Made by a program: the position numbers and the translations under genes
NCBI GenBank assembly: GCA_951799405.1
Contig: OX637334.1
Span: forward strand, 8,928,001-8,992,000
Reading direction: 5' to 3'
Length of the DNA stretch: 64,000 nucleotides
Source of the DNA: Agapetus fuscipes
Taxonomy: Eukaryota > Arthropoda > Insecta > Trichoptera > Glossosomatidae
The notes under the pieces: generated by a model
The model's database searches: none
What the model saw: the letters and a program-made list of their open reading frames with translations, nothing else
Told to the model about the DNA's origin: nothing
Shown here: in pieces, positions 1 through 64,000 of the stretch
Position numbering within the stretch: position 1 is the stretch's first letter
Layout: each line of letters starts with the position of its first letter

Positions 1-99
1 AGAAATGGAAACAATAGGATTACTGAGAATCTGCTGCAGGTATAGCTAGCAGGCTTAAAAGCGTTCAAACGAGGAACTATAATAATGTTTAATACTAAC

Positions 100-359
100 T
101 TGCAGACATCATTGGTGTGGAAGTCATCCACCGGAGTGTTGGGATTGAGCGCCAGATGTAGCAAGGTCTGTCCGTCTCTGAGTCTCGCCTGGGTCTTGGC
201 TGCGCGGTACACAGCAGCTTTTGCTCCCTCCCCCCCGGTGCCCCTCTGTCCCCCTCCCTCCACTTCCCCGGCAGCGAGCAGTCTAGCAATCAGAGCTATC
301 AGGTAAAGCGCCGTCCTGATGTTGCCCTCATACTCCTCCTGCACAACCAACATGTACAG
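100..359 (-). CDS. Fem1b: Fem1b exon 10 (last visible)
   Basis: The exon is 260 bp, opening [20 protein letters not shown] and ending [12 protein letters not shown] plus two bases at an AA|GTTAGT donor. A Gly/Glu-rich insert ([16 protein letters not shown]) follows the [11 protein letters not shown] helix and is not a normal part of the family. The next exons are outside the window. Confidence 0.88.
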
Positions 360-3300
360 CTTCAACGGGTGTGAGTGCCAAACAAATATCACCGTTGATT
401 GACAAATTGATCAAACATTAAAATTGAAAGTATGAAAAGATTGTGACAGCATATTTAAAGAAAAGTGTTTGCTTTTAAATCATTGCCATTCAACGGTGAT
501 ATTTCTTTTCTGTGTTAGGTGTAACATTGGAAGCATTATATGCAATAATACTACATAACATAGGGTGAGGGTCTAGTTTATATCCTAAGGGTTGTTTGAG
601 GCGCAGATTAAACAACATATTGAATACAATACATGCAACGTATAAAGGATACAACAATACATAAAGGGACGGTGTGAACCTCAAACTTTTAAGGTAAACT
701 TCAGGTGTACAAGTCTGGGAAGTGCTCTATAAACAGTGTGAATTCTATTTCAAAATAAAATGTTAGTTACATATTTGACTTTGAACTAGAAAAGCTTTTT
801 CTCTTTTTAACTGTTTGGCTTTCGAATGAACGCAGCACAAATTTGAAAAACAGCAAACGTCACAGGTCTATGTGATTTTAGTCATAAGTAACCAATAACA
901 GAGTATTTGATGCCGGAGAGTTGCTTTCCGGGATCTGTTGCCGCGGTCTGTGGAAGCTAGAGCTTCCGGACATTTTGCTCATGTCTACGATGGGCTTCTT
1001 TGGGTTGTTTGCCTTTTCCCTAGCACAATTGTGATGTCACAATTTTGTTCTATTAGCATATGATTTAGAATAAAAAAAAAATTAAACCACTTAAAAACTG
1101 ACATGTTTTGGAAATTATTAATGATAATTTTGACAAAAACATAAAGATTTGATGTTTTTTTGATAAATATCATTTAAATACTTTAAAGCCTTATGTTACT
1201 GTGGACGAGGTCTCTGTTTTCAAAAGGCTTCAAGAAGTTCTGAAGTTAGTCTACAGTAAGTCCACAAAAAATTGACATGTTCTGTCGGGATATTCTGAAA
1301 TCGTAAACTATTGCATTGAAAATGACTATATTGTAATGCTGCACAACACTGAGAGATTTTTCAGCATTGCCACACCATAGAGAAGGAACCGGGTCTACTT
1401 ACTGATCCGGGACGTGAATTATATACAGCCAGTAGTACAACCACGCACTACATTGTTTTTGTATGTGACGTATCTATTTTCATCTGACAATAAATGCAAC
1501 TTTAAAAGATCTAAGGTGTTTGAATTTCTTTACAATTCAGAAGTGGGATATAATCCGCGACTCATTTTTTGTGTTGAAGCGATTTTGGTGAGATACTTTT
1601 TGTTTGATCTGCGATATTATAGACGCTTGTTGCGAGAATTTGTGTTTGGACGCTTGATGCGAATATTTTTGCTGGTTCTATTTCTTGTGTGTGCATAGAC
1701 GCTTTTTGTTATTTATATTTGTGCTGGGACGCTTTTTGTGTACGTTTTTGTTTGTTTTAAAGAAATTTTTTCGTGTTTGGACGCCGTGTCGCCATTTTGT
1801 TTTTGTTGTTTTTGCATTTTTGTTTTTCGCGTGTTAATTTAAAAGTAAGCAATGTCGAACGGCCGAGAGCCCGCCAGGAGGACCGAAGAGGATGAACCTG
1901 CCAGTGTTCTCTTTGAGAGGTTGCTTGAGACGCGCCTCGAAGGCATGCTTGCCAAATACATGGCGGAGAAGAGCGGTAGCAGCGAGCTTAGACAGCCACC
2001 TGTGGCGCCGGTGCCATCTTCTTCTGGGCCATCTACTTCTGCGCCCACTGTGCGGAGTGAGGTCATCCCAAAATTCGACCCGGATGACAAAGACTGCACT
2101 GTGTCTGCCTGGGTGCAGAAAATTGATGTCCTGGGGGAGGTGCATGGCTGGGACGACTACGCCAAGTCCTGCTACATGCAGACTAGGTTGAGGGGATCAG
2201 CTAAACGCTGGTTCGAGCAGCTTGAGAGCTACAGCCTGACGTGGAGTGAGTGGAAGGCGGCCTTGACAGGTGCCTTCCCTCGGCAAATAGAGTATGCCGA
2301 TATGCTGGAGGAGATGATGGGGCGGCGTAAGAGGGAGAGTGAGTCCATGACTCACTACTACCACAGCAAACTGCTGCTAGTGAGGAGATGCCGGCTGGAC
2401 AATGAGGCAGCCATATCCTGCCTCATTCGAGGGTTGCCCAGTGAGCTGCAGCCGTATGCCAGGAGCTTCAGGTGTGACTCGCCTGAGGACCTGTATGTGG
2501 GGTTCTTGTCAGCGCAGGAGAACTACAAGAGCCAGGACAAACAGGCGGCCAAGAGGAGTTTACAAGCGGGGACCAGTACCGGTCGACGGGCGCCGTTGCA
2601 AAGACCTGCTGCACCCCGGAGCATAACCTGCTTTAACTGCGGCAAGAGTGGCCACATTGCCAAGGCCTGCTGGCAGAAGGGCACTACTAGTGTCAAGCGG
2701 TGCCGTGGATGCGGAAAGACGGGACATCTCTTGGAGCAGTGCTTCCAGAGGAAAAAGTCCAAGGAGCCGAGTCTGGTATGTTTGCTAACATCTTTTTCCA
2801 CAGAGAAGTTATACTGGAAGGACATACTTGTGAATGGAGCACCGATGAAGGGATATATTGACACTGGAAGTCAATCCAACATTATTTCCAAAGGTGCAAA
2901 AGAGAAGTTGAATCTTGTGATGGAGCCGACAACAACTGTACTCAAAGGTTTTACTGGAGGAGTTACTGCAGCATTGGGAATTGTATCCTTTATCCTAAAA
3001 GTTGACGGTTTATTTCTAGCAACATATGCACTTGTCACAGATTGCAGCATGGGTGAAATAGATGTCTTGATTGGACAACCAATTGTTAATCAACTTGGTA
3101 TTCAACTTATCGTGAGAGGAGATATGGTAAAAATTATAGAGGACAAGGAGGAAAGTCCTTTGGAAAAGATAACCATTGGGACGGAGGAATCTACACAGTC
3201 GTGGGCTGTAAGGTGTTCAGAGGACGTGAGTATCCTACCTGGTATTGCCAAATGTGTAAAAGTTTATGTTTTAGGAGCAGTAGGAGAGATGTGTTTCACA

Positions 3301-6300
3301 TCAGCTGCCCGATGCTTTGAAGTGGGGAAGATGAGCTACCTCATTCCGAGCATCATAGTCGGATCTGGAGATTCTGAACTTGTTGTCCACAATATTGGAA
3401 GTGAGACGATTTGTTGGACAAAGGATCAGCTTCTCACAAGAGCTGTGGAGGCAGTAGAAGCAACTGAGGGCGATGAGGCAAGCCGAGGACCAGAAGTAAG
3501 GAGCACTTCTTGTTTTATTTTAGAGCACACTGATGTAGATGTTGGAGATATTTCTCTCCAAGAGAGAGCAGAGCTTAACAAGGTACTCGACACCTTTCAT
3601 TCATGTTTCGCCAATTCAACTACTGAACTTGGATGTACAAATCTTGGTCAAATGAAGATTAAGACGCTCAGTGATAAACCCGTCTACCATAAACCATACA
3701 GGTTGTCCGCATGTGAGCGAAAGGTGGTACAAGAAAAGGTTGACGACCTTCTTGCTAATGGAATCATCCGAGAGTCAGAGTCAGATTATGCTAGTCCAGT
3801 TATCCTAGTGCGCAAAAAGACTGGAGATTACAGATTATGTGTTGACTATAGAGCCTTGAACTCTATTACTGTGAAAGACAGGTATCCATTACCTCATATT
3901 GATGATCAGATCTGTAAACTTGCTAACAAGGTATACTTCACTAGTCTGGACTTAACGCAAGGCTATCATCAGATCCCTGTTGATAAAGACTCTATTCCAA
4001 AGACAGCATTCATTACACCAGATGGGCAATATGAATATTTGCGCATGAGTTATGGGCTGGCTAACGCACCTTCTGTATTTATGAGGGTTATTAAGAGAGC
4101 ACTGCAGACAATACCTAATGAGAATATCCTAATCTACATGGATGACATTCTAATACCAAGTGTTACAGTCAGTGAAGGATTGAGATTGTTGAAATCAGTA
4201 TTTGAATTGTTGAAAAGAGCAGACTTGAAGGTCAATTTGAAGAAATGTTCATTCTTGAAGACGGAAATAAGCTATTTGGGCCACGAAGTAACGGGAGATG
4301 GTGTAGCTCCTGGTTCAAACAAAACATTGGCCGTTGAAGAATTTAGAACTCCCAGAAATGTACATGAAGTCAGACAGTTTATTGGATTGACGAGCTACTT
4401 CCGCAAGTTTATCAAGGATTTTGCAAGTATTGCTCGCCCGCTGACAGAGCTTACGAAAAAGAATATGACTTGGATATGGGAAGATCCACAGGAAAGAGCA
4501 TTCCAAAAGTTGAAGGAAAAACTAGCTTCGCGACCTGTGCTAGCTCTGTATGACAATGAGCTCCCAACTGAAGTCCACACTGATGCTAGCAAATTGGGTT
4601 TGGGAGGAATATTGATGCAAATTCAAAGTAGCGGTGAGTTGAAACCTGTTGCATACTTCAGTCGAGTTACTTCCAAAGAGGAAGCTTTTTATCATAGCTA
4701 CGAGTTGGAAACTCTGGCAGTTGTTGAATCAATAAAGCGATTCAGAATTTTTCTAGTTGGAATACATTTCAAAGTTATTACAGACTGTACTGCTGTCAGA
4801 TCAACTTTTGCTAAAAAGGATATGATACCGAGAGTAGCCAGATGGTGGCTGATGATCCAAGAGTATGATTTGGAGATTGAATATCGTCCTGGACATCGTA
4901 TGAAGCATGTTGATGCATTGAGCCGTAATCCAGCTCCAGTAGATGTCAATACTATGATGATACAAGAGGATGATTGGTTACTTTCTTTGCAATTACAAGA
5001 TAGAAAGATCACATCCATATTGGAGCAACTAAACAGTGGAAAGGCTGATGCCGGTATTATAACAGATTTTTGTGAGAAAAATGGTAGATTGTACCGCAAG
5101 ACATTGCATGGAGACCGCCTTGTAGTACCAAGTATGGCTAAGTGGATGCTAATAAGGAAACATCATGATGATATTGGGCATCCAGGATTTGACAGATGTG
5201 AGAAACTCATCAAGAGTGAGTTTTGGTTCCCGAAGATGACTCGCTTTATTAGAAAATATGTGGCCGCTTGCATTAATTGTGCATTTTCTAAAGGGCAGTA
5301 TGGGAAGAAAGAAGGAAAACTCAATGTTGTTCCTAAGCCAGCCAAGCCGTTGCATACTCTGCACGTTGACCATTTGGGTCCTTTCCCAAAGAGTAAGAAT
5401 TGCAATAATTATGTTCTTGTGATTACAGATGCTTTCTCTAAGTTTGTGTTTGTTTACCCGACTCGCACTCTGAGTTCTGTGGAAACAATAAGGAAACTGA
5501 ATGAGATGTTCAGTATGTTTGGTGTTCCTACCAGAGTCATATCTGATAGAGGTTTGGCATTCAATAGTCGGCACTTTAAGCAGTTTGCCATCAGAAAGCA
5601 GTTTCGCCATATTTTAACTGCAGTGGCTACGCCGAGAGCTAATGGCCAAGTGGAGAGGACAAATCGCACCATATTGGATGCTATGCGTGCTTCAGGCACT
5701 GATGAGAGGTCATGGGATGGTGGTTTACCTGATATTATCTGGGGAATCAACAACACTGTGAATGCTAGTACCAAGTTTACCCCACACCAGTTGATGTTTG
5801 GACATGTAAGTCATATGTTAGCTGATGTTGGGGATGATCAAACTGAGGAAACTGTGGATGTTGCCAAAAGGTTGGAAGAGAGGCAAAAGGAAGCTGCAAG
5901 TAACATGGAAGTTGCTGCTCAGCGTATGAAGGCACAGTTTGATAAACGCCGTAAGGCAGCACGTAAGTATAACAAGGGAGACCTTGTATTGTGGAAGCAA
6001 GCTGTGACTAAAGGTGGAGCAGGAATCAACCATAAGATTGATCCTTTGTATGGAGGTCCTTACAGAGTGACTAAAGTTTTTCCAGATATTGATCGCTACT
6101 CTATTCGGAGCATCAAGGGTATGCGTGGATACAAGAAGTTCAGTGCATTGGTTGCTGTTGATGCATTGAGGCCTTACAAGGGAGCCTCAAAAGACTCAAG
6201 TGAGTCTGACAGCCAAGGGAGTGAGGTTGACAGAGATGACCTGATAGATCTCTTGGAAAGCTGATGTGAGAAGCCATTCTGTGGCTGTTGCAAGCGGGAT

Positions 6301-9300
6301 GCTTGTTGTGAACTACATGTGTTGTAGTGACTACATTTGATGTAGCGGAAGAAGCCATTCTGTGGCTGTTGCAAGCGGGATGCTTGTTGTGAACTACATG
6401 TGTTGTAGTGACTACACTTGATGTAGCGGAAGAAGCCATTCTGTGGCTGTTGCAAGCGGGAGGCTTGTTGTGAACTACATGTGTTGTAGTGACTACATTT
6501 GATGTAGCGGAAGAAGCCATTCTGTGGCTGTTGCAAGCGGGATGCTTGTTGTGAACTACATGTGTTGTAGTGACTACACTTGATGTAGCGGAAGAAGCCA
6601 TTCTGTGGCTGTTGCAAGCGGGAGGCTTGTTGTGAACTACATGTGTTGTAGTGACTACATTTGATGTAGCGGAAGAAGCCATTCTGTGGCTGTTGCAAGC
6701 GGGATGCTTGTTGTGAACTACATGTGTTGTAGTGACTACATTTGATGTAGCGGAAGATGCCATTTTGTGGCAGTTGACGAGCAAGAGGCTTGTCATGACT
6801 AACCCCAAGGACTGTTACTATGTAGCAGTTGGTAAGCTGCGTCTTACCTACTAACCATTCTTCAAGAGAGCTGTTACTCTTGTATTTTATGATGAGCTAC
6901 GCCTACATGTGATGTAGCGGGAGATGCCATTTTGTTGACTAATCCAAAGGACTGTTACTATGTAGCAGTTGGTAAGCTGCGACTTACCTATACTAACCAT
7001 TCTTCAAGAGAGCTGTTACTCTTGTATTTGCTGATGAGCAACGTCTCATCAAGATTTTTGATTTTGTTTTAAAAAGTGATGTCACTCCAGTGTGTCTGAT
7101 GAGTTCTGACTTATCGTGCAAGTCCAGTTAATTCTTGGACAGTGGTTTTTATTTTGTAATGTAGCACCGTCGTTTTGTGAGGACACAAACGGTGGTCAGG
7201 ATGGACGAGTGTAATGCTGCACAACACTGAGAGATTTTTCAGCATTGCCACACCATAGAGAAGGAACCGGGTCTACTTACTGATCCGGGACGTGAATTAT
7301 ATACAGCCAGTAGTACAACCACGCACTACATTGTTTTTGTATGTGACGTATCTATTTTCATCTGACAATAAATGCAACTTTAAAAGATCTAAGGTGTTTG
7401 AATTTCTTTACAATATATTTGGCATTGGCGATGTAAAGGTCTTGCACTTGGAATATAGGTACAGACAACTAAATGCTCCAGAAATAATATAAATTTGTAA
7501 ACAAAATAGTAATATTATGAATGTATAAATCGCTACAGCTTCACCCCTATTAATTACTCCTTCCCTCCCCCATCATAGCTCCACCCCCTACAATTTTCTC
7601 CTGAATACACAATTGTAGTTTTTAGATATTATATATTTTTGTCAGTTGTTCTCTTGAAAATGGTGTGTTAACACTTGGAATAACAATTACAAAAATCGGT
7701 TCCTGTATTTCTGGGAAGGTGGTGAAATATTATTTTTGTACATACCATGAGTGTTTCGTAGTCGTCTCGAGGCCCCGGGTTGTCCAGCTGCTTCCTGTTC
7801 CGCTGCAGCTCCAACGTGCACGCGTCCAGGATGGCCACCACCTGCGAGAAGAACTTCACATCAACACAATAGAGTGCGCCCTCATGCAAAAGTGTGAGGA
7901 CCAATCACGCGCGAGAGCAGTGACGGCCTTTATCCAGCAACCATGGTTACCTGATCAACGGGCAGATCTATGCCGATGTGGATCATCTGCGAGAAGACCT
8001 GCGCAAACCTGAGGAGGTCTTTCACAACGGGAACCTGAAATGTACACAAAAAAATATATTTGCTTATTTGAACAAAAAACACATCTATAAGTAAATTAAT
8101 TGTAGATTAAAGCTTTCACGGCCGGTAGTTAACATACTAACTTTTTTCCGAACTGTGTAGCCGTTGTCTGGTTGGTTTTTACTCCGTACAGTTTTGCCCA
8201 TAGGCCAGACCAGACCACGGCTACACAGCCTGGAAAAAAAGGTATTATGTCATCTTTAAATTGCAGTTTAACACAATGGCGTTAAATGTCCAAAAAATAA
8301 ACCATAAACAATTATATAAACTTTAAGTATAGATTACTTTGAGTCAAATATGTTTATCCACACCAAGTTTTGCGAACAAACCAGGTGGACTAATGAATAC
8401 AAAATGGTTGCGATACAAAATAAGTCGTTGAGGGTGTCATCGTGTAAAGATATGAGGGGAAGTTGGATGCAGGAATGATATATGTTAAGTCTGTATTATC
8501 TGGGGGTGTGCGGCTATTTCTTAAGAATTGCTTCCGTGAGAAAATCACTAACTAAAACTATCAAAATGTGTGCGCCAGTGGCAAAGGGTGCCATACAAGC
8601 CGGTTCCCATCGGCTTCCCTTTTAAAATGATGTAACAAAGTAGTTAAAAAATAATTATCATTTTTGCCTCATTTTAAACGGGAAAACGATGGGAATCAGC
8701 TTGTATGGCACCCTTTGCCACAGATTCCATGTAGAGATGACATTTTAGTAATGTTAACATCGCAGAGATTTTAGCATTTCTCACACTTGGCCTGTTATCA
8801 GTGAAGTCAGACTCGGAGCATTTTTGCTCTTTTTTAAATTAACCGATCTATGCATATGAACGCATGCGATACACAAACTTTGAGTGTACTATTCTGCTAC
8901 ATCCCGTATCGCGTACGTGCTTGAGAAAAAATAATATATTTGAAAACTACAAACCGCCTGGCATCAACCTGAGTTCCAAAGTCACGTCATTACAAGTCTA
9001 GACAAGTAGAAACTCAAGGGCAGGCTAAGCGTTCGGTTGTTAGACATTTTGTAATTTTTCATACATACTCTTCAAAAGTTTTTTTTTTTTTAATCTATTT
9101 CTAGGAAAGTAACCTGAAGGTAGGGGGGTTAAGGAAGATTTGAGTTGATTTATGAAATCAACTTATCATTTATTCGCATTAAAACGGTTTTGAATCCTTT
9201 ATATTATATATCAATGGTTTTATTATTTTTTTGGTCACGTATAAATAAATGATGGGAACATCTGTACCTGGTTTTCTTGCCTCAGTGCCAAGGCATGTCC

Positions 9301-12300
9301 CCACAGAGCCCTACACCTGTCAAAGCGCGCGTTATCTGCAAAAACGGCGCCCCGAAACACCACGGGGTGTGGCAGCTCAGGGCACGCTCTGCCCAGCACT
9401 CTCTCCCTCACCGCCAGGCCCTCCATGTGCAAGGCATTCGCGTCCTCGGATATCGCTTCTAGCTCCTGCAAACAGTAAAGCAACATTCTTACAGCACAAA
9501 TGCTTTTTACTTACTCATTTTTCTTCTTGTGTTAGATAAAATGAGTAAAAACCTTAACAGATAAGGTAGAAAACAGTTTGACTGCACCAAGATCTAAATA
9601 GCTGATGCAGCATATTAGGTTTGTTGAGGATTTGTATTATGTGGGCTACCTTCAAAGAAGAGGTAACAGTGGCATCCATCAGGCATCTTAATAACCTTAA
9701 CAATTAATGGAGCCAGCTGTGAGATGCATTCTTTGAGGAATCAGACCGGCACGGTCAAGGTCACCCCGCTTGTTTAACAACCCCACTACAATCTGACAAA
9801 CCTTATCTATCTCAGTTAATACAAGCACTTTGAGTCGCTGCTGTCCTCTCTTATCTCCATCTAATCTAATCTAAGCTGCAAAGATATATATCATTTAAGA
9901 TTTACATTAAATGCATTCCCACAAGCAGACATGTATAATTTCGCGCTAACACATGCCGCATGTGGATCTACAATATAAAAACCCAATCTCAAATGAACAT
10001 AAGCCCTGCAACTCTTACCGTCCTTCCCTGAAACAGGGGTGACATAGGCAAAGTAAACCATTTTTTACAGTATGGGTGGTCAGCCGCATAACAACCTATA
10101 AGTCAAGGAACAAATGTAGGAACAAGGAACAGAATCTCCATGCTGTGTCTTATGTACATGACTTAGCATGTAATTATATAAGTGTTTACCTGTAATGTGG
10201 TGCACTCTCTCCAGTTGTCGTAGGCAGGTACAGGGGGCGCAGGGACTCTGGGCACAGGCTGCAGGTCCCCGTTGCCCTCTCTCATCTCCATGCTGCGTCT
10301 CATGTACATGAAGGCCAACTTAACATGTAAAAACATGGAGAATTAAAAATGGTTACAAAGATACACAAGTGGATAGCGGCTAAATAAATCCGAGAGAAGA
10401 ATATTCATGATAGAGCTGGCCGTCAATGCCTTTCAAGTATGAAGTTGATCTCCCATACTGAAAAATATTGTTTACTTTTGGAAATGTCATCCCTTTTTCA
10501 GGGAAAAGCAAAGCGAATTGCAGAATTTAGGTTCATTTAAGTTTTGGATATTCTTTGGTATGCATGCAGTATACGTGTACACTTGTTTGTACATGTGGGC
10601 ATGCATAAGGTGTAAATCTTTAATGTTAATCATTGTAGCTTAGTATTGCAGAACCTCAGTTGGCAGGAAGTGTAGACTGTTGGGATAGCAATGGGTGTAA
10701 TTCAAATCAAGATGTGCTTTGGACATTATCAGATCGTTGAGTAGTTTAGAAAAATAATACTTACAGAAAGGCAATAGAATTCCTTGTCATTGGCAAAGGA
10801 TGCTCCTAACAGTTCCATGGCCTTGATGGACTCTTCTCTTGTGACCTCAGGCTGCTCGATCAACAGTTCTACCACATCTCGGCGAGTGCGCTCCGCAGCA
10901 CATATCAAGGGGGTCATGCCTGCAAGAAAATAATCAATCATAAAAATAACTTCTAATATAATGTCATGAAAACTTCAATTTACTTAACTAAATGAACAAT
11001 AACAACTCAAGTAACAAAATTAAATTTTGATACAATTTACTTTTTTTAAAGTTTATTTTGAACGCAACACATTTTGGAAGAGGCAGTGCCTGCCATCTTC
11101 AGGTGTAAATAGAAACTAACACGTCACAAAAAGTACAAAAATGTGTGGGCATGATTAATTATCTACTGAAGGGGTGAAAGTTTCACCGACAGTAAGAAGG
11201 AATTTTGGAGGTGGATCAATGCGGATAGAAATAAATCTTCTGCATTGACCACTCCGGGAGTCAAAAGTGCTGCCGGTGAGATGGTATGGGAGAATGAAGA
11301 AGTATGCAAGAGATGGAAGAGCTATTTTCAAGAAATTTTTGGCCAGGGTGAAAGAAGAATTTATGAACAGACAGATGAAGAGAATGAATTGAAGATTTTG
11401 AAAGAAGAAATGAAACTGTCTATTTCACGTCTGAAGAATGGGAAGTCTGCTGGGTTTGATGGTATAAATGGTGAAATGTTGAAAGCAGGAGGTGAATGTG
11501 TGATAGATTGGATGTTTGAATTATGTAAGCTTTGTGTGAATGCAGGAGTAGTACCGATGGATTGGAGGAAGGCAGTCATTGTTCCCATTTACAAAGGTAA
11601 AGGGGACAAAAAAGACTGTCAGAACTTCAGACCAATCAGTCTACTCAGTATACCAGGAAAAGTCTTCTGTAAGGTGATTATAAAAAATGTGATTCTGACT
11701 ACTAGCAAAAGGGGTTCCGATATACAGTCCGGCTTTATGGCCGGTAGAGGCTGTGTTGATCAGATTTTCACTCTACGACAACTTGTTGAAAAACAATTGT
11801 CGGTGAGGGGGAAACTATTCACGGCCTTTGTGGATCTAGAAAAGGCTTTTGACTCAGTGGACAGAGGTATGTTGTGGGATGTTTTGAAAGCATACGGAGT
11901 GAATGGAGCTCTACTCAATGCGGTGCATGCGAACTATGAGAATAGTATGGCGTGCATTCGTATTGATGGTGAGTATAGTGAATGGTTTGAAGTTTTTAAG
12001 GGTGTAAGGCAAGGATGTGTGATGAGCCCATGGCTATTTAACATAGTCATGGACAAGTGTGTTCGAGATGCTAGACTTGATGATTGTGGATTAATGATAG
12101 GAGAGAGCAAAGTGAGCGTTCTACTGTATGCGGATGATGCAGTCCTTGTATGTGATTCAGCAGTGGAATTGCAAATGATGCTCTCTAGATTGAACGAAGC
12201 TTTGAAAGGTAATAATTTGAAGTTGAATGCAAGAAAAAAGGTCCCAAAGGTCCATCCAGCCTTACAGCAACTGGGTCTTGCTTGAGTATTGGCGCTTTGT

Positions 12301-15300
12301 AGCGACGACCTAGCTAGTACACCTCTGCGGCACTACAACAAGTGTCATAGACCCCTAGAGTCTCTAGAATCTAGGGAGTCTCCCGCACAGGATTTCTTAA
12401 AAAAAAAAAAAAGAAAGACGAAAGTTTTGATTTTTGAAAGAGATGATGAAAATATGAATTTAAAATTAATGGAATGAATGTTGATGTTGTAAATGAGTTT
12501 GTATATTTGGGAAGTAAGTTTGAAAAAGATGGAAGAATGGCCGGTGAATTTGAAAGAAGAATAATGAAAGGCAGGTGTGTACTGGGTGCGACCGCTTGCA
12601 TCGCCAGGAACCAAAATCTCTCAAAAAATGTTAGATTGGCGGTGCACGGTGGTATACTAGTGCCAACCTTGATGTATGGAAGTGAAGCCTGGACGGTGAG
12701 TGAAAGGGAAATTAGTAAAGTCCATACAGTAGAAATGGACTATCTAAGAAGTATGATTGGGAAAAAACGAAGTGACAGGGTGAGAAATGATTTTGTAAGA
12801 GAAGAATGTGGTGTAAGGGAAAGTGTGAAAGTGAAGATTAAAAGAAGTATGTTAAGATGGTTCGGGCATTTGGAGAGAATGAGTGATGAAAGATTGACGA
12901 AGAAAGTATATGTTGCTAGAATAGATGGATGTCGTGGTAGAGGAAGACCGAGAAAAGTATGGAAGGATCCAATCTCTGAAATAGCGAATGAATGGGATAT
13001 CCAGAGTCATAATAAAAGGAGGACTTGTATGAAAAAGATTATGACTCTGGATGAAATGAAAGAAGTATGCAAGGACAGGAAGAAGTGGCGGCTAATCTGC
13101 AGTGTTGATTTCTAATGCTGGTGTATTCATTTGCTACATTTTTTGCATAGGAAATTTTTGACTTTTTTTGTATAGATTTCTTTGTAAGATTTTGTTCTTT
13201 TTTATATTTAAATGTAATTTATTATTCATATTCCTTGACTTATAGGTTGGTATGAGGCTGACCACACATACTGTAAAAAATGGTTCACTTTGCCAATGTC
13301 ACCCCTGTTTCAGGGAAGGTCGGCAAAAGTTGTGGGGCTTATGTTCATTTGAGGTTTGGATTTTATTTGTAAGTACACATTCAACATTTGTAAGCGCGAA
13401 CTACACTTGTTGGTTTGTGGGCATACATCTGAGAGCTTTAAATGAATATATCCTTGCAACTTAGATTATAGATTATTATTATTATAGAAGGGGGGGGGAA
13501 TATGAGAGGGGTGGGGGCTTAACCCATTACCCCGCAAAAAAATGACAAAATCTGTTAATAAATATCATTATTATTATTTGTACATCATTTATTTCAAAAA
13601 AATCTTAAACTAAACTTAACATAAAATTAAAACGGTACAACATGGAAAAATTTTTTTTTTTTGCTATTTATTCAATCTTCATCTCCAGGCAGTTTTGGAA
13701 GGGTATGATATTTTTTAAAGCATTCGGGCATGTGGACAGCCATTCGCTTTTCTTATTCAGTAATGAACACATTTTACAGAGCCTGGACGGGTTTTTTTGA
13801 CAGGATTTGGAGGAATCTGTCTAGGGAAATGTGCCCATTGTACAGCCTGTAATCGCGAAGGGCATGCTCCTTCAGAGGCCCGTCCTCGCCTCTTGTATGC
13901 TGGCAGGGTAATATTCTCCAATATGCTTTCTGCCGTACGGATTCTATAATCGCTGGATGTCAGCCTTTGCACGTTGGAAATATTTTTATGCAAAGCATAA
14001 GTATTATATAGGGCCATGTCAGCCAAATAAAAGAATATTTTTTTGTAGCCCTTGGAGTATCTCCGCATAATTGGAAAAGAAGCCAAGCACTGGTCATTCC
14101 TGTCAACTCCACCCATCCCCCGATTATAATCTATGATTGCTTTGGGTTTTGCAATGGGTTTTCCAGTCTTGTTGGGGGCGTAAAGCTGTAGAGTCCATCC
14201 CAACAGTGGCGAGCAATCAATTTTTCCACGAAGTATGTTAATTATAAATTTGAGTAAGGCCATATCTCGTCTCAACTCTAATGAATAGAATCCGAGATGA
14301 CCTTGAAGAAACTTTGTGGGGTATAAAAAGGGATAATACCCAAAGTTGTTTTTATAGAGGTGTCTTAAAAATGCTTTTTGCACCTGTTCTAAAATCAGAA
14401 TATAATAGGACTCATGAGGACTCCATAGGACGCTATTCGTCTCAAGGATACTGCGCACCAGGGCCGCGTATAGTGTTTTGGTGGCAGCACAGGAAAGGGC
14501 AGTGGAGTTTCTGATAACAAAGCCCAGTCTTTGGTACGCCATGTCTCTAACATGTTGGGTGTGCGCTCTGAAATTGAGTTGTGCATCGAATAATGTGCCC
14601 AAATCTCGAATTTAGTGCACTCTTTCGATATGATCACCATTTATAAGATAATGATGATTGATCGGTGAGTGTAATCTACAGTACGACATAATTTGGCATT
14701 TTTTGTGGTTGAAGAACAATTTGTTATCAATGCTCCATTGGTAAACTGCATCGATGTCGTTTTGCAGAGATAAAGTGTCAGAGTAACACCGTATGGTTTT
14801 AAAAAATTTCACGTCATCTGCAAACAGTAAAATATCTGAGCTAGAGATGACGCTTGGTAGGTCATTAATAAATAGTACAAAAAGAAAAGGGCCTAAGATT
14901 GAACCCTGACTTATGCCAGAGCGTGTCAGATATGGGTCAGACGTGTACTGTCCGTATTTAACGAATTGCATTCTGTCTGATAGATAGCTAGCAAAAAGTT
15001 TAAGTAACTTCGGAACGAAACCCATAATGCCTAGTTTTATGAGTAGTATGTCATTGTCAATCCTATCAAAGGCCTTTTGAAAATCCAAATATACTACATC
15101 TACCTGGTTCTTAGAGTCTAGCTCAAGAGGAACTAAATTTGGACCCATTGATCCAGAGCTACATGTAAACAATATGAAAATAAGTACAATAGAGAGAGAC
15201 AAGCCCTTCAAATTTCTGGGAAAATATATAAAATATAATAGAGGCAGAGAACATGCGGTAAACGAAATTATAGAGCGTTTCAAAGTTACCATGGACAGAA

Positions 15301-18300
15301 TAGATAAAATTCATATTTCAGGGATAAGGAAAGCGTGGATTTACGATAACTATATCATTAACCAACTAACGTGGCCGTTCCTGATTTATAGTTTTAACAA
15401 AGACAGTTTAGGTATCCTGGACAGCGTAACTACTAGATACCTGAAACAATGGACGCGACTCGCAAAGCCTGCAGACCCCGCCACATTCTACAGATCGAGA
15501 GAAAACTTTGGATTGGGATGGAAAAGACCATCCTTCGTACATGCACAACACCACATTACAAAGCACCATATTCTTGAAAACTCCAAAGACCCAAGTGTCA
15601 TAGAATGTTGGTCCAAAGATCCCCAAATGTTAGAGCTCAAAAATAGAGCAGAATTTCACCACAAATACCTAACCGGTGTAAGCACTAACAGAAGAGGTCT
15701 GGGATGGCAAAAGGTGGAATCGGAGAAAGCCCATATGAAGGCTCTAGTAAAGCATGACTCTGACTCTAAATACAGGCTTCATGCGTTAAACCTCGAGATG
15801 CAGCATGACTGGATCACTGTTGGTGAAATGTGTCTTCCACCAGCACTACACTGGAAGATACTAATATACAATAGGTCTCCTGAAATGCTATGATTTTACT
15901 TAAATGCATTTCAAAACACGCTCCCTGACCCTGGAAACCTAAAACGATGGGGTAAAAATACAACTGCTTCCTGTGATCTCTGTGCCATTGACAAATGCAC
16001 AGCAAGACATATTCTAACAGGGTGCAAAGTGGCCCTTGAAAATGGCAGATATACCTACAGACACGACAGGGTACTGGAAATACTAAGGGAGAGTATAAGC
16101 CTAACAATTTCCAGAGCAAACAAAGGTTTGACAAGAGAGTCCATTGAAAAAATAAAATTTGTTAAGCCTGGAGAAAAGGGAGAGCGAAGGGCCAGGACCC
16201 AGACTTCCATTATAAAAAAGGCAAAGGACTGGAGGCTTGTGATGGATTTCCACCACAGGACGATACATTTTCCCAGGAGAACTATGCACTACGGCTTTGA
16301 GACCCGACATAGTTCTATACTCAAATGAACTAAAGCAAGTACTCTTGGTTGGATTGACGGTGCCGTGGGAGATGAGCATCCCTAAGGACCATGCCTACAA
16401 ACTAAATAGGTATAAAGGACTAGTGGATGAAATCACAAAGAATGGATATATCATAAGATTGTATGCAGTGGAGGTGGGAGCGAGAGGACTGCCAGCCAAA
16501 TCGGTATATACTTTCCTTAAGGATCTGGGACTGAATAGATCCCAAATAAATGGATTTCTGGAAAGACTAACAAAAGCGGCCATCTCGGGATCATACCGCA
16601 TTTGGCTGCGAAGATCTGAGAGCCCAGACACCTCTGGACATGCAATGTAGTTAATTGGACTTACATATTGGAAGGAAGGATGAGTCGGGAGGAATTGGGA
16701 ACGTTGTCATGACGAAAGGATCCTTAACCAACCAGAGACAGGTCGTAAGTCCTGTGACTCCCATCTCATCCTAACTCCGTGCGGCGGGCCTGAGTTTGGG
16801 TCTTGGATTTTCAAAATTAGAGACCTGACTCGGTGAGACCGTGGATGCTCAGCTATTTCACAAATACATGGATAAAGTTGTTGTCAATGATTTTTTATGC
16901 ATAAAATGATCACGCAATGACAGACCGGCGTTTCGCCGGCGTAGTGCTAAGTACCAAAATCTAGGTCAACGGTAATTCGCCGGCTTCGCGCGCCAATGGT
17001 TTAAGTGGAAACAGGTGGAAGATGGGAGGAACTGCTTCTCCCGAAACTGGTCGTGTTCAAAATGAACTCAAAAAGTGAACTTTAAGAAAACTTAAATTTA
17101 TAAAAATGGACTTTCAGAAAGTTACTGCCGAAAATCTAGATAATATTATGTAAGTAATAATATGAAAATAACATCAATGAAACATTAAAATCCAATAAAC
17201 TAGGGATGTGCATTTCAAACGCAAGCGTTATAGGATATAATATTCTTTGAAACAAACTTTTAACTGAAGTAGATATCCAAAAATTCAACACGAAAACATT
17301 TCTACCTGTTTAAAAATACTGATTCTACTGACATTCAAAAAGATTTTTCCTGTATGAACTAAATGGGCAAAGAAAAATCTATGGTTAAAAATATTTTCAT
17401 TTTTCATTATTTAAAAATTCAAATGGGTAAAACATAGTTTGAATTAACTTATTTATTTATTTTTTGTGCTCGAACATTTTCGCCTAATGAGGCATCTTCA
17501 GGAGCAGAATGGTTAAAAAAAAATTTTTTTTAAAAAGTTTTGAAAATTATTTTTATAAAAATATTTGTAACCATTCTTCTCCTGAAGATGCCTCATTAGG
17601 CGAAAATGTTCGAGCACAAACAATAAATAAATAAGTGAATTAAAACTATGTTTTACCCATTTGAATATTTAAATAATTGAAAAATGGACTTTCACTGTGT
17701 TAATAGATCAACACTAAAAAATATACTAGTTTCATTTGTTTGAGTTTTACAGGAGAAAAATATAATATAACCATTTAATAAAAAAATTACTTCATTTATC
17801 TCGAATCATCTAAGTATCTCTTGATTTATCAAATGCAGATTTATGAAAAAATGATTCAGGGATTTGCTTCAAAAATACAAAATCATTCAAGAAACTTTTC
17901 TATTATTGAATTAAGATAAACCAGAAACCTTACTCACCATGTTCATTAGGCCACAATTTTGCTCCGTGATTAAGAAGTTCTTTGACAACTTCAAGATGGC
18001 CGCACTCAGCTGCAAAATGTAAGGCTGTGGCACCACACAGCGCCCTCTCATCCACACGGGCACCTCGCTCAAGGAGAAAACTAACCTAAAAGTTATAACA
18101 CAACTTTACAGATGGTGTTCAAAGAGAAAATAATTACATTGATTATATTTCTCTCAATTAGTTTCATGACTTCTTCAGCAGTTGTGATTCAAATGGTGGG
18201 TTAGTGGCAAAGCTGGGCACCGTTAATCAAACAATTAACTTCGTTAATCGCTAATCCGTTACTAGAAAAGTTAACTTCGTTAAACGTTAAAGCGTTAGAT

Positions 18301-21300
18301 GTACAAAAAAGTAACGTAAGTTAAAAGTTAGTCGTCAAAGTTAACAAATACATAGTTTTACTTAGAAGATGGTAGGTTAGGTATTTAATAATTGAAGGGT
18401 TGAAGGGACTTGGATTTGCTATACAAGTAAATATAACAATTAAGAATTGTAAGTGTTTATTTCACCTATGAACTCTAATTTTAATTAAAAGAACATTAAA
18501 TCAACACTACAGTTATGAATTTCTTATTTATTTAGTTAGGTGCATGTTCTCTTTTAAGAAAATCAGCATATTAAAATTGTCGTCGGAGAGCGAGGATTGT
18601 TTTTAAAGATTTTAAATTATGATTACGGTCGTTAAACATTTAAAGAATGAAAAAAAAAGGATTTTACTGACCGCGCAAAAGAGAAGAACGATTTTCTCTA
18701 CTTTTCGTCGGAGTCATATCCGACGTCCTCAGGAGACGTGTGTCCTCTACAAAGAGGAACCACGAACTGTTGAATTATTGTTGTTTGATCGAGGCCGAAG
18801 GTTGTAGGTACTTTTATTAACCTTCGGTGATACATCCATAGATGTCGCAATAGCCCCAGTTGTACAAAAGGACGAAATTATGTCTTCTTGTGAAATCGTC
18901 CGATTAATGAAAGGGTGGATCATTGAAGTTAGTACTGGCCTCCATATACTGGAAAGTTTGTAGCTGTCATCTCTGTTGAAGTTGGGGTGCCTGTGTTGAG
19001 TGTGTATTTCGATTGCTTCCTTCACAAGTCGGGGGATGAGAAATCTTTCTTTAGATAGAATCATTGTTTTATCAAATCTGATAAGATGATTCACCCCTTT
19101 CTGTGAATGTTCACAAATAGCAGACTTGTTCGGGTTATTCGTCTTAACTGCACCAATATGTTCCTTCAATCGGGTGTTGATGCTGCGCTTGGTTTGTCCA
19201 ATATAAAAGGCTCCGCATTCGCAAGGGACCCCGTACACTCCTGGAGAATCCAACGGGGTACTATTTTTTACACTTCGGAGCATTTGAAATATGGAGGATG
19301 GAGGACTGAAAGTTGTTTTGATATTAGCCTTTAAGAGCACACGGCTAATCTTGTCTGTCAGACCTCGTATGTATAGTAAGTATGCTCCACTTCTTGGAAC
19401 GTCATATGAAGTGGTTTGCCGTACGTGAGTGTGACGATGGCGGCAGGCAGCGGTGGCGCCGCCGCCGCGCCATGCTCAGTTCAGTACCTACACTACAGCA
19501 GTAGGGTAGGTACCTAGCCAGTGTGGTGTGGGCGGCGCGCAATTATAAATGCTGTCAGCGGCATGTAACGGACTTAACTTAACAGAAGTTTAATTTAACG
19601 GAAGTTAAGTAAACCGTTAATATTTTTTCGGCTTAACTTAAAAGTTAAATCGATATACAATTTCTTAACTTCGTTAATTAACGATTAACGGATTAACGAG
19701 TTAATGCCCAGCTTTGGTTAGTGGTTATTTTGTTGTTGTTGAGTCTCTTAAGCTTTTTGACTATATTTTTTAAGAAATTGGCAAATTCTTACGCGCGGTA
19801 TCTCCATGGAATTTTGAGAGAGATCTGAGCTGAGATCATTGATAATAATTTAAAAAGATTGTGTGGATCGTTTTTAGTTTCAGCAATGACATCCAACCAC
19901 AAATAAGTTATTTTGTTTTTGACCAACATTCCGTACTCCTTCACACACATTTGTGAGTCTCCTGTTTTTTCAGTTTTTCATCTCTTCTCTAGTTTCAGCA
20001 TTAACTTCTTAGCTCAATGGTGATTTCTCTCGCTTGTTTTTCAATGGCCTTAAAGACAAAATTGAGCCTTGGCCCCCCAAACAATGGGTGATTTCTCGAT
20101 AGCACTGTTTTGTGGAGATTATCAATACATGCAATTTTAAGATAGTTTTGATAATGTGGCTTACTATATCCAGGTGTCCTTTATACGAGGCGATCATGAG
20201 GCAGGTGTTGTTGTACAAATTGGGGCGGTGCAGGTCTGCTCCCTGCATGACCAGGTACCTCACAATGTCTAGTCTGCCGTCGAAGCACGCTGCTCTCAAA
20301 GGTGTAGAGGCTGTAGCTGTGGCGTGGTCTAACTGGGCTCCGGCTTTTGCCAACCTCTGAAATGACAAACAAAACCAGGATAAGTTGTTGAACCCATAAA
20401 CAATTTTTATTATTATTCCCAGTCTATAGCTCAGTTGGTAGAATGCTTGCATTCCATGCAGAGATTTAGAGTTCAATCCCCGCCGAGGGTGTCAGAAATG
20501 GTTTCCCATATTGGTGTTTATTTCAAACACAAAATAAAACAGGCAATGTTTACTCAGCCCTTGAGAGCTGGAAATCCTCCGCTTGACATACGACCAGTCC
20601 CCTTACCTATAAAAATAAATAGATTGCACACATAGCATGCGACCCCTTCGGTGACTACTTTGTAAGAATTTGTTGTACATGTACATCTAGATTGCGATGC
20701 GAAATTCCATATTATCCAATAATGAAATTAAGTTTTAATAAGACATTTTTTTAGTGGACAATCATTTTCATTTTAAAAAATATTTTGTGATTTTTGATCA
20801 GATCAAATGCAATAACTGAAAATTAAAATATGTTTTTCATTACAAACATTACCATACTTGACTAACTGGAGGAGAACTTTAAGATTATTAACAGTAGGTA
20901 CTTTAATATAGGTACACTTTAAAGTGAAGGTAGAGGCTTTTTATATTATTTCATTAATTGCAGAGACATTCATTTTGTAATCTTTCATCTTGCTAAGACA
21001 AAGAATAAAACCAATTTTATCATACAATATTGTTATGTAAATATGAAATATAAATATTTAAAATAAGTAGGTATTTGTTATAGTTATAAGAATTCTGTAC
21101 CGTATTGTGTGGGTAGGAATCATTGAATAAAAATACTTCATTAAATAACAGAAGCATCGAGAAATAATGATTACTACGCCTTTCTGGAACTGTCCAGCGA
21201 ATATGGGTCTAGATTGTACTGTTTTGAAGAGTATAAGAAGGGTGTGAGTTGCTTGCAGAGCCAGTATTCTACAAGCTTTACAACTTTATACATTGAACCA

Positions 21301-24300
21301 AAACCAGTGAACAAAAACCAAGTGTAACGGAATAGTCGAGAATATCTTTGTGCAAATAAATTATTAAAAGTGTAAAATAAACAACTGTATAAGAAGACCA
21401 GTATTTTTAATTGAAAGACTGTTGAACCCTAAATTTGTAACAATATTATTGTTAAATGGCTTTTATACTTTTTAACCAGCTTCTGAAAAAAAAATCACCC
21501 TTTGCCACTGGTGTCCACCACAGAACCCAAAGTATAAAATATTAACATACTCTCCTCTCCCCTCGATTGTGTAAATAAAAAATGTATGGAAAAGACGACG
21601 GCACTCCTAGTGAGTGACTAAGTTTTTATAATTTGTTTATTTATACTTTGTTGTTATTATGCAATATTTTATACTCTGGATACAGGTGAAAATGAAATAA
21701 ACATAATTTACCTTGACAACCCTGAGATGTCCAGCACCGGCAGCAGCCCACAGTGCCGTGGCTCCGCTGATGACGTGCTCCTCAAACCTGACAGAGGCCT
21801 CAGCCTCCAGCCTCACCGGCGGCAGGAACTTCTCCAGCAGGATGCGCACAGCTGCTTCATGGCCGTGTCGGGCAGCGGCCACTAAAGGCGTGCAGCTGAC
21901 ACCATCCATGGTCACGGGCTGGAAACAGGATGTCAATTAGTAATACAGTAAGTGGTTTTTCACACTAAAAGCCCAGTTTGCTTATATTTATTTCTATATG
22001 GTGCCTGGTCGGAAGTCTAGTAGTGTATGGGGAAGTATGAAAGCTTTCACAATATGGTCTGTCCGGTAGTCCATAGACAAATCGAGCAGAATGTGTTGTG
22101 TGTAAAATGGACGTAATTGATTTTCACTTACAAATGACTCTTTCATATTTTTTTCAAACGAAGTACCCTGAGTATTAAACATTTACAAAAACTTCCGTTG
22201 ATCGCGTAAATAAAAAAAATTAACAAGTTTCATACAATGACCAGATCAGATGTATATTTCTTAAAATATTTTTTTTTCCGCCAGTGATTCGGACCACGGA
22301 CCCGCAGAATTTTAGTACAAGGTGATAGCCACAAGCAAGGTGGGTATAAAAAAGGTGTGTACACTAGGCAGTTTTGGTTGATTGCCATCTATCCCTCTTT
22401 AAAAGGTGCTGGTGTTTTTGTCACGGCAAGCTTATTGGCTGCCAAAAAATAGCACACGTCCTTTGTTTAACACCATAACAACAAAGATCAACTGTTTATA
22501 CTTTTGGTCAGGCAATGCGTGCGGTGTTGGTGCGGTGAACTATGATTGTGGGAAACGCAGGCAATCAAGGATCACCATCACACTTTATAAGAGGTGTCTC
22601 ATCTTAGTACATCCAGCTTGGCCACAAGACATTCATAGAAGGTAATATTACAAACTAGGAAATATATTCAATGCCGTGCAGAATGGAACCTAGAGTCAGA
22701 AAGAGTATGTATGAAGAAAGTGATGAATGTTGAAGAGATGAAAGAGGTATGCAAGGACAGAAAAAAGTGGAGAAACATCTGCGGAGGTGCCTGCCACCCC
22801 TAGTGGAATGGCAGCAGGATACAGTAACAGTGCATTATGAATTAAATGGGTATTATCATTCCACATAATCTATACATGTATAATACAAGTTGCAAAGATA
22901 TATTAACATTTAAAGCTCATATCAAATGCATGCCCACAAACAAGCATGTGTAGTTCGCGCTTACAAATGCTGAATGTGTACTAACAAATAAAATCCAAAC
23001 CTCAAATGAACATAGACCCTACAACTTTTGCCTACCTTCCCTGATACAGGAGTGACATTGGCAAAGTGAACCATTTTTTACAGTATGGGTGGTCCGCCTC
23101 ATACCAACCTATAAGCAGGGGCGATCATAGGAATTAAGACCTAGTTCGGCAACTTCTAGGTTTTGGGTGGTTTTCGACAGGAGAAGATTATTTTTTGTGC
23201 GCAACTCCAAAACAATAAAAATCCGATTTTTTTCATATTCCATACAGCCAGTGGCATTTACAATTTAATTAAACCAAAAACGAAAAACGAAAAACGAAAA
23301 AGAAACCTGTCGGAACAAAATTTGAAATAGCAATTATCTGAAAACAATGTTAAGAAACATATAACATAGTCCCTTCATGTATAAAACTGAAATAATATTT
23401 ACAATAATTACAGGTAGGTTTTTTTATCGGATATTTCACGAACTGTTATAAGAGAATAATGTAAGTTGTCTTATGACGGTTCGTGTAATATCCGTTAAAA
23501 AAAAACTGTGTAGTTATAATTATTGTAAACATGTAAAACGACCGTAATTCCAACCTGAACCTAAAAATGAAATAATATTGCATTAGTTGTCTTAAATAAA
23601 TAACCACCGTGGTTTTTTCTTGCTGTTTCAGACGGACCTTTAAAGTATCTATGAAACTCTTACCTTAGTCATTGTAGAATCTCTAGCATTATGTAGTTGT
23701 TCTTGTCCCACGACACTTACACATTAATAATGAAAAACTTAGTGGAAGCCGCATGAGCCACATCAAATATCAGAGTAAATGATTGATTATAATAAGACAA
23801 GTCAATAACTCGATACTTGAAGTGGCCTTAAGAAATGCCGTTTTTCTCAATTCTTCCAAACACACACAGTATCTAAGGCATAAAATTATCTACATCATGA
23901 AGAACTGAAGTTATCCATTGTAATAATTAAGTTTCACAATAAATCACAAAAACAATCACAGACGCCAAAAACAACGCGCGCGTGCTTGGAAGAAATTGGA
24001 GAATGAACAAAAAGTTAAAACTCACACACTTCTTTTCTGCATCTCTTTCATATATATCACCAGTTTATTTCTGTCTCTACTCTACTATGACGTAAGTGCG
24101 TTCCCAATTATTATTGTCTTTTGACCCAGGCAAGCCTGAGTTGAAGCGTACAGACGGTGGCCACATGTGGATGTATGAGTGCAATTTGGTTTAAATGTAT
24201 TGCCGCGCTGGAACCGAGCTACAGTTTAAAATCTCGTTGCCGGACCGCGCTGAGCGTATTGCATGCGTGAAAACGGTAGGCGCTAACTTACAAATGTCTA

Positions 24301-27300
24301 ATTCGGGGCTACGAAAATTGCCTATCTTTTAGGCGTCGATTAATATTGTTTCTTGTTAAAATTATTGTTTCAAAAATATTTTTTCTTTTCTAAAAAGTAA
24401 GTTCGGCGAGGACTAATGGTCTTTATGATATGCACGCCACTGCCTATAAGTCAAGGAATACGGTGATCAAGAAAAACCCTGATTATTATTGGGAATTCAT
24501 TTATTTATTTAATATTGTATAGTAAAATAAAATAATAAATAACATTAAACTACCCATATAAAAACAACAAAACCATAAAAATAAATCTATGTACAAAAAA
24601 GTCAATACTTTACAAAATAAATTGCACAGAATCTGCACTCGACTTTCTTGCAAAAATTAACCCACTGTATGACGTATGTAAAGCTATAATCATCTACCAG
24701 CTTATGCAGTTTCAATGAAAATATAATATATCGATAATAAATCAATTTTATTCCACGGCGGTGTGTACCTGCATACCCGTGCGAGTATGGAAATAGCCAT
24801 ATAAATTCTTAAGTGAATAAAAAATATTTGGATGATTTATTTGGTGAGCGCCGTTTTGTGTGAATCACACCTCAAGAGTCCTCTGCGAGGTTGATCTTCT
24901 CTGGAAAAAGCGCCAATTACACAAGAAAGATCCTCGACTCATAGGTTGGTATGAAGCTGATTTCTGTACTGTACTGTACTGTATCCTGCCACCGTTTCAT
25001 TAGGGGTGGCCGGTACCTCCGCAGATGCGCCTCCACTTTTTGCTGTCATCACCTTTTTCATACATACTCTTCTCTTATTCTCACTCTGCAGGATCCATTC
25101 AATCTCACCTATTTGGTCTAAGCATTCTTTCCTCAGCCTTCCCCTTCCACGCTTTCCTCTGACATTTCCTTTGTACACTTTCTTCATTAGTTGTTCATCA
25201 TCCATTCTTTCAAGATGTCTGAACCATCTCATCGTACTTTTTTGTACTTTCATTCTCATATTCTCTTTTATACCACACTCGTTCATCACTCAAGCATTAC
25301 GTACTCTATCACTCAGTGTCTTTCCAGCCATTGCTCTCAGGTAAGCCATTTCAACCGTACTTACATACTTTACTCAGCTCACATTCATTAAGCCTCACTT
25401 CCACCAACCAATATGCCATTGTGGACCGCCGATCTCATATTCTTCGTAAGTTTCCTATTCCTTGTAATGCTTCCAATCGTTTCCATTACACTTCTTCCTC
25501 TACTAGCGCGCTTTTCCAATTATTTCGTCAATTTCGCATTCGACTCAAACTTGCTTCCCAGATAATCAAATTCTTTCACGACCTCCACTCTTTTTTCATT
25601 CAGTCTTATCTCAATTTTCTCGCATTTCTCAGTCCTCCTAAAGTGTAAAAAAGAATTCACTTTGTTAATGTCACCCCTGTTTCAAGGAAGGTCGGCAAGA
25701 GTTGCAGGTTTTATGTTCATTTGAGATTTGGTTTTAATTTGTAAGTACAAATTCAGCATTCGTAAGCGCGAACTTACACGTACCTGTTTGTGGGCATGCA
25801 TTTCATATTAGTTTTGAATGTTTATATTTCATTGCAACTTATATTCTAGATTATTATAGATGGTCATTGAACCATTCTGTATGCAAACTAGGACTTTGTA
25901 TGGTGGGTACACTTTTTAGCTATATTTTGAAAAAGTAACGACTGATTATTATTGGTATTTATAAAATTTTAAGAATGGCAGCCTTTTATCTATTTTTAAC
26001 CCTTTGACTACCAAGAAAATTGCTAATACATTTTGTATGGAAAATTTTCACTTTGTATCGCGGCTATACTTTTGATTCACTTTTTGGAAAAAATAATGAT
26101 GGCAATATATAGGTTATTATTATTGTTTTACATTTGCAGTACATTATTTTTTTATTAACCCTCTAACTGCCGAGAATTTTTCCATTATTTTTTTCTTTTA
26201 TATGGCAACTCCCTAAACCGAGATTAGGATGAAGAAATTATTAGAATTATTAGATAGCACTATTATATAAATGGATTCACAAAAAATTTAAGAAAAATCG
26301 TCGGAGCCGTTTTTGAGAAAATCGCATTTTAAATTTTCAGCTCTTCGGAAGCCATCTTGAATTTTCAAAAAAGTAAAAAAAAAATTATTACGAATTAAAG
26401 TAATAAGCTTGTTCTTTCTAAAAAATTTAAAACAAATTTAAATATCTTGCATTTTGATAGGTTTTCGTAATATTTTCGATTTAAAATTTCAGGTCGTGTA
26501 AACGGTGCTTTATATTTATTTTTTCAAAAAAAATTTTTTGTAAATTTGTAGAAATTTATGTTGTCCATAATATTGTAGAAAATTATATTTTTGTTGACCC
26601 CTTAACTTTCGAGAAAATCACAATCGTTTGTTTTTTTCATATGGCAGCCCATAGACACAGATTAGTAAGAGTGTTGTTATAACTAATTTATTAAGTTAAA
26701 AATTAATTAATGGCAACTCTGAAAATTTAAGAAAAATTCTTGGAGCCGTTTTTGAGAAAAGTGCTATTTTATGTTTTTTTTGTATGGCAGCCATCTTGAA
26801 TTTTCAAGTTGGTGTAATGCCATGTTATTCATACTTAATACATGTCCAAAAAAGTTGATGTAGCCAAAATTTGGTATCTCTAGGTCTTATACTTTGGAAA
26901 GTGACACACACACATACATACATACATACATACATACATACATACATACATACAGACGGACGTTTTTGAAAGATAGTGTTTTTTGGCATGTCCTGCACCA
27001 GGACAACTCATTTCCGTGAAAACCTCGATTTTTTTTTTTCACACCAAATCATAACTTTCTTTTATAGCCTTCGGCTATAGCAAGAAAGTAAAAATGTAAC
27101 ATAAATGAATAAGCCTGGACGGTGAATGATAGTGAAATTAGTAAGGTCCATACTGTTGAAATGGACTTTCTAAGAAGTATGATTGGGAAAAAACAGAGTG
27201 ATAGGGTGAGGAATGATTTTGTAAGAGAAGAATGTGGTGCAAGAGAAAGTGTGAAAGTAAAGATTAAAAGAAGTTTGTTAAGATGGTTTGGGCATATGGA

Positions 27301-30300
27301 GAGAATGAATGAGAAAAGACTGACGAAGAAAGTATACGTTGCAAGAATAGATGAATGTCGTGGTAGAGGAAGACCGAGAAAGATATGGACGGACCAAATC
27401 TCCGAAATTGCGAATGAATGGAATATCCAGAGTCATAATAAAAGAAGAGCCTGTATGAAAAAGGTTATGACTCTGGAGGAAACGAAAGAAGTATGTAAGG
27501 ACAGAAATAAATGGCAGTTGATCTGTAATGTTGGCAGCTAGGGTTTATTAAACAGGAATTTTAACTTGTTTTCTGTTTTAGTTTTGATGTCCATAGATAT
27601 TATTATTTATTGATTTATAAAATGTAATTTGTCCTGTATGTTCCTTGACTTATAGGTTGGTATGCGGCTGACCACCCATGCTGTAAAAATGGTTCACTTT
27701 GCCAAAGTCACCCCTGTTTCAGGGAAGGACGGCAAGAGTTGCAGGGTGTATGTCCATTTGAGATTTGGTTTTTATATTGTAGGTTCACATGAGGCATTTG
27801 CAAGCGCGAACTTGTACGTGTCTGGTTGTAAGGAATGCATGTAATGTGAATCTCCAATGTAACATATCTTTGCAACTTAGATTAGATTAGAATAAGCTAA
27901 CATTAAGTACAAATCAACATTGCAGATTAGCCGCCATTTCTACCTGTCCTTACATACTTCTTTCATTTCATCCTGAGTCATAACCTTTTTCATACAAGCC
28001 CTCCTTTTATTATGACTCTGGTTATCCAATTCATTCGCTATTTCAGAAATTTGATCCATCCATACCTTTCTCCGTCTTCCTCTACCACGACATCCATCTA
28101 TTCTTGCAACATTTACTTTCTTTGTCAGTCTTTCATCACTCATTCTCTCCATATGTCCAAACCATCTAAGGGCCGGTCTTATAAACGAGAGACCAAATAT
28201 CCGTAAGTATCTCGGCAAGTTACTAACGGATGGACGTTAACCGACTGATCTTACCGATGGTCGTCCTATAAAGCTTTTTTAACCGTCCGTTAGTTCTCAA
28301 TAATGCACTCGTATTTTCAATGATTTTTTACGTGCATTCATGAACATACGTCATCCGTTTGCTGTCAAAGACGAAACATAACCTAAAGTTGCTTTTGACA
28401 AATACGAAAAATATTAATGAATTATCTATCACTTTCGGAAGAAATTATCTTCAACAGGATAGAGCGTAGTAGTCCAATGACACGCAAAACTCACCGCAAA
28501 GAAACAATGCTTTGACAGCTGACCTAACCTCAAACCTTAACTAACCGGCCGGTATCTGCCATTAATCGATGGGTCGGCTGTCGGTTAGATCTGTCGGTAA
28601 CTTTTACGGAAATAAAACAAACGGATTCTTATAAGACGAAAAATGTGACGTTTGTATTATATTTCGGTAAATTTGGTACGACATTGAACTAACGGATGTT
28701 TATAAGACCGGCCCTAAACAAACTTTTTTTAATCTTCAAATGATTACCTATCAAAACTTCGTTCAATCTAGAGAGCATTGTTTGCAATTCTACTGCTGAA
28801 TCAGATTCAAGGACTGCATCATCCGCATACAGTAAAACATTCACTTTGCTCTCTCCTATCATTAATCCACAATCATCAAGTCTATAATCTCAAACACACT
28901 TGTCCATGACTATGTTAAAGCCATGGGCTCATCACACATCCTTGCCTTACACCCTTAAAAACTTCAAGCCATTGATTAATATTATTTACCTACTTATTTG
29001 TACCTATCATTTAATAAAAAAGACAAAGTTGGCTTCTGTTTTTCTCCATAGTAACTAACGTTCCAAGAAGTGAAATAATAAGTAAACAACGAAAAAATGC
29101 CACGTAAGATATTAACATCATACTATGTCAAAGCGAGATGTAAACATGAGGGTTGCCTGGAAACAGATTATTACACTTTGTTTGAATGAACTCTTTTTTG
29201 GTACAGAAATCAATTCAATCAACAAATTATCTGTAGAAATCAATCAGGAATAATATCATAAAATGAACGGTAAACCTTGATTAAAAAAATAACAAAATGG
29301 AATTCCAAAAATACGCGCAAAATAAATCGCTTGACATTGACATTTAGGTTGTGGTGCATCAGTACAGAAGATGAAAGAAAACCAGATATCTGAAATCAGA
29401 TAAAAAGAAGATAATCCGAAAATTGTGCGTGCCCACCCCTAGTAGTGGGCCCGCGAGAACGAGCGGGAGTATAAAACGCGTACGCTGCGCTCCAAACAGG
29501 GAGACACACTGAGACCACGGAACGAGCAACATCTTACCGCGCTCCCGCCAAAATTGCAAGCCGTCTCGCGTTCCCGCCGATTTCCAAGCAGAGACGCAAA
29601 ACAACTTTGCACCGTCGCCTGGACGTCTCCGCAGTTCACTACATCATCACCAGAGAAACTTCGAGACCACCGAGCGGACATCTACATCTCCCGCCAAAAT
29701 CTCAAGACATCTCTCGCATTCCCGCCAATTTCCAAGCAGAGACGACATCTTACCTCGCGCCTTCGCCTGGACATCTCCAGCTTCATCATACCTTCACCTG
29801 GACATCTCCAGCTTCGCCACATCTTTACCTAGAAGATTCTCAAGACCTCGCCAGGAACAGACTTGAGGCAACCGTCTCCTACAGCACACTGCTCACATCA
29901 CAACACAAAAGGTCCTTCTTAGGGCCACTTTTAATTTTCCTCAAAAGTTTACAGTTTTTTCTCCTGATCACAACAAAAGGTCCTTGTTAGGGCCAATCCG
30001 AATTTCCTCAAAAGTTTCAAGTTACTTCCTATTTGCCAACTTCCATATTTCCTTTCCTTCCCCCACTTCAAGCATCAAGCATCCTGCTCGCCTCACAAGC
30101 AAGGCGGATTAAGGAGGACTTCCGCCTGGACGCAGCTTGAAGACCGGAAGATTGCAACCAAGACAACATTTTGAATTAACTTTGATTGAACAGTACTGAC
30201 TGCATTAAAAATATACACTTTCAAATACGGGCTTTTATTCACACCACACACTCAACCTCCAAAAGGTTATCAAAAATAATATTTACGTTCCCGTTATTGT

Positions 30301-30682
30301 TTGATCCGAAAACACACAAAAGATTCGGGATCGCGCGTATTTTAGAAATGTCTCGAACTGTTTCTAATTCTGCGTGTATGACACACTCAGATTGGAGAGA
30401 TTATTTGGCCAGCTGATAGTGTTTTGTTGTGAGCATGTCCATTCTGGGAATAAAGGGAATTTACAAGGAAAGGACAATGGCATTGCCCGCACGCGTCGAT
30501 GACACAAAGAAGTATGGCTAAACTAAAAATAATCCCACCTGATTCAGCAGATCGTCAACTTCTGATGTGGTTTTCTCGAACAGGAGAGCGTACAGGGTGA
30601 GGGACATTCCATCCCTGGCTGCGAAATAGACGCGCTTTCTAAGGCTGTCGGATATGTCATCTTCTGATTTCTTCGTGCCCAT
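100..30682 (-). CDS. Fem1b: FEM1B-type ankyrin-repeat protein, 10 exons, 3' end missing
   Basis: The protein is a substrate receptor of CUL2-RING E3 ubiquitin ligases (family knowledge). Ten exons run right to left: 30682-30539, 21918-21712, 20356-20165, 18085-17938, 10919-10765, 10318-10190, 9465-9268, 8034-7951, 7841-7746, 359-100. All have GT donors and AG acceptors with matching phase, giving about 538 residues. Exons 1-5 hold the N-terminal ankyrin repeats ([55 protein letters not shown]). Later exons carry the central FEM1 region ([31 protein letters not shown]-like [20 protein letters not shown]). Exon 10 ends in [12 protein letters not shown], typical just before the C-terminal ankyrin pair. 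The last roughly 90 residues, including the CUL2-binding VHL-box, lie off the left edge. FEM1B fits better than FEM1A or FEM1C because of the ASFAND and [11 protein letters not shown] blocks. Introns are filled with transposons, including an intact Ty3/gypsy element in antisense orientation in intron 9. Confidence 0.93.
360..1331. other. Fem1b intron 9, left part
   Basis: AT-rich intron sequence between exon 10 and the Ty3/gypsy element. I see no gene, clear repeat boundary or RNA gene in it. Confidence 0.5.
1332..1534 (+). repeat. 5' LTR of the Ty3/gypsy element
   Basis: This 203-bp LTR starts TGTAATGCTGC and ends TTTACA. It contains an AATAAA-type signal (about 1489-1494) and appears identical to the 3' copy at 7210-7412. 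Confidence 0.96.
1535..1851 (+). promoter_or_regulatory. Ty3/gypsy leader with GACGC-containing repeats
   Basis: The leader between the 5' LTR and the gag ATG contains at least five degenerate units built around GACGC followed by a T-rich run. The primer-binding site should lie just after 1534 (ATTCAGAAGTGGGAT), but I cannot assign a tRNA to it. Confidence 0.5.
1852..6264 (+). CDS. Ty3/gypsy Gag-Pol polyprotein, 1470 aa
   Basis: One frame codes the whole Gag-Pol, so no frameshift is needed. In order it has a Gag region (about 60-260), two CCHC knuckles ([14 protein letters not shown] and [14 protein letters not shown]), an aspartic protease (DTGSQSN), reverse transcriptase (VDYRALN, then YMDD), RNase H ([18 protein letters not shown]), and integrase. 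The integrase shows an HHCC-type finger ([14 protein letters not shown]), a DDE triad ([23 protein letters not shown]) and a C-terminal GPY/F-type module (LYGGPYRV). All catalytic residues are present. Its products package, copy and integrate the element RNA/cDNA. The ATG follows a short leader after the 5' LTR, and Gag begins immediately. Confidence 0.97.
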   Translation: MSNGREPARRTEEDEPASVLFERLLETRLEGMLAKYMAEKSGSSELRQPPVAPVPSSSGPSTSAPTVRSEVIPKFDPDDKDCTVSAWVQKIDVLGEVHGWDDYAKSCYMQTRLRGSAKRWFEQLESYSLTWSEWKAALTGAFPRQIEYADMLEEMMGRRKRESESMTHYYHSKLLLVRRCRLDNEAAISCLIRGLPSELQPYARSFRCDSPEDLYVGFLSAQENYKSQDKQAAKRSLQAGTSTGRRAPLQRPAAPRSITCFNCGKSGHIAKACWQKGTTSVKRCRGCGKTGHLLEQCFQRKKSKEPSLVCLLTSFSTEKLYWKDILVNGAPMKGYIDTGSQSNIISKGAKEKLNLVMEPTTTVLKGFTGGVTAALGIVSFILKVDGLFLATYALVTDCSMGEIDVLIGQPIVNQLGIQLIVRGDMVKIIEDKEESPLEKITIGTEESTQSWAVRCSEDVSILPGIAKCVKVYVLGAVGEMCFTSAARCFEVGKMSYLIPSIIVGSGDSELVVHNIGSETICWTKDQLLTRAVEAVEATEGDEASRGPEVRSTSCFILEHTDVDVGDISLQERAELNKVLDTFHSCFANSTTELGCTNLGQMKIKTLSDKPVYHKPYRLSACERKVVQEKVDDLLANGIIRESESDYASPVILVRKKTGDYRLCVDYRALNSITVKDRYPLPHIDDQICKLANKVYFTSLDLTQGYHQIPVDKDSIPKTAFITPDGQYEYLRMSYGLANAPSVFMRVIKRALQTIPNENILIYMDDILIPSVTVSEGLRLLKSVFELLKRADLKVNLKKCSFLKTEISYLGHEVTGDGVAPGSNKTLAVEEFRTPRNVHEVRQFIGLTSYFRKFIKDFASIARPLTELTKKNMTWIWEDPQERAFQKLKEKLASRPVLALYDNELPTEVHTDASKLGLGGILMQIQSSGELKPVAYFSRVTSKEEAFYHSYELETLAVVESIKRFRIFLVGIHFKVITDCTAVRSTFAKKDMIPRVARWWLMIQEYDLEIEYRPGHRMKHVDALSRNPAPVDVNTMMIQEDDWLLSLQLQDRKITSILEQLNSGKADAGIITDFCEKNGRLYRKTLHGDRLVVPSMAKWMLIRKHHDDIGHPGFDRCEKLIKSEFWFPKMTRFIRKYVAACINCAFSKGQYGKKEGKLNVVPKPAKPLHTLHVDHLGPFPKSKNCNNYVLVITDAFSKFVFVYPTRTLSSVETIRKLNEMFSMFGVPTRVISDRGLAFNSRHFKQFAIRKQFRHILTAVATPRANGQVERTNRTILDAMRASGTDERSWDGGLPDIIWGINNTVNASTKFTPHQLMFGHVSHMLADVGDDQTEETVDVAKRLEERQKEAASNMEVAAQRMKAQFDKRRKAARKYNKGDLVLWKQAVTKGGAGINHKIDPLYGGPYRVTKVFPDIDRYSIRSIKGMRGYKKFSALVAVDALRPYKGASKDSSESDSQGSEVDRDDLIDLLES
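6270..6766 (+). repeat. 81-bp tandem array in the Ty3/gypsy 3' region
   Basis: Six complete 81-bp units begin at 6270, 6351, 6432, 6513, 6594 and 6675, followed by a decayed partial unit. Two diagnostic positions (gggatg/gggagg and ctacattt/ctacactt) give the order A-B-C-B-C-A, so a 162-bp BC pair was itself duplicated. Because 81 is divisible by 3, a spurious minus-strand frame runs across it. Confidence 0.93.
6790..7042 (+). repeat. Second duplication in the Ty3/gypsy 3' region
   Basis: A stretch of roughly 105 bp from ccaaggactgttactatg to ttgtattt occurs at about 6803-6890 and again at about 6947-7030 with a few differences. It lies between the 81-bp array and the 3' LTR. Confidence 0.8.
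7210..7412 (+). repeat. 3' LTR of the Ty3/gypsy element
   Basis: This 203-bp copy appears identical to the 5' LTR and is followed by the ATAT target duplication. A purine-rich run (ggatggacgag) directly upstream could serve as the polypurine tract. Confidence 0.96.
7746..7841 (-). CDS. Fem1b: Fem1b exon 9
   Basis: The exon is 96 bp (32 residues) between ctcgcag and ATG|GTATGT, phase 0. It codes [16 protein letters not shown] and ends in DDYETLM, aligning with the helix after the FAQVFSQ block. Confidence 0.85.
7951..8034 (-). CDS. Fem1b: Fem1b exon 8
   Basis: The exon is 84 bp (28 residues) between acatttcag and CAG|GTAACC, phase 0. It codes [20 protein letters not shown], closely matching the FEM1B segment [12 protein letters not shown]. 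Confidence 0.93.
8142..8239. repeat. Fold-back element (MITE-like)
   Basis: Two 31-bp arms (8142-8172 and 8209-8239) pair with a few mismatches around TGTGTAGCCG..GTCTGG, with a 36-bp spacer. No clear target duplication was found. It lies in Fem1b intron 7. Confidence 0.7.
8578..8721. repeat. Palindromic fold-back element, 144 bp
   Basis: The left arm starting GTGGCAAAGGGTGCCATAC pairs with the right arm ending CACCCTTTGCCAC almost over its full length (about 50 bp per arm). The 15-bp end ccagtggcaaagggt recurs in inverted form at about 21497-21511. The type is MITE or snap-back, class unknown. Confidence 0.8.
8722..9267. other. Fem1b intron 7 sequence
   Basis: AT-rich intron. I see no gene, and no element boundary that I can defend. 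Confidence 0.45.
9268..9465 (-). CDS. Fem1b: Fem1b exon 7
   Basis: The exon is 198 bp (66 residues), phase 0, between tttgcag and CAG|GTACAG. It codes [25 protein letters not shown] and [19 protein letters not shown], the central helical region of FEM1B. Confidence 0.94.
9852..10113 (-). mobile_element. Family-1 LINE 3' end, truncated copy
   Basis: On the minus strand it runs from gttccttgacttata to a (TTAGA)n-type tail. It matches the 3' untranslated part of the family-1 LINE at 13236-13484. Shared markers include the ggttcactttgcc, cacccctgtttcagggaagg and gttcatttgag blocks. It is one of about ten copies in the window. Confidence 0.88.
10190..10318 (-). CDS. Fem1b: Fem1b exon 6
   Basis: The exon is 129 bp (43 residues), phase 0 at both ends, with a gttaag acceptor and a CAG|GTAAAC donor. 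It codes [14 protein letters not shown], a Pro-rich linker, then [13 protein letters not shown] partial copy of its 5' end and acceptor lies in the following intron at about 10135-10173. Confidence 0.85.
10319..10764. other. Fem1b intron 5
   Basis: Intron sequence between exons 6 and 5. Nothing recognisable was seen. Confidence 0.45.
10765..10919 (-). CDS. Fem1b: Fem1b exon 5
   Basis: The exon is 155 bp, opening with the two bases that complete the split Gly codon ([10 protein letters not shown]) and closing at a strong GTAAGT donor. It carries the last N-terminal ankyrin repeat and the FEM1B-diagnostic [14 protein letters not shown]. Confidence 0.93.
11177..13484 (+). pseudogene. Family-1 LINE (APE-type non-LTR), 5'-truncated
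   Basis: The reverse transcriptase reads in frame 1 from before 11245: [49 protein letters not shown] retroposed insert at about 12237-12411 cuts it after LNARK. The frame resumes as [11 protein letters not shown], then shifts by one base near 12474 to the C-terminal region ([33 protein letters not shown], stop at 13115). A roughly 360-bp 3' UTR and a TTATAGATTATT-type tail follow. The endonuclease part is missing. It is dead through truncation, insertion and frameshift. The group is RTE-like or a related APE-type clade; I cannot place it more exactly. Confidence 0.93.
12237..12411 (+). mobile_element. Retroposed insert with poly(A) (SINE or processed RNA)
   Basis: About 165 bp of unrelated sequence ending in a pure A run interrupts the LINE RT frame. 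It is flanked by an AAGAAA direct repeat. Removing it restores [10 protein letters not shown] exactly, as seen in other copies. No A/B boxes or coding sequence were recognised, so the source RNA is unknown. Confidence 0.75.
13519..14202 (-). pseudogene. piggyBac transposase C-terminal remnant
   Basis: On the minus strand the sequence reads [26 protein letters not shown] and [18 protein letters not shown], classic piggyBac C-terminal catalytic-domain motifs. A frameshift then leads to [17 protein letters not shown] and a stop near 13676. A TTAA (13519-13522) followed by CCCATTACCCC marks the expected terminal repeat and target site at the 3' end. The N-terminal half and the other end are missing: at about 14202 the frame fuses in phase to an unrelated non-LTR RT. 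Confidence 0.88.
14203..15165 (-). pseudogene. Jockey/CR1-like LINE RT fragment
   Basis: Minus-strand RT core: [46 protein letters not shown] single in-frame TAA near 14610 interrupts it. The thumb and C-terminal region then read [19 protein letters not shown] and [15 protein letters not shown]. Both ends are lost. The left end joins piggyBac sequence in frame and the right end abuts an opposite-strand LINE at about 15165. Confidence 0.9.
15174..16860 (+). pseudogene. RLE-type (R2-like) LINE C-terminal fragment
   Basis: The frame from 15174 codes an RT C-terminal part ([26 protein letters not shown]) to an in-frame TGA at 15893. The same frame continues with a CCHC motif ([18 protein letters not shown]) typical of restriction-like-endonuclease LINEs. 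A frameshift near 16260-16280 moves to the endonuclease itself ([36 protein letters not shown]), ending at 16650. A roughly 200-bp 3' UTR follows. The PD...D/E core is present, so the fragment comes from a once functional R2/NeSL/HERO-type element. Confidence 0.88.
16861..17394. other. Fem1b intron 4 sequence
   Basis: AT-rich intron with a short GC-rich stretch (gccggcg, 16920-16990). No gene was recognised. Confidence 0.4.
17395..17690. repeat. Inverted Penelope-like terminal repeats (palindrome)
   Basis: Arms of about 110 bp (about 17405-17515 and 17570-17685) are inverted copies around an A/T spacer. Each arm holds CTGAAGA-T-GCCT-CATT-AGGC-GAAAA (plus strand 17582-17606, minus strand mirrored at about 17479-17503). 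This resembles the hammerhead-like core found in terminal repeats of Penelope-like and related retroelements. The pairing base next to CTGAAGA is imperfect, so ribozyme activity is inferred only. Confidence 0.65.
17938..18085 (-). CDS. Fem1b: Fem1b exon 4
   Basis: The exon is 148 bp, entering in phase 0 and leaving one base of a split Gly codon at a G|GTGAGTA donor. It codes [20 protein letters not shown] then [18 protein letters not shown], continuing the ankyrin array. Confidence 0.92.
18702..18732 (-). ncRNA. Hammerhead-like motif after the Penelope-like ORF
   Basis: On the minus strand, 15 bases after the stop codon, CTGAGGA (18732-18726) is followed by a 6-bp stem GTCGGA/TCCGAC (18724-18719 with 18712-18707) and GAAAA. 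This matches the CTGANGA-stem II-GAAA layout except for one extra base before the stem. The position fits hammerheads reported in Penelope-like terminal repeats. Activity is unproven. Confidence 0.45.
18747..19340 (-). pseudogene. Penelope-like element, GIY-YIG endonuclease part
   Basis: A 197-codon open stretch contains [20 protein letters not shown] then INTRLKEH, the GIY-YIG endonuclease of Penelope-like retroelements, and continues to a normal-looking C-terminus and TAG. The reverse transcriptase that should precede it is absent, so this is a 5'-truncated copy. It lies within a hAT element. Host GIY-YIG genes lack this spacing and the following hammerhead-like motif, so a retroelement origin is favoured. 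Confidence 0.9.
19725..20164. other. Fem1b intron 3, right part
   Basis: Intron sequence. Nothing recognised. Confidence 0.4.
20165..20356 (-). CDS. Fem1b: Fem1b exon 3
   Basis: The exon is 192 bp (64 residues) between a catttcag acceptor and an ATA|GTAAGC donor. It codes the most conserved FEM1 ankyrin block, [19 protein letters not shown] followed by [15 protein letters not shown]. Confidence 0.95.
20418..20665 (+). mobile_element. tRNA-derived SINE, copy 1
   Basis: The head has an A box (TAGCTCAGTTGG) and a B box-like GAGTTCAATCCC with a tRNA-like anticodon arm (loop ATTCCAT). The body shares cagaaatggtttcccata, ggtgtttattt and caaacacaaaataaaa with the inverted copy at 36815-37105. The end carries gcatgcgacccctt, also shared. 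It lies in Fem1b intron 2. Confidence 0.82.
20666..21026. other. Fem1b intron 2 sequence
   Basis: AT-rich intron between the SINE and the solo LTR. Nothing recognised. Confidence 0.4.
21031..21442 (+). repeat. Solo LTR of the Gag-macrodomain element family
   Basis: The sequence is 412 bp, TGTTATGTAAATATG...AATTTGTAACA, flanked by ATAT on both sides (21027-21030, 21443-21446). It is collinear with the 473-bp LTRs at 37972 and 41406 (opposite strand), sharing gaagagtataa, gtgtaaaataaa and gttgaaccctaa. It is diverged and shortened, so the family has been in this genome longer than the intact copy. Confidence 0.88.
21712..21918 (-). CDS. Fem1b: Fem1b exon 2
   Basis: The exon is 207 bp (69 residues) between a tttccag acceptor and an AAG|GTAAAT donor, phase 0 at both ends. 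It codes ankyrin repeats 1-2, including [19 protein letters not shown] and [19 protein letters not shown]. Confidence 0.93.
21919..22674. other. Fem1b intron 1, left part
   Basis: Intron sequence. No gene or clear element was identified. Confidence 0.4.
22675..22832 (+). mobile_element. Family-2 LINE 3' fragment
   Basis: It codes the last roughly 35 residues of the family-2 ORF ([19 protein letters not shown] then a CxHP-type end) followed by the short conserved 3' UTR ccctagtggaatggcagcag and a degenerate tacagtaacag tail. The rest is truncated. Confidence 0.85.
23116..24442. mobile_element. Second non-autonomous hAT element, 8-bp TSD
   Basis: Ends are CAGGGGCG...CGCCACTG with the 8-bp target duplication CCTATAAG at 23108-23115 and 24443-24450. 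The 1327-bp interior has no transposase. It contains a short CGAAAAA repeat (about 23276-23301) and a fold-back at about 23399-23531. The interrupted LINE tail gives the exact empty site. Confidence 0.93.
23399..23531. repeat. Fold-back inside the hAT element
   Basis: Arms tacaataattacag..cggatatttcacgaac and the mirrored ggttcgtgtaatatcc..ataattattgta pair over about 45 bp each. It may be a nested MITE or a captured palindrome. Confidence 0.7.
24459..24929. other. AT-rich intron with an L2-like LINE tail
   Basis: Mostly featureless. At about 24843-24925 the stretch gagcgccgttttgtgtga, atcacacctcaag, agtcctctgcgag matches the 3' end of the L2-like LINE at 57640-58290 (minus strand), so it is a tail fragment of that family. 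Confidence 0.6.
24930..25862 (+). mobile_element. Family-1 LINE 3' end split by a family-2 LINE
   Basis: The left piece 24930-24961 (cataggttggtatgaagctga) and right piece 25648-25862 (attcactttgttaatgtca, gtttcaaggaagg, gttcatttgag and an attctagattattatag tail) belong to one plus-strand family-1 copy. The space between is a minus-strand family-2 copy. Confidence 0.85.
24962..25647 (-). pseudogene. Family-2 LINE, truncated, nested
   Basis: Minus strand: C-terminal region [39 protein letters not shown], then a 3' end with the microsatellite tail (acagt)n at 24962-24979. Frameshifts separate it from upstream [15 protein letters not shown] sequence near 25560. It is inserted into a family-1 copy. 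Confidence 0.85.
25863..27090. repeat. AT-rich repeat region with (CATA)n microsatellite
   Basis: Short blocks recur in it (gccatcttgaattttca twice; ggagccgtttttgagaaaa twice). A CATA run at about 26905-26954 is followed by acagacggacgtttttgaaa, and it ends in a hairpin ctttcttttatagcc/ggctatagcaagaaag (about 27056-27090). It looks like a decayed element of unknown class rather than host sequence. Confidence 0.5.
27115..27889 (+). pseudogene. Family-1 LINE, 5'-truncated, with TSD
   Basis: It starts at TGGACGGTGAATG and codes [38 protein letters not shown] to a stop at 27541. The 3' UTR and a TTAGATTAGATTA tail follow. An 8-bp duplication GAATAAGC flanks it (27107-27114, 27890-27897), which shows target-primed insertion of a short copy. 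Confidence 0.93.
27915..28972 (-). pseudogene. Family-1 LINE with internal deletion and a MITE inside
   Basis: The minus-strand RT segment ([15 protein letters not shown], then an [25 protein letters not shown] stretch to GNHLKI) jumps directly to [14 protein letters not shown], losing roughly 600 bp of coding sequence. It ends at about 27915 without the usual 3' UTR. A 545-bp MITE interrupts it at 28170-28714. Confidence 0.88.
28170..28714. mobile_element. PIF/Harbinger-type MITE, TAA target site
   Basis: It has 17-bp terminal inverted repeats GGGCCGGTCTTATAAAC / GTTTATAAGACCGGCCC and a TAA duplication (28167-28169, 28715-28717). The interrupted LINE supplies the empty site: paralogue 27262-27295 reads through the same point. 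It has no coding capacity. Confidence 0.9.
28973..29437. other. Fem1b intron 1 sequence
   Basis: AT-rich. No gene or element identified. Confidence 0.4.
29438..30175 (+). other. GC-rich unit with TATA box and two histone-type stem-loops
   Basis: It contrasts with its AT-rich surroundings. TATAAAA at 29470-29476 sits in a GC-rich promoter-like context. Downstream are degenerate repeats of cctggacatctccagctt and cccgccaa. Then come two copies (29911-29926 and 29979-29994) of GGTCCTTSTTAGGGCC, a 6-bp stem with a 4-nt loop matching the histone mRNA 3' stem-loop consensus (the first exactly, the second with one loop change). Each is followed by cctcaaaagttt. No convincing protein is encoded. It could be a solo LTR or a non-polyadenylated RNA unit. 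Confidence 0.5.
30176..30538. other. Fem1b intron 1, first bases
   Basis: Intron sequence adjoining the exon 1 donor. Nothing else recognised. Confidence 0.4.
30539..30682 (-). CDS. Fem1b: Fem1b exon 1 (start codon)
   Basis: This exon codes 48 residues from ATG at 30682 (MGTKKSEDD...) to LLNQ and stops in phase 0 at a CAG|GTGGG donor. The AARDG/ALLFE stretch matches the N-terminal half repeat of FEM1 proteins. An in-frame upstream extension to about 30754 exists, but family length favours the MGTKK start. Confidence 0.85.
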
Positions 30683-30899
30683 TTTTGCGTTGCATAAAAT
30701 GTGATGTGAACGTTCTGTGCCAGAAGGTAAATACGGAATTGCGGAAGAATTCACTCCAGAAAAAGCGTACTACTTTGGGCTTCTGTCAAATACAACTGAA
30801 GTAGTGGTGGGCTGTAGCGGCGAACCGTAACTGGAACTACTCATAAAATTTAGTAGCAACATTTAGTAGCGCAAAAGCAACTACAGAATATAAAGAGTA
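30683..30899 (-). promoter_or_regulatory. Fem1b upstream region
   Basis: It includes the presumed 5' UTR and promoter of Fem1b. No TATA box is evident. The nearest transposon (Harbinger) begins only about 220 bp upstream of the start codon. Confidence 0.4.
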
Positions 30900-31062
30900 A
30901 AGACCAATATATACTGGGTCAGTAGCTGTCGTCAGTACTGGCGCTAAAAACTGACTCGAAAAATTGACTCGAAAACTCATTATTTACACGCAGTCAGTAT
31001 TTCGTCAATAGTCGAGGATATTTTGTAGGATGTACACACGTTTGTAAAGTCAGTGCGGAAAA

Positions 31063-31470
31063 ATGAATTCTCGAAAACAGCGAAAAATCAAACTTAACAT
31101 TTTTTTGAGAAAATTTACATTTGTGATGATGCAAGAACTAACAAGTATGTTAGAAGAAGAGATATCTAAAAATAAACGAATTTGGGTAAGAAAATGGATA
31201 GATGACAGAGATAAAACTAGAGGTTCTGCTCTGCTCTGCTGTTAACCCAGTTGAGAACTGAAGATCCTCGGGAATACAAACTGGCTTTGAGAATGACGCC
31301 AAAAACCTTTGACGATTTGCTTATGTTGTAATCAAGCTCTATTCAGCAATCAGCGTCAAGACACATATTTATGAAATTACGCTGACATATTTGGCTTCTG
31401 GAATGTTCTCTTCTAAATCTCTCAAAATGTACTCTTCTAAATTCATTCCTCGTACAAAATTTTGCAATGC
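31063..31470 (+). pseudogene. Harbinger transposase N-terminal fragment
   Basis: From ATG at 31063 the protein starts MNSRKQRK and continues RIWVRKWIDDRDKTRGSALL, the usual start of PIF/Harbinger transposases. A stop at 31243 and a frameshift follow, then LRTEDPREYKLALRMTPKTF and DDLL, then a decayed TYLASGMFS. The catalytic DDE region is gone. Confidence 0.82.
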
Positions 31471-32522
31471 TGTTGCACGTATGTCTTTATTTCTGTAATT
31501 TTGGGACTTATTATCGCACAGGCATTCATTTTTGCGGTAAAGATGTGTAACTGTAACTGTAACTGTAACTCTGTCGCCATTCCGCTAGGGGTGGCCAGAG
31601 CCTCTGCAGAGTTGCCTCCATTTTTTCCTATCCTTACATACCTCTTTCAATTCATTCATATCCATCACCTTTTTCATGCATTTTCTTCTTTTACGCTCAC
31701 TTTGTATATCCCATTCTTTCACAATCTCCTCAATCTGATCACTCCATACTTTTCTCGGTCGTCCCTTTTCTCTTTTTCCTTTCACACTTTCTTTGTATAC
31801 ATACTTTGTCAGTCTATCATCATTCATTCTTTCCACATGCCCAAACCATCTCATCACATTCTTTTGTACCTTAACTTTCACATCCTCTTTCAAATTACAT
31901 TCTTTTTTTACCCATTCATTCTTAACTCTATCCCTCAGAGTTTTTCCTGTCATGCTTCTCAAATGCTTCATTTCCACCGTACATACTTTACTCATTTCGC
32001 TATCGTTCACTGTCCATGCTTCACTTCCATACATCAAAGTCGGTAACAATATGTCATTGTGTACCGCCATTCTCAGATCCATCGTCAATCGCTTGTTCTT
32101 TGCTATTCTTCCTATTGCACCGACCACTTGCTTTCCCTTGCACACCCTATTCTCAAGTTCTCTTGTCATCTTTCCATTCTTCTCAAACATACTTCCCAAG
32201 TAATTCATCCACAATTTCAACTTTCGTACCACTCAACATAAACGTGCATTCTTCATTTTCATCCGTTCTGTCAAAAATCAGTACTTTCGTCTTACTTGCA
32301 TTAATTTTCAACTTGTTCACACACAGAGCATGGTTCAGACTAGAGAGCATTGCCTGAAGTTCTGCTGCTGAATCAGCAATTAATACTGCATCATCAGCAT
32401 AAAGCAGAACTCCGACTTTTCTCTCTCCAATATGTATGCCATGCCCTTCCAGATTCGCTTGTTTAACACAATGATCCATAATTGAATAACCATGGGCTCA
32501 TTATGCAACCCTGTCTCACATC

Positions 32523-33340
32523 TATAATCTATAATCTATAATCTAAGTTGCAAGGATATATTCATTCAAAGCTCTCAGATGTAAGCCCACAAACCAACAA
32601 GTGTAGTTCGCGCTTACAAATGCTGAATGTGTACTTACAAATAAAATCCAAACCTCAAATGAACATAAGCCCCACAACTTTTGCCGACCTTCCCTGAAAC
32701 AGGGGTAACATTGGCAAAGTGAACCATTTTTTACAGTATGGGTGGTCAGCCTCATACCAACCTATAAGTCAAGGAATATGAATAAAAAATTACATTTAAA
32801 TATATAAAAGAACAAAACCTTACAAAGAAATCTATACAAAAAAAGTCAGAAATTTCCTATGCAAAAAATGTAGCAAATTAATACACCAACATTAGAAATC
32901 ACCATTGCAGATTAGCCGCCACTTCTTCCTGTCCTTGCACACTTCTTTCATTTCATCCAGAGTCATAACCTTTTTCATGCAAGTCCTCCTTTTATTATGA
33001 CTCTGGATATCCCATTCATTCGCTATTTCAGAAATTTGATCCATCCATACTTTTCTCGGTCTTCCTCTACCACGACATCCATCTATTTTAGCAACATATA
33101 CTTTCTTCGTCAATCTTTCATCACTCATTCTCTCCATATGCCCGAACCATCTTAACATACTTCTTTTAATCTTCACTTTCACACTTTCCCTTACACCACA
33201 TTCTTCTCTTACAAAATCATTCCTCACTCTGTCACTTCGTTTTTTCCCAAGCATACTTCTTAGATAGTCCATTTCTACTGTATGGACTTTACTAATTTCC
33301 CTTTCACTCACCGTCCAGGCTTCACTTCCATACATCCATA
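32523..33340 (-). pseudogene. Family-1 LINE inserted in the family-2 LINE
   Basis: A 5'-truncated family-1 copy runs from [18 protein letters not shown] through RWFGHMERM and GRGRPRKVW to a stop at 32892, then the 3' UTR and a (TATAGAT)n-like tail. A 4-bp CATC duplication flanks it (32519-32522, 33341-33344). Removing it joins YKDV to RQGC in the family-2 RT. Its frame fuses by chance with the host RT frame, giving a misleading 364-codon chimera. Confidence 0.9.
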
Positions 33341-34028
33341 CATCCTTGTAACAATTAAAATACTCGCTGTATTCTCCATCCAACCTGACACACGCCCTGC
33401 TATTTAGATAGATGGCGCGTATCGCGTTCAGAAGTGCTTTGTTCACACCATACCTCTCAAGCACACACCACATCATACTTCTATCCACCGAGTCGAAGGC
33501 TTTCTCAAGATCTACGAAAGCTGCGTAGACCTTTTTATTTACGGCCAGCTGTTTTTCGACTATCTGTCGAAGCGCGAATATCTGGTCTACGCAACCTCTT
33601 TCCGGCATAAAGCCAGATTGTATATCTGAGACCTTCTCCTGGGTGGATAATCTTACCCTATGGATAAGAATCTTGCATAGCACTTTACCTGGCACACTAA
33701 GAAGGCTAATCGGTCTGAAGTTACGGCAGTCTTTTTTGTCACCTTTACCTTTGTAAATTGGCACAATGACCGCCTCTCTCCAGTCCGATGGAACCTCCTT
33801 GACACTAACACACAATTCGCAAAGCTCTTTCATCCATTCAATCACACATTCTCCTCCCGCTTTCATCATTTCAGGTCTCACACTATCCACACTTGCAGCT
33901 TTCCCATTCTTTAATTCCTTTATGACCTTTCTTACTTCTTCTTTCGATATTTTCAAAACATTACCCTCATCATAATCTCCTTTCACAGTTAAATCACATT
34001 CATCTTCACCAAAAACCTCATTAAAATA

Positions 34029-35483
34029 TTATTTCCATCTCTTTTTTACATCGTCTTTATTCCACAGAATGTCTCCGCTAACATTTTTGATTCCTGGAGT
34101 TGTGGACCTACAACTGTCGTTGTTTTGTCTCACCCAGCTCCAGAACATATTTTTATTGTCAGAGAAGTCATTCTGTGCTCTTTCACTCAATTTTTCTTCC
34201 ATTCTTCTCTTACTCATTTGAACTTCATTTTTCGCTAGCCATTTTTTTGCCTTGTATTCAGTCTCTAACACTTTATTCTTTCTGTCATTAATCCATTTTA
34301 AATAACTCTCTTTCTTCTCTTTCACTGCTTGTTTAACCCTATCATTCCACCATTCATTGCCTTTTCTATGCCCAATCGTAACTTCACCGCATACTTTCTT
34401 TGCGCTTTCAACCAAACATGTTTTAAATGTTTTCCACATTTTTTCTACACATGCATTCTTCACAAGTTCCTTGCATTCATCCGATTTCAAAATCTGGCTT
34501 ACTTCAGCTTCAAAATCATTCCTGACATTTTCATCATCTAATTTTTCCACTTTCACTCTTTTCATCTTAATCACTTTCGTTCTTTTCCTATCTTTTACTT
34601 CGCCTATCATTACTTTTGCACACAAGAGATGATGGTCTGAGCCCACGGATATACCTTGGTAGACTCTGACATCTCTTATGGCACCTCTCATACATTCTTC
34701 CATATATATGTAGTCAATGACTGTGCGAGTATTTGGCCCATACCACGTGTATGTGTGCACGTATTTATGCTTATACCAAGTATTTGATATAAACATATAA
34801 TGCTCCACACACATGTCAACAAGCCGCCTCCCACTGCCATTGATGACACCCCTTCCGTTTGGTCCTATTACCCTTTCATACTCTTCCTTTCTTCTACCCA
34901 CCCATCCGTTCATGTCACTAAGCAGAATCACCTTTTCTTCTTTGTCTTTCATTCTGATTTTATCGTCAAGCATATCCCAGAATTCATTCTTAATCTCCAT
35001 ACATTCTGAATCTACTGGCGCATAGCATGCTATCAGTAGAAAATTCGTTCTATCGTACTTGATCCTTACTAGGAGAATCCTAGGGGAGATCCATTCATAA
35101 TTCCTGATATAACTCTTCACACATTCCCTAACAATCACACCAACGCCCTGTCTAGGACATCCATCTTTCACACCTGAGTAAATGAACAAATTTCCATTAC
35201 TCAGAACTTTCTCTCCTTCACCTTTCATTTTAGTTTCGGTCACACATAAAATTTTAATTTTTCTCTTATTCATCTCTTTCAATAGTTCTTCTTCCTTATT
35301 TTTCATACCTCTTACATTCAAAGTAGCAATATTCCATTCATCTCCTTTTTTACGTCTGCTTTTACCAGGCCACAGTGGTTTCCCACTGTACCTGGCAAAG
35401 CTTTTGGCAACCCTGCAGGGGCCATATGACACTCCTCCAACAGTATGGCGACTGGGATTGTCAGCCCCAGTGCGCCTTCGCAT
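34029..35483 (-). pseudogene. Family-2 LINE APE endonuclease open frame
   Basis: This is a 484-codon open frame with all recognised APE-type residues: N in TLNVRG, E in TETK, D and N in SDMNGW, D in VIDYIY, and SDH near the end. The region after the endonuclease is Lys/Glu-rich and leads into RT through a single stop codon. It cleaves target DNA for target-primed reverse transcription in related elements. Confidence 0.88.
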
Positions 35484-35599
35484 GACTATCTCATCGTTTG
35501 CCTACAGGAGCCCACATCACAGCACAGTGAACTAATGCCATACTGACACAAGTTTGCACACAACCAAAAAAATAAATAACCTGGTTGTCAGTCAGGTTA

Positions 35600-36050
35600 A
35601 AGAAAACACGTGGTCAAAAAAGTAAACAAGAGGCCACGAGACAAGAAATCAACAATGAAGTGAAAAGAGAACGAAAAGGGAATAAAATAATACTAATGAA
35701 TTTAAATAAGCAGCAAAAATAAATGACGCACAATACTTAACGAATATTGAGGTTAGGTTACCACGTGGCTATTTCCAATGAAGAAAAAAAGCCTAAAAAA
35801 CAACAAAAAACAATGAATTATTACAAATTCTCTTGTTTTAAAGGTTAAAACTAAAACGCGGAACAAAATAGATATTAAAGTTAACGTTAAACACGAGAGA
35901 AGCGAGAAAAAATAGAATTTACAAATTAGATAACCACGTGTTCACACCACGTGGTTATTTCTGAAGAAAAAAAAACGCGTAAATACAACAAAAACAATGA
36001 ATTATTTAAAATTCTCTTGTTTTATAACACGGACACTAAACACGTGGAAC
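35600..36050 (-). repeat. Family-2 LINE 5' UTR repeats with five CACGTG boxes
   Basis: A unit from ccacgtgg through acaatgaattatt and aattctcttgtttta occurs at about 35760-35855 and again at about 35947-36030. CACGTG is found at 35607, 35762, 35935, 35948 and 36041. This suggests promoter monomers with E-box sites. Confidence 0.7.
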
Positions 36051-36490
36051 AAATTAAGGTACTTCAATCGCAAAGTAATGCCTTTAAGTAATTTAAATTA
36101 ATAAAAAACACAGAGCAGCGTTGGACATGTCCGCACGCCACGGCAACTGGATGAAAAGTCCAGCTGCCGTGTGTGATCTTTAAATTTTCAGCGTCGCTCA
36201 GTTTTCGCGTCATTTTTTTATTCTGTGCGACGCAGCATGGTTACCGTACAATACAGCGACAGCGACTGACTCCGGCATTTACACAGCGTCAGTTGTACTG
36301 GCGCGGGTGGTGTGGGTAGTGACTGACGTTGAAAAATATCAGGCGGCAATATTGAAGTCAGTTACTATCGCGACAGAAACTGTCGCTTCAGTACTGACTT
36401 GAATCAACTTACACGATCGCAGTGCTAGGTCAGTACTGACTCGGCATTGGATTGACGACAGCTACTGACCCTGTATAAATTTGCCTTTAA

Positions 36491-36802
36491 GGCCGATTCA
36501 TACTGGGTCAGACGCTGTCGTCAGTCCACTGCTGAGTTAGTGCTGACCTGGCACTGCCATCGTGTAAATTGATTCAAGTCAGTACTGACGCGATAGTTAC
36601 TGTCGCGACAGAAACTGACTTAATTTTTTTTTTGCTGTTTTCGAGAATTCATTTTTTCGCACTGACTTTACGAACGTGTGTGCACCCTAAGAAATATACT
36701 CGACTACTGACTCTGTGTAAATATACAGTTTTCGAGTCAATTTTTCGAGTCAGTTTTCGGCGCCAGTACTGACGACAGCTACTGAACCAGTATAAATCGG
36801 CC
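36491..36802. mobile_element. MITE derived from the neighbouring Harbinger
   Basis: The 312-bp element GGCCGATTCATACTGGG...CAGTATAAATCGGCC is flanked by TTAA on both sides. Its right half is an inverted copy of the left end of the Harbinger element up to its ATG (gtgcgaaaaaatgaattctc). Its left half matches that element's right end. It is therefore an internal-deletion derivative in opposite orientation. Confidence 0.85.
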
Positions 36803-36814
36803 TTAACTTTTTGC

Positions 36815-37105
36815 CACGTTGTCACAGAAGGGGTCGCATGTGGTGAGGGAACCCATTTGTTTTTACAGATAAGGGGGCTGGCTTTACGTCATCCACTTAA
36901 GTTGAAGTGGGAATTTCCCAGAACCCGAGGGGGCTAGTATTAATTTCTTGTGGAGGCCAAATGAGCCTTGCCGGTATTTTATTTTGTGTTTAAAATAAAC
37001 ACCGCTATGGGAAATCATTTCTGATATCTCTGGTGGCATTCGAACTCGAGTCCTCAGCATGGAGTGCGAGCACTTTACCAATTGAGGTATCGATCGGACC
37101 GTGTT
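36815..37105 (-). mobile_element. tRNA-derived SINE, copy 2
   Basis: Minus strand: a head with A box-like TACCTCAATTGGTA and B box-like GAGTTCGAATGCC and an anticodon-type loop ACTCCAT. The shared body (cagaaatgatttcccata, ggtgttta, aaacacaaaataaaata) and end (gcatgcgaccccttctgtga) match copy 1 at 20418. Confidence 0.85.
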
Positions 37106-37395
37106 GTTTATTATAGAATTACATTTCAAGAAATGTAAACAAGCTTTCGAAGTCCAATAAGTGAAAAAAGAAATTCAATGCCTTTGATGAATCCTTTTTT
37201 TAAAAAAATAACTTTTCTTGACTAATAAATTGTTATTAGGCCGACCTTGTTTTCTTTAAAAAAATGTACATTTTTGTCAATAGGGTTTGGAATTGGAATA
37301 CACAATATTGTGCCATCACCCAGCCGGTTTTCTAGGTAAAAGACAAATATTTTGTTATTGGTTGCTAAGGACAGCATTCCCATACACGACTAACG

Positions 37396-37680
37396 TTTGA
37401 AATGAATGATGATAGACTAACAAAGTATGTATACAAAGAAAGTTTGAAAGGAAAAAGAGGGAAGGGACGACTGAGAAAAGTATGGAGTGATCAGATTGAG
37501 GAGATTGTGAAAGAATGGGATATACAAAGTGAGCGTAAAAGAAGAAAATGCATGAAAAAGGTGATGGATATGAATGAATTGAAAGAGGTATGTAAGGATA
37601 GGAAAAAATGGAGGCAACTCTGCAGAGGCTCTGGCCACCCCTAGCGGAATGGCGACAGAGTTACAGTTACAGTAACAGTT
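37396..37680 (+). mobile_element. Family-2 LINE 3' fragment
   Basis: An open 80-codon piece from MNDDRLTKYVYKESLKGKRG to GSGHP with stop at 37644. The short 3' UTR and a (TACAGT)n tail follow. Very close to the C-terminus of the copy at 31546-32518. Confidence 0.9.
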
Positions 37681-37971
37681 ACCGAAAAAATGGTTCCGAA
37701 TTCAAAAATATTTCAACCTCTTTGTTTTTTCACAAGTTTGTGCAGAAAGATAAGCCAAAACCTGATTTTAGACAAAAAGTGGACTTGATACCTTTAAGCT
37801 CTGAGGTCCAGAAAAGTGTAGTACACTTTACAGCGATCAACTGCTTACGTCCCGCCATGTTTTATAACTCTCTATCTTCAAACAGACGCCCGTTGAGTCT
37901 GCAGGCCCCTTTTTTTTATAAAAGCACAAATGTCGTGTAGGTACTTTAATATGATTAGACTTTCTTTATAT

Positions 37972-38444
37972 TGTTACGAAATTAGGGTTCAATTGTCTTC
38001 AAATTAAAAATACACAGGTCTTCTTCAATAGTTATTTATTTTACACAGTTACAAAATTTATTTTCACACTACTTTCTCGATTATTCCATTGGTTTCGGTT
38101 CACTGATCAGATGGCTTCGATGTGTTTGTTAGTCGCTATGATACTGGCCCGCTCTGCAGGCCATTCGCACCTTTATACTCTTCAGAGCAGTATGATCCAG
38201 AACTAAAGTCGCCAGACGGTTCCAGAGTAATTATTACTTCTCGACGCTTCACGTACTACCTAGAGATACAACCAAAATCCTACCTACAAATGTAATACAG
38301 AATTCCTATAATTATAACAAGTACCTACTTAGCCTAGAGAATTCTACACTTATACACAATTATCGATCCTACCTACCTATACCTATGAGGACTCTTATAA
38401 CTATAACTACCCATACTTATTTCAATATTTATATTTACATAACA
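37972..38444 (-). repeat. 3' LTR of the Gag-macrodomain element
   Basis: 473 bp, apparently identical to 41406-41878. On the minus strand it contains GAGTATAAAGG (TATA box) and GTAAAATAAATAAC (poly(A) signal). The stop codon of the gene is directly adjacent. Confidence 0.95.
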
Positions 38445-40742
38445 CTACCCCCCACCTAGACTGTTTCGTCCCGGAACAGTCTTGACTCTGTGTAGGTAGG
38501 GGCATGCTGATCCACGTCGACACCCTGTGGTCAGGAAGAAGTGGCAGTCCACGGATTTCTCCCCACTGGCTCTCGGCTGCGCTTGCTCGCAGCACACCAT
38601 GACGCTGATGCCGACTCCCGAGAACACTGCTTCAATCATACTCCGGATTATCCGCCAGTCTCGATTAGCGCGGCCGCCACCCATCTTCGGTATTGCCAGA
38701 CGCGCCTGCTGATCCTCCAACATGTAGTCACGCAGCTCAACAAGGCCGTCCCACAATGCCTTGTAGTCCTCTTCCAGGTTGCTGGAATCCGGGACAACCA
38801 GGCAGTATGCTTGTTGACGCCCCTTCGGTAGTCTCAGAGCTCTTCCTTGCGGGCTGCTCGAGGGTTGCGGTTCTCCGAATTTGTATCGGAAGACCCGTGC
38901 AATTCCTCTAGACATATCTAGATCTTCCGGTACACTGCATGCCAGTGTGTGGTCCCTAGTGACCTCAAATAAGTCCTTGTGGACTTCTGTGGTCACTCCA
39001 TGGCGAATCTTCTGTCCCTCTTGCACCTTGCTCCAGAACGTCTCAAACAGGGGCGCTTCTTTGGATGCGACGCATTTTTGTACTCTCTGGGCGGGCTGGT
39101 CATTGTTTGACCACTTTGCTCTTTGAGTTGGCCAGTGGTTATCCTTCATTCGAGCTCCCGCCTCCTTGGTGTTGCTGATCTTGGACTCCAGGTTGGCGAT
39201 GGTGTCCTTCGTCCTGGGCCCCTGCCCAGCTTCCAGCTGCTGGAGCTTAGTCTTAAGCCCCTTGTTCTGTCTCTCCAGGCTCAGCACAGTCTCGTGCAAC
39301 TCGTCCCTCTCGGCCTCCGCTGTTCGCCGGACCCTTTCACTGCTGGCCAAGTTCTTCGTCAGCTGCCTGTTCTCCGTCTCCATGACTTTGACCTTTCTCT
39401 CGGCATCCTGGAGCTGTTTCCTCAGCCGTTTGTTCATCTCCATGGTGGTCTCTACATCCTTGCGGTCGTCTTCCAATTTCTCCGGTCCTTGAGACTTTGG
39501 GCACCTCGCGCTCAGGTGTCCTTGCTGGCCACACGTCCAGCAGTGCGCCTTCTGTCTCGTTGGCTCAAGTTGCTGCAGCACTTTTTCTATTATTTCCTCG
39601 GTTGTAGGTAGTTTGACCTCCTCTGCCTTGATTGCACAAACCCTGGCGTGGCCCCTGATGGACTGTTTGACAGCCTCAAATTCGAGAGCTCGGCTTAGCG
39701 CCTCGTTCAACGTCTTCGGAAGAGCCAGCTTCACTGCTTGCTGCGTCTCCCATTCTCTCAATCCGTTCAGGAACTTGTCCACTGCCAAGCTCTCGCAGAT
39801 GTCATCAGGGAATGTCGGGTAAGCGTCTCGCACTAGGTGGACGATGTCCATCTCAAACTCCTGGAGGCTCTCGTTGGGCTTCTGCACCCTTGTGTTCAGC
39901 TGCGACTTGTACAGCTGCTCCAGGCACTTGTGGCCATAGCGCATATCCAAGCGCTGCTTCAGCTGCCCAAAGTCACCACGGTTGTCCAGGGGTATGGCCT
40001 GCAGAACCCTGAGAGCGTCTCCTCGGAGCGACAGGCTGAGAACCGAAGCCTTCTTCTGCTGGCTCCAGGCTCCCATCATGGCAGCCGTCTCAAAGAGGGT
40101 CAAATACTCCTCCCACGACGTCTTCCCGTCGAAGGTCGGAAGGTTGTGCTTCGCCAGCGAAGGGTCGTCATCCCCTCTAGTGACCCTGGTTGGAGTTGAG
40201 CATCCCTGTTCGATCTCGTCGTGAAGGCCTTTGGGGGATATCCTGGTGGACTCCATCTGGCACTTGTCAGCCAGCTCGGCACGCAGACGGTCTTCCAGGT
40301 TTGACATCCGAGTCTCCATTTCCCCCTTCAGGGCCGAGAGGTTGGTTGTCATCTTCTCCTCCATTTCTCCTTTTAGGGTTGTGAGATTCTTATTGAGGTC
40401 CTCCTTCAGGGTAGTGAGGCTGTCAGCCATCTCCACCTTCAGGCTGGTCATCTTTTCCTCTAGGGTCTTGGCGTTGTCAGCCATCTCAGTCTTCAGTCCT
40501 GTCAGGTTGCTGGTTAGCTCCTCCTTCATGGACTTTGTGATGCTGATATTTAGCTCGTCCAAGGCGCGGTCCCCTCCAGACGCCATGACAAAATATGCCG
40601 GGTCTTCGCCTGATTGTTCCAAGGCCTCTATGAGGCGTGCTTGTAAGGCTGCCTTTCCTCCTGAGGTCTCCAGGTCCCTCTCCAGAAGCTCATTTTTAAG
40701 CTCAGTGACTTTGAGGTCCTTGACGTTCACTTTAGTTGCCAT
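38445..40742 (-). CDS. SAP-Gag-CCHC-macrodomain-CCCH protein, 765 aa
   Basis: From ATG at 40742: a SAP-like motif (about 6-42, VTELKNELLERDLETSGGKA), a long heptad/11-mer coiled coil (about 60-160, LTTLKGEMEEKM-type units), and a retrotransposon Gag/capsid domain (about 195-355). A CCHC knuckle follows (C401, C404, H409, C414), then a second coiled coil (about 422-505). Residues about 583-716 align with OARD1/TARG1-like macrodomains: VHKDLFEVTRDHTLACSVPE, LDMSRGIARVFRYKFG, YKALWDGLVELRDYMLE, LAIPKMGGG. A CCCH finger ends it (C733, C741, C747, H751). The usual macrodomain GLD aspartate is replaced (GGGRANRDW), so binding may exceed hydrolysis. Inferred role: particle protein with RNA/DNA binding, and ADP-ribose recognition that could counter or use host ADP-ribosylation. 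A captured host gene is less likely, because LTRs, PBS and PPT frame it. Confidence 0.9.
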   Translation of the reverse strand: MATKVNVKDLKVTELKNELLERDLETSGGKAALQARLIEALEQSGEDPAYFVMASGGDRALDELNISITKSMKEELTSNLTGLKTEMADNAKTLEEKMTSLKVEMADSLTTLKEDLNKNLTTLKGEMEEKMTTNLSALKGEMETRMSNLEDRLRAELADKCQMESTRISPKGLHDEIEQGCSTPTRVTRGDDDPSLAKHNLPTFDGKTSWEEYLTLFETAAMMGAWSQQKKASVLSLSLRGDALRVLQAIPLDNRGDFGQLKQRLDMRYGHKCLEQLYKSQLNTRVQKPNESLQEFEMDIVHLVRDAYPTFPDDICESLAVDKFLNGLREWETQQAVKLALPKTLNEALSRALEFEAVKQSIRGHARVCAIKAEEVKLPTTEEIIEKVLQQLEPTRQKAHCWTCGQQGHLSARCPKSQGPEKLEDDRKDVETTMEMNKRLRKQLQDAERKVKVMETENRQLTKNLASSERVRRTAEAERDELHETVLSLERQNKGLKTKLQQLEAGQGPRTKDTIANLESKISNTKEAGARMKDNHWPTQRAKWSNNDQPAQRVQKCVASKEAPLFETFWSKVQEGQKIRHGVTTEVHKDLFEVTRDHTLACSVPEDLDMSRGIARVFRYKFGEPQPSSSPQGRALRLPKGRQQAYCLVVPDSSNLEEDYKALWDGLVELRDYMLEDQQARLAIPKMGGGRANRDWRIIRSMIEAVFSGVGISVMVCCEQAQPRASGEKSVDCHFFLTTGCRRGSACPYLHRVKTVPGRNSLGGG

Positions 40743-41405
40743 TTTTTTCAAAATTTACGTCAAAACAAAAATATTTTCAAATTTATTTAATACAAGTTTT
40801 GAGTTTTATATATCTAGCTGTTTTGAATACGTACTTTAGCAAAAATAATATTTTTTTCTGATTACACTGATTGGTAGGTACTGTCTTTTAATATTTATTT
40901 TTAAATCACCAATATTTTGAACATAATAATGTCTGATAGTACATAATTATTTATTTCGTCTCAAGTCTTTCAAACACACAGGTAGGTACTTAATGTACAT
41001 TCACACACTTGTAAACAAAGGATAGTTATTCAAAAACTTTTTCTCGATGAATCTGGAACGTTCTTTTGTAATATTTTTCAAGATTTTTATTTATTTATTT
41101 TATTTTTTTAATCACACACAATAATAAAAAAACTATGGTCCAATTTGATGACTTTCTCAATGCGGTAAAATAGTCATTATGTTATGTCCAGAATTATGTC
41201 CCATATGATGTTCCAGAATTTATAAGCAACTTGCTTTTGCGTCTTTTCTTTTAACAAAAATTTATTTAAACACTTGTTTTCACAAAAGTCAGTTCACACA
41301 AAGTTCAATTTGAATAAAGTTCATTTTAACACTATTTAATTTATTTTATTTATTTTTAGACAGAAGATCTTAATTTTTCTTGACAATTCCGCACCTGACG
41401 CCAAT
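40743..41405 (-). promoter_or_regulatory. Leader of the Gag-macrodomain element
   Basis: AT-rich untranslated leader between the 5' LTR and the ATG. The first bases on the minus strand (ATTGGCGTCAGGTGCGG) are a plausible primer-binding site. No other coding sequence was found. Confidence 0.6.
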
Positions 41406-41878
41406 TGTTACGAAATTAGGGTTCAATTGTCTTCAAATTAAAAATACACAGGTCTTCTTCAATAGTTATTTATTTTACACAGTTACAAAATTTATTTTCA
41501 CACTACTTTCTCGATTATTCCATTGGTTTCGGTTCACTGATCAGATGGCTTCGATGTGTTTGTTAGTCGCTATGATACTGGCCCGCTCTGCAGGCCATTC
41601 GCACCTTTATACTCTTCAGAGCAGTATGATCCAGAACTAAAGTCGCCAGACGGTTCCAGAGTAATTATTACTTCTCGACGCTTCACGTACTACCTAGAGA
41701 TACAACCAAAATCCTACCTACAAATGTAATACAGAATTCCTATAATTATAACAAGTACCTACTTAGCCTAGAGAATTCTACACTTATACACAATTATCGA
41801 TCCTACCTACCTATACCTATGAGGACTCTTATAACTATAACTACCCATACTTATTTCAATATTTATATTTACATAACA
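41406..41878 (-). repeat. 5' LTR of the Gag-macrodomain element
   Basis: 473 bp, apparently identical to the 3' LTR, with the TATA box and poly(A) signal in element orientation. Flanked outside by ATAT. Confidence 0.95.
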
Positions 41879-41882
41879 ATAT

Positions 41883-42216
41883 GCTTTTTATTGTTTTTTC
41901 GGGTCTTGACCATGGTCAATTGCTTTGTCTTCTTGATTTCGTTGCGTAATGAAATCTGTGTGCAAAATCTTTGAATGAGAGATGAATAAAATGGATCAAG
42001 CCATGGTCAAGATGAAGGATAATAATATAAAGTATCAAAAATGTATTAATGGAACCGGTTTTCAAAAATATATCTTACAGCCCTAGTCAATAAAATAATC
42101 ACCTAACTTCACTCGACAAGCATGTATTTGCACAGCGCGCAATATGTCAGTTCGCGAAGTTGCTCAACGTCACAGCGCCTGTCAGAAAACCGTGTTTGGA
42201 TAAAAAAAAAAGCAGC
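41883..42216 (+). promoter_or_regulatory. TARS promoter and 5' UTR region
   Basis: Sequence between the LTR element and the TARS ATG. It becomes less AT-rich near 42110-42200 (cagcgcgcaatatg, cacagcgcctg). No TATA box is obvious. The LTR element sits only about 340 bp upstream of the start codon. Confidence 0.45.
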
Positions 42217-42267
42217 ATGGGTGATAGTGTGGTTGACGAATTAGAGAAAATTAACTTAAACGAAAAG
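42217..42267 (+). CDS. TARS1: TARS exon 1 (probable; GC donor)
   Basis: ATG at 42217 in cagcATGG context codes [17 protein letters not shown]. The frame would then reach a stop two codons later, but AAG|GCATGA gives a GC-type donor in phase 0 with the next exon, yielding [14 protein letters not shown]. If wrong, translation would begin at the exon 2 ATG (43995). Confidence 0.55.
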
Positions 42268-45200
42268 GCATGAACCTCTTATTCATAAAGTAACATGTTG
42301 AACGTTATTTCGCGCTCGCAAATCCGCTGCGTTTCATTCTTATCCAGGGAATACACCTCGTTGGGCGATAGGACTCCATTCGACCGCCGCATTGTGGTGT
42401 GCTGTCAATACTTTAAATTGTGAAAATAACATAGTAGTGATTTAGTTTTCCCTCAATTAACTGTCATTTTACCGTCCAAACGGTGATATTGATATATATT
42501 TTCAGCCATAACCTCTTCATGTAAACGTGCCTCATTTACCTGTATAGGTACTCCTTAATACAAATTTGCTTGTTCAGTTGCATGACGCAATCTATAACTG
42601 AATGCACATAATGTATTGATGACATGACTTTTGATTGGCACATTTTCAAAAAAAGAATTAAAGCAAAATAAGATAAACATTCCTTTTTTTAATTTTTAAA
42701 TTTGATTTTGGAATACAAAAGTGAATTCAAAAAAAGAATAATGCACTCTTATTTAAACTGCACGTCTATGTGTGCAATTTTTTACCACTTTATCCCCTAA
42801 TCTATAGCGTAGCATATTTTCTCTGTTACCAAATGAATAGATGATGATGATGATTTGTATAGCGCCGTTTCGTGACTGCTGTCACTGCAAGGGCGCTTTC
42901 AGGCTTGACGCGGCGGTGAAGGATCTTATTTCTTGTAAAGACTGAGTATACCAAGCTGGTCCTAAGACTTGGGCTGCAAAAAAAGGTCAAATATTGTCTT
43001 GATACCCTCAGATTTCAACCCAAGAGTTCCAACTTAAAAAGCGGATACTCTACCAGCTGCACTATTGACCAGTACTTCCAAGTATAAAACTTCATGGCAA
43101 AACTCAATCATAGCATTTACCTAAATGTGTGGAAAGTAAAACAGCGCTTGTGATCATTTAATTAAAATAAATATGACTGGCAAGATTAGCAAATTCTTCA
43201 TTTATTGGGCCGTTCACAGGTGGTGATCCAATCTCTCACATCCACTGAACTGCTCTTGGCGTAGCTTCGTGGAGGTCTTTCAGGCCAGGAGGGTGTCTTC
43301 TGGTGGGGCCCATCGCCGCTATGTGCTAGACAGTCTAGTTCTCCGCTCCATAGTCGCATCCTAGAGATGGAGCAGGAAGTTGCAACAACCTTGTTTAGTG
43401 CGGACCCAGTTTAAAGTCGTCTAGGTACATAGCTCTTAGAAAATTGAATCTTGGGAGTTCCTGGTGTGGCAGAGTAATCAGTTTGTGGTTTTTTACATTT
43501 TGCTCCTTCCATATGGACTTACTGCGATCATCAATTGTCCGGATGGGATTTCTGGACTTGATGATGATTTGTAAAGTGCCGTTTTGTGGATTCTTTCACT
43601 GCAAGGGCGCTTGTAGAATTGATGTCGCGGCAAGGGGGTCTTCATTCCCTGTTTGAAGGATTCAGCACTTTTCCTGGCACACATGTCAGGGGGCAGCCGA
43701 TTCCAGGTGGACGGTCCTGCAATTGCGAACAAGCAGTCACCAAACAATGTGGTCAATATCTTCAAGACTTGAGTCATTTCTTTGGATGCTTGTGGATGAA
43801 AGTAAAGAGAAAAAACAAGGTGTACTGAGCTTTCACAAGAAATGAGAACTGACTCTGTTGGCATCAGGAAAGCCCCTAGTTAAAAGTCAAATGTTTTTTT
43901 TAAAACAATCAAAACACTATGGTTGAGTTTAAAAAGGTGAAGTTTTGTACTTGGGTACAGACTTTTTATTATTATTTTTTTTCAGAACCCTAAGATGAGT
44001 TCTAAAAAGGACAAAAAGGCAGGGAAGGGGGGTGAAGGCAATGCTAACATCAAGGAGATGAGTCCGTGGCCGGATTACATTGAAAAGAGGATCGCGCTTT
44101 GGGATAAGTTAAAGGCTAATTATTTGGCGGAGCTAGCTGCTAAACCTGATGTTAACATTGTGGTTACGTTGCCAGATGGGAAATTGATTGAAGGCAAGGC
44201 TTGGAAGACTACTCCATATGAAATTGCCATGGGGATCAGGTACCATTTTCTCTTGTTAATTATTCATAGGAGTTTCAATTTCTGCATCAAAAAAGTAGAC
44301 ATCTCATATATATCGACGCTTGAAAGGCAATCTTGACTAAGCGACACTGAGTAAACTTTACAGGAGAGCCATTTAAAGTTTTTTTTTTGAGAAAAAAAAT
44401 TGTAGAAATTTGACAACTTGTCGAATTAGAATCATTTCAAAAGCCTTGTACATATTTATTTTTTCGTTATTTAACGTCATTTAAATAAATAAGCGCGTAC
44501 TGTAAGTTACTTAAAAAATGTCGCTTAGATAAAAATTACCTCAATTTAAGAACAAGTAAAAATATCTAAGCGATCACCGTAAGATTTGCAACAACGAGTA
44601 AAAGTATCCAAGCGACCGTTGTTTTGTAAACAGAAACAAGTAAATTTAGGCATATCAACATATTTCACAATATAAGTACGGGAATAATTATCTATGGATA
44701 TATTGATGTCAAAAATATGTTAGGTAAATTTTCCTAAATATTTTAAATGCTTTCTAAGATCGTAGAAAATATAACTAACTTTAATGTAAGTTTCAAAGTT
44801 TCCCATCGTAAGCGACATTTCCCCACAACGTCCTCATAGAAAGGCCTATAATTAAATAAATGCAGTTTTAGATGATACAAACATATTTTTATTTGTGAAC
44901 ATATTTCTTAGACATGGATCAATTTAATCGATTTCGTCATCAAGAATGGTCAAATTAGAAGTAGAAGAAATAAGTTGTGTGAGGAGTCATATAACAGTGA
45001 TGGAATTATGCTTAGATAAGGAAATCTTTTCTTTTTGCTTACCTCGCAAGGGACACTGTGTGATGGGAAAAAATACACATTTTAGTAGATCTTTCAATTA
45101 TTTTATTGAGTAGGTAAGCAATATCTGGATTGTTGTAGGTATTCGAATAAATAAACATATTACAATTGGATGTTTATTTAATTATTACTGAATTAAAATT

Positions 45201-48200
45201 AATAAAATATTACTTAATTATAAATATTGAAAACAAAACTGCATTATTATTAATAAAAATTGATTACAAAATTACAAAAAAAACTAAATTATATTAAAAA
45301 AAACACAAATACAAACGGATAAAAACAAATATACGAAAAACATCATACAAAATACAAAAAAAAAAAATAATGGGGGAGTTTTACCTACCATTAAAACTCT
45401 TATTATGTTTCTATAGATGTCTGGAGTCCATATTATGAGAGAAACAATCACTTTTTCCCTTTTATGTGGTTTTTTTAGTCTATTCCTGGGTCTTTGATTT
45501 GCACTTTTTTACACTTTAGGCACTTTTCTACTCTATGGTCGCTTTTTCCCCATTTCCTGTTTCCCTATTTCCAGTTCCCCCATAACCCGGTCGCCATTTG
45601 TCATAAAGCTCATAATACACCAGGTAGGGGTTACCTGGACTCCAGACATCTATAGAAACATAATAAGAGTTTTAATGGTAGGTAAAACTCCCCCATTATG
45701 TGTTCTGAGAGATGTCTGGAGTCCATATTATGAGAGATCTGTCTATTATCTCCTGGTGACCGGGGACGTCTTTATTTGATATTAACTGGTTGAAATAGGG
45801 AGGGATCTTCTGGAGCTGTATGTTTCAACATCTCTTTCTGATAGTATTTTCTGAAAGTGTTTTCTATTGGGTAGTTCTCCAGCCAATTAAGTGATGCGAC
45901 CGCTGAACGTGTGCTGCCGGGAGTGGCCTCTACTCCTGCTGATCTTAGCGTGTTCTTTACCCATCCTCCTATGATTGTTCTTGTAGCTGCCTTCACTTGT
46001 CCTCGGGTGCTGATGAACAGGTTAAATATTTTGTCCTGATCTCCTTTCGCGTGATAGTTCAATCAGCTTCCTTATCCAAAAGACTGGGTTGACGTTGTGT
46101 TCCTTGGATTCCAGAAGTGTATCTGTTTTTGATCCAACAAATGGAATTAACACAATTGATGTGCCTTCGTCTAGAATGTTTCCTTCTGTGATATTTAGCA
46201 AGGTCAGATCGTGTACTCTTCTTCCTGAGGATAACAGAAGTAAGATTGCTGTTCTACACGCAACTTCATAGAGAGAATCTGAACGAGGAGTGTTCCTGAC
46301 TAGCCAGTCCTTTACTATCTGCGGATTCCACACAGGGGACTTAGGAGGGTTAATCCTTACCATTGCTATGGCTTTTAATGTATGTTTCACTAGGAAATCT
46401 GAGCTGAGATTCTTTTCCATCATTGGGTTGCAGAAGGTTACGATGGCTGACTTGTGTACCAGTATAGTCCTGTATGACAGTTTTTTGTTTATGAACAGTT
46501 GCGCTAGATACCTTGCCAATTGATTAGGAGATGATGTGTTGGGATGGGTATTTTCCGCCAGTATCCAGCGGAACCATCTTTGCCAAGCAGGTTTATATGT
46601 GTTGAGTGTGGAAGCTCTCCATCCTGACAGGAGCAGTCTTTTCTCTTCCGCGTTTTGAAAGATTGCGCATGAGTCTGTGGAGTCTCTGGATACGTAAGTT
46701 GAACTCATGTGTGCCGTCGTGGATGCGAACAGGTCTATATCTGGTACTCCGAAATGATTGAAAATGGCCTTCGTTGCTGTTGATAAAAGATGCCACTCTG
46801 GAGGGGATCTTCCTCTTGATAGGTGATCCGCGTCTCCGTTGTATCTTCCCGGTAGGTACTGCGCTGTTAGCGAGATTTCCCATTGGCCTGCCAGAGTCAA
46901 CAGATCTCGGGTAAGATTTAGGAGTGTTTTGGATCTGGTGCCCCCTTCCTTGCGGATGTAGGCGACTACTGTCTTGTTGTCTGATTGTACCAGAATTTCG
47001 GAGCCAGAAAGGTCGTGCGCTGTGCGTTGCAGGGTTGTGAAAACAGCGAACAACTCTTTTCGTTTGGAGTGCCGCTTCTTTTGTTTGAACGGTCCACTGT
47101 CCTGACAGCATCAAGTCGTCCAGAGTTGCTCCCCAAGCTTAGTCTGACGCATCTGTTGTCAAGAAACGTTCGCAGGTTTCCCTGTGGATGGAACTTGATT
47201 CGTTCGCATTCCCTATCCCCCACTCTATTACTTGTAAGCTGTCCTCGGTCATTTGTCATGACCTTCTTGGTGACAGGTGCTTCAGTGGCCTGCTCGCTAT
47301 CTGCAATTGTCTGCAGTGGAGGCGACCATGAAGCTGGCAAAGTTTAGTCTTCCTAGGAGACTTTCCACCAGTTTTAAGGACCATTTTCGAGAAGTCAGTA
47401 TTGCTCGAAGTGAGTGGCACAATGCCTCTTTCTTCCGGTAAGAAAGACCTTCTTGGTGACAGGTGCTTCAGTGGCCTGCTCGCTATCTGCAATTGTCTGC
47501 AGTGGAGGCGACCATGAAGCTGGCAAAGTTTAGTCTTCCTAGGAGACTTTCCGCCAGTTTTAAGGACCATTTTCGAGAAGTCAGTATTGCTCGAAGTGAG
47601 TGGCACAATGCCTCTTGCTTCCGGCAAGAAAGACCTTTTTGGTGACAGGTGCTTCAGTGGCCTGCTCGCTATCTGCAATTGTCTGCAGTGGAGGCGACCA
47701 TGAAGCTGGCAAAGTTTAGTCTTCCTAGGAGACTTTCCGCCAGTTTTAAGGACCATTTTCGAGAAGTCAGTATTGCTCGAAGTGAGTGGCACAATGCCTC
47801 TTGCTTCCGGTAAGAAAGGAATTTGCAATTGTTATGCGTGTCCCAAACGATTCCCAAGTACTCTAATTGTTGAGTGGGGAAGAGCACTGACTTCTGGAGA
47901 TTTACATACCACCCCAGAGATTGTAGGATATCTACTGCTAGATGCGATTGCCGACGAAGATCGTCCTTGGATTGGTTCGCAAGGAGGAAGTCGTCGAGAT
48001 AAACGATTGTCCGGATATCTTGTCGCAGCAGTAAGTAGTTGGGCTACCCAATTTGTGAGGGTTGCAAACATTCTGGGGGCAGATGAAAGGCCAAAGATGC
48101 GATTGCCGACAAAGATCGTCCTTGGATTGGTTCGCAAGGAGGAAGTCGTCGAGATAAACGATTGTCCGGATATCTCGTCGCAGCAGTAAGTAGTTGGGCT

Positions 48201-51200
48201 ACCCAATTTATGAGGGTTGAAAACACTCTGGGGGCAGATGAAAGGCCAAAGATGCGATTGCCGACAAAGATCGTCCTTGGATTGGTTCGCAAGGAGGAAG
48301 TCGTCGAGATAAACGATTGTCCGGATATCTCGTCGCAGCAGTAAGTAGTTGGGCTACCCAATTTGTGAGGGTTGAAAACATTCTGGGGGCAGATGAAAGG
48401 CCAAAGATGCGATTGTCGACAAAGATCGTCCTTGGATTGGTTCGCAAGGAGGAAGTCGTCGAGATAAACGATTGTCCGGATATCTCGTCGCAGCAGAAAG
48501 TAGTTGGGCTACCCAATTTGTGAGGGTTGCAAACATTCTGGGGGCAGATGAAAGGCCAAAGGGCAGACTTGTCATCTGAAGTAATTCTCCTCGATAGACC
48601 AGTCGCAAAAATCTCCGATGTGCTATTGGGAAATGAAAGTAAGCTTGCGATAGGTCTATTTTCGACAACCAATCGTTTGGCTGCAGAAACTCTGACACTT
48701 TGTAGTGGCTATGAGTTTGAACGGAGCCGGGTCTAGGAAGAAGTTTTAACGATTTCAGGTTGAAAATTATTCTCGGGGAATCGTCCGATTTGAGTGTTAG
48801 GAACATTTTTGATAAGAAACTCTGACACTTTGTAGTGGCTTATGAGTTTGAACGGAGCCGGGTCTAGGAAGAAGTTTTAACGATTTTGGTTGAAAATCAT
48901 TCTCGGGGAATCGTCCGATTTGAGTGTTAGGAACATTTTTGATAAGAAACTCTGACACTTTGTAGTGGCTTATGAGTTCGAACGGAGCCGGGTCTAGGAA
49001 GAAGTTTTAACGATTTTGGTTGAAAATCATTCTCGGGGAATCGTCCGATTTGAGTGTTAGGAACATTTTTGATAAGAAGCTGGGAGATGACTCCGCTGCC
49101 TCTATAACTCCGGATTCGGTCATTTCCTTTATTTGAGAGTCCATTTCGGGTGAAGGACTCGTCTGGTATAGCATTAAGTGGCTCCCTCTGGGAAACCAGA
49201 TAATCTATCCTTGGGTCCAAGACAACCCTAAGCCGTTTCTGACGCCGCGGCGGTGAACCTGATTCCGAAGTGTCATATCCGCATTTTTACATCCACACAT
49301 TGAGATATATACTATAGAGTCGCAACCATCATACAATCAGGAAAAAAATGTCAAGCCGAAGTCCGTTGGAAACGTTTTAATGCAGATGCAAGGAGACAAT
49401 CAGTTTTTATCCAGCTTCTGCATCGAATAACGCGCACTGTACTCTCAGGTTAAAACGAGATAGCAATAATTTTAGCAAACACATGGCAGACTTCAAACAC
49501 GACAAAAAGGGCTGGATGTCATAATTCTCTGATATAAAATTCCCCTACAGTAGTACTATTAAAAATGAATGTCAGATTAAAATGAAATGTAACTTTAGTC
49601 CTTTACTTTTAAAAATAATATGAGCAAGTCTTCAACCAGCAACCCGGCAGTATACAACCTTATTGTCGGTGTCAAATGTGTAACATTAATTAAAATATAT
49701 TTAAGAAAAACTATTTTTTTTTTCAAAAATAAATTGTTTTAATAATTAATCTGTGCTAGTATGTTGTGTTTTTTTTTTTTTTTCATTTGTGCATGTTGTA
49801 AAATTGATCAAGTTCACAAACAATGGTGTTTGAAAACTCCAATCACAATATTTAGACATTTATGGCAATATGTATTACCACCTGTCACGTCCGTTCGCTG
49901 TGTAAGTCTGCGTGAGACTGACGAGCCTCAAAATCGGGTTTTTCTCGAGTACGACTTTTGACTTACTACAGGGTGCTACGTGTTTCGAGCAACGTTACGT
50001 CTCTAGTATATATACCTCAATGCATCCACATCACCTGAATCCTGTGAGATTTCGGCGGGAGGTGGCCCTTTTTTGTTATCACAACTCATAACACTGATTT
50101 TGATGTTATCTAAAGTAAAAACTCCGTTAAAATAACGAAAAACGTTTTTCGTAAATGCGTGGCATACCCACAAAAATACATTATATTTTTGTAGGTATGC
50201 CACGCTTATACACTTTTAAACACCACAATTTCGCCTGTTTTAGTTTTTAATTGTTCACAGGGACACAAGATGGTAAAATAACACTCTTTTTTAAATGTTT
50301 TTGCCCAGGAATATTGTCAATTCACTCAAATTTTCGAAGGTGAATTCAACTGACATGTGACCACAAGGGAAAAATGACGCTTTATGACAAATGGCGACCG
50401 GGTTATGGGGGAACTGGAAATAGGGAAACAGGAAATGGGGAAAAAGCGACCATAGAGTAGAAAAGTGCCTAAAGTGTAAAAAAGTGCAAATCAAAGACCC
50501 AGGAATAGACTAAAAAAACCACATAAAAGGGAAAAAGTGATTGTTTCTCTCATAATATGGACTCCAGACATCTCTCAGAACACATAATAGACATTTACGA
50601 AAAACAAATTACAAAAAAAACTTACTAAATTAACAAAAACTAACTGAATATTCATAATTAATAAAGACAAAATCAAACAGATAAAAACAAATATACGAAA
50701 AAAAATGGTCTAGTATATATCGATTAACATACATCTAGAAATATTTCAAAGGTTAAATCAGTATATCAGGATCCTCAATGTTCGATTCCAGCAAAGTATC
50801 AGTGACATCAACTCTGTGTGTGATATTTGTAAATTCTTGTTTAAAGCAATTGGGAATGACATTATCAGTGCATAATTTAATTAGATCGTTATATTTTTGT
50901 ATAGAGATGGGTAGCTGTTTAAAGTAACATTGTGAAGGTAATATTTTAAGTTTTGATTGTACTTCAAGATTGAAAGACTGCGTAGTGGGGTTCATCGATG
51001 TTTTATATGTAACAGTTTGTTTATTTTTTTTAAACGTCATAATACGAATCTTACTTATCTTACCGGTTAGGTTTCCCTTGAAATACTTATCACTTATACT
51101 ATCCCATTTTATGAAGTTTTCATAGCTTAATCTTTCGACTTCGAATGGTGATGGGTTTTGTCTGGCAGTTGCGAACACTGTAAACCATTGCGATGGAGCA

Positions 51201-54200
51201 TACACAGTGGTGTTTTTCAATTTGTTTTCGATTATGGCATGTACTGTGTCCACGGGCATATACGTGTGTCCTGACAAAAGAAAGTTGATTTGGATAGTAT
51301 CAATATTGATACATTCTTGCAAAGTTGAATGCAGCATTGCCAAAACAGTGCGATTGCGATTTTGGCCGGGACAGCAATCGCAATATAGAAGTAAGCGCCT
51401 TACGCTTCCCCTGGTATCCACCGATTTGATGTATTTGTACAGCACAGTAGCGATTTCATTGGCACCACGCTTTCCGTTGACCTCATCCCAATAATAACAG
51501 AAAACATTCCTGGTACCATTTTCATACACACATAAGTTATAAACTGCTAGTTTTCTGCCGTAATAGAGCAACATTGACTGAGCATATGGCGTATTAAGCA
51601 CCTTTTCAAGATCAAAACTAGCACATAAAGTGGAAGGATCACTTTTATGTATTTGTTTGTGGACTTGAAATCGGGCATAACTTTCCTCTTTTTCTATTTT
51701 ATGTTCCACCTTCTCTTGTTGTTTTTCTGTATCATTTTCAAATTGAAGACATTTAAGACATTTATCCTTTTTTGGAACATGGAATCCGATATTAAAATTT
51801 TCTGAAAATATTTTACGAAAAATTCTTTCACTCACTACATCCACCCCTTGATTGATAAAATGCTTTCTGTAGATGTTGTATAATGTGGCAATATTTTTAT
51901 AATCTTGTGGAAGGTAAACTTTACTTGAGTCTTGACGACAGTAGTGCGAAGGCACTGCTGGTAAATTTTTAATAAATTTCATCACGGTATCTATAGTCGT
52001 TGACTTAGTTTTATTTGGTGGTTCACATTTTCCTCTCATATCTTCTTTTGCACATCCCCAAGCAGCAGATTTTACAATATTGAGAATTGTTTTATTGCAT
52101 ACGTTGAGAGTTGCTGCCAAAAATTGTTGACATATTTGTCTTTTACCTTCTCCTTCGTTAATAAAATATTTGAATGTGCAATTGCGGATTTCGGAATCTG
52201 ATCTCTTGCGCTTAATATTTTCTTTTTTAGATACAGATACCAACCAGTCACGACGGCGCAGTGGATCGAGAGACCAATAATGTTTATTTATACTTTCTCT
52301 CCTCTCTTCAGTAATCAAACCACAATCATTGCCACATTTTTTTCCAGAACAAGGATTATTTAATACCCCTTTTTCGGCAACAATATCACCTTTATTTGTC
52401 GTATACTCTTTTCCTGAGTTTCTGTTTCGCGACCGCTCTTTTCTTAAATTAGTTTTTTTAATCTTAAGAGCTGAATCTGCGATCAATTCTTCTTGTGTGG
52501 GAAGTATGTTGTTTTTGCCTTTCGTGCCCTTTTTTCCCCTTTTATTTCTTTTTCTTTTAGTTCCAGGTGTTTCCAAATCTTCGTCTGATGTATCTTGCCT
52601 ATTTGTTAGATCTTGGCCTTCTGACCAATTAATTATCTGAGTCGTATTCGTCAGCGTAAGTAAAAAAATCTTCTTCATCGGACAAATAATCAATATATTT
52701 AATATCTTTTTTTGATTTCCTTTTACCTTCATTCCCTTTGATATTATTATTAACGTTACTGGGACCAGCAGATGTAGATGGTTCGTTTTCTGTTTGATTA
52801 ATTGTATCTGGTTCGGCAGTTAAAATGGTATTCAAATTATGATCTTCCAATGTTGTTGATTCCAAAGTTGATTCAGGAAAATTTGTTACACCCCTTTCAG
52901 GTAAGCAAACAACGGTCTCAGGAAACTTTAAAGCATCCAAAGTAGTAATGTTAATGGATTCTTGAGTTGGTATTTCGTGAAGCTGTCTTTCGGTGTCATT
53001 AGTAGGCCAACAAATTGTTTCATTGCAGTTTGAATCAACAATGTCAGTCAGATGGCTTCGATTTTCGCATGTACTGTCCTCCGAATTTTTCGAAGGCACC
53101 TGTAAAGATTAATCAAATTATAGAATAATAAGTTAGATTTCGTTTTTGAGTATCATATTAGAATAGAATATAAAAATTCTTCATTGATGTCACAATACTC
53201 TGGACATATAGAAAATAAACAAAGATTTTTTGATAAATTTCAAAAGGCGGGCTTATTACCTGAGGTAAACTCTTCAAGCCATCTTTGAATATACCAGAAA
53301 CTACTTACAAATATAATTATACATGTTTTAATCCAATTGAAATAGTAGGTATATAGAAAGAAATTAATAAAAATCAAATTGTGTTGTACATAGTAGACAA
53401 TGAAAGAAGATAATTATCAGTATTATGGGCCACTAGTCGTATGGAAACTTTATCTAGTCAACACCATTACGATCAACTAAGCATGTACGACTATAAAATC
53501 ACCAAAACTATGTTTCGTGAAAAGTAAAAAACAAGGAGCTTATCAAAAATCACCTGTTATTTGATTTCAAGATCGTGTAAAAAGGACATGGAATGACTTG
53601 TGTGAAAAATAGTTTAAGAATTGTTACATATTGGGAATAAAAAAACTTACCGAATTTCCATCGAAATTCAGTTGTTTCCGACAATTCAAACTACTTCGTA
53701 TTCCGGCATTTGCTAATGCAAGGTCAATTAATGAAGAAGTACGACGGCGTCTTTGAAGATCCATTATCTTAACTGTAATCAAAATAATGAGGAAGGTAAT
53801 TTTAAAAAAGCATGAAATAAATTAATTTCATTAATTTTGGCAAAGGTAGGCCAAGTACTTTGATGGAATACTTACTATAACTAAGTGAAATACGCTCCGA
53901 AATTGCGATATAACGAGATGCACAACCACTCCAAGCGACGTCTCAAACTCAACTGTCGTATTTTAAACAACGCATTAGTGATGATTTTAGTACGATCGTT
54001 GTTCCTAAGCGCAGATATTATTATTTTTTGTATCCACGTAAAATATCTAAGCGACATTCACAGCACATCATTAGGTGGAGTAAAATTATCTATCCGACAT
54101 AATTAATAATAAAAGTTATCACGTATAATATCTATGCGACATTTTATACCATCTCACGGTATTGGGAAAATATGTCTAACCTACATTTTTTATGTAAAAA

Positions 54201-57200
54201 AAATCAAGTAAAAATATATAAATAAGGAAGAATATGTTAAAATTGTTCAGACAAATGTATGTAAGTAACAATATTTTCCTTATTTGTTCCAGGTTAAGTT
54301 GAACATATACACTTATGTAAAATAATTATATTTGGTAAAACTATTTATCCACATTATCATAAAAAATCAAAACATGCTAAAATGTACAAATCACAATAAT
54401 TATAATTTATCATACAAGTAAAAAAGCTGAGTAACCAAACAGTTAAAATAAAAATACATGAAAAAATCACTTTGTCCAAAATATAATTATTTAGAATATC
54501 CTAACCGTTAACGATCCATGAAATCATACTTTTTTTGTCGCTTAGTAGGGACAGAATTGAGAAATTTTATACAATCACGTTGTAGCTAAGCGACAAAAAA
54601 ATTGTCGTAGAGTTATAGGACCCAGACCAATCGACGGAGAAAAATTTTCTGGTTCCAATGGTATACATAACTCGATATCGCAAAATCTGTCGCTTAGTCA
54701 AGATTGCCTTTCAAGCGTCGATATAATTCTCGTGTCACAGTGTTTGTGGTCACACTCCTCCGAAACGGCTTGACGGATTCTTATGAAACTTTGTACGCAT
54801 ATTTGATAGGTATGAGAATCGGCCAACAAGTATTTTTCATAGAGCCTATTGATTAAGCAGAGTGTACACAGATTTCTTCTTTCATTGTTTTTGATCAAAT
54901 ATTTTTTTCATACGTTTTTTATTATTTGTTATCAAAACATACTTACATACAATGTGAAATTTTCACATAACCACTCTCACTTTTCAAGTTTTATTTTAGT
55001 ACTTGAGTAGGAATAACACCTCTTTCATCCATGAGGCTGCACACTCCTCCGAAATGGCTTGACCGTTTTTGAATGAAATTTAACATTTTAGAAAGGACCT
55101 TTGTTTTTAATTTAAAATATCAATAGAAGAACCGCACTCTATGTTTCCTATGCCTGGCTTTGCCGCTTAACAGTTTAAGACCATCTTCAGAAAATGTGAA
55201 AATTAACCTAGAGATGAATAGTGTGAAGTTTGGTTCCAATTGGATTTCAATTTTTGTTTTGGTTTTGTTGTTGCGTAAAGGCTGTTTCTTTTATGCATTG
55301 TAATAATTTATTCCATATACCCAAATGACAGCTAGTATTTTTATAAAACACCATGACTTATTTATTTGAAAATCTTTCATTAATGCAAGGGTTGTATGAT
55401 AGTAGATTAAATTTTTACTCATTTAAGATATTTGGTCAATTTATTTTTCTATTTTTGAAATTCAAATAATAAATGTTGCCGTTGCGTCGAATGAAGTAGT
55501 GTTGGAAAAATATTTTTCCGGTTTTGTAATTTACGAAGCAAAAAGATTCTTAAAAATGATTCAGCTTTTTATGTCTTTTAGTTTTTTATGTCCATGTATA
55601 TATTGTTATTTTTATTCTTTGATTTTAAAAAATGTAATTTGTCATGTATGTTCCTTGACTTATAGGTTGTTATGCGGCTGACCACCCATAATATAAAAAT
55701 TGGTTCACTTTGCCAATGTCACCCCTGTTTCAGGGAAGGACGGCAAGAGTTGCAAGGCTTATGTTCATTTGAGATTGGGTTTTTATATTGTAGGTCCACA
55801 TGCGGCATGTGTTAGCGCGAAATTATACATATCTGCTTGTGGGAATGCATTTAGTATAAATCTTAAATGATATATATCTTTGCAGCTTAGATTAGATTAG
55901 ATTAGATTCAGCACAAATTCCATCGACAAAAAAGTTGTGATGCCATACTGCTGGGGGGCTAGAGACACAACTAACATAATATTCTGTTATGGTTTACTAG
56001 AGAACCCTAGATACATAGATTTGTCACATTTACCCACTGAGAAATGGAACTTTCATTGCGGTGATATTCAAAATCCATAATGATTAACAGAAATTGCTAT
56101 ATTGTAAATAATTAACCCATGAATAAATACCTTTTTATATTTCAGTCAAGGATTGGCCAGCAACACAGTAGTTTCAAAGGTGAATGGTGCATTATGGGAT
56201 TTGGAGCGACCTCTGGAAGGAGACTGCAAGCTCCAACTCCTCAACTTCTCAGATCCTGATGCCCAGCAAGTCTTCTGGCATTCCACCGCCCATATGTTGG
56301 GCGAGGCCTTGGAAAGAGTAAGAATCATTACATTCTTATACCTTTTGTGGTTTCCTTTATGATACTCATATTTATTTTAAGCGTTTTGAAGTCAAAAGGA
56401 ATTTCTGTAAGACCACTTAGGCCGTGTTCGGGGAGCGCGCTTCAAGCGCTTCAAGCACTCACACACCGTTCGGGGAGCTCATCGTAAGCAAATATTATGA
56501 GGTATGACGTCACGCACGACGCCTCGACCGTTCGCTATTTTCGCTTTTTTGCGAAGGTGGGTCGGCTGAAGCGTTCCAACTTCACACCAATGGTTCATAC
56601 AGTTCCACTGACAGTTGACAGCTAACCTCAACAACACGAATATTAGACACAATTATTAATGTTAAATAATGGATTCGAGATATCAAAATCTCTTCAATAA
56701 TTGAAAATTCTGCTGGAAATATTAGAATCATGGCTCAATAATGCGTTTCAAGATAAATCTGCATCCGTTCTGCCGAGCTTTGACAGCTGCTGTGTGGTTG
56801 ACATATGAAATTCGCTTTTTATCGTTCGGGGAGGTTTGCGATCGAGCTACCCCCACCACGATTTTTACTGTAAGCGTTCAAAGTGCTCAAGCTAGCTCCC
56901 CGAACACGGGAGCGCGCTTCAAGCGCTTCAAGCACTCACACACCGTTCGGGGAGCTCATCGTAAGCAAATATTATGAGGTATGACGTCACGCACGACGCC
57001 TCGACCGTTCGCTATTTTCGCTTTTTTGCGAAGGTGGGTCGGCTGAAGCGTTCCAACTTCACACCAATGGTTCATACAGTTCCACTGACAGTTGACAGCT
57101 AACCTCAACAACACGAATATTAGACACAATTATTAATGTTAAATAATGGATTCGAGATATCAAAAGCTCTTCAATAATTGAAAATTCTGCTGGAAATATT

Positions 57201-60200
57201 AGAATCATGGCTCAATAATGCGTTTCAAGATAAATCTGCATCCGTTCTGCCGAGCTTTGACAGCTGCTGTGTGGTTGACATATGAAATTCGCTTTTTATC
57301 GTTCGGGGAGGTTTGCGATCGAGCTACCCCCACCACGATTTTTACTGTAAGCGTTCAAAGTGCTCAAGCTAGCTCCCCGAACACGGCCTTAGAAGTAGTC
57401 ATTCATATTCGTTACAGAAAATGGAAGCCTCTTGATGGCAGAATATTATTTCATGAAGCTTTTTTTTTACTTTTGCCAATGCCACCCATGTTTCAGGGAA
57501 GGGTGGCATTGCAAGGTTTATGTTCATTAGAGATTTTGGTTTTTATTTTTTTTCTACAAATATAGCTTGTGTAAGTGCAAACTGTCACATGTCTGCTTGT
57601 GGGCATGCATTAATAATAATATCAGGCTAATTTATTTTAAATTACAAATGATAAGAGAGCGCCGTTTTTGTGTGTATCACACCTCAAGGGCCCTCTCCGA
57701 TCATGGATAAGACTTTCTAAAAAGGTGTGTCTTGAGTGCTCCGCGAAATACATCCACAGATTTGGAGTTCTTCACTCCGGGTTGCAGTCTGTTCCACTCC
57801 ACCGGACCCGCAACACGGAAAGCGCGGTCTCCGAAATTTGTACGAATCTGACGGCGTGGCTGAACCAAATTGACTACTCCATCGCCCGCGAATCTGAGTG
57901 TCTGCCTCCTTACACCTATCTCAACAGGCAACATCATGTCAGTCAAATAAGGTGGAGCCAAGCCATTGATGGCTTTATATACCATCACACAAACACGGTA
58001 GACCACCCTCTCCGGGAAACGAAGCCAATGTAGTGTTTTTAACAGCGGAGTGATGTGAGCGAATTTGGGTATCCCGAATATGAGTCTTGCTGCCGAATTC
58101 AACACAGATTGAAAGCGATTGAACTGTTTCTTTGGCTGATTACTATAAAGCGTCGAACAATAGTCAATCCGAGACACCACAAACGCGCCCACTAGGGTCT
58201 TGACTGCATCTGACGGTAAAAACTTTCTAATAGCCTTAATTTGGCGTAGTGGAAAAAAAGAAGAAGCTATTGTGGCATCTATTTGCCTCTCCAGTGAATT
58301 AATTATGAATCTTAAATGTTAATATATCTGAGCAACTTTGATTATAGATAAACAGAAAAATCTGCCTTCTTCTAATCTAATCTAATCTAAGCTGCAAAGA
58401 TATATATCATTTAAGATTTATATTAAATGCATTCCCACAAGCAGATATGTATAATTTCGCGCTAACACATGCCGCATGTGGACCTACAATATAAAAACCC
58501 AATCTCAAATGAACATAAGCCTTGCAACTCTTGCCGTCCTTCCCTGAAACAGGGGTGACATTGGCAAAGTGAACCATTTTTTACAGTATGGGTGGTCAGC
58601 CGCATAACAACCTATAAGTCAAGGAACTTCTTTATGAACACAAATAAAATATTCAAGTTTATAGTAGGTATTTTTGTAAAAGTAATAATCGAGTTTGAAC
58701 AATTTAAAAAGAAACTATTTTCTCTTAGCGGATTGACGTTGCAGGTCTAGGTGACGAGGGCCGATAGCAACCATTAAGGAAATGTTGATTTGCTATTGTC
58801 ATAGCTACTCAGCCGAGTGATTTTATAATTTTTCCCCCACCTTTTTTTTGTGCTGACTTCATTCTAAGCCATTTAAGTATGGTGATCTAGTGAACCTGTG
58901 AGCTAACGCAAAGCTGAACAGCTAAAAAGATAGTCGCAGGTGTAATAATTTGAATATGGGAGCTCAATAGAAGTTAATATTCACTAACAATAATTTCAGG
59001 TGTATGGAGGTTGTCTGTGTTATGGACCTCCCATAGAAGGAGGATTCTATTATGACATGTATCTACCAGAGAGAGGGGTGAGCTATTTAATTTATATTTT
59101 TATGATTATTAACAGGAAATTCAAAAGAAGAAAATGTTGATAAATATGATTTTTTTTAAAGTATCCTTTGGACAACAAGTCGCTGTGGGTTCTAGAAACT
59201 TTCATCAACCATTTCCAACACTTCCAATCCATTGTTTGGTCCTTCAGTTTCCTACTTCCAATGAATGTCTCTCCGCCACTACTTTATCCAGTCACCTTGC
59301 TCTGGATCTTCTCACTGCCCTGTGTTCTTCAGGATTTGCCCTCACAACTTTCCTCTCTAGGCGGTGTTAGTTGTTTAGCTGTATGTGCCCCATTCAATGG
59401 AAGCCCTATGATCATCATTTATTATTTGCAGATCTGATTTTGTGGTATTTTGACAGCTTTGGTACAATTTTTGGATTATTAGGTCTAACATCTAACAAAA
59501 GTGCTTAAACAATCATTTCTTTACGAAATAGAAAGATAAAACTGTTTTTTATTTCGTATTCAGTAATTGTTTCAAGAATGTTTTTTTCAAACTTCATCAT
59601 GCCATGATTTAGAATGTTAAATGATAGAATGTCAGTTACAAATATAACTAAACTACTTCAGTGTACTAAACTGACAGTCCAATCTAATCCGAATTGTAAA
59701 TGAGGTGTTTATTTTAGATTTCTTCCACGGAATTCCCATACCTTGAAACGTTAATGAAGAGCATCGCAAAGGAGAAGCAGCCGTTTGAACGTCTCGAAGT
59801 GTCCAAAGAAGACTTACTGGAGATGTTCTCCTATAACCCGTTCAAGGTCAGGATCTTGGAGCAAAAGGTTGATGCTCCATCCACCACAGTGTATCGGTGT
59901 GGCCCACTCATTGACTTGTGCAGGGGACCTCATGTCAGGCATACTGGCAACATTAAGTCACTGAAAGTCACCAAGGTAAGAATGGGTGTTTATTAGATTA
60001 ATAATTTCAGTTTTAGTCATCAATATTCTTATTAAACAGCAAAAAACTAAATCAAAACAAGAGTTTTAAGAATAATTTTAGGTCGTGGGCTGTAATTTTG
60101 TTTTATCTGAAGTAGAATGGGGGAAAAAAATAAGCGTCAGAATCTTTCTTAGCCTTTTTCGTTTTTTGTGTGACCATCCCTATCGTTTCTTTTTCCATTC

Positions 60201-62106
60201 TCAAATAGGTAAAATATAAGAACAAAAGCAATGTAGGCATCTAAAATGGAAAAGACACAACTTTATAATATGCTTACATTTGAAAATAATTATGAATGAC
60301 AGAATACTTGTTTTCCACTGAATGTCACAATCAAAATTTTCTGGACAGCTATCAAAACTTCACCTTGATATTGGTACCATTTAATGCATTTCTTTCTCAA
60401 CAGCACCATCTATGAGATTATTTATAGAGAGAATATTTTATTTATATGATGATTTGCGCTTCCAGTCATCAGCCACTTTCTGGGAGGGCAAAGCTGATGC
60501 TGAATCATTGCAGAGAGTCTACGGGATATCGTTCCCCGACAGCAAGCAACTCAAAGAGTGGGAGAAGATACAAGAAGAGGCTGCTAAGAGAGATCATCGG
60601 AAAATTGGAAGGGTGAGAGATATCCCATTACTAAAGATCAATTATCACAGGAATAGTTCAGTCAATGCCAATGCATTTTGTCCATTTAGTGAACTTTCAA
60701 AGACGATGGTCATCCAACTTTATAGCAATTGGGGTTTGCTTGAGAAATTGCCACTGAGCTACAACTTAGCTTGTAGAGGAGTTCAAGGATATGGCCCTCA
60801 CCTAATCAATCATCCACTGCTCTTGTACTAAAAAAAACAACAGTTCAAATACTATTAATAGGTATAAAAATATAAGATTCACAAAAGAATGGACTTAAAA
60901 AAATCTAAATCTAAGTTGCAAAGATATGTCTCATTTGATATTCATATTAAATGCATTCCCACAAGCAGACATACATAATTTTGCTCTCACACATGCCGCA
61001 TGTGGACCTACTATATAAAAAACACAATCTCAAATGAACATAAGCCCTGCAACTCTTGCCGACCTTCCCTGAAACAGGGGAGACATTGGCAAAGTGAACC
61101 ATTTTTTACAGTATGGGTGGTCAGCCTCATACCAACCTATAAGTCAAGGACTGATCCAAGAAAAATTCTAAAAAATGAAATTCATGCATGCATGATGAAT
61201 GTTTAGGAGCTAAGGGAAGTATAAAATGATTGAGCGTAGCGGCGGTAGGATACCAAATGAAACAAGTTAAAAGTATCTAGAACAACCGAACTAATTTATT
61301 GAATATTAAAATTGATTTAAGAATGAAGAAATGACTTTTCTAGGAGCAAGAACTGTTCTTCTTCAACGAGTTGTCTCCAGGTTCCTGTTTTTTCTTACCC
61401 CGCGGTGCCCATATCTACAATACTCTCCAAGAGTTCATCAGGCAGCAGTATAGGAAGCGAGGATTCCAAGAAGTGGTCACTCCGAACATGTATAATGTCA
61501 AGCTGTGGCAGACCAGTGGGCACTGGCAACATTATGAGGTAATAAGTTTGGCATCTCACAAGACACATATCTCGGTCCTTTACTTTTTAATGAATAAAAA
61601 ATATTTCATTGTGTATATTTTTAATGTTTTGAATAACTTTTTCAGGAAAACATGTTCAGTTTTGATGTTGAAAAGGAGAAGTTTGCTTTGAAACCCATGA
61701 ACTGTCCAGGACATTGGTAATTATATTGTTGTAGTCTTTTAATTCATAATGATATCTGTATGCTTTTTGATGAAATATATGTGAGCTATTTTTATATTTT
61801 TCTTTATAAATTTGTGAAGTTGAATGCAGTCCACAGTTTGCAGTTTTGTTATACAGTTTGCTTGAACAGCTATGAAATGTGCCAAAAGTGTAACCGCTAC
61901 ATTCTTGATGGTGTTGACATGTTTCCAGTTTGATGTTTGAGTGGCGTGTACGCTCGTGGCGAGAATTGCCCCTGCGTCTAGCTGACTGGGGTGTGCTGCA
62001 CCGTAACGAGCTGTCTGGTGCCCTATCTGGTCTAACGAGGGTGAGACGCTTCCAGCAAGACGACGCTCACATCTTCTGTATGCATTCACAAATCAGGGAA
62101 GAAATG
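42217..62106 (+). CDS. TARS1: Threonyl-tRNA synthetase, cytosolic, 9 exons, 3' end missing
   Basis: The enzyme charges tRNA-Thr and edits Ser-tRNA-Thr. Exons: 42217-42267 (probable), 43986-44239, 56146-56317, 59000-59077, 59718-59975, 60466-60612, 61344-61538, 61646-61716, 61929-62106, phases consistent, about 468 residues. Visible modules: a Lys-rich N-terminal extension, a TGS domain ([20 protein letters not shown]), an editing domain with [10 protein letters not shown] and [10 protein letters not shown] metal-site motifs, and the class II catalytic core with motif 1 ([15 protein letters not shown]) and motif 2 ([20 protein letters not shown]). Motif 3 and the anticodon-binding domain (about 255 residues) are beyond the right edge. 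The roughly 11.9-kb intron 2 holds nested transposons. Confidence 0.94.
42268..42840. other. TARS intron 1, left part
   Basis: Intron sequence with no recognised gene or element. Confidence 0.4.
42841..42990 (-). mobile_element. L2-like LINE 3' end fragment
   Basis: Minus strand: gaaagcgcccttgcagtgac, agcagtcacgaaacggcgct then atacaaatcatcatcatc. The hairpin plus short trinucleotide tail is typical of L2-type LINE 3' ends. A related copy is at 43555. Confidence 0.7.
42991..43554. other. TARS intron 1, middle
   Basis: Possibly a decayed retroelement (GC-richer stretch 43230-43450), but I cannot identify it. Confidence 0.35.
43555..43865 (-). pseudogene. L2-like LINE C-terminal and 3' end fragment
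   Basis: Minus strand: [16 protein letters not shown] then [11 protein letters not shown], the usual C-terminal block of L2/CR1-like polyproteins. It is followed by gcgcccttgcagtgaaag and a cggcac..atcatcatc 3' end. Truncated and inactive. Confidence 0.75.
43986..44239 (+). CDS. TARS1: TARS exon 2
   Basis: Acceptor tttttcag, donor CAG|GTACCA. It codes [34 protein letters not shown] and the first part of the TGS domain ([13 protein letters not shown]). It ends after two bases of a Ser codon. Confidence 0.93.
44347..45368. repeat. Left subterminal region of the DUF7869 transposon
   Basis: Contains AAGCGAC-type motifs near 44338, 44520 (inverted), 44570, 44610 and 44808, then an AT-rich stretch. 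No gene. Confidence 0.7.
45639..45750. repeat. DIRS internal complementary region
   Basis: ggtaaaactccccca is the complement of the left outer end (45369-45385) and ttatgtgttctgagag is the complement of the right outer end (50572-50588), fused at the centre. This is the DIRS circular-junction template. Confidence 0.82.
45772..47053 (-). pseudogene. DIRS RNase H and tyrosine recombinase
   Basis: Minus strand from 47053: an RNase H part ([35 protein letters not shown]), then the recombinase ([40 protein letters not shown]). The frame shifts near 46040 into [12 protein letters not shown] and [18 protein letters not shown], where the catalytic Arg/Tyr region lies. It would integrate circular cDNA in an intact element. 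Two overlapping frames show a small indel. Confidence 0.88.
47260..47819 (-). repeat. DIRS tandem array 1: 3 x 186 bp (RNase H region)
   Basis: Copies begin at 47260, 47446 and 47632 and differ at only a few positions. Each repeats the segment coding [10 protein letters not shown] and GRLHCRQLQ. The period is divisible by 3, so an artificial 190-codon frame spans it. Confidence 0.95.
47941..48560 (-). repeat. DIRS tandem array 2: 4 x 155 bp (RT catalytic segment)
   Basis: Copies start at 47941, 48096, 48251 and 48406. Each repeats [14 protein letters not shown] through [19 protein letters not shown], so the YLDD motif occurs four times. The period is not a multiple of 3, so the pol frame is destroyed. 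Confidence 0.95.
48354..48806 (-). pseudogene. DIRS reverse transcriptase fragment
   Basis: Minus strand: [39 protein letters not shown] and [12 protein letters not shown], the palm and fingers of DIRS RT. It runs into array 2 out of frame. Upstream pieces to about 49220 ([11 protein letters not shown]) belong to the same gene. Confidence 0.88.
48686..49075 (-). repeat. DIRS tandem array 3: 3 x 130 bp (RT N-terminal segment)
   Basis: Copies start at 48686, 48816 and 48946 and repeat the region coding [20 protein letters not shown]. The period is not divisible by 3. Confidence 0.95.
49221..50388. other. DIRS 5' region, gag not recognisable
   Basis: No long frame. A hairpin at 50155-50206 has near-perfect arms gcgtggcatacccacaaaaa / tttttgtaggtatgccacgc. 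A palindromic inserted element or decayed gag may be present. Confidence 0.5.
50753..52732 (-). pseudogene. DUF7869-like transposase, main frame
   Basis: Open for 659 codons to a stop at 50753. A Lys-rich N-terminal part precedes a Cys/His stretch ([15 protein letters not shown]), a helical region, [10 protein letters not shown], and an RNase H-like core. Acidic landmarks: SFDLEKVL (about 51615), [13 protein letters not shown] (about 51370) and [15 protein letters not shown] (about 51245), resembling the DUF7869 family widespread in arthropod mobile elements. The frame joins the upstream exon near 52630, where a tandem TAAT breaks phase by 4 bp. A DDE-like catalytic role is inference. A host gene is unlikely because TIRs frame it. 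Confidence 0.8.
52629..53099 (-). pseudogene. DUF7869 transposon gene, exon 2 start (N-terminal region)
   Basis: After acceptor tctttacag the frame reads [17 protein letters not shown]. It is acidic and Ser/Thr/Asn-rich, then a KRKSKKD basic patch and [19 protein letters not shown]. It ends at a TAA created by the 4-bp TAAT duplication. Skipping those 4 bases would lead into [19 protein letters not shown] of the main frame. Confidence 0.75.
53651..53764 (-). CDS. DUF7869 transposon gene, exon 1
   Basis: ATG at 53764 starts [20 protein letters not shown] and ends DGNS at a TCG|GTAAGT donor, phase 0, 38 codons. The intron (53100-53650) ends at tctttacag before the next exon. An Arg-rich start suggests nuclear targeting. 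Confidence 0.72.
53765..54687. repeat. Right subterminal region of the DUF7869 transposon
   Basis: AAGCGAC-type motifs near 53931, 54050, 54136, 54537 (inverted) and 54592, plus variants such as tatccgacat. This is the upstream region of the transposase gene and probably holds its promoter. Confidence 0.7.
54721..55499. repeat. TARS intron 2, two degenerate repeat copies
   Basis: cacactcctccgaaacggct tgacgg at about 54751 recurs as cacactcctccgaaatggct tgaccg at about 55030, each followed by an atgaaa-type block. This is an unclassified dispersed repeat. Nothing else was recognised. Confidence 0.5.
55500..55910 (+). mobile_element. Family-1 LINE 3' end
   Basis: Plus-strand 3' UTR (ttccttgacttataggttgt, ggttcactttgcc, cacccctgtttcagggaagg, gttcatttgag) ending in (TTAGA)n at about 55885-55905. 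Confidence 0.9.
56146..56317 (+). CDS. TARS1: TARS exon 3
   Basis: Acceptor atttcag, donor AGA|GTAAGA. It finishes the TGS domain ([20 protein letters not shown]) and opens the editing domain with [15 protein letters not shown] (HxxxH zinc motif). Confidence 0.95.
56420..57388. mobile_element. Head-to-tail MITE dimer (Harbinger-type)
   Basis: Outer ends GGCCGTGTTCGGGGAGC / GCTCCCCGAACACGGCC are flanked by TTA (56417-56419, 57389-57391). Two nearly identical 477-bp units (period 56434 to 56911) share one fused terminal junction at about 56895-56912. No coding capacity. Confidence 0.92.
57455..58345 (+). mobile_element. Degenerate family-1 LINE tail split by L2-like LINE
   Basis: Left piece 57455-57630 (ttgccaatgccacccatgtt, gttcattagag, gggcatgcattaat) and right piece about 58290-58345 (attaattatgaatcttaaat, tgattatagat) form one copy. 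An ATTAAT repeat flanks the inserted L2-like element. Confidence 0.7.
57636..58288 (-). pseudogene. L2-like LINE C-terminal fragment
   Basis: Minus strand: [88 protein letters not shown]. This is the classic C-terminal block of L2/CR1-type polyproteins. It ends in a cggcgctctc..(att)n tail. Only the last roughly 165 residues survive. Confidence 0.9.
58373..58628 (-). mobile_element. Family-1 LINE 3' end
   Basis: Minus-strand tail copy from gttccttgacttataggttg to (TTAGA)n. Very similar to the copy at 9852-10113. Confidence 0.9.
58629..58999. other. TARS intron 3, right part
   Basis: No gene or clear repeat identified. Confidence 0.4.
59000..59077 (+). CDS. TARS1: TARS exon 4
   Basis: 26 codons, phase 0: [20 protein letters not shown] then YLPERG, part of the editing domain. 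Acceptor taatttcag, donor GGG|GTGAGC. Confidence 0.95.
59078..59717. other. TARS intron 4
   Basis: No gene or clear repeat identified. Confidence 0.4.
59718..59975 (+). CDS. TARS1: TARS exon 5
   Basis: 86 codons, phase 0. It codes [19 protein letters not shown] and the second editing-site block ([20 protein letters not shown]). Donor AAG|GTAAGA. Confidence 0.96.
59976..60465. other. TARS intron 5
   Basis: No gene or clear repeat identified. Confidence 0.4.
60466..60612 (+). CDS. TARS1: TARS exon 6
   Basis: 49 codons, phase 0: [20 protein letters not shown] through RDHRKIGR, the link from the editing to the catalytic domain. Acceptor ttccag, donor AGG|GTGAGA. Confidence 0.95.
60903..61151 (-). 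mobile_element. Family-1 LINE 3' end
   Basis: Minus-strand copy from tccttgacttataggttggt to a short tctaaatct tail, in TARS intron 6. Confidence 0.88.
61344..61538 (+). CDS. TARS1: TARS exon 7
   Basis: 65 codons, phase 0: [20 protein letters not shown], then motif 1 ([20 protein letters not shown]) and TSGHWQHYE. Confidence 0.96.
61646..61716 (+). CDS. TARS1: TARS exon 8
   Basis: 71 bp: [23 protein letters not shown] and two bases of a Cys codon at TG|GTAATT. Includes the KPMNCPGHC signature. Confidence 0.95.
61929..62106 (+). CDS. TARS1: TARS exon 9 (last visible)
   Basis: 178 bp: completes Cys, then [20 protein letters not shown], motif 2 ([20 protein letters not shown]) and [16 protein letters not shown]. 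Donor ATG|GTAAAT. The following exons are outside the window. Confidence 0.95.
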
Positions 62107-62614
62107 GTAAATTATGGACTCATTTTTATATGTTTGATGATACGTTAGATTAACATAGCTTACCATTCCTAACAGCTTGTGTAGGACGAAAAATAATCAA
62201 GTTTCATTCAAGAAATTTAAGAAAAAATTCTTACAAAACATTTATCTGCAATGGACTCGGAAGATCAAAAATCCCTCGGCTCAGTAACCCATAGTAAAAA
62301 CAATGGATTCCCAATAATTAGGGATTTATTTTATTTTACAGCATTGTGAAACATATGCAATTGACAGTTTTGCTAAATGCAATACGTAACGCCTTACTGT
62401 CTTTTTTCTCTTTTCAAAGTACCTACATAATTTTTTATTAAAGTTATGACTGTGCTGCCTCTAGCCTGTTGCATTTTAGCTCTAGCCCAGTCCATTGCAA
62501 ATGTAGTGGACTTCAAATATTTGTACATATTTGTAATGTGGAGTATATATTATAGGGGATATAGACGGATTTCTTCTTAGAATTCTTTGATATGAATGTT
62601 GTGACCTTCTTGTC
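62107..62614. other. TARS intron 9, left part
   Basis: Intron sequence before the family-2 LINE. Nothing recognised. Confidence 0.4.
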
Positions 62615-64000
62615 TTGTCTTGTATCCTGCCGCCTTTCCTCTAGGGGTGGCCAGTACCTCCACACAAGTGCCTCCACTTGACTCTGTCCTTGCATACTTC
62701 TTTCATCTCATCTAATTTCATCACTCTTTTCATGCATGCTCTTCTCTTGTTTCCACTCTGTAGATTCCATTCATTCGCAATCTCATTTATCTGATCAATC
62801 CATTGTTTCCTAGGTCTTCCCCTTCCACGCTTACCTGTTACATTCCCTTTATACACTCTTTTTGTCAGTCGGTCTTCATTCATCCTTTCAATATGTCCAA
62901 ACCATCGCATCACACTTCTTTGAACTTTCACTTTCACGCTTTCTTTTACTCCGCATTCATTTAGAACCCATTCGTTTCTCACTCTATCTTTCAGTGTTTT
63001 TCCTGTCATACTTCTCAGATGGGCCATTTCTACGGTGCATACCTTATTTACTTCTCTTTCATTCAACGTCCATGACTCGCTTCCATACATCAGGGTCGGC
63101 AACAAAATACAATTGTGTACCGCCATTTTCATTTTCTTTGGTATCCTTTTATTCTTCGCTATTCTACCAAACGCTCCTATCACGCATCTTCCTTTGCTGG
63201 CACGCTTCTCTAATTCTTTCGTCATCTTACCATTCGCCTCAAACTTACTTCCTAAATAGTCAAACTCATTCACTACTTCAACTTTTATTCCATTCAAATT
63301 AATTGTAAGTTCCTCACATACTTCATTCCTGTCAAAAACTAATACTTTTGTCTTATTCGCATTTACTTTCAAGCTATTCTTACAAAATGCATCATTTAGT
63401 TTGGTTAACATCGTTTGGAGTTCCTCCGCCGAGTCAGCTAAAACTATAGCATCATCAGCATAAAGAAGTACTCCAACTCTTGTTTCACCCACTTTCACTC
63501 CGCTCTCTGATATTCCAGCTTCTTTTATGCAACTGTCCATGATTATATTAAACAACCATGGACTCATCACGCAGCCTTGCCTCACTCCCTTATATACATC
63601 AAACCAGTCACTATATCTCCCATCCACTCTTACACATGCCGAACTATTTTCATAGATGGCACGTATCACATTCAGAAGATTATCATTCACACCGTACTTC
63701 CTGAGAACATTCCACAGCATACATCTGTCCACCGAGTCAAAGGCCCTCTCAAGATCTACGAATGCTGCGTAGACCACCCTCCCCACAGCCAGATGTTTTT
63801 CAACAATCTGTCTGAGAGTAAAGATTTGGTCCACACAACCTCGTCCTGGCATAAAGCCAGATTGAATATCAGAGACCCTGTGATCGGTGGCCATTCTCAC
63901 TTTTTTTATGACAATTTTGCATAAGACTTTCCCAGGTATACTAAGGAGACTAATGGGCCTGAAGTTACGGCAGTCTTTCTTGTCCCCTTTACCCTTGTAA
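62615..64000 (-). mobile_element. Family-2 LINE with open RT, runs off the right edge
   Basis: The frame is open on the minus strand from the window edge to a stop at 62641, and enters at [21 protein letters not shown] motifs: [60 protein letters not shown]. The C-terminus has RWFGHIERM and [12 protein letters not shown]. The 3' end carries ggcaggatac and a (CAAGA)n tail. It shows no stop or frameshift in this stretch, so it is the best preserved family-2 RT here. The endonuclease lies outside the window. Confidence 0.92.

Follow-up and report, generated by a model that had tools for sequence, protein, structure and literature searches.

A pol-less LTR element in Agapetus fuscipes whose Gag protein ends in a TARG1-like macrodomain and a CCCH finger

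In the genome of the insect Agapetus fuscipes, a single open frame between two LTRs joins Gag to a macrodomain-like segment and a CCCH finger, and no pol is present. This locus raises the question of where such a tail came from and what it could do in an element of this kind. We analyzed the whole surrounding stretch of 64,000 nucleotides (hereafter the window; G000:C2:8928001-8992000) and searched the 618-Mb assembly of the same genome (148 contigs).

The element is 3,907 bp long (window 37972-41878, minus strand) and presents the paired LTRs, TG..CA ends and short target-site duplication of LTR retrotransposons. The original prediction of one 765-aa frame between identical LTRs, without pol, was confirmed by the LTR comparison and by reading the domains along the ORF. 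The features are, from the 5' side of the element:

41879..41882: target-site duplication ATAT, element's 5' side
41406..41878, minus strand: 5' LTR, 473 bp, TG..CA ends, matching the 3' LTR completely
41389..41403, minus strand: TGGCGTCAGGTGCGG, read from the sequence, a probable primer-binding site that lies 2 bp inward of the 5' LTR
38445..40742, minus strand: single ORF of 765 aa, Gag fused to a tail matching the Pol C-terminus
40593..40742, minus strand: SAP domain, residues 1-50 (Pfam PF02037, 1.4e-8)
40173..40592, minus strand: first coiled coil, residues 51-190, hypervariable between copies (diversity about 0.14 over codons 46-135)
39558..40172, minus strand: Gag capsid-like region, residues 191-395, similar to ten Gag relatives
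39483..39557, minus strand: CCHC zinc knuckle region, residues 396-420 (Pfam PF00098, 0.0015)
39108..39482, minus strand: second coiled coil, residues 421-545, in the place of the relatives' PR-RT-RH-IN
38991..39107, minus strand: linker, residues 546-584; similarity to the Pol C-terminus begins at codon 547
38592..38990, minus strand: TARG1-like macrodomain with P651 and A692 in place of the catalytic pair, residues 585-717
38481..38573, minus strand: CCCH finger, residues 724-754 (C733, C741, C747, H751; Pfam PF00642, 0.0011)
38448..38456, minus strand: polypurine tract GGTGGGGGG, read from the sequence; it overlaps the final codons of the ORF
37972..38444, minus strand: 3' LTR, 473 bp, 0/473 differences from the 5' LTR
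37968..37971: target-site duplication ATAT, element's 3' side

These matches bear out the SAP-like, Gag and CCHC segments that had been predicted; the ten Gag relatives (P0004-P0013) present 50-70% identity across residues 198-368 or so of the 765-aa protein. The CCCH finger, with ligand spacing C-x7-C-x5-C-x3-H, scores 19.3 bits against PF00642, slightly below the cut-off of 20.5, and CPSF4 fingers came up in a profile search. The second coiled coil gave nothing below E 0.08 when queried against the 131 other proteins that we found.

No Gag match was found elsewhere in the window, and ARAGORN and Rfam gave no matches across it. On the opposite strand, positions 21028-21444 are LTR-like (about 70% identity to the element's LTR) and are probably an old solo LTR. 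A Ty3/gypsy Gag-Pol of 1471 aa occupies a single frame at 1849-6264 (plus strand; gag, protease, RT, RNase H and integrase), and its Pfam table holds no macrodomain. A frame at 46022-48839 (minus strand), which we take to be DIRS-like, has a weak match to a phage-integrase N-terminus; overlapping repeated frames upstream of it look RT-like by eye only. The window also contains a 688-aa frame with DUF7869 at 50753-52819 (minus strand; 3.5e-12) and, about 2 kb from the element, a segment resembling the N-terminal exon of a cytoplasmic threonyl-tRNA synthetase at 43995-44289 (plus strand; 6.8e-7).

The macrodomain-like segment matches TARG1/OARD1 with an E-value of 7e-10 from sequence alone and of 1.6e-26 in a profile search, and a structure comparison placed six TARG1 entries at the top. 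DarG models also match it (1.8e-4 and 2e-4). A protein search with residues 566-765 of the window protein returned nothing at E 0.001, and scans of viral contigs and genome contigs found no relative. In phage sequences, tblastn gave matches in 185 records; in the 20 listed, all of these lie over the macrodomain region only.

We then estimated how widespread and how old the element is. The whole protein as a query scored 59 copies in the genome, and the second coiled coil scored 150 places of 241 candidates, each with 98-100% identity. Open frames of at least 756 aa are present in 127 of these 150 places by manual count. We read 50 copies (L001-L050), namely the 30 best by protein score and the next 20 of the other 29. 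Only two present an internal stop, and C733, C741, C747 and H751 are retained in all 50. Both LTRs lie within the DNA read for the copy in 46 of the 50 cases; the pair is identical in 21 of these 46, and all 46 together present 39 differences over 21,665 positions (about 0.2%). The two sides of the 4-bp target-site duplication agree in 34 of 44 cases. The near identity of the LTR pairs indicates that the family is young. Diversity among the 50 copies is 0.002-0.008 from codon 406 onward, relative to 0.14 over codons 46-135 and 0.04 in the SAP domain. Distances in SAP, Gag and tail are uncorrelated among copies (Mantel r 0.01-0.04), which suggests that the copies are mosaic.

The origin of the tail was traced through its relatives. 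The whole 765-aa query found 13 proteins, of which two from Aromia moschata (a beetle; Cerambycidae) match the Gag part and, as a separate match, residues 545-762. One Aromia tail in turn found 182 proteins, and the 120 listed, which are stronger matches than the other 62, are all from A. moschata. When these 120 proteins were re-scored, SAP was found in 81, Gag in 112, the integrase C-terminus in 117, the macrodomain in 120 and CCCH in 117. The macrodomain stands behind the integrase C-terminus in all 117 proteins that have both, at a distance of 23 residues in 113 of them. The Aromia proteins are gene models (P0002, P0003 and P0015-P0132), and their listed domains do not include RT, probably in part through the length ceiling of the search (1.75x query length). 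They share the order SAP, Gag, macrodomain and CCCH with the window protein, where these domains are present. In contrast to it, they carry the integrase C-terminus and parts of pol, they keep the catalytic K and D in 117 of 120 cases, and they have no match to the second coiled coil. The fusion of residues 546-765 is not unique: this segment corresponds to the C-terminus of Pol in Ty3/gypsy-like elements that have a macrodomain and a CCCH finger behind the integrase. A similarity to Pol reaching back to residue 469 was discarded once composition correction moved its start to 545; tblastn showed no such break for two of six queries, with alignments extending to about 469. Three Aromia proteins (P0090, P0099 and P0131) look like Gag-macrodomain fusions, but we base no claim on them, since they are gene models and the spacers of P0099 and P0131 match other family proteins.

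Full-length relatives are also present in the A. fuscipes genome. An Aromia integrase-macrodomain query scored 70 places of 2,805 candidates, and these fall into two bands, which we grouped by identity and frame length. Among the 70 scored places, family A comprises 36 with 55-57% identity to the query, and family B comprises 34 with 52-53% identity and frames of at least 1422 aa in 30 of the 34. Four copies of family A and two of family B were read. In a family A copy (L051), Pfam identified RT, RNase H, the integrase zinc-binding, core and C-terminal domains and CCCH in one open frame, and tblastn found the macrodomain-CCCH. This copy, the one family A copy scanned, presents the RT-RH-IN order that is characteristic of Ty3/gypsy.

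Family B matches the window element closely in its tail. Both copies read (L055 and L056) have tails 96-97% identical to the window tail, and the macrodomain of L056 is 100% identical to it over 138 tree columns. The DNA similarity begins at window codon 547, behind the integrase, and amounts to 95.3-95.5% identity over 617 bp. In the one copy checked, the family B frame has the same ending residues and stop as the window frame. When compared with the 5' LTR, the LTR of a single family B copy (L059) reaches 92% identity in one alignment and 87% in another that runs from the ORF end. An in-frame stop between gag and pol, which frames of 1422 and 1843 aa might have implied, was rejected, since at the junction of one family B copy pol lies in the -1 frame relative to Gag. 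The family B Gag, read in one copy, is only 75% identical to the window Gag over 76 aa (DNA: 82% over 222 bp). Family B is therefore not the immediate source of the Gag half, whose lineage is more distant than that of the tail, as the 75% identity of Gag and the 96-97% identity of the tail indicate. The window element reads as a pol-less mosaic relative of family B, with a similar LTR and a tail that matches the C-terminus of Pol in full-length relatives; this last relationship was missed by the original prediction.

Searching with human OARD1 (150 of 995 candidates scored) yielded two further kinds of sequence. Three short frames with 43-45% identity to human OARD1 in the search table (L057, C31:352918; L058, C52:33000; and C31:266644) are probably host TARG1 exons, and L057 and L058, of host type and 46-47% identical to the human protein, keep K and D. 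A third retroelement family, family C, presents a TARG1-like macrodomain with K/D directly before an integrase zinc-binding region recognized by eye, in frames of up to 1253-1266 aa (L060, G000:C21:11274390-11275150; L061, C12:10913160-10913900). In a tree, Aromia and families A and B are placed opposite the host sequences and family C with a branch support of 96/97, and family C forms long branches with a flagged odd composition. Two separate macrodomain captures are likely but unproven, because the argument comes from the tree alone and the family C branches are long and of odd composition.

The host exons bear on an alternative origin of the window protein, in which a cellular gag-like gene was fused to host TARG1 and came to lie among repeats by chance. 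Host-type TARG1 exons are indeed available in this genome (L057 and L058), but they are only 21-27% identical to the tail, against 96-97% for the Pol tails. The LTR pairs, the target duplications (34/44 equal) and the 150 scored dispersed places also argue against a host gene. The LTR and copy-number evidence refutes this explanation for the window copy, and we consider it extremely improbable.

The likely activity of the macrodomain was judged from its catalytic residues. In TARG1, catalysis uses Lys84, and according to the available text of PMC8501950 a K84A mutant rescues neither cells nor bacteria from DarT. In all 50 copies of the window element, the positions of TARG1 K84 and D125 are P and A, so the residues of a TARG1-type ADP-ribosylhydrolase are absent. 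We take Asp125 to be the partner of Lys84. The pair is likewise P/A in family B (2/2 copies read) and R/A in family A (two of the four copies read were aligned). K and D are both kept in 117 of the 120 Aromia proteins (in the other three, K falls in a gap twice and D is replaced by G once) and in both family C copies read (L060 and L061). The macrodomain resembles TARG1/OARD1 (C6orf130) and DarG in sequence and retains the equivalents of D20, G43 and G123, compared as single residues; it differs from them in the replacement of K84 and D125 and in its fusion to Gag and CCCH. With the catalytic pair replaced, the proposed removal of ADP-ribose by this domain is unlikely, and binding of ADP-ribose is possible.

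These residues weigh on the idea that the tail is a counter-defense enzyme. PARPs act against viruses, and the tail could strip host-PARP ADP-ribose from the particle or its nucleic acid. The TARG1/DarG-like domain and the K/D pair kept in Aromia relatives (117/120) and in family C (2/2 read) would fit such a role, and TARG1 reverses DNA and RNA ADP-ribosylation according to the parts of PMC8501950 and PMC6582358 that we could consult. However, the pair is lost in the copies read of the window element and family B (P/A) and of family A (R/A), and loss of the lysine in K84A abolishes TARG1 rescue in the accessible portion of PMC8501950. We therefore regard an enzymatic counter-defense role of the tail as improbable.

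We further analyzed whether the tail is under selection. Over the macrodomain, silent changes number 11 and replacement changes 19 among the 50 copies (P = 0.23 for an expected replacement fraction of 0.71), and changes common to at least two copies are 4 silent and 2 replacement (P = 0.063). Over residues 546-765, changes common to at least two copies are 7 silent and 5 replacement (P = 0.033), and singletons are neutral (15 silent and 33 replacement). An apparent selection on the macrodomain in the 30 best-scoring copies (11/11; P = 0.022) was discarded, as these are a biased subset and P is 0.23 with 50. Constraint is clear in SAP and Gag (shared silent/replacement changes of 15/4 and 19/11, respectively), and the first coiled coil (window 40173-40592) presents little constraint, with 50 silent and 109 replacement shared changes. 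Constraint on the tail of the derivative is suggested rather than established, because the overall macrodomain P is 0.23 and shared changes alone lean that way.

The tail could be a passive remnant: the element would be mobilized by its cis signals (LTR, leader and packaging) and perhaps by Gag, and the tail would be baggage that remains open through youth. The neutral singletons of the tail, the overall macrodomain P, the missing catalytic pair and the very low diversity of the tail (0.002-0.008) are consistent with this. Yet the CCCH ligands persist in 50/50 copies with stops in only 2/50, and the tail varies least within the protein (maximum distance of 2.0%, relative to 8.5% for SAP and 6.2% for Gag) without covariation, as if a single tail had spread onto different Gags. 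We consider that a tail without function is possible but rather doubtful.

Our preferred reading, which we hold to be moderately probable, is that of a young pol-less LTR element carrying Gag and a parental Pol tail, helped in trans, with the macrodomain acting as a non-catalytic binder. Gag would have been joined, through the added coiled coil, to a family B-like Pol tail made of linker, TARG1-like macrodomain and CCCH finger. In the parent, the tail would be made only on Gag-Pol, as the -1 frame of pol in one copy read suggests; in the derivative, every Gag molecule would carry it, because the parental pol needs a frame change and the derivative tail is in frame with Gag. The fusion protein may co-assemble with parental Gag and Gag-Pol, and RT and integrase may be borrowed in trans through the similar LTR ends. 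The CCHC and CCCH motifs may bind the element's RNA. The macrodomain may bind ADP-ribosylated protein or nucleic acid ends, and this would hold the particle or the integration complex at a target, or act as a shield, rather than remove ADP-ribose. From the literature alone, and as far as the consulted parts of these papers go, possible targets would be chromatin factors that carry ADP-ribose (SIRT6 and KAP1 at L1; PMC4695847) and ADP-ribosylated nucleic acid ends (PMC6582358) or bases (PMC8501950).

ADP-ribosylation has a role in retrotransposon silencing, as in the action of SIRT6 with KAP1 on L1 (PMC4695847, in part), and ZAP, a CCCH protein of the PARP family, restricts L1 (PMC4441479, in part). 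Among known elements, the nearest in build is the plant TR-GAG, which the available section of PMC8704663 describes as non-autonomous and transposition-capable, with two LTRs, one Gag ORF and no pol, and as similar to a potentially autonomous family. It shares with the window element the Gag ORF, the absence of pol and the presence of a full-length relative. In contrast to TR-GAG, the window element does not encode Gag alone: it adds a Pol-derived macrodomain-CCCH tail and an extra coiled coil, and it resides in an animal genome. The nearest precedent for a retroelement with a macrodomain is found in fish, where macro-domain ORFs occur in epsilon-like endogenous retroviruses (Basta et al. 2009, cited in the accessible text of PMC4977317). 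Those are vertebrate retroviruses with additional ORFs, whereas here the macrodomain lies behind the integrase in a Ty3/gypsy-like Pol, accompanied by CCCH, and has moved to Gag in the derivative. As to the suggestion that this architecture had not been described in LTR elements, our literature search found no macrodomain in those of insects (most subscription journals being outside its coverage), but the fish retroviruses (PMC4977317) call for a qualification. The portions available of PMC10499221 and PMC8672886 contain the Basta reference only and nothing about macrodomains in elements.

A broader scenario can be put forward tentatively, as one that we find less probable than otherwise. Insect Ty3/gypsy-like elements would have captured TARG1-like macrodomains at least twice (behind the integrase with CCCH, and just before the integrase), with the removal of ADP-ribose from their own nucleic acid ends or integration complex as the original use. 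One lineage would then have lost catalysis and become a reader, and a pol-less parasite would have put this reader on every Gag, changing its dose in the particle.

Large insect retroelement families with TARG1-like domains in Pol, in two positions and in both catalytic-looking and dead forms, would offer a natural setting in which to test the importance of ADP-ribose for integration or packaging. The derivative also represents a route by which a parasite element may alter how much of a Pol domain the particle contains.
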